Source: Pyrrhoderma lamaoense (taxonomy: Eukaryota > Basidiomycota > Agaricomycetes > Hymenochaetales > Hymenochaetaceae). From it: a stretch of 64,000 bases of DNA. Location: NCBI GenBank assembly GCA_002794735.1, contig NBAZ01000017.1:62001-126000 (forward strand), in the 5' to 3' direction. A program made the position numbers and the translations under genes. Positions 1-64,000 of this stretch are shown here, one piece after another (position 1 is the stretch's first letter; every line of letters begins with the position of its first letter). Under the pieces are notes generated by a model. It saw nothing but the letters and a program-made list of their open reading frames with translations. It was not told the DNA's origin and searched no databases.

Positions 1-2183
1 GGAGAAAAGTCACATATAGCTGCAACACACCTTTTCCGAAGAAGAAACGAGTTCCCTTTGGACTAGAGTACTTGTTCGACATAGTATGCAAAGTACGAGA
101 AAGAGCAGAAGGTCCACAGAAGAAGACACCGACATCAGTGTCAGGGTGCTTCTCTACAATCGAAGGGAATACTCTGTCCCAGTTGGGGCGACCAAAGTGA
201 GTTGGGGCACGTAGACCACTGATAGCATCCTTCTCAGCTCCAACATCCTGAACCATAATATTCGTCGCATCATCAGCCTTGATCTTAGCTGTCAAGTAAA
301 TACTGATCTCAATACGACGCATAGTATCTTGTTCCTCAATGGCCTTTAATAACGAGTGGAACCACTCGGCTGTACCAAAGTCCCTAATCACCCAGGTGAA
401 GTATACCTTACTAAGGCGAGTAGGCTTAGAATTGTTGAAGTTGTTCATCCTGTACCAAACCGACTTGAGGATAGACGCGAAAGGTGTGACACCGATACCG
501 GCGCCGACCAGCAGCACTGTCTCGTAATTCAAGAAATCTTCCGAAGCAGAACCGAAAGGTCCATCAACCATAACACGAGGAAGCACCCTGTTAACCGGCG
601 GTGGAACCACTTTGCCTTCTCCTTTCTCAGGAAGATCTTTAGCATCAAAGTCGCATCCGAGCGCCTTGGCGAATGCCGAAGTAAAGTCTCCAACAACACG
701 GATATGAACAGAGATGTAATCTTCCTCGGGAGCGCTTGTAAGGGTGAATGGATGCCATTGGAAGTACGATACCTCAGGGCAGCAAAGGAAAATGTACTGT
801 CCAGCACGGGTGACTGTCTTCTCTTTCTTTATCTGTACCTCCATAACTTTGGAAGGGTGCTGGATGACCTTAGAGATGTAAGTACGATGTCTGGAACGAA
901 CCTCACGCAAGATACGCTCGTAGATCCAGATTACACCACCAACAAGCCAATAACGCTGAGTTTATAAAAAAATTAGATCATATTCAAGTATAAAACAAAG
1001 GCAATGCATACCCAGAAAACACCGATTGTGTTGTAAGAACAATACGGAGGTCTGTCCGGTTTGATCATACAAAACATACCATGCAGCTGCCAGTTGATGA
1101 AGAAAACAATGAACAAGTGGTGGGAGTACCAGAAACGCTCAAAGTGTGCGCGTCTACGCTTCTCCATTGCAAAGTAAACCATAATTCCCAAGGCAACCGT
1201 CATAATCCAACCAGTGATACCAGGACCAGTGACAATATTTGCAACAATGAAAGTCAAAATCCTTCCACCAGTCGTCGTTACATCGGTATCAAGTAGGACA
1301 AGTTTTGCGTAATTGATCATGTGGGCTGCGATATGTACGAAAGAGAAGAAGACAATTGACCAAGCGATCACTTTGTGGAAAGTGATATTCTTGTCGAATG
1401 GAATAATGTCATTTAGTGGAGTGCGGCGAAGTAAAGAGATGAAATTCCTGCAAACAGGGAGGAGGATGAAGATAACATCGACGTGAAGAACTAGGGCAGC
1501 AGTACGTGCGATAACTAGATAATGGAGTAGTGTTAGTATTGGCTCTCAAGCTTTATTGTTATTAGCGAAGGAAGAGTCCTAAACTACTGATCGGCGCTGT
1601 GGTCGGTTATTATAAACAACATATAGTGATCAAATGTGTATGGTGAGGAAGAATTCGGAATGAAATGGAAGGAAGAAAACGGAACATCGAAAAATAAGGA
1701 GAAACGATACTGTGTTATTAACATTCAATGAGGAAAATAGACCACTTAAAAACTATGGAAACCAAGAACATGTGTATCTAAGAGGAGAATATCAATCATT
1801 CACTCACCGAATGTGATACCAAAGGTTGCTCGTGAGGTCACCAAATTGTCCTTTAGTGAATAGTGTAGCCATCCAAAGGTGAAGACCAGGACGTGCAATA
1901 GGCAAATGACGTAGAAGAACATTCTCCTACCACCTTCATTAACCATCCAAAGATCCCAACGCTCCTTGAGTGACAGGTTCTTAGTATCAGTTGTAACCGT
2001 TGTACTATTTCCACGTAAAGTAGTGTTGCGCATAAGCCCCTGCATACGCATTCTTTCTGTCTTGTTCCTCTGTAAAGCTGGGTTCCCCATATTCAAAGTA
2101 AGATCTGGGTGAGCATCCATTGCTACGCCAGAACCTCTATCAGAGAAATCGAGGCCTGACGACCTCTTCATATTGTAAGCCAT
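1..2183 (-). CDS. noxA: NADPH oxidase A (superoxide-generating Nox), C-terminus cut by window edge
   Basis: Membrane flavocytochrome that passes electrons from NADPH through FAD and two hemes to oxygen, making superoxide; in fungi it acts in differentiation and hyphal signalling. Exons read on the minus strand: 2183-1808, 1514-1012, 955-31. The last ends SPKGTRFFFGK at a GT donor (30), so only the final few codons (normally a short ENF-type tail) lie outside. Visible: N-terminal helix after residue ~90, heme-helix text LVLHVDVIFILLPVCRNF, HIAAHMINYAKL and SHHLFIVFF with the paired histidines, FAD motif HPFTLTSAPEED, NADPH motif GAGIGVTP and FFCGP. About 601 codons are seen; the Ser/Thr-rich first 80 residues are longer than in many NoxA. 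No EF-hands are present, which separates it from Nox5/NoxC types. Intron 1 (293 nt) is long for this window. Frame is intact throughout. Confidence 0.96.
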
Positions 2184-4589
2184 GGTTTTGCGTTCAGATA
2201 TAAGATAAGAATTAGTGATTTAAGAAAAAAGTCCTGATCTGGTTGTAATATTTTTCGGGGGATCAATCGAGACGAGAGAGAGGTTTGGAAAGGAGTGAGC
2301 GCACTGCGCCGTGAAGGAATAGGAGAATGTGGTCGAAGAGCCCGGCCTGCGGTAGAGAGAAAGAAAGAGAGAGGAGGGCACGATATGATCCCGAAAGAAT
2401 AGAAGAGGATGCAGTTTGAGGTAGAAGAGCACTTAGGAACACAATTCGCCTCTTCGCAACGTCGCCTTGACACCATTTATTCCCTTTTTGGGCCAGTGTT
2501 ACACTTGTCAATTCACTCATATTGTTTTCATCATTTTCCATTACAAATACCATGTCATTGTCTTTGCTATCCTCCATTACATCTGTGTAGTTTTAACAAT
2601 ACGTCTTGTATGTTTGCTTTCACATATTTTCATATAGCCACTTGGACCCAAGCTACACTAGTAACAACGTTCAAAGCGGCTAGGTACAAATATTTTCTAA
2701 AGTACGTTCCATGTTGTGCCGTGTTGCCGTATTCTAAAACTATTGCAAGCCACCATCACGACGCGGAACGGGGGGCCTGATCTCATTTATCCCTGCCTTG
2801 ATATTTCTCACATAAAAAAACATGCCTATCAACTGCTCTATACTTAGACACACCTGTCTATTCTTAAGTATGCAGTGCTGCGCTTGCGGCATGCTCTTCG
2901 TGCCGATTGTACATGGATGTCCGCTGTCGAGAAAGCTAGTCGTCCTACGTGCCATCCTACAATAAGCTTTATCCGTAACGATTCCATATGTTCAAACCTT
3001 CCCGATCACCGGAATCTGTCAGCACGTTTCACGAGCCATTTGCATCTCTTTTGTGAAGTTACTAACGTCGGAACTCTCCCGTTTTCACGGCGGCCTGGAC
3101 TTTTTTGATCAATTAAAAAAACAACCGTACTTTGACTGTCTCCCCACAGTTGGTTCCAATAACATTTATGACGTTTTAATACAAATATTCTTTACCCTTA
3201 ACTGAATGGCCATTGTACCTGCTCACCCCCTTCGAAGCGGTAACGGACTTCTAATATGATTACAGTAAGTGTGCCGTAGTGAGGCAAGAACTAACCGAAG
3301 TCTGTATTGATGATGCACACCAACCATTCCCATGGACCTGGGTCAAGATAAGGACAATCATAAGAAGATTAAGTGTCAAGAATGATCTTGTTTAGATATT
3401 TTCTCATGAGTACTCTTGCACAATTTCTCAAGAATGATACTCCATCTTTTCAAATCATTCTGGTTATAATGAATGATAGACAGGGTTAGGTTGCATAACG
3501 AAAAACCAGCGTAGATCAATACGAGAAATACATCACATCAAATTCAACACACTAGTGTATTGCAGGGGAATTTGTAGGTATCAAACACTCGGGAGAACAG
3601 CCGGCTGCGCAGCTTGTTTCTAGGATTTGGTTACTCTGTGTCGCTGAGCCCAAACTTCTTTACAACCAACCGTTTGGAGACGTTTCTTCCAAGTGACCGT
3701 TTCTATTGAATCCGGCTCGAAGTAGAATGGAATGAAGAAATTTTCTTCAAGTAATCCCAGTAATTTGTAACTAAAAGCGCTCTTTACAAGATTTATAATA
3801 GGATATTACAGAAATGATTGCTTCTGGTTGTAATTAGAAGAACGCGAAATATCCGTGACTCGGCGGCCGTTACTTGTGTAGAAAGAACTTTGTAGTCTTT
3901 TTCCAAAACTACTCTTGTCTGGCTAGTACGACGAGCATCATTCGTAGTGATCACTTCTCATGATGATGATTAAAGTACATCACGAAGATGAAACCCACCC
4001 CGTTGATACATGATACCCTCCATCGTCCTTGGGAGTCCGACTCGTATCTGGCATTTGTAGGCACTCTGGAAACTTGATTATCTTTAATTCCTCGAAACGA
4101 ACCAGATAACAACACATGGCATCTATAATTGTAATCCACCCACGGCTCTCCGCCATATAGCGAGATGAATTAATATTCTAAGTCCGAATCCGAGGGTTAT
4201 ACAACCCAACATTTCAACAAACCTCAGTTTTGCATACTAAGTAACCGGAGTAGAGTTGACAGAAACCTAGTGCCTGGCTCTTGGGAAGAACATACTCATA
4301 TATATAGTATGATAGTTGATATGATGGAACCCACAGTCCATATTCAATCTTCTCAAAATAACTCCAGATTCAGACTTGAAAGCCTGATATCTTGCTCTTC
4401 GGGTATTCACGATCATGCCAATATCGTTTCTTAAGAACGATGTTTGAGGAGATACTGCTTGAATTAATTACAGTTGCATAAGATAAGACTTTATCGAGAA
4501 AAAAAGGGGGTTATTACATGTCATTGATCAATACAGAAGAAAACGACTACATACCATTAAGAAACTAGATACTTTCAGACCTATAGTGA
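2184..4589. other. Intergenic, noxA upstream region
   Basis: About 2.4 kb with no supported gene. The first ~250 bases next to the noxA start are purine-rich with GAGAGA runs and probably hold its 5' UTR and promoter. Open frames here (for example 2409-2780 plus) have no recognisable domain or splice-extended structure. Confidence 0.5.
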
Positions 4590-5458
4590 TTATGAAGATT
4601 TTGTGCTATCCGGAGCCGTATTACCTTTATTAACTTCTACTTGAGGTACTTTTTCTGTACCTTGAGCAAGTACCTCCACCTTTCCTTTACCCAATTCTTG
4701 CTCTACAATTTTCCTTGCAACTTCTTGTACTCTCTGTGCATCCGTTGTATTTTCTATATGTAACTGCTGCATCCTTTCCTTCGGTACCTTCTCTGCCGTT
4801 TTCCTACCGATACCCAGAGGTGCACGATGCCATCTAACAATCCGCATACCAATCCCAGGCTGGGGATACATCTGTAAATAGTTGATCCACCTCTCCACTA
4901 CCGCGTCAGTCGCATCCCACGCCTTCAGCGCCCGCTTATGTACCATCCTCTCAAAATTCTCCTGGTTCTTTTTATGCACAAAAGGCCCCTTGGGAACGGT
5001 CCATAGCGAGCGTTGTGTTGGAAGGCGCGCTATTCCGCTCACTGGTATCGCGAGTGCACTCGCCGCGTGTGAAGCAAAGTGCAAGAAGAGATCGAGAGCA
5101 CGGTGGTCGTGTCCACGTACGTGGAGCATCGCAACAGGTATCCCATGAGTCCTTGGGTGCTGAAAGGGAGCGATTACTGAACGTCCGTGTTCGACTTGTG
5201 AAGCTCGGGCACGCTCTATTTTCTTTTCCTCCTCCGTTAGTCCTTTAAACGTTCCCTTATTAACTTTTGGGAGGGATGAGGAGACTCCATTGGCCTTAGA
5301 TAGGCTTGTACCAGTTGCTTCGGTAGCCAGTCCATTTGAGAAGGCCGCTCTGAATAGCAGATTATATTTCAGTAACTTTGATTAATTCGTAGTTGGAGCT
5401 CTTGCCTTAATGATTGTCTTGCATGGACAATACTCGACTTGAACTGTCCTCTGAACAT
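4590..5458 (-). CDS. rsm10: Mitochondrial small ribosomal subunit protein uS10m
   Basis: Component of the mitochondrial 30S-like subunit head. The body exon 5349-4590 encodes the family signature: HGRSVIAPFQHPRTHGIPVA, then GIARLPTQRSLWTVPKGPFV and HKKNQENFERMVHKRALKAWDA. The reading frame extends upstream of the first in-frame ATG (5129), because the text KKIERARASQVEHGRS before it is also conserved. A stop closes the frame just upstream of an acceptor (CTATTCAG, exon starting 5349), so a short 5' exon is needed. The best candidate begins at ATG 5458 (MFRGQFK...), using a weak GTCGAG donor near 5438; that boundary is a guess. The N-terminal ~40 residues (LLFRAAFSNG...) fit a mitochondrial presequence. 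The C-terminal ~60 residues are a basic/acidic tail typical of fungal copies. Divergent from the 7TM array starting at 6004. Confidence 0.88.
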
Positions 5459-6003
5459 TTTCTGGCAACTGCTACGAAAAGACTTTCTGTAGACTCCGCC
5501 GTTTATTTCTGAAAAGGTGCGACGATCTTCCGGAGGTTTTCTATCACGTGAGTGATTTGGGCTTCTCACGCTGTGCTACTTGAATCTCGTGATCGTTAAC
5601 TATTCAGTGATTCATAGCTATTGCCTACGTTCCCTGATGACCGCGAGGATGCGTGTATCGAGTAATTCATTCCCTCTAGCCACTTTCCAAGGCTCTCCGG
5701 AAGCTATCTGGTATTTAAATGCAATGGGTGAAATATGGTACTTATCTCAATATTAATGGGAGAGACGGCTTCCATTCGGATCAATAGAACCTCATTGTAA
5801 TTGACCATAGGGGAAGTTGAACTTTTCTTGTCCCACAGGAAGCTGCTCCATTGAATCAAGTAAGGGGTAACAGGTACAGAGTTGTACAAAATGCATCTTT
5901 CTAGCGCCCTTCCCTCCCTATCTCTATCTTGACTCAGCTTTGGTTTATATTGCTCTTCAAGAGTTATTGCGTTTAAACAACGACTTTCTGGGTTTACAAA
6001 GCG

Positions 6004-7170
6004 ATGCTGGCGAAGTCTGCGTTGACTCTTGCATTTTTGAAGGTTACTGCAGCTCAAAGCTCTGGGTATGTTTACGCTGGGGATTCCTTGCGAACGGTAT
6101 GTAAAAATAGTTGCTTATGGCACCAAATAAGTGATTTTCTAAATGAGAGCTATATTTGTACCTCATAGGCTACTATCGCCATCAGCGCCTTGTACATCCT
6201 CGTCATAGTGGCCACTCTCACCGGCAGCATTATATATACATCTAAGACCGCAGCTCGACGACGTCTGTGTAACCCTTATAATGTGCTTTCAACGACACTC
6301 TTATTTGCTTTTGTCAGCCTGTCATTCAATCTAGCCCGCCTCATTATAACTGCAAATGGAGGTTCGAATTTTGGTCCTCCTAGTGCCTATCCTGCCGTTT
6401 ACGGGATCTCAGAGTATGTCAACTCTTGGACGATGTCTCTTCTTTTCCTTGCCTTCTCCCTCATCTTGTCGTCTATACCGAACATTTCAACGTTAGAGAT
6501 GTCTAACAACGATAAATATGAGGATAAGAGTGAAACTATATCTAATTGTGCATCAAAATCTATAACTTTGCTTTCTGTTGGATACTTTGTCGTGTTAATC
6601 ATCCTAGCCTCAATCACGGCCGCGTTCTACATCAGCTATAATCGTGCTGCGTATGTGGTAGATAAAATTATTGCGGCTGATACGCTACTTCAGAGGGCAC
6701 TGAGATACATGGATTCGTCATACGTATTCAATGCCCTCTTATATGCAACTATGCCTATTCTTGCTGTGATAGTGAATCACCAATACCGCGGTATGCGAAG
6801 CCTCGGAGAAAGACTGTCTCCACCGGTAAGTATACTCATTGTCTCGAAAGCTGAGGATTAGACTACTGATCATCAGACTCTCTAGCCATTGAGGAAAATT
6901 GCATTTATCTCATTTCCTCTTTACGCACTCTTAATATTGATTCAAGTAGCAATTACGGTCGTCTTCTCTCCATCTGGTCTCCGACCTCATGGTGCGAACG
7001 CTAGCGAAGCTTTTGCAAAGTACCTTACGCAATCCGAAATTGCATCGCTGACAAGCTTGATCCTTGTCTGGGGATTTTCTTCGGCTACTTGCATCTCTCT
7101 TCTTGTTGTGGGCTCTCATGAGAAGAAGAACCTACCATTGAAAGTCACGATATGTAACAACAAGAATTAG
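6004..7170 (+). CDS. Seven-helix membrane protein, tandem family copy 1 (intact)
   Basis: I do not recognise the family. Exons 6004-6096, 6169-6825, 6886-7170; all junctions are phase 0; 344 aa. Residues 1-18 form a signal peptide ending ATAAQ-like (VTAAQ), followed by a short ectodomain GYVYAGDSLRT. Seven hydrophobic segments follow: about 33-52, 64-88, 104-128, 152-180, 199-219, 254-274 and 300-322. The most conserved stretch across the array is helix 3, SWTMSLLFLAFSLIL. The loop between helices 3 and 4 is the most variable. The cytoplasmic tail is short and basic. The topology is receptor-like (signal peptide, outside N-terminus, seven helices), but there is no GPCR signature I can name. 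This is the only copy in the array with start codon, signal peptide and all seven helices unbroken. The donor of a possible fourth exon present in copies 2 and 3 is altered here (ATATGT). Confidence 0.82.
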
Positions 7171-8785
7171 GTTATGTTGCCTAGTAAGCATCATACCTTC
7201 GTCCCTCCATGCTACGAGTAGCAGTAATTGAGGTGTATCGAGTGAAGACGACATTATTTAAAATTGTGGCTAACAGACTAGGCAATATCACAATTATCAC
7301 AAATTTCTGTCGTTGGGAACTTCTAATGCCATGCAATCTTCAAAATCTCATCTGGTGTGTTATATAAGTAAATTTAGATGGGTCCAATGGGAAAGGATTA
7401 TATGCCTTCAGGTTATACAGAAAGCTTCTATATATCTAATGCAACCACTCATTCGCAGTATGTGTATATATTTTTAAGTACCGGATAAGTATCTTATTTT
7501 CTATATGTCCAGGTGCTAATGAGAAATCTACAAAATGGTTATAATTAAGCATTGCGTATCAAGTGTACTAGAAAATGTACATGTATACCTCTTGAGTGCT
7601 CGCCACACCTATTTCAACATCTTCACAGCTGTTTCTATAGCCGCTTAACCTCCTACAGAGAAATCTTTTCATATTTATACCTTCTTAAGAGAAATTAGGA
7701 TTCAAGATTTTATGTCCACTCTCATTCCTGTTATACTGGCGGTCTCCAACCCCGCAGTTCTCCAAACAATGCAATACGGATTCTTGCGGTGCTGTGGCAC
7801 CATAAACAACACTAGTGGCCTTAAGGAGTGTCTGTCTACACATGGTCACTTGGGTGAAATAATTTAGGAATGCAGCGCTCGTATTGATTGCAGTGTATCT
7901 CTATCCTTGTAGGGTTATGAATTTTAATGAGCAACTAAACAAGTAGTTCAAATTAGCAATTTAAAAGAGAGGCCTTCTGTAGCTATAGAAGCAATATTTA
8001 TCACATCAGTTTTGCTCCTAGTGATGCAGGAGTTCCGCTATTAAAGCTCATAGTGAAATTTGTAATACATCCTAAACTCTCTCATGAGTGAAGCCATGAC
8101 AAAGAGAGTTATAACCTGAGGCACGACTCTGTCAAATTCTGAAGTTTTAGTGTTTAAGCAGTACATAAGAAGTTTCTAAGTCGTAGTAGAATAGTAATAT
8201 GTTTACAGTTTCAGTCGTTATACTTTTAGTATTATCGCCGTATGTCGATGACTAATGTAGTACATAATTTCTGAAATAGGGAAGGTGGGTAAACGAGAGA
8301 AACGTAGCTAATTTGCTATACGTCTATGTCAGTTTGAAGCTTGAGTGAGCATCTCCATTTATCTAAATACCCAAGTCGTAGACTTCTACTCATCCACACC
8401 CACACATAACACGAGGAAAAGGGGAACTTATACAGGCTCGTCCAAAGACTTCTGTCTCCAACGCCAAGATCTATAAGAAGCCCTGCGACTTTCAAATTAA
8501 AACATTACTGAGCTATATATGGTTCTCCCCGCAGCTCTAGTGAGAATGGCAACTTCCTTTTGAACAAAAGAAGTGCAATTTGAGTGGTCATCCTAGATAT
8601 ACTGCATCTTGCGCAGCTCAGCTTACTTGATGTTTTATCATTTGCCGAGTTAGAACAAGTAGGAAGCTATACACTTATATAGTGCTTACTGTCTCTATCC
8701 CGACTCGGTATTAGTCCGCCTTCCCGTTCAATATTAAGTATCATCGGTGGAGCAGAGCTGTCCTGTCTTTCGGCTCTGTGTAACG
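7171..8785. other. Intergenic between 7TM copies 1 and 2
   Basis: About 1.6 kb of AT-rich sequence. I see no extra exon of the 7TM family and no other gene. Confidence 0.5.
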
Positions 8786-9903
8786 ATGCAGTCAAAGCTT
8801 TTGCTTATCCTTTTGCTGTTGAAGGCCACTGCCGCCCAAAGATTTCAGAACTCCGGGTATGTATACGCTGGAGATTCCTTACAAACGGTGGGTTGTTACA
8901 CATAGTTCACACGTTAACACATCTAATCTGTACTTGAAACTCTGCATTTCTTAACCACAAAGGCCAATATCGCGGTCAATTCTTTCTTTATCCTTGTTAT
9001 AGCGGTGACTCTCATTGCCAGTATTATATCTGTTTCCAAGACTCCAACTCGACGCCGTTCTTGTAATCCGTACTCAGTGCTTTCCATCACACTTTTCTTC
9101 TCTCTTATCAGTCTTGCTTTCGATCTTGCTATCCTTATAATCGAGGCAAACAGGAATCTGTTCTTCGGTTTTGGTAATGCTTACGTCGCAGTTTTCGGGA
9201 TTTCAGAGTATATTTATTCTTGGACGATGTCTCTTTTCTTCCTTGCATTCTCCCTCATCTTGCTATCAATACCGGTTGGTACGAAGGCTCTCAATAGTGT
9301 AACGTTTGACATCAAGAGTGCTTTCGCGTCGTCCCGAGCCTCGAAGTTCATGACCTTGTTTTCAATCGGTTATTTTGCTGTGTTAATTGTCCTGGCATCT
9401 GTTACTATCGGGTTCTACGTCAGCTATCTTCGTGATGCATTCTTGGTACGCGGATTTCAAACAGCTGGAAACCTATCTCAGAGATTACTGAGATACCAGC
9501 ATGTGTCATATGTTTTTGATGCTTTCTTATACGCAACTATGCTTGGTTTTGCGGTCATGTTGGCTATCCAATACTATTCTTTACGAAGGCTTGGGGAAAG
9601 AGGTCTTTCACTAGTATGCATCTTTTTCTTGTCACCCATATCGCTACGAGATGAGTCGACTAATGAATTGCGTCTCAGCCTTATAAGAAACTCGCGTTTA
9701 TTGCTTTCCCTCTTTATGTGCTTCTAATGTCGGCTCAAATAGCATTTACAATCGTCAATCCTCCGTCTGGAATTCAGGCTCCCCAACGTGGAAATATCAT
9801 AAATATCTTTAGAGGGTTCAGCACTCAATCTGAAATCGAATCGCTTATGTTCACGATACTTGTTTGGGGCTTTTCTCCTCCACCAGCATCGCTCTCCTTG
9901 TAG
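8786..9903 (+). CDS. Seven-helix membrane protein, tandem family copy 2 (frameshift in helix 7)
   Basis: Exons 8786-8887, 8963-9613 and 9679-9903, with the same three-exon phase-0 layout as copy 1. Signal peptide of 18 codons (MQSKLLLILLLL...), ectodomain NSGYVYAGDSLQT, helices 1-6 intact. In helix 7 the spacing between the WGF codons and the ATC codon is one base shorter than in copy 1 (9871-9887), so the frame closes at 9903 as WGFSPPPASLSL. Restoring the aligned frame would give the family text ALLVVGSYERR, as in its paralogs. This is either a recent pseudogene lesion or an under-called base. A segment at 10028-10067 closely resembles the same region behind copy 3 and may be a fourth exon reached from a donor at 9940. 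Family function unknown. Confidence 0.75.
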
Positions 9904-10823
9904 TCGGCTCGTATGAGAGACGAATCATCAGTAACTATGGTAAGCGGTATTAAGATCGAGACGCGAGAAACTGTCTTATACGTCTTCGCCATGCTTACTA
10001 TAGGTATATACGAAGCTCCGTTTAAGACTACGAGGAAGTGGTATCAGAGACCAATGCATGGCTTGAAAGTATAAAGCTCTAGTATGAATCAACTTCGGGT
10101 ATGATTGACCACCAATCAATCGTGTCCCTCCAATGAGTTTGAAGAAGCTGCTTACGAGACACAGATGATTGTATTGTATAAGATACTATATATACTCGAC
10201 ATCAGGAACTAAATACTTTCTCATCTCGTTTTAATTTGTTGATTGATAAGCAAGTTTCGTGCATCTTTGTTATTCTCCTGTGTTCATGTGACATCTTCAA
10301 GTTTTGGGGACTTAGAGTTTACCCGCTTAAGTGAGTGAAAAAGCACAGAGACTCAAGGTTCTTTGTTAGGTAAACTCTGTGATCTACTTGAATATAGGTA
10401 TGGTTTTCTCATCTATTCATGTTGCTAACATCGATCTCCTTGTGTTTCTCGATGGAACGAGGAAGTATAGCCCATGATTTTTATACATATCTACTATAGA
10501 CAATACTAGAACTCGCCGGAACTCTGTGAACTGAAATCAAGTATCACTAGTATTGATTGCAGTCTCAGTGTTGGTGAAGATTAATTTAACTTACCTTCGG
10601 ATCATGCGGTCCGATTTTTTCCAGTGAAGACAGAAGATGCTGTATATTACACAGGTTTAACTCACCGGGCGCTCCTTGACATGAGGACCAGTACAGAGAA
10701 GTACGAATACAACTCTATGGCGCTCATGCACTGTATCCCAACCCGGCCTTATCTCGCCTTGTCCGTCAAAGGATAAGTAGTGCAGATAAATAGAGGCGTT
10801 CAATTTCGTAGTAATATGAGACA

Positions 10824-11977
10824 ATGATGTCAAGGCTCATTTTGATCTTCTCGTTCTTGGAAGCTGCTGTCGCTCAAAGCTCTCCAAATCCTGGGTATGT
10901 ATATGCCGGAGATTCATTGCAAACAGTAAGCAGTTATGGACATGTATAACTGTTGTGTAAGACTTTCTCAAATATAGCGAACACCTTATAACTTCATATA
11001 GGCTGATATCGCCATCAACTCCTTATACGTCCTCACCATAGGGGTAACATTCATCGCTAGCATCATATCTGTGTCGAAGACACACACCCGACATATGTCT
11101 TATATTCCTTCATTAGTGCTTTCTGTTGCACTTTTCTTCGCATTTGTCACTCTTGTGTTTGATCTTGCTAGCCTTATCATGGAAGCAAATAGCACTTTGA
11201 ACTTCTACCCCGCTAATGCTTATGTCGCCGTGTTTGGGCTCTCGTTATATATATACTCTTGGACAATGTCTCTTCTCTTCCTTGCCTTCTCCCTTATCTT
11301 GTTATCCGTACCAATCGGTGAGACGATGTCATATAATGTGAAATCTGACACCAAGTGTGGAGTAGGTACCTCGAAGTTGATGACTCTGTCCTCTGCTGGA
11401 TACTTTGTTTTGTTAATCATCCTGGCGTCAATCGAAGTTGCTTTCTACGTTAGCTACTATCGTGCTGTATTCCTACTGGATGGTTTTCAAGCACTGGAGA
11501 CCTATCTCGGAGACTACTGAGATACGAGAATATGCTATATGTATTCAATAGTTTCCTATATGCAACTGTGATTGGTGTTGCAGTGATGTTGTATAGGCGT
11601 CACTACACTATGCGAAGATCGGAGGAGATACACCTTCATCAGTAAATCTATCATTTGTCTAGAAAATTTGAAACTAGAAAGTTAATCATCTACGATAATA
11701 GCGCACAAGGCACATCGCTTTCCATGCGTATCCCCCTTATGTGCTTTTAATCTTGGCTCAGGTAGCTTTTACGATAGTCAATTCTCCAGCTGGACAAGAG
11801 TCACCCAAGAATGAATCAAGCGGTGATGCTGTAAAGAGGCTCATAACACGATCCGAGATGATAGCACTTATACACACAAATCTTATCTGGGGACTTTTCA
11901 CAGCTACTTGCATAGCTCTTCTCGTTCTAGTTCATTCTGACAGAAAGAGACAGATCCGAGCTGCAGATAGTATGTAA
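10824..11977 (+). pseudogene. Seven-helix membrane protein, tandem family copy 3 (one or more frameshifts)
   Basis: Exons 10824-10925, 11002-~11643 and ~11705-11977. Signal peptide MMSRLILIFSFLEAAVAQ, ectodomain GYVYAGDSLQT, helices 1-4 in frame. At 11491-11497 one base is missing relative to copy 2, so the frame stops at 11520 (LETYLGDY). The continuation into helix 5 (DLSRRLLRYENM..., up to ~11640) is found in the next frame. Near 11731, in a run of five C, the helix-6 text (PYVLLILAQVAFTIV) is again out of frame with the start of its exon. Helix 7 (WGLFTATCIALLVL) is intact and ends at 11977. Two separate breaks make this the most damaged member, although single-base assembly errors cannot be excluded. 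Confidence 0.65.
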
Positions 11978-12871
11978 CTTTACAGCTACATTTAGCTACA
12001 TAAACTCATACGCTTCTGATATTAGATAACGATGGGTTCCTCTGGATGCTACGAGGAAATGGTATCAGAGGCCAGCATATGGCTTGAATCTATGAAGGCC
12101 AGATATGATTCAACAATGTCCATTACTGACTGCCATCCTCTGTTGACCTTCATCCCCCATCTTCTCAGCGTCCTTGAGGACTGATTTTTTTTAAACGATT
12201 CGAGGACAATAATACGTATCAGATACCACTAATAACTTGAAACTCATGACTATTGACTAGCAAATTCTGTACACCCCAGTGATGCACATGGCCATTCAAT
12301 AACACTATGTTTTAGCATCATGGCGCCTATTGACCTATTCGTACTAGAGTATCGGACCGGGGACGGGGAAAAACACGAGAACTTGAGACAACGGTTCAGA
12401 TGAGGCCTATCAAACTGTTAGTTTCAGCTCACTCATCTGAGTATCTCTACTTTTAACAACAATCTTCCATTGTTCTTTGACCTTAAGGAACGATGGAACG
12501 AGGTTGTGAAAATTGTTATGTACTAGTCCATCAATGTCAATCTCCTTGCTTATGTCCATCTACAACAATGTTCCAACCGTCATACGATCTACAAAACGCT
12601 CATATCCGGGATCTTTCAATACCATGAACCCTAGTCGGAAATCAGTACAAGCACATCCAAGCATTAAAGATGATATATCTTGTATAGTCTAGATCTAGTC
12701 ACGGCATTGTCGGACGTTCTCTGAGTATATATGGTTCATTGCATACGCGTACAAAAGCATCTCCATAGTGTTCAATTTCTATCCCAGCTCAGATTTAATT
12801 TTCCTTAGCTTTCCCTCAAATAATAACTAACACGAGACAAAACATCCGTTGTATCTCATCCATCTGAAACG

Positions 12872-14022
12872 ATACTGTCAAAGTTCACATAAGTTCTTTC
12901 ACTATAGAAGATAACTATGTCTCAGAGCTCTCACAATTTCGGGTATATCTACTCTGGGGACTCACTCCAAACAGTAAGTAGTCATAAACACCTTTCATAT
13001 CTAAATGAGTTGTTTTAAGCTACATTTAAACACCAAAAATTCGCTTGCATAGGCTATCATCTCTTTTAACTCTTTGTACATTCTCATCATAGCAGTCACT
13101 CTCATTATCAGCATTAGAACTGCGTATAGAACGCCAACCAGACGCCATGCATATAACCCGTACTTTGTGCTTTCTATCACACTCCTCATTGCATTCGTCG
13201 CTCTCGTATTCAGCCTTGCTAGCATTATCGTGGGATTAAATGGTTCTTCATCTCCCCCTTCCGTTAATGGTTACATCGCCATTCTTGGTGTCTCAGAGTA
13301 TCTCTACTCTTGGACAATGTCCCTTCTCTTCCTTGCATTCTCTTTCATCTTGTCATATATAACAGCAAGTACGAAACTCAGTGACAGAGATCCCGGCACT
13401 AAGACTAAGATTAAAACTATCTTGACCTCAAAGTTTATGGCTTTTCCTTCTGTGTTCTTTGTTTTGTTAATCATCCTAGCCACCGTCACAGCCGAGTCCA
13501 TTATCAACTACTATCGTGCTGCGGTCCTCTTCAACGAAAATCCAACTGCTGAATCACCGTCACAGAAATTACAGAGATATCAGCATATGCAGTATATATT
13601 TGACGGATTATTATACTCCACCGTGCTTATAGTTGCAGTGATGTTGTCAAGCCATTACCGCACTATGTGTAGTTTAGGGAAGAGAGATCTTCACTGGTGT
13701 GTATAGTTATTATATGGATATATCGGAAACGGAGACTAACAATTAAATCCTGCAGGCCTTAAAGAAACTTGCATTTATCGTTTTCCCTCTTTACGTACTC
13801 TTAACTCTGGCACAAATGGCTTTTACAGTCGTTGGGTCTCCATCTGGACTTCGACCACCCCGAGAGAATACCCTTAACAGCGAAAAGGAGTTCAAAATTC
13901 AGACTGAAATTGTTTCTCTTATGTACATGATCTCTATATGGGGACTTTTCTTGGCCACTGGTATTACTCTTCTGATCGTGATAGGCTCTTACCAGAAAGA
14001 GAGACGAGATCTTGGTGATTAG
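12872..14022 (+). CDS. Seven-helix membrane protein, tandem family copy 4 (signal peptide lost)
   Basis: Exons 12917-12973, 13053-13700, 13756-14022; the product from ATG 12917 is 323 aa, beginning MSQSSHNFGYIYSGDSLQT. The 18-codon signal-peptide segment of copies 1-3 aligns without gaps to 12872-12925. Here its ATG has become ATA (12872), and two in-frame stops (TAA 12890, TAG 12905) follow. Translation must therefore start at the internal ATG, codon 16 of the ancestral frame, giving a copy without a cleaved signal peptide. All seven helices are in frame. Exon 2 keeps frame by using a donor at 13701 (GTATAG), a few bases past the site used in the other copies. These are substitutions rather than indels, so the loss is unlikely to be a read error. 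Confidence 0.75.
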
Positions 14023-14867
14023 GGTATGTAATACCCAAAATTAAGTTATTCTACAGAGTCTCATATTACTTTATTCGAGAAAAAAGAAGGTAGATCAACT
14101 ACCTCATCAACAACTACTTCTTTGGATCGACTGATAATTCTTAGGTGAACCTGTGGGTAAACTCCTTTCGAACCCCATATCTCTGTTTTTCGTTTTTTTC
14201 TTCATTTCTTGTAGTTATGTAAAGTAATTTTTTTTGTTTCTTTTTCTCTAGCATTGAATTAAACTGCATGTATATCCGGGCAGAAGGTGGAAGTAAAAGA
14301 ACTTGATCCTATATTCCTCGATATCATGTAATACGAAGACCTGCGACAGCTATTACGAAGTCATAACAAAAAGAGTTTTCGATCGGTACTACACATATAA
14401 ATTTAGTTCTAGCCCGAGTCAGAAGTACATATACTTGGAAATAACAAAAAAAGCGAATCAAGTACAAGTACATCCTCTTGTAATATCAAATTTCGCTTTC
14501 CCCCATAACCCCAACGCTATCTTTACGCCATCACCCGATTTCCCCCTTCAAGTCAATCCATGATCTTTCGTAGATATGTTTCACTTATACCACTTTACCA
14601 AAGAACCGCAAAACTTCAAAACCACTTAAATTCAATTATTCAATCACAGTTGATCAATCAGTCTAGTGAATCAGTGCGTATATACGAGAGATCAATCAAT
14701 TATATTACCAAAAAAAAAGTGTAAACAAAAAATAAGACACAAAAAAACAAAGCCCAAACTCAAATGCAAGTGGTAAGAAGTAAGAAGAAGTAAAATGCAA
14801 AACCGTGAGATGCCAATGCAAAATGCCAAAGTCATGCTATGAAAAACTGAAAAGCGAGAAAAAAAGC

Positions 14868-14895
14868 GAGAGAGAGAGAGCGAGAGAAAGAGAGA
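14868..14895. repeat. GA microsatellite
   Basis: Interrupted (GA)n tract in the low-complexity convergent region. Confidence 0.8.
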
Positions 14896-15970
14896 GATAG
14901 GATAGGTGGAAAGAAAATGAAAAGAAAGTAGACCCCAGATAAACGTAAACTTGCTAGGATAAGAGATAAAAAGGATAAAAAGTTTCAGAGAAGGAAATGT
15001 GTGCTTGTGTGCGGGGAAAGGAGGAGGTCAGGTCAAGGTGTATACCCCGTTGCAAGAATCAGGAATCAGGAGTTATATTAATAGCAATGAGGACGAATGA
15101 GCCAAAAACAAAGAGACGTATGCAAGTCGTCATTTAGGGAGTATGGGGCTGGGGCTGGGACCGGTACCGGATTGAGGAACAAAGGGAGGAGGGGGGGGGA
15201 GCAAGGAAAAAAAAAATACATTTTTTCTTCATCTCTTTAAACAATTCAACTTTCAACCATTCAATCGTACATGCCAAAAAAAAACTTTCACAAAAACGTG
15301 TTGTAAGAAAAAAAGAAATTATAAATTGGACCTCGATTAGAGATGAGCAGACTCTCCCCCTTTTTGGGGGGGAACTTTTCGGGACATAGTGAGATGTGGT
15401 TTGATGTTTGATGTGGGACGTCTAGGATGTGTGGGGTTGTGTGTCGAATTAAGAGAGAGAGAGAGAGGAAGATGGGGATAGGTCAACTGCTAACTGCTAA
15501 CCGAGGAGAAAAAAATATGAAAAAAAGAATGAAAAAAACATGAACATGAACACAAACAAGAAACTCTGTGTGGTAAAAAAAAAACATACAGTAGAACGAA
15601 AAGCTGAAAAGCCAAAGAGCCAAAGCGTAAAATTAAAATGCATGAACCAAACAAAAGAAAAAGAAAAAGTGGATGAATGAAACCAAAAAAAAAATTGTGT
15701 ATATACAGCGAACACAAAAATAATGCATGGAAACAGGAAACAAAGAAGAAAGGGAGAAAGAGTAGAAGAAAGTAAAGAAAGTAAAGAAAGGAGAAAGCCC
15801 CTCAAAGAACGTCTCCTTCCTCTTTCTCTCTTTCTTTTCCCGGACTAGATAAAAATACAATCCCAACTCAACGAGCCAACGAGAAAATTAAGCCAAGCGA
15901 TGAAAGCATAAAAAAAATAAGTGGAGAGATGAAAAACGGAGATAAAGAGAATTATTATATGTAAGAGAGC

Positions 15971-15983
15971 GGGGGGGGGGGGG
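15971..15983. repeat. Poly-G run (13 G)
   Basis: Uninterrupted run of G. Its length is likely to be unreliable in any assembly. Confidence 0.85.
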
Positions 15984-16763
15984 CGTGTGTATGGCGTACG
16001 TGAGAGAGAAGAAAATGAGGAGAGGAGAGGAAAGTGACCGAAAAAAAGAAAGCAGAAAAACTTCTATCGGGAATCGTAGTAGAGAGGAGGGGGCCACGAA
16101 GATGTAAGGAAATAAGGGAAGTAAGAGTAAGGAGACGGACATTGGGAGGATGAGTTTGTTCTTGCCAGGAGTCGGGTTACAGGGCACCGGGAAGGAGTAG
16201 GGCCTAAGGAGTTAAGAAAAGTAGAGGAATAGATGGGAAATGGAAAGGGGAGAGAGTTCTTCGTTCTTCCTCACATCGGGAGGATGGGAAGGAAAACACT
16301 AAGATGCAGAGTTCTTGTGATCGGGAATTGGAGGGGCAGGATTTAGTCAAGAGTCAATGGTGTGGAGCAGATTGGGAGTGGGACGAGATCGATGGAGTAG
16401 GCAGGGGGGGCAGTTCGAGGCGAGGATAATAACAGGGGCAGGATGCGAGCCACCAAGGGAGATAAATAAGCTCACAGAGCGTAGAGCAAATTTAATAAAA
16501 ATCCAATGACACCTAAGCTGAGAGATCGGGCTGTAAATACTGAACAAGCTGAACTCGTCAATATCAAGCATCCAGGGAAGGACACCCAAGGTATTGATAA
16601 TTTAGACGTGTGAAGGGGAGGGAAGGTCGAATTCCTCAGACTAGAAGTCCGTCCCTTCCATAACCCAAAACTATCTCCTTCATCTCTCAGTTTCTCTCAC
16701 CACCACCACCATCATCATCTTCACCACCTCCTCTCCCCTCTCCCCCTCTCTCACAGATGCACC

Positions 16764-18794
16764 CTACTTCACCCTCCTCGTCAAACTAGGAGGCTGCGAA
16801 ACCGACATCCTATTCACCTTATTCACCTTTCCCTTAGGTTTTCCCGTCCCTTTCACCCCATTTCCCTTTTTCAACAGTTCTTGAGCTTTAGCTTCACAAG
16901 CCTCACAAAACCTTCGTCTCCTCCCACCTCCGTTCGGTATCCCGCCATTCACCGGCCCCGATCCGGGTCCCACTCCTTCTCCCGCCCCATTCCCCTTCGC
17001 AGCCCCATTCCCGTTCCCATTCCTCCCATGAGCAGCCTTAACACCAGCCTTCGCACCAGCTCCAGGAGCAGCAGGAGCAACAGGCCCAGACGCACTCCTC
17101 CCCCTCCCCCTCCTCCAAACCCGATCGCCAACAACACTCCAATCAAACACCCCATCAAACTCCCACCCCTCCCGTCTCATCAAGCCCCTAAACAACCGCC
17201 GACAGCCCTCATAGTCCGGCAAGTCCTCAAACGCCAGACCCCTCACGTACCGATAAAAGATATCAAACTCGGTCGGTAGGCCAGCCGTTAACACCCCAGA
17301 CGCCTCGCCGCCAACTTGGACTGGAGGATCTTGTCCCATGCCAGTTTCGGGTTCGCAGCCGCCGCTGGGGGCGGTCGGATTTTTCGCCATGGCAAAGTGC
17401 CTTTGAGGAAGTAGATGAGGGTGTACGCGAGGACTCGAGGTCGTCTCGGCGTGAACAATCTATAGTAATTTTTTAAATAGATATACCCAGGTTAAGGGAG
17501 GGGAGGAAGAATAGAGTTAGTATAAGATCCTTTTCTACTAATTTAGCAGGTGTAAATCAAAATTAGAGAAATCTAGATCTAAGCACGAGGCCCGAAAAAT
17601 TGATAAATAAGCTTCCCGTCCCACCACACACAGCTCAGTTCTTCTCACGGTCAAATTAAGGAGAGGACTCCATCGTCATAAGTAATAAACAGCAACGCGA
17701 TAATTACGATAATTACCGCACAACCCACAAAGAAAAATCCAAATAAAATGTAAAAAAAGGAAAGTAAAAGAGACACACCTTCCCCTAGATGCGTGTTAAT
17801 GCTCGCAAACAACGGTGTTCCCACACCATGACTATCACATAGACTGTTCTTAATATGCTGACCATCAGCTCCGGACGTGTACTTCTTCGCCAGTCCGAAA
17901 TCGATGACGTTCACGCGGTCACAAGACGATGGCCTCGAGGTAGAGTAGATGTCAGGCCCCATGAGGAAGTTTGCAGGCTTTACGTCTCTATGCACCCAGT
18001 CCCGTGAGTGAATGAACTCGATGAGTGATAACTAAGGAGATTTATTGTCAACAAAGAAAGAGAACAACCAGTTAGCGTGTTAAATTCCCATTCCTTCTCA
18101 TCAAAATAAAACAACGAGAGCATATAAGAATAAGGGATGCCAAAAGGACAGATCGATCCCGGAAAAAGAAACCAAAAATCCTGAGAAAAAAAAGAAAAAG
18201 AAGCAAATAGACGGCTCACCATCTGGTCCGTAATTAAAAGCACCGTTTTCAACGAAAACGACTTGTTACAGATCCTGAACAAGTCCTCTAACGAAGGGCC
18301 CAGTAAATCAATAACCATCACATTATAATCCCCTTGTTTCCCGGACCACATCATCCAAGGGACTCCAGGTCCTCCCATCAGCGTTTTATAAATACGTGAT
18401 TCCTGTTTAAGCATCGAATGCTTGGCATGTGCCGACTCTACTTTGATGGCCACTTCCTTGCCAGCGATTGTATGTGTGCCCATAAAGACGGAACCTAATT
18501 GAAGAGTCAAGGAAGATGGAAGAAAGAAGGTCATTCGAATGATGTCAGATCAGATCAAAAACGGGTAAGAAAAAAGAAAGTGCTTCGGAAGCGGTGCGGA
18601 GACGAAGTGGAGACAGAAGAGGTTGATAGGGTAGTAGGATAATAGGAAATATAAGGGACCCGTAGAAGCACAGGTAGAAAGTAACGAACAGAAAGCGAAG
18701 AGAGAGAGGGAGAGATGGAGAGAACGGACATACCGCAACCACCTAAGCCGATTTCATGTTCGAGTTTATACTTCCCACCAAACGTATACTCCAT
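16764..18794 (-). CDS. Casein kinase I family Ser/Thr kinase, divergent, with two frame breaks
   Basis: Exons 18794-18734, 18494-18220, 18031-17779, 17459-16764. CK1 features in order: glycine loop GLGGCGSVFMG, AIKVES, GDYNVMVIDLLGPSLEDLF, HRDVKPANFLMG, DFGLAKKYT, FASINTHLGE, SRRDDLES, LKGTLPWR, LPTEFDIFYRYVRGL. It departs from canonical CK1 in the glycine loop, in KPAN for KPDN/KPEN, and in a longer SLCDSHGVGTPLF segment where GTARYAS is usual. The tail of ~140 residues is Gly/Asn/Lys-rich with an RRRRFCEACEAKAQELL patch. Frame breaks: after DDLES (17431-17436) and after KLAA (about 17300-17312), each reading as one missing base. Both flanking frames are conserved, so this is probably a real kinase with sequence errors, but a decaying paralog is possible. 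Confidence 0.85.
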
Positions 18795-21017
18795 AGCGCA
18801 AAGCAAAAGCAGCAATAAGAAAAGAAGTTATGCGAGATGTTGTTTGTGTGATGATGTCTGTCTGTCTGTCTGTATATGTGTATATATGTCTCTAAATCTC
18901 TAGGGCAACGATGTGCCTTGACGAACGGAAGAGGGAGAGGTTGGGATGGATGCAACGAGCACAGTAAGTACAGTGCGCTTGAGAGGCGAAAAACGAGGAG
19001 CGAAAGTGCGAATGTGATTGTGGATGCAAGTGCAAGTGTAAAGCGTAATAAACCTTTATTTGCAAAACAAGAGCCTTTCAGAAAGGAGTGGAGCCAAAAC
19101 GACCAAAGTTTAAAGAGTTGCGTTTTGTGTCCAGTTCTGAATGTTAGAAAGGTAAGGCAAGGCAAGGCAAACGACACTGCCCGGCAAGTTGGTCTCCAAA
19201 GCAGGCAGCTTCTTGTCGTCTAAGTACGAATAAAGGAGCCCTGTCTACCAAGACGTGCACGCGTGTGTGTGTATCTGTATGTGTGCGTCCTCCACTTCTC
19301 TGTCCGTCTGACTGACTGGCTGGCTGTTTGTAGCTGTATCCGTATGTATGTGTATGTGTTGTGCCTACAGGATAAGGCAAGATTCCCCGTTGTCAATCAA
19401 AAAGAAATGAATGACACTATCCTTCCCGCCAACTAATAGTACTAATACTTAAAAAAGGAAAAAGTCCCAAAAGAAGAAGACACCTGCCGTGGCGTCACAA
19501 CAGCGCGTCACAACCTCTTTCCCAAAACAAACGGGCTTCCCAAAACGTGGACCTTTTTTTATATGTTGTTGTAAAGGAGGTAGTGGAGAGTATTCTAACG
19601 GGAAAAGGGAGTTGTGAAAGTCGATAGGGAGAGGGAAGACAGAGGGAGAGAGAGAAAGAGAGAAGCGCGCGAGATCTCCGACGCGACTTGCTTTCCGTCG
19701 CTTAGCTCAATAGTTTATTACTCTCTATATATTTTTATTATATTTATTATTATAATTATACATCTAATATACACACTTATATTACTGAGAGGGTTCTCCG
19801 CTTCTGTAATTACTTTAAACGCTCTAATGCCTTAATTTCCTTCTCTTTCTCTCAAACTATCCTAAACGCTAGAATAACGCGTTTACGCATAAGGACAAAC
19901 GCAATGAAGAACAAGAACAAGAGAGCCCAACATCATAAAAAATACTAATAAAACAACGCAACCACCGATGGGGGTATCAGTTCCAAAGAAATGTGCCTCT
20001 TCCATTCTTAGTTAGCCTACTTTTATGTCATACTGTGAGAACTTCTTACTCCATAACCAAATATATCCCCAACACCATCATTTATCACATGACCTACTTA
20101 TGTAAGATACGCGCTCCCGTGGTCTTCCGTTCTCCTTTTTTTTCTTGTGTGCATGTATAGAATCTCCTATTATAAAATGACATTAGGTCGCATTTTATAC
20201 AATCTCAGATTAAGTTCATAACCAGCACTCATTATATTCACCTCTCCACCTCCACACACACACATCCCAAGGCACCCACCCGCACCCACTCTTTTATATA
20301 ATAAAATATAATTATTATTAATTAACCTTTCCGCGCAACCCCCCTAAGAGAAATGAAAAGATCGATCAGCAAGGTAAGCTCATACTTAAAATTAATTACA
20401 CACATACATGCGTATCTAGATAAGAACTAACAAGCGCAAGGCCTCAAGTCTTGTCCTTACTCCCGCTGCTTTGTTCATTTTGCGTGCACTCTAACTAGCA
20501 GAGTTCTTAACCACACCATGACTCACTTGAAGAGTAGACAGATTGAATAGATGAATCAATGGTGGGTCGTCTTTTCAAAGCGAAAATGCGATTAAATCCG
20601 TTATCCATTAAAAAGATAAAAAGATATATACATAAAGATACGAGTAAAGTTTAACTAACACGTCACGATTAAACAAACGGTTGAAAAGTAAAAAGAGTTA
20701 TAATAGAGGTGTGAACCAAGTAACTAATCAATAATAGGAAGTCTAGATCAGGTAGAAATAAGAAGTTTCAAAAATGAATAAAGAAAATCGATGCACGATA
20801 AGTACTTGTAACTTGATAAATGTCATGAGATTCGAGGATGTGAATTGGGAGACTAGAGAGTTGTAGGGAAAGAGCCAAACCCCATACAATAAGATAACGA
20901 AGGGGAAAACAGTGAGAGGGTGTAAGGGATGCAAGAGTGAGTTGAAATAAACAAAGACGATCGATATACGAACGCAAAGCTCAAAAAATTAGTAATAGAC
21001 GAACAAACACACTCATT
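18795..21017. other. Intergenic, casein kinase upstream and GH79 downstream
   Basis: 2.2 kb without a supported gene. It contains short GT/CT-type repeats (about 18856-18900, 19259-19350), a purine-rich stretch around 19600-19660, and AT-rich sequence beyond. It probably carries the casein kinase promoter and 5' UTR near 18800-19400. Confidence 0.5.
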
Positions 21018-23326
21018 CTACAACCCCAACCCCAACACCAGCCCAAACACACCAACGAACCCACTCCAACCCATTCCCAACTCACAAAACCAGTCGCATC
21101 ATTAGACTCAACACTAGCCACATACGCACCAGCAACAGTCGCATTTCCAACATACACGTTCCCAAACCCTCCATCCTCATCTCCATCTGCCTCGCCAGAG
21201 CTCCCCGCAGCAGCAGCAGAACTACTACTGCTGTTCGTCTCAAGCCAAACGAGCGCGAACCCAGGAGCGGGGACGACAACTTCACATCCGTCCCAGCATT
21301 CTAGGATGTTAAGCTCTTGGTCCCCTTGTAATCGACCTAGCCCGTCTGCGCTTTGGCCTGCCCATTTGACGTAGTTGTTTTCAGAGGAGGACGAAGAGGA
21401 GGAGGAGTCTATGTTAGAGAGAAAATAAGGAGGTTGTTAGTATTGTCATCATCTTTAGCTATAAACAAGCCAACAAAAAAAGGAGAGAAAAATAAGAAGA
21501 AAAAAATCACCTGCATCAGTCGAGTTCTCATAGCCCGTAGAAGTAATATTCCCAGCCTCAAACAACCTATATGCAACCCTCCTCGTCAAATTCGCCTCAA
21601 TCCCAAACGTCTGCTTCCTCCCTTCCTCACCCACGCTCTCCCAAGCGCCTCTCTCGGATAATCAAAATTAAACAACGCAAGTTTACTCTTCGTCTTCCCT
21701 CCATCCCCATCAACGTCATAAATCGCGTATCCAGCAACAGTAGCCTCCCAATTCGTCGTGCTCCCATTCAAGTTCAAGTCAACCACCACACTCCCTCCAC
21801 CTCACCACCACTTCTCAAGCCTCAGCAATGACCAACTCAGCATAATACACCGCCCCAGTCCTCCACTCGTCCGACAACGCACCGTCCTCACCCGAACTCT
21901 CCTTCGGGGGATCAAACAAATTATACAGCACGCCCAATTCCCTCGTATGCAAATACATACCCTCAAAGTCCAGTGCGGCCCCCTGCAAAGCCGAGTCCAC
22001 AGCCCACAGAGCGGCAGCGAACGTAGGCGCAACAGACGGGTCACCTCCACAGGACGCTGAGTTGTATTCCGTTAACAGCATCGGCACGGGTGGTGTTTGG
22101 GATTTGGCTATCGACATCCCTGCTAAGTTCCAGGATAGGAAGGTGGGCGTGTTGGGGTGGGAGAGGTAGTAGGTTATGTTGGACGATGAGGCTGTGACGC
22201 CGCCGCAGACGTGTGTTGGGTAGTGTTGAATACTAGATTATTCCATATATCGTCATGTTAGAAATCAGAGGTAAGCATTGTTTAATGAGCATATAAAATT
22301 ATAAAAGCACGCACGTATAATACTTGTACCCGAAATCCTTCAACCCAGCATCAAGCACCGTATCCAAATCCCATCCACAACAAACAGTAGGTCCACCCAA
22401 CACCTTCTTTTCCGTCAAGTTCCCATACTCCGAGTTCCCCAGCTCATCAATGAGAGTAGCAATCTCAGGTATATAATCCGAAATCTCATACTTATCCCTC
22501 TCTCCATGTCCAGCATACAAATCGGGTTCGTTCCCTAACAACAACGCGTCCAACAACCCTCCACCATCCTCTCCTTCCCCTCCTTCCCCAAGCCAACCCA
22601 ACTTGGTCTCAGCATCATACGCCAACCTCATCAAAGACTTCACAACCTCCTCGTCCCCAGGATCCCTCATCGAGAGGCCCAAGATGACCTGCAAAGAGCC
22701 GACCTTACCCGACATCGCCTTGATCACGTCAAACAACATCGGCCCAAAGTCACACGGGACGTCGTTGTAGTACGCATCCGGGTCCGTTAGGCTGATCATG
22801 TTCGTTTGGTCCGGGACGTAGGTAGAGCCGTCCATACTGTTCCCGCCTATTCTAATACGTAGGGGTTGGGACATTCGTGAACGGATGTTGGAGAGGTAGT
22901 TTTGGAGGGAAGGTGAGAGGGTAGTAGGTGTTTCTCCCCCTAGAGAATATTAGTTTATTTGTTAGTTGGTTCGGAGTAAGAGAAGTGTCGATATATCGTA
23001 GATGGTACAGCATACGAAGCACGAAGTAAGAAGAGTATAGAGTGTAGAGTGTAGAGTGTAAAAGTGATAAGCAACTAAGCATGAAGTACGAAAAGGAAAA
23101 GTGAATGGAACTCACAAAGGTAGTTAAGCACGTACAACTCCCATGAGATACCCAAAAAGTTATCTTGTACGACATTAGTCGCCGAGTCTGGTGCATCAGG
23201 GAACGAAACATTCAAACTCTTGCTCGCTGTCGACTGAGCAGAGACAGCTGCTGGTAAGACCGAGATAGAAGTTGCGAGGAGCGTGACGAGGCTAATAGGG
23301 AGTAAACCTTGTAGCATTATCATCAT
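21018..23326 (-). CDS. Glycoside hydrolase family 79 (beta-glucuronidase/heparanase-like), secreted, several frame breaks
   Basis: Clan GH-A hydrolase acting on glucuronic-acid-containing glycans outside the cell. Exons 23326-23116, 22939-22315, 22232-21511, 21408-21018. N-terminal signal peptide (LVTLLATSISVLPAAVSAQ). Catalytic landmarks: RIGGNSMDG, acid/base Glu in LLGNEPDLYAGH, nucleophile Glu in LLTEYNSASCGG; the C-terminal beta-domain starts at about VVVDLNLNG...AGYAIYD. The frame changes between IAEA and VVVDLNLNG (about 21800-21820, net two missing bases or one extra). It changes again near 21650-21662, and probably near 21078-21092, where the other frame gives a hydrophobic GPI-type tail (GFVGVFGLVLGLGL). 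All conserved blocks survive, so I favour sequence errors over decay. Confidence 0.85.
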
Positions 23327-24600
23327 TAACCCTTTCCTTATCCTTTCCTTTTACTCTTCCGTTCTTGTTCTTCTATTCCTTTTTCTCCTTATTTGAAGTT
23401 TTGACTTTTATCTCTCGGTCTCTAGCTTCTTTAGACAGAAAAAAGGAGTGTATGGAGGGTGTAAAGAATGGAGGCTAGAAACGAAAGGAATGAGACGTCC
23501 AACTCCAACGTCCGAAAATCTACACCGACAGCTGATCCAGATACCAGATAGATAAGATCAAACACAGGTACTAGCGCTAGACAATACGCCAAGCCCTTTC
23601 TTCAGCGCACAACGGGGGATCGCTCGCAGCTAACGGAGAGGGAAGTAGATGGAACAAGGTACGGGGTACGGAGGGCGTAAGAGTGAAAGTCTCGCATTTT
23701 TTTAAACCTTTAAGTAACGTTACGAACAACCCCGGGGTTAAATCACGATTTGGCGACGGGGAACGGGTCACCCAAGAAGAAGAAGAAGAAGGGTAAAAAA
23801 ATTGAAAAGGCTGACAAGAGCCTAAGGGGGAAAGATGGAACGAGATTGGGCGCATTCCGCCGAGAGAAAAAGGTTTTCCTTGGCATGCGGCTCTTTTTGT
23901 ACAACCTTTCGTTTCGCGATTCCCTTTAGGCGGCTTACCATAAACTTGGTTATTGATTCCTTTTGCTTCGGCATTTGGTGCGTGTGTGTGCACTGGTGTT
24001 GATATTGATACTGATATTGAGTTTTATTTTGTTGATTAAAAGTGGAAAATTGTGTGTAGGTGAGATGTGTTATAGACGCGCATTTTAGTCGGTGTTGATG
24101 ACGTTGACGTTGGTAGTGAGCTTAGCAGCTCTTAGGAAGCTTGGAAGATACGCAAACGAGTTCTTGTGGCTCGCGTTTCCGTTATCAGTCTTTTAGAAAA
24201 TCCTTCGGTAGTTCTCTGCAAGCTCAGACGAGTTCGAGTCGAGAGTAAGCGTTACGGGTATGCAGAAGAGTTGCTTTAAAGAAGAAAGAGCCATTAATAT
24301 CCGAACCCTCAAGCCCTCCGAGGGTCCGAGTTCGGGAGCCGATAGAGCGTGACAACGCGCGTGTGATGGTTGCTTATTCTTTACATCGGTAAATGTGACT
24401 TCGTAACAATTGTAGTCATAACGAAAGTTAGAGAAAATCTAGTACTTCATTACTTGGCTTGTCACTTGTTACTGGACTTTCTTGTGATCATACACCCGTT
24501 CAAACCACCCGTCGGACCCATAGCCGTACTTAACAACCTCAAACTTGATAGCTCACAACAAATATACAAGTAGTCAGTGACCAATCCATTGTAAGAAGCA
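23327..24600. other. Intergenic between divergent GH79 and SUS1
   Basis: 1.27 kb shared upstream region of two divergent genes. I see no convincing gene or tRNA in it. It presumably holds both promoters. Confidence 0.5.
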
Positions 24601-25480
24601 ATGGCAGCGGACTCAACATACACACAAACCCACCGGAGACTGGTAGAGTCCGGCCAGTGGGACAAGTACGCCCGTTCCATCTATTTCTCCTTCAATTGAA
24701 AACCAGCCTAATAATTCTCAATCTACACGAATTAGGATATACGCTGCACTTGTTGAACGTTTAAACGAACTCGGTTGGATAGATGACCTCAAGCATACAG
24801 CAAAAGGTTCTTGCTCTTATTTCCATTCCCTTTCATCCTCTTCTCCTACCCACTTCCTAGTTCTGCTTACTTCGCCCTACATCACACCAACATACCAATC
24901 TAACTCAACTCAGCGCCCGTTTCCAATACCTACCACAAATTTTCTTCTTATTGCTATTGAAAGAAAGGAACATCAAACTAATTAACCAAATCATTCACTC
25001 CGTTTCTGATGTTTCCCGCACAGCAGAGCGCGCTAAAGACACTCAATTCCGTGATCTCTTGGCAACACTTGAAGATCATGCTCAATGTATGTACTCTTCT
25101 GCATCTCCATTCACATTCACAAGCCACATCATTTTCCTTTCCCCTTCCTGCTACTGTTCAATCAATGCGTGCATGTGACACTCTCTGGCTATGATATTTA
25201 TATATTCAATTGTAACACTCTTCTTTTCCTTCCGCTTCTCCTCTCAGCGCATCACAATGTTCTTCGATCCATTTGTGTTACACTGTGCACAGATATCTTC
25301 CGCTATACTACATTGACCAAATTAAAAGGGGACCTGACCACCTACCATCTCGTCGCCCTATTTTGATGCTGATACTGATACTAACAACTTACTTTCTTTC
25401 TCACAGCCACGGTACCGGCAATCGTAAAGCAGGAAATAACAAATACGATTCGGGCTTTCCTCGAGAAACAATACGATTAA
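24601..25480 (+). CDS. sus1: SUS1/ENY2, SAGA-DUB and TREX-2 subunit
   Basis: Small adaptor shared by the SAGA histone-H2B deubiquitinase module and the TREX-2 mRNA export complex at the nuclear pore. Exons 24601-24665, 24736-24806, 24964-25086, 25407-25480 join in frame to 110 aa, the usual length for the family. Recognisable text: HRRLVESGQWDKIYAALVER, LNELGWIDDLKHTAKERNIK, FRDLLATLEDHAQSTVPAIV, KQEITNTIRAFLEKQYD. The helical, charge-rich pattern matches ENY2 over its whole length. The start is the first ATG, upstream of the conserved LVESG. Intron 3 (320 nt) is four to five times longer than the others; yeast SUS1 is also known for regulated introns. The frame is clean. Confidence 0.92.
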
Positions 25481-27238
25481 GATATTGTTTCCATCACAAT
25501 ATCCATCATCTATAACACCTACCACCTCGTTAGAACTCAGTTAGAATTCGCTTGTTGTGCAATTATGTTTAAACAAGTCTAGGACGACCATCCTTCCCAA
25601 TATCTCGCATTCGTTCTCATCGAGTTCTACATCCCTTCCTCAACAAGAGCCACGATATCCAATCCTTTCACTGGACCCATTACTCTAATTCTCAATACTC
25701 GCAAGACTCTAGGATCCGATATCATATCCGCACAAGCTTAGAGGATTCATTACCTCCTACCACCGTCCCATACAGTATTCGATGCTTGGGACGTGTTACT
25801 TAATCACCAGATCTTTCATAACCCACTTACCTAAAAAGTCCGAATACAAGTACAATAAATCGTTGAAAATCAAGGACAAAAAGAAGAATATGCTTAGCTA
25901 CATTCTCTTACCTCATCCATGTACCTCGGGCCCCGTCTTTCCAGTACCTAACGGGATCACAAGTATCATCAATACGCGCGTCACCTGCTCAAAGATTCCC
26001 TTTATAACCGACTTTTTCTGGACGAAAGTGATTCATTTGTACTTTGCAGCTCGTTTAAGATGTATGTATCAACTGTAATATAGTACAGTATCGTAAAAGT
26101 ACCAAGAATAAAAAAGATTTAGCCCGGAAGTACGTGCACTTTATATACACATATATATCGCTACATCTGCATTGTAATGAGTAACACGTTCACAATCGAT
26201 TGATGTGTCCATCCATCTTGTATCATCATCGGGATGTTAAGTAGAAGAAAGTGCGTCGTTTCCTTTTTCTTTATCTATCTATTATTTTGTGACAAAGCTA
26301 TGTTCTCCCAAATTCCACTTGTATTCGTCAATGCATATCACTGATGATTTGTATCGAGGATGATCCTAGATATCTTGATTCATTAAATGGTAACGTTAAC
26401 CTTTCATTCCTCCAGAAACTCGAAGTGACTTTTATTTGGGGCAAAGAGCTGGGGAGAAGCGATGGAACGCACACTGCAATCAGCTGAGCCTCGAACAGGT
26501 TTGATTGTACTAGATTGGGTACTTAGTGGGGAATCATCTGATAAACTCGGGATTGGAGGTTGTACTTGGTTAGTCCAGCATCGTAATGTCACATATGGGA
26601 GAATTTCGTCACGCTGGACGCCTTTAGAGCTTGGAATACGAACTGAGATTGAAATGAGTACATGTCCTGGACAGCTTCATTTCAGGATGTCGACGAATCT
26701 TGTTCTCTTTCCTAGTTGTATAAACATTTGTTTGTCCAACAGATACGTTGATTTTATCGATTCGTGCGTTCTCTGCACTATATTCCGCACTATGTTAACA
26801 AAAAAGTAGAAAATTAGACTACACTCTGCTTATCGAACTTACCAGATTTCAATTTACTATATAATTTCTACTTGCCGTTAACGGAAGCTGCCCGATTAAG
26901 TACGGTATTTTTGTTAATCGTTACCTGCATGCATTAGAACAAAATGTATTACTGATGAACATTTATTCTGTATTCGTGAGAATGTCTACTTACCAAATAT
27001 AGTAAGACGAATTCGAACAGCCTCTATGCTCAACCAATCAGACGCGTCAATTCTTCCCTTTGTCTTCACGTAGAAAAGCAATCAAGTCGAATGCAACCTC
27101 TCAAAATCGCTCTACATATAAAAATGGCCGTAAAATCTATGTGCTTGATGCTATCTTCGACCCCGGATATCATCTGGTGCCCATCAAAAGCTCCTTCCCG
27201 AGTCTCCGCCCCTCTCACGTACTTTCACTACTACTAAG
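25481..27238. other. Intergenic
   Basis: 1.76 kb with no supported gene. Open frames such as 25782-26078 and 26462-26809 (both plus) have no domain, no codon-usage support I can judge, and no splice partners. Confidence 0.5.
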
Positions 27239-28115
27239 ATGGCTCGTTCTCCAACTAATACAGGCGTCCGATACTCCTGCACTTATTGCGGTAAAAAACT
27301 TGGCAGGCCATCTGATCTTAGAAGACACCAATTGACCCATGAGATAGATCCACAGTATGTGATCACTAGTATAAGGAAGTAATATTGATAACTCATGATA
27401 GTATTTCTGCACACAAGGTTTAAGTGTACTTTCCCAGGGTGCAGCTACGGTTCGCATCAAAAGAGTAACCTCGAAGCTCATATCAAAGCACGCCAGTAAG
27501 TCAGAGTCAGAGAAGTATTATATTGCGCATACGTCCTAATCTTGTATACTCTGTCTAACTTTTAGCTGTCATCAAAGTTTTGAGTGTATCTTCCCAGGGT
27601 GTTCCAGAACATACAAGGACGCCAGCTCCGTGATTAGGCACGAGAAAAAACACCACGGTTTTTATAGAACTCAAGAACAAGGGTGTAGCTCTATCCGTTA
27701 CACTGAGCAACAAGGAGTGAAAACGAAAAATGATAAAGTGGTGTTTGATCATTATAATAATCGCGCTTCGATGCCCACGGGAAAGGAATATGAAAACTCT
27801 TATATCCAGATAGATTCTCCACGATCTCCTTCAGAGTACTCTGAACCAGATACACCCCAACAAGTCACACCGCCCCTTTGCTCATCGTATCCCTTGCCAG
27901 TGATCATGGACCAGAGTACACCCATGGATATTACAGGACTGGATGGTTTAGGTGTATACGAGTCTCGACAGTACTACTCTCCTTATGCATCCATCTCTGA
28001 TGCCTTGCCTTCCTTCACCGTCCCCTTTCCGTCTCAGACTGAGTCTGCATTCATGATTGAATCCTCATTTTGGGTGGACCTTAAAACCCCTCAGTCACTT
28101 CCATATACCTCATGA
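27239..28115 (+). CDS. Three-finger C2H2 zinc-finger protein, probable transcription factor
   Basis: Exons 27239-27354, 27418-27495, 27566-28115 give 247 aa. Each exon carries one C2H2 finger: CTYCGKKLGRPSDLRRHQLTH (C-x2-C) over resid. 14-34, then CTFPGCSYGSHQKSNLEAHI with a C-x4-C spacing, then CIFPGCSRTYKDASSVIRHE, also C-x4-C. The rest (about 110-247) is Ser/Pro/Tyr-rich and acidic, with SPRSPSEYSEPDTP, and looks like an activation or regulatory region. The start is the ATG closest to the first finger, with no upstream in-frame ATG before a stop. Target genes cannot be inferred. Confidence 0.83.
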
Positions 28116-29929
28116 TAGTCTCTCCTGAGCTGCCCCCTTCTCTACATCTTCTCTCCACTCAGCTTATAGTTTAAGATTATAGACATATATTATCAACACA
28201 AAACATTTCTTACTTCATCCCGTATTCACACCTCGTTCTCATTTCAACCTGTTTTTCGTACTCTCTTCAACTTGTTTCAATCATCAACTTAGTACGATGA
28301 CCTCTTTCTATTCTCTAACACATTTTGCGATGTTACTAAATCTGTACTTTTTCCTCTTCCATTTATTTCTTATTCGTTTTTCCTATTTTTCTTTGTATCT
28401 ATCACTTCTCAACAAGTTTTTGGATAAATCATAAATCAATGTTGTACTAGTTCCATTATCATCCTCCAATATTAAATCATATATTTTTTAACATAAACAC
28501 TTCAAATTCCGGATATGCATGACCAATGGCTTATAAGCGACGACAAATTCCAGGGCGAAGCGACGTGAATCCGGACTTCCGACTCGCGCTCTTCTTTCCT
28601 AACAGTCATCTCACCCTTCGTGATAGCTTAGACTCGCCCTTTCTTCAAAAGTAGCCACGATTTATCGCTCAAAAATAGCATTAGTCTGGCTGATAGTGGA
28701 TTGTGAATTATCAAAGCTGCTATTGTTTCCTATGCGAATTCTAGGGTACAGCCACAGCATCCTTCACGTGGAAAACTCGCACCTATCGTCCTGTCAACTG
28801 TTGCATACACCACTCAACTGTCGCATCTATCACAGTACAATTCTTTTGCAATACCTCCGATATCATGTCATGATATCTAGATATTGAAGCAGAGATGGAT
28901 CTGATAAAACTGAGGTACTATCTCTATCGCACACTCCTATAACCTATAGCCATAAAACAGAGAGAGAGGGGGGGGGCGTCTGTTCTTGAAATCCAGACCG
29001 AATGGAAGTAATGTTCGAAAAAAAAGAGAGATGAAAGACCAAAGTCGTTCAAGGTGGAACGATCACATGATCACCAACACGCACATTGCTAAAATCAAGA
29101 AAACCCAGTAGTCCGTAGTTTCTGTAAGTTTGCATCATTTACATGTAATTGAGCTTGATGGCGCGCGAGTAAGTAGAGTGAGATATAAATAACTTGATTT
29201 AATAGTGATGGACTTATAAAAGTAAAACTGGAAGTATTTATGTGTTTATATTTATGTGTTTTTTTCATATTAACGTTGGGGTTTTCTACCATTCATACAT
29301 CCTGTGATTATAGTATGGTAACTTCAACAGTGAACTTGTTTCCCTATTTACTCAATCGCTAGCCTACTCTACGAGATCATGTATAGTGTCACATACTTAT
29401 CATGATCAGTAGAAGAAGTAGATATATGTAACTGTAGAGCTTACTGTGCGAAACCCGTGCCTTAGCTCTACGGAACAACGGGCTACACATTAAAATCACG
29501 ACCAGTGACACTATTTTCACTAAAAAAATCGGTCCAGTGATTTGACTTTGTTATGTCAGCTCCGGGATGAATGTGATGAAGAGATCTAAAATTACCTTTG
29601 CCCTCTAGTCGCAACTTTCACAGAATCATGAAGAACTTACCCGATCTATGTAGATTCCTGACTATATCTAAGACTGAGATTTTATACAATCATAGTATCA
29701 GTAAGTTATCGCATGTATAGAAATACATGTAGTAAGAATTCCCAAAGCTGGGAAGTAATAGTGAAAATTGAATAGCCAATTATAGGTTGTCGATCCTCAT
29801 CATTTCTCGATCCATAAAATCCGAGCTAAAATTTTGCGTGATCCTCTTCCTCTTCAACCACGACGCTCGCGCGGGTGAAGAGGAAGGTAGTACATTTTTA
29901 ACAAGTTTTTTTTGCAAAATATACAAAAG
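28116..29929. other. Intergenic upstream of CAD gene
   Basis: 1.8 kb, AT-rich, no supported gene. It holds a purine tract ending in G-runs at about 28961-28977. A short inverted repeat, GTAGAGCT...AGCTCTAC, lies at about 29434-29474 with a ~23-nt loop, of unknown meaning. Confidence 0.5.
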
Positions 29930-32900
29930 ATGCCTATCAAACAGACCGCTACTACTTCCTTACGCCCAGCGATGACACGAACACCTACAATGCCTAACGG
30001 TTTCCCAACCGCACTGGCAAGTACAGCTATGCTCGACTTGTCTGATTCTTCTTCTTCTTCTCCTTCTAAAAGCGCAAATGCCGTACTCGAACTCAGTGAC
30101 GGGAGCGCATATCAAGGTATCAGTTTTGGAGCAACAGATAAGAGCGTTGCTGGCGAATGTGTCTTTCAGACTGGTAAGCACCCCTGCACAATATAAAAAA
30201 TACAATTTCTCTTTGTATGCGTTGGGTGCCCCCTCCCTGAGAACGCCAATTATAGGTATGGTAGGCTATACCGAGTCTTTGACCGACCCGTCCTACGAAG
30301 GCCAAATTCTCATCCTAACATACCCACTCATCGGGAACTACGGGGTCCCAGAGAGGCTGGCCTCTTCTTTGGACAAGTTGCCTGCAGACTTTGAATCCAA
30401 CCGCATACATGCATCTGCGTTGGTTGTGGGCTACTACTCTGAAGAATTCAGCCATTTCCTTGCAAAATCCTCTCTCGGGAATGGCTTAAAGAGAACGGAA
30501 TACCCGCTATTTGTGGAGTTGATACACGTGCTCTCACTAAGAAAATTAGAGAGAAAGGATCGATGTTAGGTAAGGTTCTTGTTAAGAGATCCAATTTACC
30601 TGGTTTCGAACGGGCTCGTTCTCTTAAAACGGAGGCTGCTTCTATGTCTCGTACTTCCTCACAAGATTCCCAAACTTGGAGAGAAGATTACTTGGACATC
30701 GACTTTAGGGATCCTAACCAGGAGAACCTAGTCGCCGCTGTCTCAACTACCTCTCCAAAGATCTACAAGCCTGATGCGAGTCCATTACTTCACCCCTCCG
30801 GAAGGCCGGTGCGTGTACTTGCAATCGATGTTGGTATGAAATACAACCAGATTCGTTGCTTCACGAACCGTGGAGTAGAACTGAAGGTAGTTCCTTGGGA
30901 CTATGATTTCCTCTCCTCATCCGAAGAGCCTTTTGATGGTCTCTTCATCTCAAACGGTCCTGGTGATCCTACCATGGTCTCCGAGACAATCTCGAGATTA
31001 CGAAAGGCAATGGAAGACTCGTCACGGCCCATATTCGGTATCTGTCTTGGACATCAGTTACTCGCCCTCGCAGCAGGAGCGAAAACATCAAAGATGAAGT
31101 ACGGTAATCGTGGACATAATATCCCTTGCACAGACGTTCTCAGCGGTAGATGTTATATTACGAGCCAGAACCACGGTTACCAAGTTGATACAGACTCATT
31201 GCCAGGGAACTGGAAGGAGTTGTTCAAAAATGCTAATGACGGTAGTAATGAAGGTATCTATTGCATAGACAAACCGTATTTCTCTGTACAATTCCATCCA
31301 GAGTCTACACCTGGTCCCCGTGATACTGAGTTTTTGTTCGATGTTTTCATCAAGAACATCGTTGACAGTGCTGCTACTGGCTCTTTCGCTCCTATAGCTT
31401 TACCTGGTGGGACTAAGGGGAGAATCAAAAACTTACACCTCGAGTCGATGTCCAAAAGGTACTCATACTCGGTTCTGGAGGTCTTTCTATAGGTCAAGCC
31501 GGTGAATTTGACTACTCTGGCTCACAAGCAATCAAGGCTCTCAAGGAAGAGGGTATCTACACGATTCTCGTCAATCCTAACATCGCAACAATCGCAACTT
31601 CAAGGGGTCTCGCAGATAAAGTTTACTTCCTTCCAGTAACCCCAGAGTTTGTACGAAAAATAATTAAATATGAACGCCCAGATGGCATTTATGTATCGTT
31701 TGGTGGTCAGACAGCTTTGAACGTAGGGATTGCGCTGAAAGACGAGTTTTCTTCTCTTGGAGTCCGTGTACTTGGTACAAAAATCGATACGATTATAATG
31801 ACAGAAGATCGCCAGCTGTTCGCAGACGCAATGGCTGAAATTGGTGAACGATGTGCTCAAAGCGCTACTGCGACAACTATCGAAGAAGCCTGCAAGGCGG
31901 CTGAGGAAATCGGATATCCGGTAATTGTACGTGCGGCTTATGCTTTGGGAGGGCTTGGGTCTGGTTTCGCACAAGACGAGGGACAGCTTCGGGAACTATG
32001 TGGAAAGGCATTTGCTACAAGTCCTCAGGTACTTGTCGAAAAAAGTATGAAAGGGTGGAAAGAGATTGAATATGAGGTCGTACGGGACTGTCGGGATAAC
32101 TGTATCACAGTTTGTAACATGGAGGTATGTTATGTGTTCTTAGATAGCATAGAAAAGATAATGATCGGTTGATAGAACTTTGACCCTCTCGGAATCCACA
32201 CCGGAGACTCTATCGTTGTCGCCCCTTCTCAAACTCTCTCGGATACTGACTATAATATGCTTCGTACTACTGCAATCAATGTCATCCGCCATCTTGGTGT
32301 TGTCGGTGAATGTAATATTCAATATGCATTGAACCCCACTTCAAAAGAATATTGCATCATCGAGGTCAGTTTATCGGTGGTATCCCTCTTTCTCACCCTC
32401 TTAAACTTTCTTATAGGTCAATGCTCGTTTGTCTCGTTCATCCGCGCTTGCATCTAAAGCAACAGGTTACCCCCTCGCGTTCATTGCCGCAAAACTCGGA
32501 CTTGGCATTCCTCTTAATGAGATCAAGAACTCTGTGACGAAAGTTACATCTGCTTGCTTCGAGCCGAGCTTGGATTATGTTGTAGTCAAGATTCCACGCT
32601 GGGACTTGAAAAAGTTCAGCCGTGTAAGCAAGCTTCTTAGTAGTAGCATGAAGAGTGTTGGTGAGGTTATGGCTATCGGCCGTACGTTTGAGGAGACTAT
32701 GCAAAAAGCAATCAGGGCTATTGATGACCAGTTCCCTGGTTTTTCTAAGGTACATTCGCATTTTTTATGCTTATGCAACTTAACTGATGCCATCTGAATT
32801 TTTTAAGAATGATGTTCTTGATGATATTGACGACGAGTTATTGAACCCTACGGACAAACGCATATTCGCCATTCACACTGCCTTTTCTCGTGGATATAGC

Positions 32901-35900
32901 GTAGATAAAATCTGGAAGATGACTAACATTGACAAATGGTTCTTGACTCGTTTGCGAAATCTTTACAGAATGGAACAGCATCTTTCGTAAGTTTGTAATT
33001 TGATAGCAAATCAACTTATATTTATTGTCGTTGTTGTTCGCAACAGAAATTACAATATATCTACGTTGCCAAAGGACCTCTTGACTCAGGCAAAACAAAT
33101 GGGTTTCTCTGATCGACAGCTTGCTATCTGTACTAAATCTACGGAGTTAGCTATACGTCGGCTAAGAAAGGAGCTTAGCATTTCGCCCTTCATCAAGCAA
33201 ATCGATACGGTCGCTGCAGAATTCCCAGCATATACGAACTATCTCTATACCACTTACAACGCCGTAGAACACGACGTTGATTTTGACGACCACGGAATCA
33301 TGGTTCTTGGTTCTGGTGTTTATCGTATCGGTTCATCGGTCGAATTCGATTGGTGTGCTGTCCGCGCTATCCGAACTCTGCGAGAACAAGGCATTAAAAC
33401 GGTGATGGTTAACTACAACCCAGAAACTGTCAGTACAGACTACGACGAAGCGGATCGTCTGTACTTTGAGACAATCAGCTTGGAAACGATTCTCGATATC
33501 TATGATACTGAGCAATCTCGTGGAGTTATCATCTCAATGGGTGGTCAAACTCCGAATAACATCGCTCTTCCTTTACATCGTGAAAATGTCAACATCTACG
33601 GTACTTCTCCTGAAATGATTGACACGGCGGAGAACAGGTATAAGTTCTCTCGTTTGCTTGACAAGATTGGCGTTGACCAGCCCGAATGGAAGGAGCTTAC
33701 GAGTTTCGAGGCTGCTGAGGAATTCTGTGACAAAGTTAGCTATCCAGTGCTTGTCAGGCCTTCGTATGTTTTGTCTGGAGCCGCGATGAATGTGGTCTCG
33801 TCAGCAGACGATCTAATTAATTACCTGACCCAAGCCACTGCAGTCTCTCGTGATCATCCTGTTGTAATCACGAAGTACATTGAGCAAGCGAAGGAAATTG
33901 AGATGGATGCTGTTGCGAAGAATGGGAAGCTTGTTATGCACTATGTATCGGAGCACGTTGAGAATGCTGGTGTACATTCTGGGGACGCAACACTCATTCT
34001 CCCCCCTCAGGACCTTGATCCCGAGACCGTTCGTCGTATCGAAGAGGCTACAGCCAAGATAGCTAACGCACTCAACGTTACTGGTCCCTTCAACATCCAG
34101 TTCATCGCTAAAAACAACGAGATCAAGGTTATAGAGTGCAATCTCAGAGCAGCTCGATCGTTCCCTTTCGTTTCAAAAGTTACTGGTGTTGACGCTATCG
34201 AAATGGCTACGAAGGTCATGCTCGGGCTACCTGTCGAGGCCTACCCAGAACTCAATTTACCTCCGGACTACGTCGGAGTTAAAGTCCCGCAATTCAGTTT
34301 CAGTCGGTTATCTGGTGCTGACCCTGTTTTGGGTGTTGAGATGGCTTCAACTGGTGAAGTTGCTTGCTTTGGTCGTGATAAGTATGAAGCGTACTTGAAA
34401 GCTCTTATTTCATCTGGCATCAACCCTCCAAAGAAGAACATACTGTTCTCAATTGGTGGGTTCAAGGAAAAGATGGAGATCTTGCCGTCTGTGCAGCGAC
34501 TGGCAGCGGCAGGCTATAATATCTTTGCTACATCTGGAACTGCTGATTTTCTCACGGAACACCATGTTCCTTGCAAGGTCAGAAACTCCTTTTTTCTTCC
34601 GGTAATCTACTTTCCTTACATTTTCATTTCAGTATCTTGATCTATTGGAAGACGAAGGGAAAGAAAAGTCCGAGTATTCGCTCACTCAGCATCTTGCTAA
34701 CAACCTCATTGACATGTATATCAACTTACCTTCAAAGAATAATTACCGTCGCCCGGCAAGTTATAATAGCAAGGGGTACAGAACTCGTCGAATGGCTGTA
34801 GACTACGCTGTCCCTCTTCTTAATAACATCAAGTGTGCCAAACTTCTTGCGGAAGCTCTAGTCAGGAAATACCCGCTTGATGTATCAAGTGTCGACTATA
34901 AGACCTCTCACGCAACTCATACTTTCCCTGGACTTGTTGCGATTTCCACCTTCGTCCCGGCCTCATCGCTCCCAATGTTGGAAGTATGGACTTTGAAAAC
35001 ATGTCAAAGGCTTCCCTGAGCGGTGGATTCACGACTTGTATAGTTCTCCCCTACGGCAAATCCACGCAAATAACAGATGGAAACACACTTAGTTTAGCGA
35101 AGACTAGTGCCAGAGATGTAGCTCACTGTAATTACGCTTTGAGCGTAGTTGCTTCGCCGGCCAATGTGCAAGTTATTGATGATGAAGTGCAAGCGGAATC
35201 GAAGGCATTATATATTCCATGTAACGATGTCTTTGGCGTTTCTTCCATGTGCAAGCATGTAGCAGCTATTGCTGCTCATTTTGCTTCATGGCCATCAGAT
35301 AAGCCTATTGTTACAGATGCTAAAGGCTCTGAACTTGCTTCGGTATTGCTACTTGCCAGCCTGCATAATCGTGCTGTACATGTTACAGACGTCCGCCGAC
35401 GAGAAGACCTCTTGTTGATCTCTTTGAGTAAATCTAAGGAACTGAAGGTTACTTGTGATGTTTCAGTTTACTCGCTATTTTTCAGTTCCGAAAACTTCCC
35501 TAGAGTGAAGTGCCTACCTTCAAAAGAGGATCAATCTGAGCTTTGGAATAATATGGACGTAATCGATGCCTTTTCTATCGGAATTGTCCCTTACGAGCTA
35601 TGTTCAGAACTTGGAGAACAGTTCTCTTCTTCTGTTGGCATCGAAGATGCTCTTCCTCTGCTTTTGACAGCTGTATCTGAGGGTAAAATTACTCTTGAGC
35701 AAATTCAGGAACGTCTTCACGATAACCCAATTCGAATATTTGGACTGCCAGATCAGTCTCATACTCAAGTAGAAGTGATGTTGCACAGAAAAGCAATCAT
35801 GAATACTCGCAGGTCTTCGTCGTGGTCTCCTCTTGATAAAAACGAGGTTAGTGGTGCTGTTAACCGAGTTGTCGTTCACGGGCAAACCGTCTTCCTCGAC

Positions 35901-37224
35901 GGATCACTATCAGCAGTTCCTCTTGGACGTGATATTTCAAGCGCAACGATCACGCGTCCTGCCGCTATTGCTGAACGACGTGGATCTATCAGTGGACCCC
36001 GACCAAGCGCCCATACAGTAGACTCTGGAGTAGGTCTCAATGCACCATTGCTCAAACTCGCAGATGGTACACTCGCTTCTCAACAGGGACCTATGCCTTT
36101 GACTGCTGTTGGTAGCTCTCATGCAGTTGCTATTGCTTCAACTCCTCGCGTATTCTCCCCTCTGACACCCCACCCTGCGTTCCACCGTAAGAGCATTCTA
36201 ACAGTGAAGCAACTAACGCATCAAGATATACACGACTTGTTCAGCTTGGCTCACGAAATGCGTCTCCAAGTAGAGAGAAATGGTACGCTGGATATCCTAA
36301 AAGGCAAGGTGCTATGCACATTGTTCTATGAACCATCAACACGCACCAGTGCATCCTTTGATGCTGCCATGAAGAGATGTGGAGGAGAGGTTGTGCAAGT
36401 CAACGCTGATACAGCTTCAGTCCAAAAAGGAGAAACCTTGGAAGATACAATCCGTACTCTCAGTTGTTATGCTGACGCAATTGTAATGAGACACCCAGAC
36501 GTAGGCAGTGCTCAGACAGCCGCTAAGTACTCTCCTGTTCCGGTCATCAATGCAGGAGACGGTATTGGTGAGCATCCTACCCAAGCTCTTTTGGACGTCT
36601 ATACCATCCGTTCGGAACTGGGAACAGTTAATGGTAGAACAATTACTCTTCTTGGTGATCTCAAGAACGGACGTACAGTGCATAGTCTCGTAACTCTTCT
36701 TTGTTTGTACTCCGTACGCTTGAATTTTGTTGCACCCCGCTCCCTCGCGATGCCTCAGAGCGTGATCACTGCTGCAAGGAAGGCAGGCGTTTACGTCCGA
36801 GTATGTGATTCGCTAGAAGAGGTATTGGCGGAAACGGACGTTCTATATGTGACGCGCGTTCAGAAGGAGAGGTTCTCCAATGAAGAAGAGTGGTTGAGAG
36901 TTAAAGATGCTTATAGGATCGATCACTCAGTGCTGAGCAGAGCAAAGGAAGACATGATCGTGATGCACCCACTTCCACGAGTCAATGGTGAGTATTGTTA
37001 CCGAGATTATACGACCAATTTATACTAATGCGATTCTCAATGTTTGTGATCTGTAACAGAAATCGATCCCGAAGTCGACTTTGATTCTCGCAGGGCTGTC
37101 TACTTCCGTCAAATGCGTTACGGGTTGTTTGTACGTCTATCATTAAGGTCTTTTACATCATAGAGTTTTGTGCTAATAATACTTATAGGTTCGCATGGCC
37201 TTACTTGCTAGTGTCATGGGATAA
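29930..37224 (+). CDS. ura2: Multifunctional pyrimidine synthesis protein: GATase, carbamoyl-phosphate synthase, inactive DHOase-like, aspartate transcarbamylase
   Basis: Makes carbamoyl phosphate from glutamine, then carbamoyl-aspartate, in the cytosol. Exons: 29930-30173, 30256-32124, 32176-32364, 32417-32749, 32808-32986, 33047-34577, 34633-36987, 37060-37130, 37189-37224. Domains in order: GATase with nucleophile GICLGHQ and SVQFHPES; two ATP-grasp CPSase halves ([31 protein letters not shown]); regulatory MGS-like end ([11 protein letters not shown]); a DHOase-like segment THTFPGL...[13 protein letters not shown]; ATCase with [12 protein letters not shown] and [10 protein letters not shown]. 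Three single-base losses break the frame: 30471-30478, the A-run at 31427-31431, and 34955-34962. The conserved protein resumes exactly in the next frame each time, and the gene is essential, so these are most likely sequence errors. Confidence 0.95.
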
Positions 37225-37515
37225 GGGCTTTGACTCAAAAAATAAAAACAATTGTGAGGGAGAAGTGTCGCGTGAAAAATGGTAACAAAATATAATTTTA
37301 TCACTACTTATTTACCAGTAGAATTATACCTACACTCTATATCCGGGAGAAAGCTCTCGTATGATAGCCAAAAAAAGGTTTATATTGGACAATCGGACTT
37401 TTAACTCATAGCATAGATGAAAGCAAGAAATGCATTGTATGTATGTACATGTTTAGCATAGAATATATCATGTAGATGAACAACGAAAGGATTTTTGGCA
37501 ATATTGCATCGAAGT

Positions 37516-37970
37516 TTACAGCAAATTCGTAAAACCTTGTCGCGTGCAAAAAAATAAAAAAACCAGGTCATTCTAAAAAGGAAATGGCGTCTATAAAAGA
37601 AAATAGGAAGGCAGACGCGTCGTGCTCACAGGTCTTGTGAGTGATCGGCTTTCCCTATTTGGAGATATGACCAACGCGTCTAATAGAACTCAAGACAATG
37701 AGAAAAAAGGCTCAAATAACACAGTTTGAATCATTTTCTCTGATATAAAAAGTCATATTTATGTGTGAATGATACAGGTAGATTACTTTATAATTTTTAA
37801 TTACAATATACTGCATAACTGTAGCGTCTGCAGAGGGAAAACAGACGTGTCGAAGCTGTGAGCACGACGCGTCTGCCTTCCTATTTTCTTTTATAGACGC
37901 CATTTCCTTTTAGAATGACCTGGTTTTTTTATTTTTTTGCACGCAACAAGGTTTTACGAATTTGCTGTAA
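37516..37970. mobile_element. 455-bp inverted-repeat (foldback/MITE-like) element
   Basis: Left arm 37516-37631 and right arm 37856-37970 are reverse complements over about 115 bases, with only one substitution and one A-indel that I can see. Both arms begin TTACAGCAAATTCG at their outer ends. The 224-bp centre has no open reading frame of note. It lies about 290 bp downstream of the CAD stop. I see no clear target-site duplication, so the transposon class is unassigned. A transcript through it would fold into a long near-perfect RNA hairpin. Confidence 0.75.
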
Positions 37971-40317
37971 GCATGTGGACGTTTGTGTGTATATGCGCGC
38001 CGAGGGTCTTTCCTATTTTTAGCTGATCAGAATTCGGAAAACTCGTGTGGCAGATGGCGGTCACTCAAGCTTCACTCATAATCTGTTTGTTTATATTGCG
38101 ATCGTACTGTTATAGGCCCGACTAAGACAAGAAACAAGGAAACAAGGAATGAATAAAATGCCCCGAGAACTAATAAACATCGCTCTTCCACACATCGAAA
38201 TAGTTAACCTGGATGAACTGCACAATGCCCGAATCCGTGCAATTCTCATGAATTTACTTTTGTGTTATCATCTGATGCGTCTCCGAAGATATCTCCACCA
38301 ATGTTAGTTTCTATCTGATCAGTCTAAAGCTCCTTTCTTAAAGATGTTAAAGCTAACGCATTCGAAATCAGTCTACTAGTTGTCAAGGTTAACAGTTATC
38401 GATAATGTCCATACACAAGAGATAAAAGAAATGGAACTAGCGCCTATATTGAGAGATTGCCCTTAACTTCTTGAGTATGTTATCTGCCTTGTTATCAGCT
38501 CATCCTTTCCCCTTGTTTCGCTATTTCTGGCTCTATCTTGGGCCTTCTTAGATACACACGAATTTTCTGGTGTTAAGATTGACTACTAATAAAGGAAGTA
38601 CCGAAGCAGGGACTGAATTCGTACACAATACTATTGCGAGCCAAAATTAAATAAATTGACAATGGATATTACACCATAAAGAAAGATAAATGGATAAGCT
38701 GTGTAGTATAGAGGAAATTTTGTAGAAGAGTATTGAAATATTTCAATTGACGAACTTCTTTACTCTCCCTCTCGTAAGACTAGACTTTCCTACATGTTGC
38801 CGTTCTTACTGTTAGCACATTATAAAAAGAAAATCAAATATACGCCTGTACTGACCCACAGCAGAGGCATCCTGTAATACAATCGACTATTCCAGTAATA
38901 CATGCCGTTATTGCTATTTTATATGGATGAAGATTAATTAAGCAGGTATTGGATAATTCAAAAAGTAGACAACAAACCGGAAATAATCCATTCAAAACAG
39001 CCAGCTACGCAGCCGACGATATCCATAACTAGATCCCCAATGCATGTGAATATACCTGAATGTTAAAAGGAGAAATTTAAGTGTATCATTGTTTCGTTAT
39101 TGTTGTTGATTATACCTGTAATACATGACACAATTATTCTGGTAAATTCATTAGAGTCCGTTTAAGCTTCTCACTACTCTTACTAACCCCATCTTTAGCC
39201 AAATATCTTCTGGACGTTGATATCGTATAGCTGTGTACTGCAATCGTGCATTAAGGTACTAACTGGAGTATAAATGAGTATATCAAATGTATGCGCTTCT
39301 TATGATGTCATAAAACCACTTTATAGATTATGTCACTTTACGTAATACACTTGTGTTAGATAATTTATTGACATTCTATGAATATTCTTCTTTATCGAGC
39401 AATTACTAGTTTTGGCGTTTCAGAGTCCATTACTGATCCGTTCTTTCCAATTCCTTAGTGATAGAAAGCTTCTCAAGTACGCTAGCATTTTTCTCATCTA
39501 GAACCGTGGTAAACTCCTCATTTTTACAAATTGAGGTATTTAACGGGTATGTTTCCAACCCATACACTTAATCAAGCTTCGCTACTCATTACTAACAAAT
39601 AGTGTTTAATCAGAATAAATATGATATACTACTAACCTGAGACCGAGCACGGAAAGGGAAGGCATCAACATACAAGTTAAAAAGATTGAATCCGCGTCTA
39701 CCTATAAGCTCCGGATGCTAGATTATGCCAATGGGAATCTGAGACAACCTGTTGGATCATAGTATCACTCTTACCTTGGTCTAACTTCAGCAAAATGGGT
39801 ACATTGTAATCTCTTTAAGGCCACATCGCACCAAAATCACATAGAGTATATACTACATGAATGTAAACTATCAGGATAGCATCACTCGACATGTTCTTCG
39901 CAAACAAATGTACCAGGGTCGTGAAGTGACAGAAGTTCATCGTCTGTAGAGACAGTTATCCGAGACTCGGTGTCTAGATATCATCTATTCCGAAGACAGC
40001 AGACACTCTGAGACAGTTTCCTTTACCATCCGTTACCTCTTTCCCTCAATGCAGCCAACCACTGCCACCTCAACCGAAGCATCCGAAGCAGCTCCGCTCC
40101 ACTCGGTTAATGCAAGACAGATCCCAAGTCGTCTATCCGATACCTTATACTAATGATAGGAGCATCATAACGATTACTTTACGAGTCTCGGGATGATTTT
40201 CAGTCCCTCGTATAAAGTACATATTCAAAGGAAAGAAATCTCTCCGTCTTGACTTTACCCCCGACCCCCTTCTTCTTTCTCCCAAAGTTTAGGTGGTATA
40301 GGAGTTGGCTCTTCAAG
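37971..40317. other. Intergenic
   Basis: 2.3 kb AT-rich stretch with no supported gene, RNA or repeat. Confidence 0.5.
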
Positions 40318-41435
40318 ATGAAGTTCCTACAATGCCAACTTATTCCTGCAGCTCTAGTAGTATGCTCCATTGCACCAAACTTAGTATTTGGTAGGGTCGC
40401 TGGTAAACGTGACGGCTTCGGGCTGTTTGCACGTCAAGATGCTGTTTCCTCGTGTACAGCTACAGCAACGATATTTACTACCGATATGTTCACTGAGACT
40501 TCGTATCTTACCGTAATAGGATCATGTACTAGTGAGCCTTCGAATTGATTTCTATTTCTCCTTGATTGCTAATGTAAAGTTCAGGCACTTCAACCTCATC
40601 AACTTCTACGGATTCTTCCACGGATTCTTCTACAAGCACTACTGACTCTGTTACCAGCACAACTACAGACTCAAGCACCTCGAGTTCGGATACCTCTACG
40701 TCGAGCTCGTCGTCGACGTCGGATACGTCCATTATTGACTCCACGTCTATTGTTATCACATCAACAACACCGTCTATCACGTCCATATCCACAGATTTAA
40801 GCACATCTTCCACACCTAGCACGACTTCAAGTTCGACTTCCACGTCGACCTCGTCAACTACTGACTCTTCTTCAACCTCCACATCAGTTACAACGAGCTC
40901 ATCTACGTCCACTACGACTTCTAGCTCACCTAGTACGACAAGCACATCGACATCTACAAGCTCTTCTCCTTCATCTACGAGCACAAGCGTCACGACCACT
41001 TCCACGACTTCAACGAGTCCGTCCACTTCTTCAACACCGTCAACCAGTGTCACCACGACACCTTCAACAGATGTTGGATCAACAGTCACGACCTCGGCTT
41101 CAGGATCCCTCGTCACATCTACTACCACCGCAGCACCCACTACTACAACAGTCACTGCTGGTGGTGGTAGCGGCGGTGTCGCAACTTCAACATCAACCTC
41201 AGTTGTCACTACTACATCGACATCTATCGTAACTCAAACCTCCACGACATTTGTAACTGCAACAACCCAAGTTACGCAGACATCGACGACTACCGAGACG
41301 TCAACTGCATTCACAACAGCAACTGTTGACGAAACTCAGACTGTTGTCTCAACTAATTTAGTAGTTTCAACAAACACCGTTTTGACGACCGCCACTCAGA
41401 CAGCGACTGATGTTGTAACTGAGACTTCTTCTTAA
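40318..41435 (+). CDS. Secreted Ser/Thr-rich mucin-like protein
   Basis: Exons 40318-40531 and 40585-41435, 354 aa. Signal peptide (MKFLQCQLIPAALVVCSIAP, cleavage near VFG), then a dibasic KR at residues ~31-32 that fits Kex2-type processing. Then comes a short Cys-containing region (SSCTATATIF...VIGSCT), followed by about 270 residues dominated by Ser and Thr with scattered Val/Pro and one Gly-rich patch (TAGGGSGGVA). Heavy O-mannosylation is expected from composition. The C-terminus (VVTETSS) lacks a hydrophobic GPI-type tail, so it may be shed into the wall or medium. No enzymatic domain is seen. Possible roles (wall component, surface masking) are inference only. Confidence 0.75.
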
Positions 41436-42649
41436 CACTCTTACGTTCAAGAATAGACATCGGAGTTTTTCAAAATTGCCTCTGTATGTTATCGTTTCTT
41501 AATATTATTAGTACTTCTCTGTTGACACTGTCGTCTGTCTCAGCCTGATTTAAATTGTTTTTACGGCCATTATGATTTAAGAGCACAATCTTTTCAATAA
41601 CATGTTCTTTTTAACTTTCTTACCTGTTCAGATCTTATCCTTTCTTATTATTACACGAACATTTCCTTTTTCTTTATTCAATTTCCCTTACTTTATATGC
41701 CATTCACTTCTTTTGACCTTGTCACTTGAATTTCTTTGGAAAACGTTAAGTAATTAGAAAGAGAAGATTCGCCAAACCGATCTTTTCTTCGTTTCCATTA
41801 TGTTCGAATCAATTATGCTAAGAAGAAATAACTGCACCAATTCAAAGCGAGTAGGATTAGTTCAAATTATTCAATCAGTATTTATCAACACGCTTTAGAA
41901 GATCCTTCCACCTTCGGAAATAAATAAAATTCCCGATCTGGCACATCATGTTTCAACCCCCTATACTTTCACCTTTTTTTCCAACCTTTCTAACACCACC
42001 TATATCAATCGCGTCCTCCGAGAATCTAGAGATTGTTTAGGACTCTAGAATCATAGTCAGACTACTCGAATGCCGGGTATCAGGAATGCCGAAAAGTTAG
42101 GCGAGAGTATACTAGTCGTTTTCATTAATTTTAGCAGGATTTTATATTGAACACTGAGATTGTCTTGAAGTTTCGAAAGGAAACCGAACGACTCTAAAAT
42201 ATAGACTACATTCAATCCATCTTCAGATTCGGCTGCTGCACATACTTTACTACGTTCTAGTGGTAAGGGATAAATTCGGTTCGCTTCTCACAGATGAAGC
42301 TGATCTATAAACGGTTCTAAAGCCTTTCTTACTCTTCCAGTTTATTCACACCCAAATCGTAACCTAGATCTTATCCATTACTCCAAAAGTATTATCAAGG
42401 TGAGAAGAACGATATCATCATACTCAAACGAAGATAAAAAAGAATTCATTTCGTTGCTGCTAAAAAGTAATAAACGAGAAGTGAAAATAAACCATGATGA
42501 TATCTGTTCAAAAAAGCTATAATGTTTCAGGTATCGTATAGACGTAAAACAGGTGAAGGTAACGTGAGATAACAGGAAGACCATGACAGAAGAGACCTAA
42601 TATTTTGTGGGAGGGAGATAAATGAGGAACGAGACAATAGGGTATGCAT
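41436..42649. other. Intergenic, convergent 3' ends
   Basis: 1.2 kb between the convergent mucin-like and beta-tubulin genes. T-rich 3' UTR-type sequence follows the mucin stop. No gene seen. Confidence 0.5.
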
Positions 42650-44550
42650 TTACTGGTCATCTTCGACAGCCAGTTCCTCCTCGTACTCTCCCTCTTCCTC
42701 AACGCTGTGAAAAGGAAAAGATTCAGCAGCAGGAACTCATGAATAAATCTTAACTTACGTCGCATCCTGGTATTGCTGATATTCTGCAACAAGATCTTGC
42801 ATGTTGGACTCCGCCTCAGTGAACTGATAACGAGTAATTTAGTTTCATTCAGTTGTATGTCTGGGTCGACGTACCTCCATCTCATCCATACCCTCCTGAG
42901 TGTACCAATGCAAGAAGGCCTTACGCTTGAACATGGCAGTGAACTGGTCACTGACACGCTTAAAGAGTTCTTGAATGGCAGTTGAGTTGCCAAGGAAGGT
43001 GACAGCCATTTTGGTTCCCCGTGGAGCAATGTCACACTGAGCCGTAAGTACGTTGTTTGGAATCCATTCAACGAAGTAAGCGGAGTTCTTGTTCTGGACA
43101 TTTTGCATTTGCTCTTCAACTTCCTTCATTGACACCTTACCACGGAAAACGGCGGCGACCTAGATAATTATGTGATAAGATGAGAAAATTCTATAAAGCT
43201 AGAATACATTCTTACTGTAAGATAGCGACCGTTTCGAGGATCGGAAGCAGCCATCATGTTCTTAGCATCGAACATCTGTTGGGTCAATTCAGGCACAGTG
43301 ACTGCACGGTACTGTTGACTTCCACGAGCAGTCAGAGGTGCAAATCCAACCATGAAGAAGTGCAAACGAGGGAATGGAACTACATGTCAAAGTAAAATCA
43401 GGAATTGTTCACAAGATTGGAGATGATTATTATATACCCAAGTTGACAGCCAATTTCCTCATGTCTGAATTGAGTTGACCAGGGAACTAGATTACAATTG
43501 AGTTTATAAGAGCTTATTAACAAAAGATTGAATTTACTTACACGAAGAGAAGTAGTGACACCACTCATAACTATTGATACAAGGTGGTTGAGATCACCGT
43601 ACGTGGGGGTGGTGAGCTTCAATGTACGGAAGCAGATCTCATACAACGCTTCATTGTCAATACAGAACGTCTCATCAGAATTCTCGACAAGTTGGTGCAC
43701 GGAAAGAGTTGCATTGTATGGCTAAACAAGTATTAGTTATCAGAATACCACATTATTCCATTTTAAAGTATATGACCAACCTCAACAACGGTGTCGGATA
43801 CCTTTGGTGATGGTACGACGGAGTATGTACACATCATCCGATCTGGGTATTCCTCGCGAATTTTTGAAATCAAGAGCGTACCCATACCGGCACCGGTACC
43901 ACCACCGAGTGAATGAGTGATTTGAAAACCTTTTTTACATTATGCGTCGGATGCGATTAGTACGTAGCGAAGCGAAATTACGTACCTTGAAGAGCATCGG
44001 TACCCTCAGCCTCTTTTCTTACAACATCCAGCACAGAATCAACGAGCTCAGCACCCTCAGTATAATCTGGGGATGATAATAAGTCACTATATGCTATCAT
44101 CCCAAGCACCTACTTACGTCCTTTTGCCCAGTTGTTTCCCGCACCGCTCTGGCCGAAGACGAAGTTGTCTGGGCGGAACAACGTGCCAAGGGGACCACTG
44201 CGCACGGAGTCCATGGTGCCAGGCTCCAAGTCCACAAGGACAGCGCGTGGCACGTACTTGTTCGCACCAGTCTCATTGTAGTATACAGAAATCCTCTCCA
44301 ACTGAAGATCGTTATTGCCCTCATAAAGACCATCACGGTTTATGCCATGTTCATCGGACACAACCTCCCAGAATTTAGCACCTATAACCAGTAGAGAATT
44401 AAGTATTATGTCCGACATAAACGTGACTAAACATACCAATCTGGTTACCGCACTATCGATAGAGAAAATAAATTGTCAGTACTCCAAATTAAAAGAAAGA
44501 CGCGCGAAAACACGAACTTGACCGGTCTGGATGTGGACGATTTCACGCAT
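42650..44550 (-). CDS. tub2: Beta-tubulin
   Basis: Microtubule subunit. Eleven exons: 44550-44518, 44452-44437, 44381-44118, 44066-43986, 43929-43781, 43721-43542, 43486-43438, 43379-43216, 43159-42875, 42823-42759, 42704-42650. They join in frame to 446 aa, the normal length. The protein starts [11 protein letters not shown], carries the GTP-binding [10 protein letters not shown] loop and ends in the acidic tail [16 protein letters not shown]. Residues 198 and 200 are Glu and Phe ([10 protein letters not shown]), the benzimidazole-sensitive state in fungi. Exon 2 is only 16 nt. The frame is clean in all eleven exons, which shows that the sequence is not uniformly error-prone. Confidence 0.97.
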
Positions 44551-44983
44551 GCTGGAAAAAGAGACGTGTTAGTAAATAAATCACGTATAATCTGCAAAAC
44601 AAACGCGGTCGAAAACTAAGTGCTTTGTATGCCAGCAAGAATGGTTCGACTTTACAAAAGCGCGTTTTACAGACGCAAATGAAGCCAAGCCAGAGGAGAC
44701 GACGCGTCCATGTAGTAGTACTCACCTGGAGAAGAAAAATGAGTAGTCGTAAAGAGGTTAATGGGAGTGCCGTGAACGGTGGAGGAGGTGGAAGAGATGG
44801 GTACGGGGCAACACGCTTTTTACTCCTGGTATCGCTTGATAGACCATTTCCAGATTTAGTATACTGGTGGCGCAACATTCCCGCGCTCGCTTATTCAATT
44901 TAGAAAGCTTGCTTAACTCTCTTATTGACTATATCATATTTGATTTACATGCACATACACAGCCAAGATGATAGAAATGGGAT

Positions 44984-45619
44984 TTATATGTACAAGTAAT
45001 TTCCATCTGGCCAGCTTTCGGCCGCACCGATAGTGGCTTTTTCCAACACCGACTTTTTTGCTTCCCCTGGAGCTCCCTCGGAGTATGCGATCGGAATTTT
45101 ATCAACTATATCCCTTGAGTTACAACTAGACAGAGATAAATAAGTAACTGAGCTTACGCAGTATATTACATCTCCAAACCGGCTTATAGTGAGCCTCAGT
45201 ACATGTCACATGAAAAGAAACCCTCTGTTCGAGATTGTTATCTTTGATGTAGTCTAAGAATATTGGGAGGTAGTTGCGACTTGTAAGAAGTATAGAGTCT
45301 CCCCTTTTCTCTATAGAATTATCTGTTATATAGGCTTAGTATGGATCATGGAAAGGACCGACCCATTTCCTCTATAGTCATACGTGCTGCCTCATCCTCT
45401 GCAGCCTTCTTCTTCGTTGAAGACGCCCTTCCAAACTGGTCATCGTTGACTATAAATGGATCTCTAGTTAGCACTGGGGAGAGGAGCTCTACCTAGGTCA
45501 TGTACCATAGCATATGCATGCCCACTCAGGAGCCATCACATGGCGACTAACGTTCTCCGTTGAGAAACGGATACTCCTCTTTGCCATTATACAGGCGTTG
45601 ATAAGAGCAGTCTTGGGAC
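44984..45619 (-). pseudogene. dsRBD-pair remnant of a third kinase-dsRBD gene
   Basis: Four exons, 45619-45506, 45449-45363, 45310-45158 and 45105-44984, all joined in phase 1 and ending at a TAA. They encode two dsRNA-binding domains: first PKTALINACIM...PEWACICY|VNDDQFGRASSTKKKAAEDE, second NYLPIFLDYIKDNNLEQRV...SEGAPGEAKKSVLEKA. Exon lengths 114/87/153/122 match exons 8-11 of the complete gene at 47136 (114/87/153/113) and of that at 55821 (114/93/150/98). The second domain resembles the 55821 copy (YLPVFRNFKDKLNGRV). No intact kinase exons are found upstream in 45620-47135, so I read it as the surviving 3' half of a decayed copy. The dsRBDs themselves are still in frame, so a shortened dsRBD-only product is possible if an upstream start exists. 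Confidence 0.7.
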
Positions 45620-47135
45620 CTACAGCTAGTTAGTTTATGGTATCCGAATGTTTTGATAGCATGTCTACCTACAGCTTTTTGGATGCCACTTTAGCTCTAC
45701 GGAGGGGGACGAGAGATTGGAAGGTTCTCAAACTTGAAAGTGATCATGGAAGATGGTGTACTGTCCATGGTTTGAACACATATTCGATCACGTCTTTATG
45801 TATACCCCCACCCTTCTGTAAGTGTACGTCTGGATAAGTGTTTCTTTTTATAATATATGCGGTATCAAAGATCTGGGGTATAGATTCGGATGTGGTTAGC
45901 GAAATCATACTGGATGTAAGATTCAATTTTCTAGCTTATCTTATAGCGGTTTCAATATGAATATTGTGATTGTAGGTATATTGAAAACTGGATTGTAGCC
46001 ATCCATTTCACGGATACCCTGTGACTTACACTGATTAGTCTGAATACTGCATTCAGTTGCATGTCTAGCGCGCAATACTACATACACTTAGCATCTCCGA
46101 TTCAGTACTAAGGTACACCGAACACTGCTACCCTACAACGCAGGTAATCGAGTTCTTGGCAAGGTCACCAAAGCTAGTATAATACTTTAATTAGAAATAA
46201 CTAGAGGTTTAGTTTCACTAGAGACACAGTATCTGCATTAGCCTTCCGATTGCAAGTGAGGACTTAGCATCTCATGTGTAGAAGCACGACAAGTAAACTA
46301 GTTTGCGACAGGTTTTATATATGTAGCCCCATAAGGATCGGAATTATCTTTGTGGTCCGATGTAGCCTTTGTATCGATCCTCCAAAAAAAGTTTTAAATA
46401 AACTACTATATCCGTTTCACTAAGATGGAATTGTGGAAAATATATTCCCAACGATTTCGGCTATGGAGCGAGTCCCTCGTAGTATCGTGATATAATTTGA
46501 AGATATTTTGTGGAGATGGAAATCTTTAAAAGACTAGCATAGTACTCTTAACTGTACATATGTGGTTAGCCTTCATATAATCAACTCCAAATTTTCGATT
46601 TTGTCTCAGATATCAATGCTTAAAACATGTGATTTGATATCACCGAATAAGGGCTGAGGGGCTAGCAATCCTAGATCAAGGGAGTGGAAGGAGGGTCATA
46701 AAGCTTAGTATCAAGCGGTGCAGCCGATTTCAAGAAGCAACTCGCTATCATGAACACAAGTAAGATGTAGTAGACGCTAGAGAAACAGCCTCAAATCACT
46801 GGTACAGTGCATCATAGTGACACGATATCGGATCAAGTAAATTACTCCACTCAGCCCTTCCATAGTAGAATTAGAGAAGCTGCTGTTTTACATGAGTTAG
46901 ATCCTCGGGATATAAAATCTTAGAACCCCCCCCCCCCCTTTCCACCAAAAAAAGACGATCTTCAAGTTTCTGAATATTCATTACTAAAATCATGATATTG
47001 CTACTCAGGGGAGGGGGCACATCAAGGCGCTAACTCGTTTTATTGTACATATTATACTATACATATCGAAATTACCAGTATCTCTATTGCATCCAGCACA
47101 GTTTTTTGAAACTACTCCGAGAACTATGACAGTTC
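45620..47135. other. Degenerate region between dsRBD remnant and intact kinase-dsRBD gene
   Basis: 1.5 kb with no intact gene. About 46760-46890 resembles 49595-49715 (shared short blocks GTAGACGC, AACAGCCTCA, AGAAGCTGC in order). About 47005-47030 (GAGGGGGCACATCAAGGC) resembles 49483-49505, just upstream of the intact gene's start. A minus-strand ATG near 46985 opens a short frame (IQKLEDRLFLVERGG) loosely similar to that gene's N-terminus (IQDLTDELIISRRG). A run of 13 C lies at 46926-46938. This fits leftover 5' pieces of duplicated kinase genes. Confidence 0.45.
46926..46938. repeat. Poly-C run (13 C)
   Basis: Uninterrupted C run inside the degenerate kinase-dsRBD flank. Confidence 0.85.
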
Positions 47136-49434
47136 TCAGTGAGCATTTTTGTAGTCAGCTATCCATCTTTTACTAATCTCCTGAGCCAGATTTCCATGCA
47201 GGACAGCCTTATTCGCTCCAGTACTCTGACAAATCTTTATACCGTCGACTACCGCCAAGTCAGTGCCTTCCATTCTCGAATATATTGCAATGGACACATA
47301 CAATATGCTTCCCCATACCAATCATTGTTAATTTTCGACCTTCTTGGCTCGCTGAACTTTATCCGACCCATCAAGCTACATTTTATAAGATATCCAGTTA
47401 ATAATTCAGAAAACGCTTCATATAGCCATGTAAAGCGATCAGGGGTATCTTTATCTGTTTAATAATGAGAAATACAAGTCTAACTAGGAGGAGAAAATAC
47501 TGAAACTCACATAGTTTTGCTACGGCTTCCCTTGCTGCATTTTCCATTGCCGCTTTTTTCTGCCTCGCTTTTCCCGTTGCATACTCTCTTCCATTCACTA
47601 AAAAAGAGCAACTTTAAGCCATAATACTAACACTATATCAGAAGGAAAGATACGTACTTGTACAAACCGCATGATGAATAAGATCATTACTGATCATTAT
47701 GGTTGCACTAGGGTTATAAGCAACATTGAGATCCGGAAAAACTGTTTTATCCGTCAACAATGGCAAGACTTCTGTTGGTAAAGGGTTATGTTTATTTAAC
47801 AGTCATTGCTGGGTGTTTTGCTTACTTTTGTTTGTAGAGTCCAATGCCGCGCGTATAGTGGGAGATGGAGGCGGGGTTATATGCTCCCAAGGTCTTTTGA
47901 GAGTATCTGTTTTTGTGGCACTACTTTCGCGATACGAGTATACTCTATGATTCACGTCTACCGGAACATATGGGGGGTCAAGAGTTGAATGAATGCTACT
48001 GGTATTCCGTCTGTCCCACATATTGTTAGGCTCCGAATAGATAGTATTGGTAAAAAGAGCTAAAAGATCGCTGAGCTACGAGGCAGTTATGGAAGGAGAA
48101 CTGGGCTTACGAAAATGATTTGACTCAGTATGGCGGGGGTTATAAGAGTTTCCGGAGGTGCTCTCAATTGATGGGTGGTACTTATCAACAGGACTATCAC
48201 CATGTGTCCCTCTTTCTTGCACCTTTTTCTCGCCATCGGGGTCTTGATTTATGACATAAGAGCAGAGTGAGCTATTTAAGACGATGAGTATTCCGTCAAT
48301 CAAAATCTACTGGTTAAGATTACCTGATCAGTGCTCTCAGACTCGTAATGGTTGGTCGACCTTTCGGGTTTCTAACCCAGCACGAATGACAAATGGTAGT
48401 AGCATATCCTCGGAATCGTTCAAATTCCGGTCTGATAAATGTTGTAGGAATCTCTGGTATAGTCCCTTGAGACATCATTATTATCACTTGAGCATTATTT
48501 CCCTCATAAAAATAAGGAATCTGCCCAGAGATGAGCTCCTAAAGATAAAAGGTCGAAAAGCTTCCCATCAAGACGATGAGGAATCATTTTTACCATTATG
48601 GTGCAACCAAAGCTCCAAATATCACCTTCCTTCGTGGGAGCATAATCACGACGTTCACCCGAGTTTTGGAGGCGTTCAGGTCCCTTCCAACGATGGACTC
48701 TATTAATTTCACGTGTACTAGCACTAAGTTCACACTCAGGTTGCTGTAATCTTGATATACCGAAGTCCGAGATGCAAAGACTCCCATCATCTGATATAAG
48801 CAGGTTGTCCTGCATAAACAAATCAGGTAGCGCAATATGACCCATGATGTGATCACTTACTGCCTTCAGATCGTTATGAATTACCCCTTTATCATGCAAG
48901 TACTCAAGTCCTTCAGCAAAGTCCTCAAACTAATATGCTTTGAATAAGCATATAATCGAAAACACGAGCTGCACTTACCAGAGACATGATATTCACATCA
49001 GCCATCCTTTTGTAAATATAGTCCTTTGCATTTCCGTTTTTGAGATATGTGGAAACGAGAGAAGGAAATCTATCTGTGGCTTTGCAGTAGATCACCCCAT
49101 GGAATTTGAGCACATTCTTATGATCCAATATAGCCCATGTGCTAATCTCGTTGATAAAATCCTAGACTTCAGGTGTCAGCTCTGCAAACCCAAAAACGAT
49201 CGATATAAACATGTGTACCTTCAGTATCTTATGATGTTCGTGGAAGTGGTCAGCATTTTTGAGATATTTCACTGCTACCGTGCCTTCTCTAGGAGTTTTA
49301 TATTCGTACTGAAATACATTTGCGAACCCCCCTTGACCAATCAACCCCCTTCTACTTATAATCAACTCATCGGTAAGGTCTTGAATCCCTTTCTTACGAA
49401 TAAGCTCGTTTATCGGTATTATTGAGTAAGACAT
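47136..49434 (-). CDS. Kinase-dsRBD-dsRBD fusion protein, copy A (kinase motifs largely intact)
   Basis: Eleven exons: 49434-49219, 49161-48979, 48929-48861, 48809-48594, 48538-48324, 48271-48111, 48059-47826, 47771-47658, 47597-47511, 47454-47302, 47248-47136. All junctions agree in phase; 586 aa. Residues ~25-300 form a TKL-like kinase: glycine loop LIGQGGFANVF, VAVK (Lys56), HNDLKADN (Asp153; Asn replaces the usual Arg), DFG (Asp171), WKGPERL, GDIWSFGCTIM. A Ser/Pro-rich linker spans ~300-435. Two dsRNA-binding domains follow: ~440-499 (HAVCTMNGREYATGKARQKK) and ~502-582 (YFDGIKICQSTGANKAVLHG). This resembles PKR with domain order reversed. It most likely binds dsRNA and phosphorylates an unknown target; substrate and trigger are inference. 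Alternative readings include a regulator of RNA silencing. Confidence 0.85.
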
Positions 49435-50299
49435 GATTCAATTGTTTTTTCTGAGTGGGAGGAATATTCTGAGTTGTGGTGGGTGAGGGGGACATCAAGG
49501 CCCGGAGCTCTTTTAATATATCACTATCACACACTGCCTAGATAACCAATCTACTATCACTAGTATTAGCTCATGGATTTTGAAAAAAATGAAGTAAGGT
49601 AGACGCCCAGAGTAACAGCCTCACTCACAGCTCACGGCGCCTCTTGGTGACTCGATGTCAAGTTATCAGTTCCCACATTATTTTAGCCATAATAGAAGCA
49701 CAGAAGCTGCCTAACGCATATATATATATATATCTATACACGAGTTAAATGCCAGGAGTCCAAGCTACCTCTGCCGTAATTATTCGAATTCCTGGATCAT
49801 GGGCACTAGAAGAGCGGCATATTGAGTTCCTGGTATGCTTCAGGACTTCTTATTACCCGCGCCCAAATATATGGTGGAAAACTCAAAAGGGCATCCCTTT
49901 GTCCTTGGACTCGGATAGACATGAAAACTCATGTATTGTGTGATAATTTCCCACGATGATACAAATAGTGCTCAATAACAGCCACCATTGAGTTTCCTAT
50001 AGAATAAACAATGAAACACATTATACATGAAGTGGACTCAAGAAGCACCACAGAGAAGAGATAACCTAATTATATACCTTAAAAGTTAAGAGAGCGACAT
50101 ATGTGATACACTGGACTCTACTATGTCATGTGAACTGTACAAGTGATTCCGTGTACCCAGCCCTGGTTGCAGTCCCGACTGTCAGCCATACTCCGTACAA
50201 AATTGTACTTGTAGTCGTCCATTTTACCCTAGCTCAGAGCCATCATATCGTATTACCCCACCTGACTGTGATAAACGAACTGTTGAAACAGCCAAAAAG
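49435..50299. other. Shared upstream region of divergent kinase-dsRBD and lyase genes
   Basis: 865 bp with an (AT)n tract at about 49718-49733 and blocks shared with 46760-47030. A small plus-strand frame at 49749 (MPGVQATSAVIIRIPG) begins like the 55821 gene (MPGV...) but shows no kinase text. I do not call it a gene. Confidence 0.5.
49718..49733. repeat. AT microsatellite
   Basis: (AT)n tract in the divergent upstream region of the kinase-dsRBD copy A and lyase genes. Confidence 0.75.
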
Positions 50300-52673
50300 A
50301 TGCGATTAACATCCGTCTTAGTATTCCTAGCGATCCATTTGAGTGGAGTACTTGGTAAGATTAAAAGCGGCTCTAGCACACTCATACATACGTCGTATTA
50401 TAATAAGCTGATATTAAATACTTCAACTATTTTAGCGGATGGTAATGACTGGATCAATCCAGAGTTCGTGTTAAAAAAGGGTGGTACGGCTCAAGACGCC
50501 CAGAAACGTATTGTTGCCTTTGCTGGGTCTACGGCAAAAGAGGGTCCGTGGAGTACGTCCCAGTTTATCCATGCACTTTGATCTGTATTAGATACTGAGA
50601 AAGCTCCTTTATGAACCTATAGCTGTCTATGGCGATGGGAAGATACTTCCACCAGATGGTGAAAAGACGGATTACTACAGTTGGGCGCCATAGTAAGCAA
50701 ACGACATATCGTACAGTATCATTTCTAAGGCTGACTATGCAAATAATTCGATTAACTAAGTCATTGGCCCGATTGTAACTGGTGCCAATCAGGCCGTACT
50801 CACCTTTCTACTGGTGGAAGTAGAACTAATGGTACCAATGGCACAGACTCAACAGCTGATGGAGGTGATACTAGTCCATATGAAAATGGCGGAGATGATT
50901 CATCAGACGATAGCGATGACGATGGAGGAGATTCCAGTGACGAGGACATCTCAACTAACGCTCCCGCTCCCCATCAGTACCGACCAATCTTCCCATTCCC
51001 CATAAACGTATGATCAAACGCTATGGACGTTTTTCACGCCAATCCATATCCTCCAGGAAGCAGAAAGGCATTTCATTCAACGCCCGTGACATACCCAACA
51101 CTTCTCTGATATCGTTACCTCCCCTTGTGGGTCCCAAATCGTCCACAACGACCACTATCAACGTAGCGTCTGGGACCGCAGGAGCAGCAGAGAACGCACG
51201 GAAGACCAAAACTCCCAAAGGAGGGGATACTCCAACAAAAACGAAAGCAGGTGGCTCAGATTGCACCCCATCTCCCACAAAAAGTCTTCCCCCTAGTTAT
51301 AGTACGTAACATTCGAAATAATTCAGAAGAGTAGGTTTTCTAATCCTTTCAATTTAGCATGGTCTTCCTGCAAGTACGTAACGAGGGATGGAAAACTGAA
51401 TCCCGACGTGCGTGAGCTTCCAGGAGTCAATAACGTCGTCAGCGCACTAGAGTCTATCCAGTATAATGCCCTAGCTTCCATCTTCACCGGTTCACAGGAC
51501 TATGCACAGACAGCAACAAACTTCATAAGTACGTTTTTCATAAACCAAGATACTGGCATGAAACCAAGAGTAAGATATGGCCAATTGATCAGAGGGCCTG
51601 ATCAAGCTGACGGTCAATACATTGGCTTTATTGACCTACGAGGTATTGTCAAGCTCGTGAATGCGGTTCAACTTTTGAGAACAAGTGAAGCTCCTGCATG
51701 GACAAGTGATCAAGATTCTACGATGAAAAACTGGGCTGAGCAGTACGTAGAATGGATGCACACCGATACCCTCGGACAAAAGGCGCTCGCCGCACCAAAG
51801 TAAGTTACTAATTATTCGCCTTTGTGTAGGTTCACTGACGGAAATCGCCCAGCAATCACGGATCTTTCGCAACTAATCAGCTTGCATCTGTTAACATTCT
51901 CGTCAGCGATCCTGCAGCAGCAGCAGCAGCATTGAAGTCATACTTTTCCAAACAATTCCAGGACCAGATAGCCACGTCTGGAGAACAGCCATTCGAGGCA
52001 GTTAGAACAAGGCCATTCCATTATCGATGTTTTAATCTCGAAGCTATGATCGTATGTATCTATCTTCGGAGCCTCTGCCTCAAACTAACTGATCTGATTC
52101 ATATGCCAACAGACAAACGCCAAACTAGGTGACCAGCTCGGCCTCGACTTCTGGAGCGCAAAATCAAAATACGGCGCTACTATCCAAAGTGCTTTAGATT
52201 TTGTCATGACGAAAGGTCCTGGAAAGGAAGATATAACAGATATTTTCCCACACGTTGCAGCAGTTGCCGTGGCTTATGGAGATCCAACTGGCAAGTACGC
52301 AGCATACCTTAAGAAGAATGATAAAAGGTATCAAACGGCGCCTTATTATTATTACAATCAACAAGGTGCGTTAAATAGGGCTCCAGCATCGAAGAGCAAG
52401 GAGATCGAAGATTCCTTGAAAGAGATCCAGCAACATCTAATGGCGTTAGAAAAGACTGATGTACCGACGCAAGGGACTGATGTACCAACCCAAGGCACCA
52501 ACGTACCAACTGCAACATCGGTCCCACAACCCACTCCTACCATTCCATGGGAGTGTCCTGCAGCTTTTGAGACAGCGACTGAAGTGCAGCTGGATGACGG
52601 TGTTTACGTGACTTGCGATGAATTAAAACATTTCTATGGGTATGCCATGGATACTGTTAACGATGCTAATTAG
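50300..52673 (+). CDS. Secreted alginate-lyase-family polysaccharide lyase, one clear frame break
   Basis: (alpha/alpha)6-barrel lyase of the alginate lyase family, expected to cleave uronic-acid polysaccharides outside the cell. Signal peptide at the start (MRLTSVLVFLAIHLSGVLG). Exons: 50300-~50535, ~50590-50692, 50761-51301, 51358-51799, 51853-52051, 52113-52673. Family marks: PPDGEKTDYYSWAPY|HWPDC, catalytic-type NNHGSFATNQ, RTRPFHYRCFNLEAM. An unusual acidic/Asp-Ser-rich insert of ~160 residues sits between WPDCNWCQ and the main barrel, and a PTQGTDVPTQGT repeat lies near the C-terminus. The frame shifts at the C-run 50997-51001 (one base missing; reading resumes at HKRMIKRYGRF). The exon 1/2 junction is unresolved: canonical sites are out of phase, so either a weak donor is used or a second base is missing. 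Confidence 0.78.
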
Positions 52674-52778
52674 ATTTTCGAAAGTTTCCTGAGTGTATTA
52701 CAAAGACATACTTTAATACAATATATACGTGAACGTTATGTGGTTTATATGAGATATTACACGTGCTATTACAGTGTT

Positions 52779-53607
52779 CTAACGAACGAAAAGCCTCTTT
52801 CCCCTGAGTGGTCTAGCAGCACCTACCCGACCCGTTTCTTCTTGATATGCTAAGTAAGCTTCGCGGAGATGGTCGGGAGACAGAGGTCCAGAATCGCCAC
52901 GCTCCTGTTGAACTTTTCTAGCCTTCTCAACTATTTCCCCGACGAAAACCTTTGCAAAACCTGCAACAACCTGTGCAACGGGTGTTGAGACTTGTTGACC
53001 AAGAGTCTGTTGGATAACCTGAAGATAAAGTCGTATAAGAAAAGGTTTAATGTTTATGAGATGGATGATACATGCCCTTCGGACTGCTTGCTTCGGCAAT
53101 GCGTTTCTCCTATACGCTTCATATCGGTCATATTGCTCTGGAGTGAAGTTATCCATAAGAACCCTTTACACAAAGTTAGCTCATATGGCTTCAGTGATAT
53201 GAGAGTGTAATTTACTTTAAGTTGTCTTTTGACAAGCTCTGCCAAGATAACTGCGCGGAGTAGTCGTCATCCGCCATGTCTGGCAACAAGTCTTCTTCAC
53301 CTTCACCATCTTCGTCTGCCCCAGTGCGTCCTGTCGCAGGTGGTGGCACGTCAGTTGCATTAGCATCTGCAGCAACAGATCCAGCTCTTGCAGGTATTTC
53401 AGAGGAAGGAAGAGTTGACCATTGAGCGGTGCCAGCTTGCTGTGGGTCGGGCGATGCTCCAGAGGCTGAGGGAGCTACACTTGTTGCACGTGATTTACGA
53501 CCCTTTTTGCTCGTCGACTTACGACCCAGAGAAGGAGTTGATGGACCTGGTGTTGACGCTTGGAATTGTGTTAATTGTTCTGAAGTTCCAGAGTATGGTG
53601 AGCTCAT
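52779..53607 (-). CDS. taf11: TFIID subunit TAF11
   Basis: Histone-fold subunit of general transcription factor TFIID, partner of TAF13. Exons 53607-53216, 53163-53076, 53018-52779; 239 aa, clean frame. N-terminal ~110 residues are low-complexity Ser/Thr/Pro then acidic (GEGEEDLLPDMADDDY). The conserved core begins LMDNFTPEQYDRYEAYRRNA and continues LPKQAVRRVIQQTLGQQVST, VAQVVAGFAKVFVGEIVEKA, ending LREAYLAYQEETG. Intron 2 starts GCATGT rather than GT; the exon text on both sides is continuous, so it is a GC-AG intron. The start is the first Met, 133 bp from the divergent zinc-finger gene. Confidence 0.92.
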
Positions 53608-53740
53608 TGTTGTATAAGATGAAGATGGTTGTATTGGGTAAACTTGTTATCAAATTAATGTTACAAATGCGGTACTCCGTACTCGCGCCTTTGATCGCAG
53701 GTACAACCGACATACAACCGACACTTTGCGACGACGGTAC
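53608..53740. promoter_or_regulatory. Compact bidirectional promoter, TAF11 / C2H2 gene
   Basis: 133 bp separates the start codons of two divergent genes, so their promoters must overlap here. I see no TATA box or other site I can name with confidence. Confidence 0.5.
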
Positions 53741-54810
53741 ATGGCGCCCAACATCCCAGGAGGCGAAACGCCTCCACAGAGGGGCCGCTCACCGTCTCCA
53801 CTTCTATCACCTGGGGTCAATCATGCTGTTTACGACTCGTCTTTCGATGTTGAAATGCGAAGCGTATCCCGTCCAGGTTCACCTCCGATCTCTGAAGGAA
53901 TACCCGAACGGGAGGTCGAAAGTGTAACTTGTCAATGGGCTGGATGCGGAAAACCTTTCAACCAGTTACAACCTCTTATTGATCATATGCACAACGGTAC
54001 TTAGATATTCATTAACAATTTATATTTTTTTTTGGTTTCTTGCAGTAGTAAGCTTATCAATCCTCAGATCATATCGGTGTGAACAAAAGTAATTACACTT
54101 GCGAATGGGAGACATGCAGTCGACGTGGAATGCAGCAAGCTTCAAGATTTGCTCTCGTCTCTCATATTCGTGCACACACTGGAGAAAAACCTTTTACTTG
54201 TCAATTACCTGAATGTGACAAGTCCTTCACACGTTCAGACGCTATGGCAAAGCATATGAGGTTGCAGCACAATATATCTCCTCCTCTCCCAGGTCGTGGA
54301 GGGAATCGTAAGCGTAAACGAGATGAAGATAACGAAGCTCGTACCACGCCTAATCCCTCCGTTCCAAGGGGCGACGTCCACGCAGCATCTGATCTGAATT
54401 CCTTGACAGCATGGCAAGACCTCGAGGATAATATTATTCTGGGTCCATCTCCATCTTTGGAAGAGCGAGCGGAGTACTTTAGGGGTGCGAACGCGGGGAA
54501 GGCTACAAGCCCTCTTCCCAATAGTTCAGGATCGGAAGATGAGGATCTTGAAGAGACGCTTCCCGAGTACCTGAAGAACGAAAGGGATCCAGAGACCGGG
54601 AAAATTCATGGGCGTTCACCTGCGATGGTTCAATACTTGATCATGAAAGCGAAACATAATTATGCTTTGGAACAACATGTGCATCTTCTTGAGGAACTTC
54701 GTGTTGCCCGGGGTGAGGAACGCCGTGCTCGTGAACAAAAGGAGGAGGTCCTAGACGAGGTTTTTCGAACTCTTCTTGGGTACGATTCCGTCTCTACTCC
54801 ATCAACATAG
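53741..54810 (+). CDS. C2H2 zinc-finger protein, YY1/Iec1-like
   Basis: Exons 53741-53996 and 54068-54810; 332 aa, clean frame. Three fingers: CQWAGCGKPFNQLQPLIDHM (split by the intron, completed by DHIG), CEWETCSRRGMQQASRFALV with SHIRAH, and CQLPECDKSFTRSDAMAKHM. HTGEKPF linkers join the last two. A basic patch GGNRKRKRDED follows the fingers, then acidic GSEDEDLEETLPEYL and a C-terminal coiled coil (LEQHVHLLEELRVARGEERR). The finger pattern and the tail resemble the fungal INO80-associated Iec1 group related to YY1, which suggests a nuclear chromatin role; I hold that assignment loosely. The start is the ATG at 53741; the frame runs further upstream without another ATG. Confidence 0.8.
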
Positions 54811-55820
54811 CTAACCGTATTGGTATATTAGTCCACAAGCTGAGAAGCTGATTCAAGAACCTCAGTTACCGTATCCTAATGTTTACGGTAGTACTCCATT
54901 TCAGGCCCATTCACTGAATGGCAACGGCCCGTTATAATTCTTGCTTATCATTAAACGTTTTCTTCAGTTTAATTTATTGTAGTTAGCTATTATTCAGTTG
55001 TTGTTACTCTTATATATTCCATTCTTCTATCCGTTTACTCGAGTTGTTTTATCTCGCACTGGTACGGTTTATCCACCTCCCGGCCCTCTACTATCCAGAA
55101 CAGAAGCTGACGCTTGTCTCCGACTAACAAAGTTACTTAGTGCGAAAAATGATTGACATGTATTCCAAATGGGACATCCTTTGCTTTTATATAGTGATCT
55201 ACTTTGATGCTATCCTATTAACATGCTACTGCGCACACAGCTGTATTAGAGTTAATATATCAACGCAACCAACTGAGGGCGGTGTCATCATATAGAACAA
55301 CGTGCTAGCTCCAAAGTAGAAACACTGCAATTTCTGGATGTATACCAAGTATAACCAGAATTGAGAGATGGCAAGGAACACGTGTAGACCATGACGTAAT
55401 GTTAGTCCAGATATGGGATTTCAACTTTGAAAAGGCGTGGCCTAGGCAAATGCCAGTTGAGTGAACAAAAAGATACCAGATTCCCGATCAACAAGAGTAT
55501 TTCTGTATAGGAAGCCACGAAGTTAAATATGTTTCATACTTATAGCCAACACGAGGCGCTAATGTCTCCCCATCTCTGTTGTCTCATCATCTATACCCTA
55601 GGCCAACGCATGACCTTCGGCTGTCCCAAGCTTTGAGCTTTGACGAAATTCAGTGGAACCGCGACGGTCTTCGGCTTTCTCAAAGCTCTTATAGTATCCG
55701 GGAAAGCTTGAGAACATCTATAAGCATCGCTTCCCCTAACCGCAACTCGTTCGTCCTTTGAGTTACTCCTCAGAGATTCTCCACAAGCTTTACCATACTA
55801 CCACCCATAAATAACAGCAA
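54811..55820. other. Intergenic upstream of kinase-dsRBD copy B
   Basis: 1.0 kb. Nothing convincing. A 60-codon frame at 55579-55761 ends before the kinase gene and has no match to its relatives. Confidence 0.5.
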
Positions 55821-58097
55821 ATGCCAGGTGTCATCTCAACTTTAATACCAGAAATGACATCTTCAATCAACAATAGCAGTTTTAGAGATCTATCACTCTC
55901 GATCGGCCCTGAATCTCGTATTATCCAGTACTCAATAGGCTTCCATCTTCATAAAATAATACTGTCTGGGTCACGCCCCTCAGAAGCACTTGTCAAAGTC
56001 CACACGAATTTACCTCCTATGATTTTCACTTCAGAAGAAGAAAGATGTTTGAAGCAGGTATCGTGCACCGGCACTATTCAATCACTTTTGAATGGCACTT
56101 CATTTACTATTCGAATCTTAACATAGCAATACCTAAAAGAAATGGAAAGATGGAAATCAGTCTGTTCTAATAAGCATTTCGTAACAATTCTGGGGCTCTG
56201 TCAATTCGATGACCAAGAAGTCCTTTTGCCCTGCCCTGTATACAAGGAAACTATTCTATCCAGAGAATTATTTCCAAACGTAACTGCAAGTGCAATTATG
56301 CATTTTGTAAATATTCAATAATTTTATAAAAATCAAATCTAACCTAGTTTGATAGATCGCTAAACTCACAGATGGTGTTGCGTATATGCATGAAAATAAC
56401 TTCATCCATGGCGACATACGAGGGGTAAACTCTTTACTATCAAATGTGGAATTATATATTTACTAACTGCTATTCACTTAGGACAACATAGTTGTAAACG
56501 AAGATGGCTTCCCTCGAATTTGTGATAATTCATTAACGGCGATTACCGGGATACTCGACAAAATGCATAGGAGAGCAATCACTGAGGTCTGTGGAGCTAT
56601 CAGATGGATGCCTATAGAAGACGTTAGTCTGGAAGGAGACGCAATGCGGAAACCAACAAGGGAAGGGGATATTTGGTCCCTTGGTATGACTATTTTTGTA
56701 AGTATCTATTTTGTTTAACGTTTTGGACGATATTTTATTATAGAGCTCATGATTCACGTTAGGAAATATGGTCAGGCCAAAAGCCATATTCCGATACACC
56801 CACGGAGCGGGTGGGAATGAGGATTATGAATGGACAACTTCCTTCTATACGGACTGGATCGCTTCCTGATGATCGTGAGGCAATTAGAGAAAGTATTTCT
56901 GTTCTCACGAGCTTGTGTTGGGTATCACAACCTGAAAACAGAGTAAAAGTACAAGGACTGGTTAAGGTGTTAAAGTAAGAATTCTATTCAACCCCTAAGT
57001 ATCGACTATCCTAAGAATTTCTCATATACAAATGCTAGAGTGGCACTGAGAAATGGAGATATCACTGAATTCAAAGTAGCTCCCCAACAATACTCTCCCA
57101 CTTCTGCTTCAATTAGCAGCTTTAGGAGCCCCTTAAACGCAGCGTCAGCTTCCAATCCGTCACCAAGATCAATGAGAGCCAACGGCTCTAGTCCAAGTAC
57201 GAACAATTCATACACAGCAGGTACTTACTATGACATAATCCCTTTGAATTTTGTGTTGATTGCAGTAACAGGTCGAAGGCAGGAGGGAATAAGTACAGAA
57301 ACGGAGGGCTACCCAAGTTCAGAAACGCCGTCTTATACCGAAAGCATACAATCAGAACGGAGCACCACGTCCATGTATGAGCAAGATCCCACTGAATTGA
57401 TACGTTCTGGACCACCCCGCCCTGTTTTCTTGAATTTTTGTGAGCGATGATTTGTACTTTCTTCTGTATTTTTAATGCTAAGTTGATGATAGCCCCTAGA
57501 AACAAACTCACCAATTTTGCGGTCCAGAACTGCATCGACCTAGTCATAAATAAACCACTCAATTATGGTAAGGATCACTTACCTGTTTGGGTTGTTACTA
57601 TCGATAGTAAGTAATACTTTCTAATGGTGACCGAAGAAAAAGAGAGACATACTTTAGTTGTAGAGGATGGTTATGAAATAGCCAGGGCTTCCAGTAGTAT
57701 GAAGAAGAGGGCGACAGAGGAAGCTTCAACGAGGGCAATGAATATATTAAGTAAGAGATTATAATTTATGCTTGCACTCATCCCTGATCTGTCTTTGTAG
57801 GATTACAGTACCCCGATTCACCGGTACAGGAATCGGACCCTTATCTGCCAGTGTTCAGAAATTTCAAAGATAAGTTAAACGGCCGTGTACAAATAATAAG
57901 TAGAGCCAAGGGAGAATCTCACGACTTAGATTGGTTCACTGACATTACATGTAAGGGTCTATATCAAATCGAGAGTATCTGACTAACCGGATTGCTTAGT
58001 GGATGGCCGCGTCATTTGTCGGGGAGAAGGAAAAAGTAAGAAGGCATCAGAAGAGAATGCAGCTTTGAGAGCGTACGATGATTGGCCACGACAGTGA
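55821..58097 (+). CDS. Kinase-dsRBD-dsRBD fusion protein, copy B (probable pseudokinase)
   Basis: Eleven exons: 55821-56057, 56127-56306, 56356-56424, 56482-56697, 56763-56974, 57039-57220, 57266-57439, 57493-57606, 57658-57750, 57801-57950, 58000-58097; 574 aa, all phases agree. The kinase-like domain spans ~25-305, but the glycine loop is lost, HRD has become HGD followed by IRG (Arg at the catalytic-loop Lys position), and DFG has become DNS (Asp177). GDIWSLGMTIFEIWSGQKPY is retained. A Ser-rich linker (~306-424) leads to two well-preserved dsRNA-binding domains: ~426-493 (VEDGYEIARASSSMKKRATE) and ~503-570 (LDGRVICRGEGKSKKASEEN). The dsRBDs are closer to consensus than the kinase, so dsRNA binding may be the conserved function. 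Same architecture and exon plan as the gene at 47136. Confidence 0.86.
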
Positions 58098-58341
58098 TTA
58101 CTCTCATGGGTTTCTTTCATGTAATGCTGTATATCTACTATTTGTAACTAGTGACTGTAGTTCCATAAATATGATGTAAATGATGCTCACATTGCATTAC
58201 ATAAAATCGCGGAGCGCGTCTCAGTTGCGAAGTTTATTTGGGAATTCAGGGATTCACCTGCGCATTGTCAATTAAAAAGATGTCCGTAATCATTCTCTGA
58301 GAGACAAGAAAGTTGTAGTTTCGAGTTTAGACTTCACATTG

Positions 58342-61300
58342 ATGGATGAATTAAAGGAAAAACATTATTGGTCGCAGGTTCAAGCAGCTTTGCTTTCGGG
58401 TCACTGGAACTCACCTACGCCAGCGAAGACTCCAAAGGGGTCTTCCCTTCCTTGGTCAGAATTATTCAGAAAATCCAAGAAACACTCAAAACAATCTGGT
58501 AAAAACTATGCACTTATGTATCTTAACTGCTAATGCTAATAAAGGATGTGTATAATCATGATCAGATGTCCCAGAAGCTGCTTCTCAAGCTTACTTCCTT
58601 TCGCTTCTTCTTTCAGCAACGAATTCATCTACATCAGGGAGTAAGGAGGACGTGCAGTCGTCTGTACACTCTCTCGATCTTGGGAACGATTGTATCATAT
58701 TGGAGGAACGTAGGGAAGATGCAGAAAAAGCATATGAAAGTTTACAGCAGATCCAGTCTTCGAGTGAGGTATGTTAATCCATCTTCTATAGACGAAGTGA
58801 ACATATTCTCAAATATATATATATATCAAGTATGTTAACCAAATCAAAGCATACTTCGCGTATGCTCTCGATCGTCCCTCAGAATGCCTGTCCTATGTAC
58901 GTGGGGTATCATTCGTGGAACAGCTGACAGCATCCCACCCGGCTCTTCTCGTCACGGCGGTGGACGAAAAGTCGAAAGAGATATCAGGACCTCATATGCC
59001 GACTGATATTGACGATAAGAATATATGGATTTTCATGGAGGCTCTACGTAGTATATGTTTAGAAGGTACGTTTACTACTCTATAGGGAAGATAACCTCTT
59101 TTATTCATACAGTCTTTCATTTGAACCTTTCAAGGAATGGCTCAAGAGAGGCTCTCCCCAGGGTCCCCATCACAAATCCTCGTTTCTTATGACAAAGGAA
59201 TCGAGCTTCTTCGTACTTACTCAGTGCCCAGATCAATTCCACTCAGAGCTGGCATGGCTAATTACGAATCTTTCAGTAACTATGCAGAGTTATGGAGATG
59301 GGTTGAACGTCTTTTATGGAGAACAACCATACTCTCTTCTCAACATAGACCCATTGAAGCAACTCTTCCAGTTTTTAGAGCTTATGCAACTCATAGCGTC
59401 CATTGGCCCCCCACCTTTCGATCTGCTCATCGGTCCACCATTTGCTCTTTGTATCTTCGTGCTCTTATTTTATTGTCGCATCGGTCGACGCTCTTTCAGG
59501 GAAAAGCTCAATGGATGTCCGAGATACGGAGGGTAGTCGACGAGTATCGTTCGATTTTAGGGTCGTCAACACACTTTCCTAGTGCTGGTGAGCACAACGT
59601 CCTAGTTGAAGAATTCGTCGACATTAGCGTCGCAGCTTGGGAGGCTGGCGGTTCTGTGCCTGAACAGACCTCATGGGTCATTGATGTATGTCCTTTTGTA
59701 GTTTACATATTAGCTAATCGTATCAACTCAAAAAGCAATTAGATACTATGGTGGGGTACTCGTTTGACTTTCAACTCGCCACGTATATTGCGACACTTGT
59801 CTCGGTTACTACATGTTGCAGGGGATAACGACCTCGCAAAGCGAGTTGTTCGCTTATATGTTCAGGTCGTCAAGAAGGCTCGTGAAACTGGAACGATGAA
59901 TACAGAAGGAGAAGATACTCATGATACAAATGCAACCGAACCAGATTCGTTATGGTGTCAAACCCTTGTTCAAGGTGCACGCATGATTTGCCGAGTTCCA
60001 GGATGTGCTAAGGAAGCACGTGAGGCCGAGGAACTGATACGCCTAGCTCGTGAACGAGTAGGGAACCTTAACTATAGGCTGGCTGCCAGCGTGGATCTTG
60101 CAGATGGTATATGCAAATCTATTCTTGCAATGAGGGGTAAGAGTCTCCGTTTCTTCACTTATACAAACAGAAAGCATATGTTTTGTAATATCATTAGAAC
60201 AAGAACCAGAGAGCCGAGGGAGACTACTATCTCAATCAGTGGAGCTTCTGTTACGCTCAGTTGAAGCTGACCCCATCCCCTCTGCTTGTTATCACGCTGC
60301 ACTTGCACTATCAAGGCCAATCGTAGATCGAGATCTAGTGAAAGCAGTCGAATTGTGTAGACAAGCTGTGGAGGCAGAACCGAAGGAACTCCGCTATTGG
60401 CACCTTTTGGCTCTCTTAGCTGCAAAACAAGGAGAGTGGAAACAGGCGAAAGGTGTCCTTGAAGCTGCAATCGAAATGGCGGAAGTAACTGAATCACAAA
60501 ATCAAATCAATGAGGATAATAGTATCAAAGTACATGATTACGGTTATAGTAACGGAGAAAAAACCCCGACAACGGCTAGCTATCAAGCACACTCTCAAAA
60601 TAAGGATAGAAACTCTAAATCATGTCCATATAACACGTTGCTTGATCCAACTGCCAAGTCCATCCCCCAGCCTCCATACTTCTACAGCCTCCCTTAGATC
60701 GACCACCTGCAACACTTCGCGAGATATTTGAGCATACTCTTCAATTGCGTATGACTCAAATCGCCATTACTGAATTGACTGAAGGGCCAGAAAGTGTCGA
60801 AGCGTGTTGGCTTGAAGTATTTGATTGGTATTCACAAAGACGAGACATAGTCACTGGCGGTAAGAATGTCCCTATAAGGTTTGAATTAATTGAATCATAT
60901 CGGACAATGTGTTTGTAGGATCAGCCAGGCCATCGACAGATGCAAGAAGGACTCCGAGTCCCTACCAGGAGACCCATATTTCGGTGCAGGCGCCAAGTGA
61001 AGCTGGTAGCGGCTCTGCAGCTCTTGCTACATCGAATGAAAACTCGATCATGTCCGCCGATACAATGACTATTAGGTCTCCCGTCCGATCTTCTATCGAT
61101 AGATCGTTAGATGCAAGCGCTACTGATTCAATTAAACCTCCTTTGCCAGAGTCTTATTTGAAGGGTAAGGAAAGGACTTCAGAAGAATCAAATGTATCTG
61201 AACGTGATACAAAAGGAAAGAGGGTTCAACAAATTTTGAAGAACCAAGTGCATAAGCAACAGGCTAGAATTAATACGATATCCAGGAAAATAGGGCATGG

Positions 61301-62159
61301 TGTGACGAGAAGCTCCGCAAGTTTGCGCCGCTCAAACTCTGTTCCAGGTCAGTCCGTCACTAAACTCTGCATCGATCAGTTGCTAATAGCTAGTGCATTC
61401 CAGATCTTCATGCAATTCTAGCTGATACTGGCCCATACCAGGCCTCTTCCATTCATTCAAGAAGAAGGTTCTCCTTCAGTTCCAGAATTCACCGGTCAGA
61501 GAAAGCTCAAGATGGATCTTTTATCTCGTCAATCCCACCACCAGTTCCAGATGTTAGTTCGACGATGCACGAAAAAGCACATCGAAACCGGAGTAGTCGG
61601 GAACGTAGATTACTCAGTGATCTTTGGTTAATGTCCGCAGCAACGTTTAGGCGCCTCGAAAAACTCGATCAAACTCGTGGTGCTATTCAGGAAGCAGAAA
61701 GTCTTGACGAAGAAAATGAGTCCGTATGGGTGCAGGTTAGTAAATCCGTTCTTCACGATGATAATGTTGTTTTAATTTGAAGCTGATATTCAATAGCTCG
61801 GTCTATATTTTGTAGCAAGGGGTGACGAAGGGAAGGCGATCGAAGCATATCAAAAGGCTTTATTCATCTCGCAAGATGATGTACCTGCTACAATTCATCT
61901 TTGCCACTTATACCTGAATTCGAAATCGCCATCAATTCGCTCCAGTTCATATGGTGCAATAGACATTGCAACAGGAATGTTAGAAGCTCTAACACATGGG
62001 CCAGGCTGGGATGTGGCCGAAGCGTGGTACCTTTTATCGAAGGCCTATGGCTTACAAGGCCGGAAAGAAAGAGAAAGGAACTGCTTAATGTTTGCCCTCG
62101 GACTTTCAGAAGTCCGTGGGGTCCGAGATATCGGCGCTGCTATTGGATGGTGCTTATAA
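58342..62159 (+). CDS. YPP1/TTC7-like TPR protein, PI4-kinase complex scaffold, one frame break
   Basis: Helical TPR protein that tethers phosphatidylinositol 4-kinase (STT4/PI4KA) to the plasma membrane with EFR3. Exons 58342-58498, 58566-58768, 58831-59065, 59135-59685, 59743-60136, 60198-60859, 60919-61347, 61404-61735, 61797-62159. TPR-type text occurs throughout, for example ASACYHAALALSR-like SACYHAALALSRPIV and KELRYWHLLALLAAKQGEWK. A disordered basic/Ser-rich insert lies in exon 7. The C-terminus carries the family end block GPGWDVAEAWYLLSKAYGLQ and EVRGVRDIGAAIGW. The frame shifts in the five-C run at 60664-60668: PTAKSIP is followed by ASILLQPPLDRPPATL in the next frame. One missing C restores the family sequence. 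Start codon ATG at 58342 (MDELKEKHYW). Confidence 0.88.
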
Positions 62160-62508
62160 ATAAGCATCCGAGGGTGACCAAAAAATCGATGTTATAGCAT
62201 ATCGGGATTATAGCCCCTCCTATCTGGTATTTTACACTTCAATACAAGCGCTTGATGCTGATCTAATGGTTTTGGTATAGCTGAATTTTAATGACAACCT
62301 AATATCATGATTCATTTACATACCCTTTGATATCTGTAGATACCCCCTCGAAAAAATATCGCTGAAGTACTAAGAATTTTCTTTGAGCTTCTATGATTGA
62401 ATGCATGAGTCTATTAGCATCGCTCTGCGCAGTCACAGATTTTGTTAGTATAAATTGTGCAGTATGCAATATTTCAGCAATTAACAAGTGCGACCAAAGC
62501 GTTTGGTC

Positions 62509-64000
62509 ATGGATGTCCCCGACGGCTCTTTTCCCTCAGCTATCGATTTCACCAATGACCTTCGTCTTGCTTCTAAGTCTCCTCTATATCGTGGAGATTA
62601 CTGTCGAGTCTATACAGTTGAACTGAGAACCAATAAGTCCATAGCCATCAAGAAAATCATCAGAAAAAACTCTTCTCGTAGCTCTCTGCTTAAGGTGAAA
62701 TTACTGAATTCTTCTACTTTGTCGGCTTAACTTGATATGTTATAACCTTTACCAGCTAGTACGAGACGAGTACGAACTATGGAGTAAACTTGAACATCCA
62801 AATGTACTGAAACTAAAAGGCATATGCTATACATTTACCGATGAAAAGCCTCCTTTTCTTGTCTCCGATATTCAAAGGAAGGGATGTATGAAAACTTATG
62901 TTCGGGATCATCCAGACGTTGATGTCCTTGAAATGGTGATTATCCATACCTTCATACTTCGGCCCCTTTTTATTCAATCTATAATAATGATATGGTGCTA
63001 TGAAGATGGAGGGTATTCTGAAAGGAATACAGTATCTGCATGGAAAGGACATCGTCTCTGCAGATATAATTGCGGTTCGTACCGAATAAAAATACTTCAA
63101 CAAATCATGTCTACCAATGGCTAATTTTTACTCAGTCTAAGATCCTGATCGATGATGACGACAACTGTCTGATATCTGACTTCACCATCACCTCAAATAA
63201 AAGTCTGGCTTATAGTACGCGGTGGCTGCCCCCTGAGTTTATCATAAAAGGCTATAAGGCACTCAATGACTTGGCAGTCGACATCTGGATGTTCGGACTT
63301 CTAACTCAAGTGAGTGGTTCCGCGTCACTTCAAGATATACAGACCAGGAAATTCAAGAAAAATATTAAAATATCTAGGAGGTAATATCTGGCGAGATACC
63401 CTTCCACCAAGAAAGCAATGAAAATGCTGTTATCTTAAAAGTGTCAAAGGGGATTGTAGATGAATTCCCTAATGCCCAGCATGAATCTTGGGTAGCATTT
63501 GATGGCCCGTTACGTAGGATTTCCCGGAGATGTTGGCATATGCGTCCAGAATATCGACCTTCAGTACAAGTAATTTTGGAGGAACTAGAGTAAAATCTGT
63601 CTCAGATACGTATATTGTGCTTACGGCTAAAAAATTGTTGTATAGAGCCATTAGAAAGAGTTATATTGAAAGGACTCGGAGGATTTCAATTGAAACAGAC
63701 TCTAACATGGGAAAGCAGGTTAAATCTGAATATCCAGTCGCGAGCTCTCAAATCTCCTGTATATCCGACGTGGAAGAAAGGGTCGATCGGTCACCGCTCC
63801 GGGAAAGAATGGGTTTTTGGAGGAGCCTTATGGGACGAACCACACCCCTGGAGACTGTGTCTTTTCAATCTAGCTCGGACGATGAGGAAAAAGAAAACGT
63901 ATTTAAGGTCAAGCCAGCTATGGGACCAGTCACTTCAAAATATGAAAATAATGGAACTAAGCTCGATGTAGCTGGATCCGCGGATCTAGTTCCGTTTGAA
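62509..64000 (+). CDS. Degenerate TKL-like kinase, same 5' exon plan as kinase-dsRBD genes, cut by window edge
   Basis: Exons 62509-62694, 62756-62935, 63006-63074, 63142-63309, 63378-63589 and 63646 to the edge (open). Kinase text: IAIKK (Lys48), LEHPNVLKLKGICYTF, LHGKDIVSADI where HRD is expected (only Asp kept), DFT for DFG (Asp158), WLPPEFI, DIWMFGLLTQ, ISGEIPFHQES. The glycine loop is absent (LYRGDYCRVY). Exons 2, 3 and 5 (180, 69, 212 nt) equal those of the copy at 55821, so it belongs to the same family. Exon 6 is a long Ser/charge-rich linker (FWRSLMGRTTPLETVSFQ) still open at base 64000. dsRBD exons are predicted just beyond the window but cannot be seen. Confidence 0.8.

Follow-up and report, generated by a model that had tools for sequence, protein, structure and literature searches.

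A clustered family of kinase–dsRBD–dsRBD genes in the fungus Pyrrhoderma lamaoense, a candidate dsRNA-responsive kinase family

Tandem double-stranded-RNA-binding domains (dsRBDs) are found in TARBP2, PACT, Staufen and Loquacious, proteins that are not known to have a kinase domain. PKR (EIF2AK2), an animal protein reported from bony fish upwards (PMC5851622), combines two dsRBDs with a protein kinase in one chain in vertebrates, the dsRBDs being N-terminal and the kinase C-terminal. Among mushrooms, a group of TKL kinases (TKL-ccin) has expanded in Laccaria (PMC2838846), and TKL kinases of Laccaria, Coprinopsis and Mycena are among the best listed matches to the kinase domain of the family described here. 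In a 64,000-nucleotide stretch of Pyrrhoderma lamaoense contig NBAZ01000017.1 (the window), we find genes that, like PKR, hold a kinase and two dsRBDs in one chain, but in the order kinase–dsRBD–dsRBD. Given this reversed order the genes are not PKR, and the term “PKR-like,” used in a sequence-only reading of the window, holds for the resemblance in parts and not for membership. We think it somewhat probable that they form a separately evolved family of TKL/TK-like kinases whose C-terminal dsRBD tandem, possibly mixing RNA-binding and dimerising types as in the TARBP2 group, makes them responsive to dsRNA.

Gene 1 (g1; 47136..49434, minus strand) has 11 exons encoding 586 aa, with a kinase at about 30-296, a linker, dsRBD1 at about 432-499 and dsRBD2 at about 504-580; its splice sites were chosen from the sequence. 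Gene 2 (g2; 55821..58097, plus strand) likewise has 11 exons, encoding 570 aa with a kinase-like domain at about 30-305, a Ser-rich linker, dsRBD1 at about 424-487 and dsRBD2 at about 500-565, and its splice sites are backed by a spliced sequence, P0241, by which two acceptors were set, each 6 nt off an earlier 574-aa draft. Gene 3 (g3; 62509..64761, plus strand), which runs past the window end at 64000, has 10 exons encoding 557 aa, again with a kinase-like domain, a linker and two dsRBDs. All introns of g1 and g2 are GT-AG and open frames result, confirming the gene ends and the 11 exons first claimed for each, and the linker is Ser/Pro/Thr-rich in both. Exon lengths (g1/g2) are 216/237, 183/180, 69/69, 216/216, 215/212 and 161/182 for exons 1 to 6, and 234/168, 114/114, 87/87, 153/150 and 113/98 for exons 7 to 11, so that exon 9 joins exons 3, 4 and 8, already recognized as equal. 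The phase correspondence claimed earlier extends to 10 of 10 introns, seven of which fall in the same column of the protein alignment, and the matching columns and phases run from the kinase through the linker to the dsRBDs. Identity between the three open genes is low (23-24%), with 0-2 five-residue words common to any pair.

The fusion is documented further by P0241, a database protein from a 1986-base contig whose source label, “lgn,” we take to denote an assembly of public reads. P0241 is identical to g2 at 569 of 570 residues and joins all g2 exons, from the kinase to the dsRBDs in the same order; it was also the single match at E ≤10, among 185 candidates, in a search with the dsRBD region of the 574-aa draft. 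As the contig is shorter than the 2277-base genomic span of g2, introns are absent from it and it is most likely the spliced g2 mRNA, which argues strongly against the kinase and dsRBD exons of g2 belonging to separate mRNAs. g2 thus seems to be both transcribed and spliced. We also rejected the idea that P0241 derives from a retrocopy: a genome search with the dsRBD part of g2 found no intron-less copy, its five matches being four g2 exons and one exon on contig C15. The proposed fusion of a kinase, a linker and two dsRBDs is borne out in the g1 and g2 genes and, for g2, in one spliced sequence.

Whole-protein Pfam kinase scores (145.4, 90.9 and 109.1 bits for g1, g2 and g3) all exceed the curated cut-off. 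In g1 every kinase motif is present (GQGGFANV loop, VAVK with K56, HND with D153, N158 and DFG at 171-173), including the DFG and HND loop by which one copy had been singled out. In g2, K59, E84, D159, N164 and D177 are retained, the Gly loop is lost and DFG has become DNS; K59 pairs with K56 of g1 in one alignment, while another places the Lys column at residue 61. In g3 the catalytic loop reads SADIIASK in place of HRDLKPEN, and the catalytic Lys and Asn are lost. The suggested active/inactive pair is thus too simple: the motif-complete member stands, but g2 is partly retained and a third gene is also damaged. By score and by the nearest kinases among the matches listed, the domains are of TKL/TK type. 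The best 60 of 2670 PDB matches to the g1 kinase are TYK2, EPH, EGFR, JAK2, UFO, PDK1, OSR1 and similar kinases, with no eIF2-alpha kinase among them, a possible further difference from PKR. PDB fold searches were filled by kinases, so that they speak to the kinase domain and not to the dsRBDs, and the PKR kinase was not among the matches listed; in listings of this scope, neither absence amounts to proof.

The Pfam dsrm profile (PF00035; curated cut-off 23 bits) scores 34.0 bits on g1, 42.0 on g2 (574-aa draft), 35.2 on g3 and 41.9 on P0241, so that g1, g2 and g3 all pass the dsrm as well as the kinase threshold. At E ≤1, single stretches number one in g1 (464-498, the second half of dsRBD1), two in g2 and one in g3; in g1 and g3 the second dsRBD is thus assigned by its position, by the introns in common and with a family-derived profile. 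g2 dsRBD2 matches dsRBDs in PDB (Staufen1, E 0.0078; TARBP2, E 0.014) and retains G..H and GEGKSKK. AlphaFold predicts for it an alpha-beta-beta-beta-alpha order (H504-513, E518-525, E532-539, E542-550, H555-564) at low confidence (pLDDT 39-66; strands 52-66), and for dsRBD1 a helix-strand-strand-helix order at pLDDT 36-43. On these motifs, the predicted domains may bind dsRNA. A different hypothesis is that the dsRBDs now serve protein-protein contacts (type B), so that the proteins would be TKL signalling kinases of the usual kind, dimerising through their tail, and dsRNA would be irrelevant to them. In line with such drift, the paralogs are highly divergent, dsrm aligns in g1 and g2 chiefly to the latter half of the domain, and the second dsRBDs of g1 and g3 fall below Pfam as single stretches, have no full KKxAK motif and lack canonical RNA-contact residues; these two domains may be protein-binding modules. 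However, a KK or KR pair stands at the start of helix 2 in at least one dsRBD of every open gene, and the G..H loop motif of g2 dsRBD2 is also kept in a dsRBD-only gene beyond the window; we regard this explanation as quite unlikely.

That dsRBD-only gene (67224-68165; dsrm 20.9 bits, below the cut-off) is one of several relatives, and the sequence-only reading had overlooked g3, a broken fourth copy on contig C15 with the same domain order as g1-g3, and two dsRBD-only stretches. The other stretch, without a kinase (44987..45630, minus strand), adjoins beta-tubulin and is probably a dsRBD-dsRBD relic or a dsRBD-only gene; its dsrm score of 17.9 bits is below the cut-off, its E value with the family-built profile is 0.1, and the evidence for it is weak, as it was pieced together visually from three reading frames. 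Altogether, 22.6 kb here hold five of the nine dsrm candidates of the 30.65 Mb genome, and two of the three above the cut-off. The broken copy and the dsRBD-only pieces could be taken to mean that the family is decaying and mostly non-functional, or that the gene models are artefacts. We hold this to be very improbable, given three open frames across 10-11 exons at 23-24% identity and the spliced P0241; for g2 we reject an artefact, since P0241 joins its exons and the intron-bearing gene exceeds the 1986-base contig.

The family may have originated when a fungal TKL-type kinase fused to a dsRBD module, and would then have been kept through duplication, divergence and decay. The kinase trees do not by themselves recover a single origin. 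Grouping of g2 with the C15 copy is firm (100/100 in both trees). In an 88-row tree, g1 and g3 are joined (98/69) and lie beside P0016 (95/83), with g2 and C15 beside C6 kinases (87/41); in a 35-row tree g1 and g3 are apart, and grouping the four copies needs 3 changes. On the 35-row set, the four copies form one side in 0% of 200 bootstrap trees, and a single clade is not rejected (p-AU 0.292). Because the trees set g2 and C15 by dsRBD-free kinases, away from g1 and g3, two independent kinase-dsRBD fusions are possible; the case for one origin is built on the shared introns and not on the trees.

For distribution, a protein database search with the three-gene alignment returned 490 matches. 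The best 120, mushroom TKL kinases among them, have domains such as tandem kinases, TPR, WD40 or SAM, and PF00035 occurs in none of their domain lists, those of P0049 and P0055 being truncated. P0241, near-identical to g2, is itself absent from these 120, and as g1-g3 share so few five-residue words, the search says little about other fungi. A piece of carbamoyl-phosphate synthase, used as a marker, drew mainly environmental matches, at up to 98%, among sequences within a length limit that excluded full-length relatives. The statement that no fungal kinase with dsRBDs is established agrees with the titles and abstract openings searched, which yielded no precedent.

How might such proteins work? 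In the reading we prefer, of a dsRNA-responsive kinase family, the dsRBDs would bind cytoplasmic dsRNA of mycoviral, transposon or antisense origin, which would bring at least two molecules together; the complete kinase of g1 would be activated by proximity and phosphorylate itself and some substrate, and the damaged-site copies g2 and g3 would assist it as partners in dsRNA binding, activate it allosterically or restrain it. The genome has Dicer-type, Argonaute and RdRP matches (RNase III matches paired on C7, C9 and C4; 25 Piwi matches; RdRP matches on C8 and C1), which makes the earlier suggestion of a sensor of mycoviruses or transposons, or of a silencing regulator, plausible. The same matches would suit silencing cofactors like TRBP, PACT, R2D2 and Loquacious, which hand dsRNA to Dicer or Argonaute, the kinase being a scaffold or a modifier of these enzymes. 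Tandem dsRBDs with TARBP2 and Staufen among their best PDB matches and the damaged kinases of g2 and g3 fit this proposal, but a pure cofactor does not need the complete kinase of g1, and no RNAi gene was recognized among the genes examined in part of the window; we consider it unlikely.

Fungal antiviral defence is usually described as RNAi. Vegetative incompatibility is the other usual account (PMC10197012). A tentative extension of the dsRNA-responsive reading is that fungi evolved, independently of animals, an innate dsRNA sensor resembling PKR, in which dsRNA from mycoviruses or transposons, bound by C-terminal dsRBDs, turns on a TKL kinase, catalytically dead paralogs act as regulators, and a fast-evolving immune gene cluster works alongside RNAi. 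With a compact family and one member apparently transcribed and spliced, dsRNA binding and dsRNA-dependent kinase activity are directly testable. If true, direct reading of dsRNA by a kinase would equip fungi with a signalling arm comparable to animal PKR and separately evolved.

A kinase followed by two dsRBDs, the same parts as in PKR but in the opposite order (dsRBDs first in PKR, kinase first here), is encoded by a small gene family in this genome, as a sequence-only reading of two of its members had described. Our re-derivation from the DNA recovers the 11 exons claimed for each, giving 586 aa for gene 1 (49434 to 47136, minus strand) and 570 aa for gene 2 (55821 to 58097, plus strand). 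Two acceptors of gene 2 were shifted by 6 nt each to fit a spliced database sequence, and splice sites in gene 1 and in gene 3, a further member, were our choice, based on GT-AG and an open frame. Both a kinase and a dsRBD (dsrm, PF00035) exceed the curated Pfam cut-offs in genes 1 and 2, as had been proposed, with dsrm scores of 34.0 and 42.0 bits (the latter for a 574-aa draft) against a cut-off of 23. Gene 2 has two dsrm stretches within E 0.1. In gene 1 one stretch passes, the second half of dsRBD1, and dsRBD2 is degenerate, occupying the same alignment place with introns in common.

The kinase and dsRBD exons of gene 2 most probably lie on one message rather than on separate mRNAs, an outcome that would have refuted the earlier reading. 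A protein search with the dsRBD region returned solely P0241, a 570-aa database protein with precomputed kinase and dsrm domains (dsrm 41.9 bits), which differs from gene 2 at one of 570 residues. Since gene 2 spans 2277 bases from start to stop and the P0241 contig only 1986, that contig cannot contain introns, and an mRNA assembly is its simplest reading; among genes 1 to 3, this evidence concerns gene 2 alone.

Gene 3 (62509 to 64761, plus strand, ending beyond the window) has 10 exons and encodes 557 aa; its kinase scores 109.1 bits and its single dsrm match, over positions 5-65 of 66, 35.2 bits, while dsRBD2 gave no separate Pfam match. A fourth, gene 2-like copy with the same domain order lies on the minus strand of another contig (~C15:143.4-145.7 kb; ~3950-6230 of locus L018, C15:139500-147500), with breaks in the reading frame, as judged by eye, at dsRBD1 and at the kinase C-lobe. 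The motif states of the kinases are likewise observed. Genes 1 to 3 are flanked by a plus-strand gene without a kinase (67224-68165 in window numbering, L004:5224-6165; 228 aa, two dsRBD-like units, dsrm 20.9 bits, below cut-off) and by a weaker minus-strand dsRBD-like pair in several frames, gene or relic, between gene 1 and beta-tubulin (44987-45630, ~45.6-45.0 kb). Exon 1 of the former has a short stretch resembling a kinase Gly-loop (NVIGKGRFVY). A scan of the whole genome (30.65 Mb) gave nine dsrm candidates, of which five fall within 22.6 kb (C17:107367-129972, on the window's contig); three of the nine exceed the cut-off, two of them in this stretch. The scan undercounts, since the C15 copy is missing from the nine. 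The interleaved genes, an alginate lyase, a zinc-finger gene and, by eye, beta-tubulin, TPR-like and ADP-ribosylglycohydrolase-like genes, are unrelated to the family. Elsewhere (6190-13706, plus strand) multi-span membrane ORFs that resemble one another form a tandem array, and one of them has a sub-threshold DUF1345 match.

In a protein alignment built blind to intron positions, genes 1 and 2 share column and phase for seven of ten introns, with phase matching in all ten; six of nine gene 3 introns occupy these columns, one is two columns off, and the rest lie in or near the linker. Because the genes share introns from the kinase through the dsRBDs, a single fusion followed by duplication is favoured. 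The kinase trees do not show a single origin: gene 2 and the C15 copy stand apart from genes 1 and 3, and the four group together in 0% of 200 bootstrap trees (35-row set), while their grouping is not rejected (p-AU 0.292), both trees being weakened by long branches. Outside the family, the kinases nearest to gene 1 within this genome are encoded at L030 (C6:1334500-1344400), where three TKL-type genes stand in tandem and one or more of them carries a long tail rich in Ser. Each dsRBD has an intron at an equivalent spot, immediately ahead of strand 3, and the surrounding introns are of phase 1, a pattern suggestive of tandem duplication of a symmetric pair of exons. Neighbouring family genes are 23-24% identical; with so low an identity, a disrupted copy and pieces that have dsRBDs only, the family would be compatible with birth-and-death evolution of the kind seen in immune genes.

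For the dsRBDs, sequence supports an RNA-binding fold and modelling does so weakly. Gene 2 dsRBD2 aligns in the PDB with Staufen1 (E 0.0078) and TARBP2 (E 0.014), having G..H and GEGKSKK in common with them; up to E 10, the gene 3 dsRBDs match only the PKR dsRBD there (E 0.73, not significant). An AlphaFold model of P0241 (mean pLDDT 58.6; 23 kinase relatives in the alignment) has a kinase C-lobe well modelled for the most part, dsRBD2 as alpha-beta-beta-beta-alpha (pLDDT 39-66, strands 52-66) and dsRBD1 as alpha-beta-beta-alpha (36-43).

The genome appears elaborate in dsRNA metabolism, as read from RdRP-like sequence on C8 and C1 (all 10 candidates match), 25 Piwi matches over nine contigs (C15, C50, C65, C48, C6, C4, C7, C2 and C8, several on C48, C50 and C65), by which the predicted Argonaute set is expanded, and nine RNase III matches, paired, as in Dicer, on C7, C9 and C4.

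One study reports PKR from bony fish upwards only and places fungal sequences in the GCN2 branch of its kinase family (PMC5851622); a survey from 2010, covering kinases of fungi and the domains associated with them, has no main-text word starting "RNA" (PMC2838846). In keeping with the earlier remark that no established kinase of this kind was known from fungi, the listed titles and abstract openings of mostly non-subscription literature yielded no fungal kinase with dsRBDs. In our family protein search even a near-identical sequence was not among the matches listed, which makes that search a poor guide to the spread of the family across fungi. Membership of genes 1 to 3 in the PKR family is not supported, because their domains run in a different order and their kinases are not firmly assigned to a group. 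The family may still work in a manner resembling PKR. We infer that it may bind dsRNA, that proximity may activate the kinase, that damaged copies could act as partners or brakes, and that the family could serve in defence. If true, this likeness to PKR would be the most interesting reading of the family.
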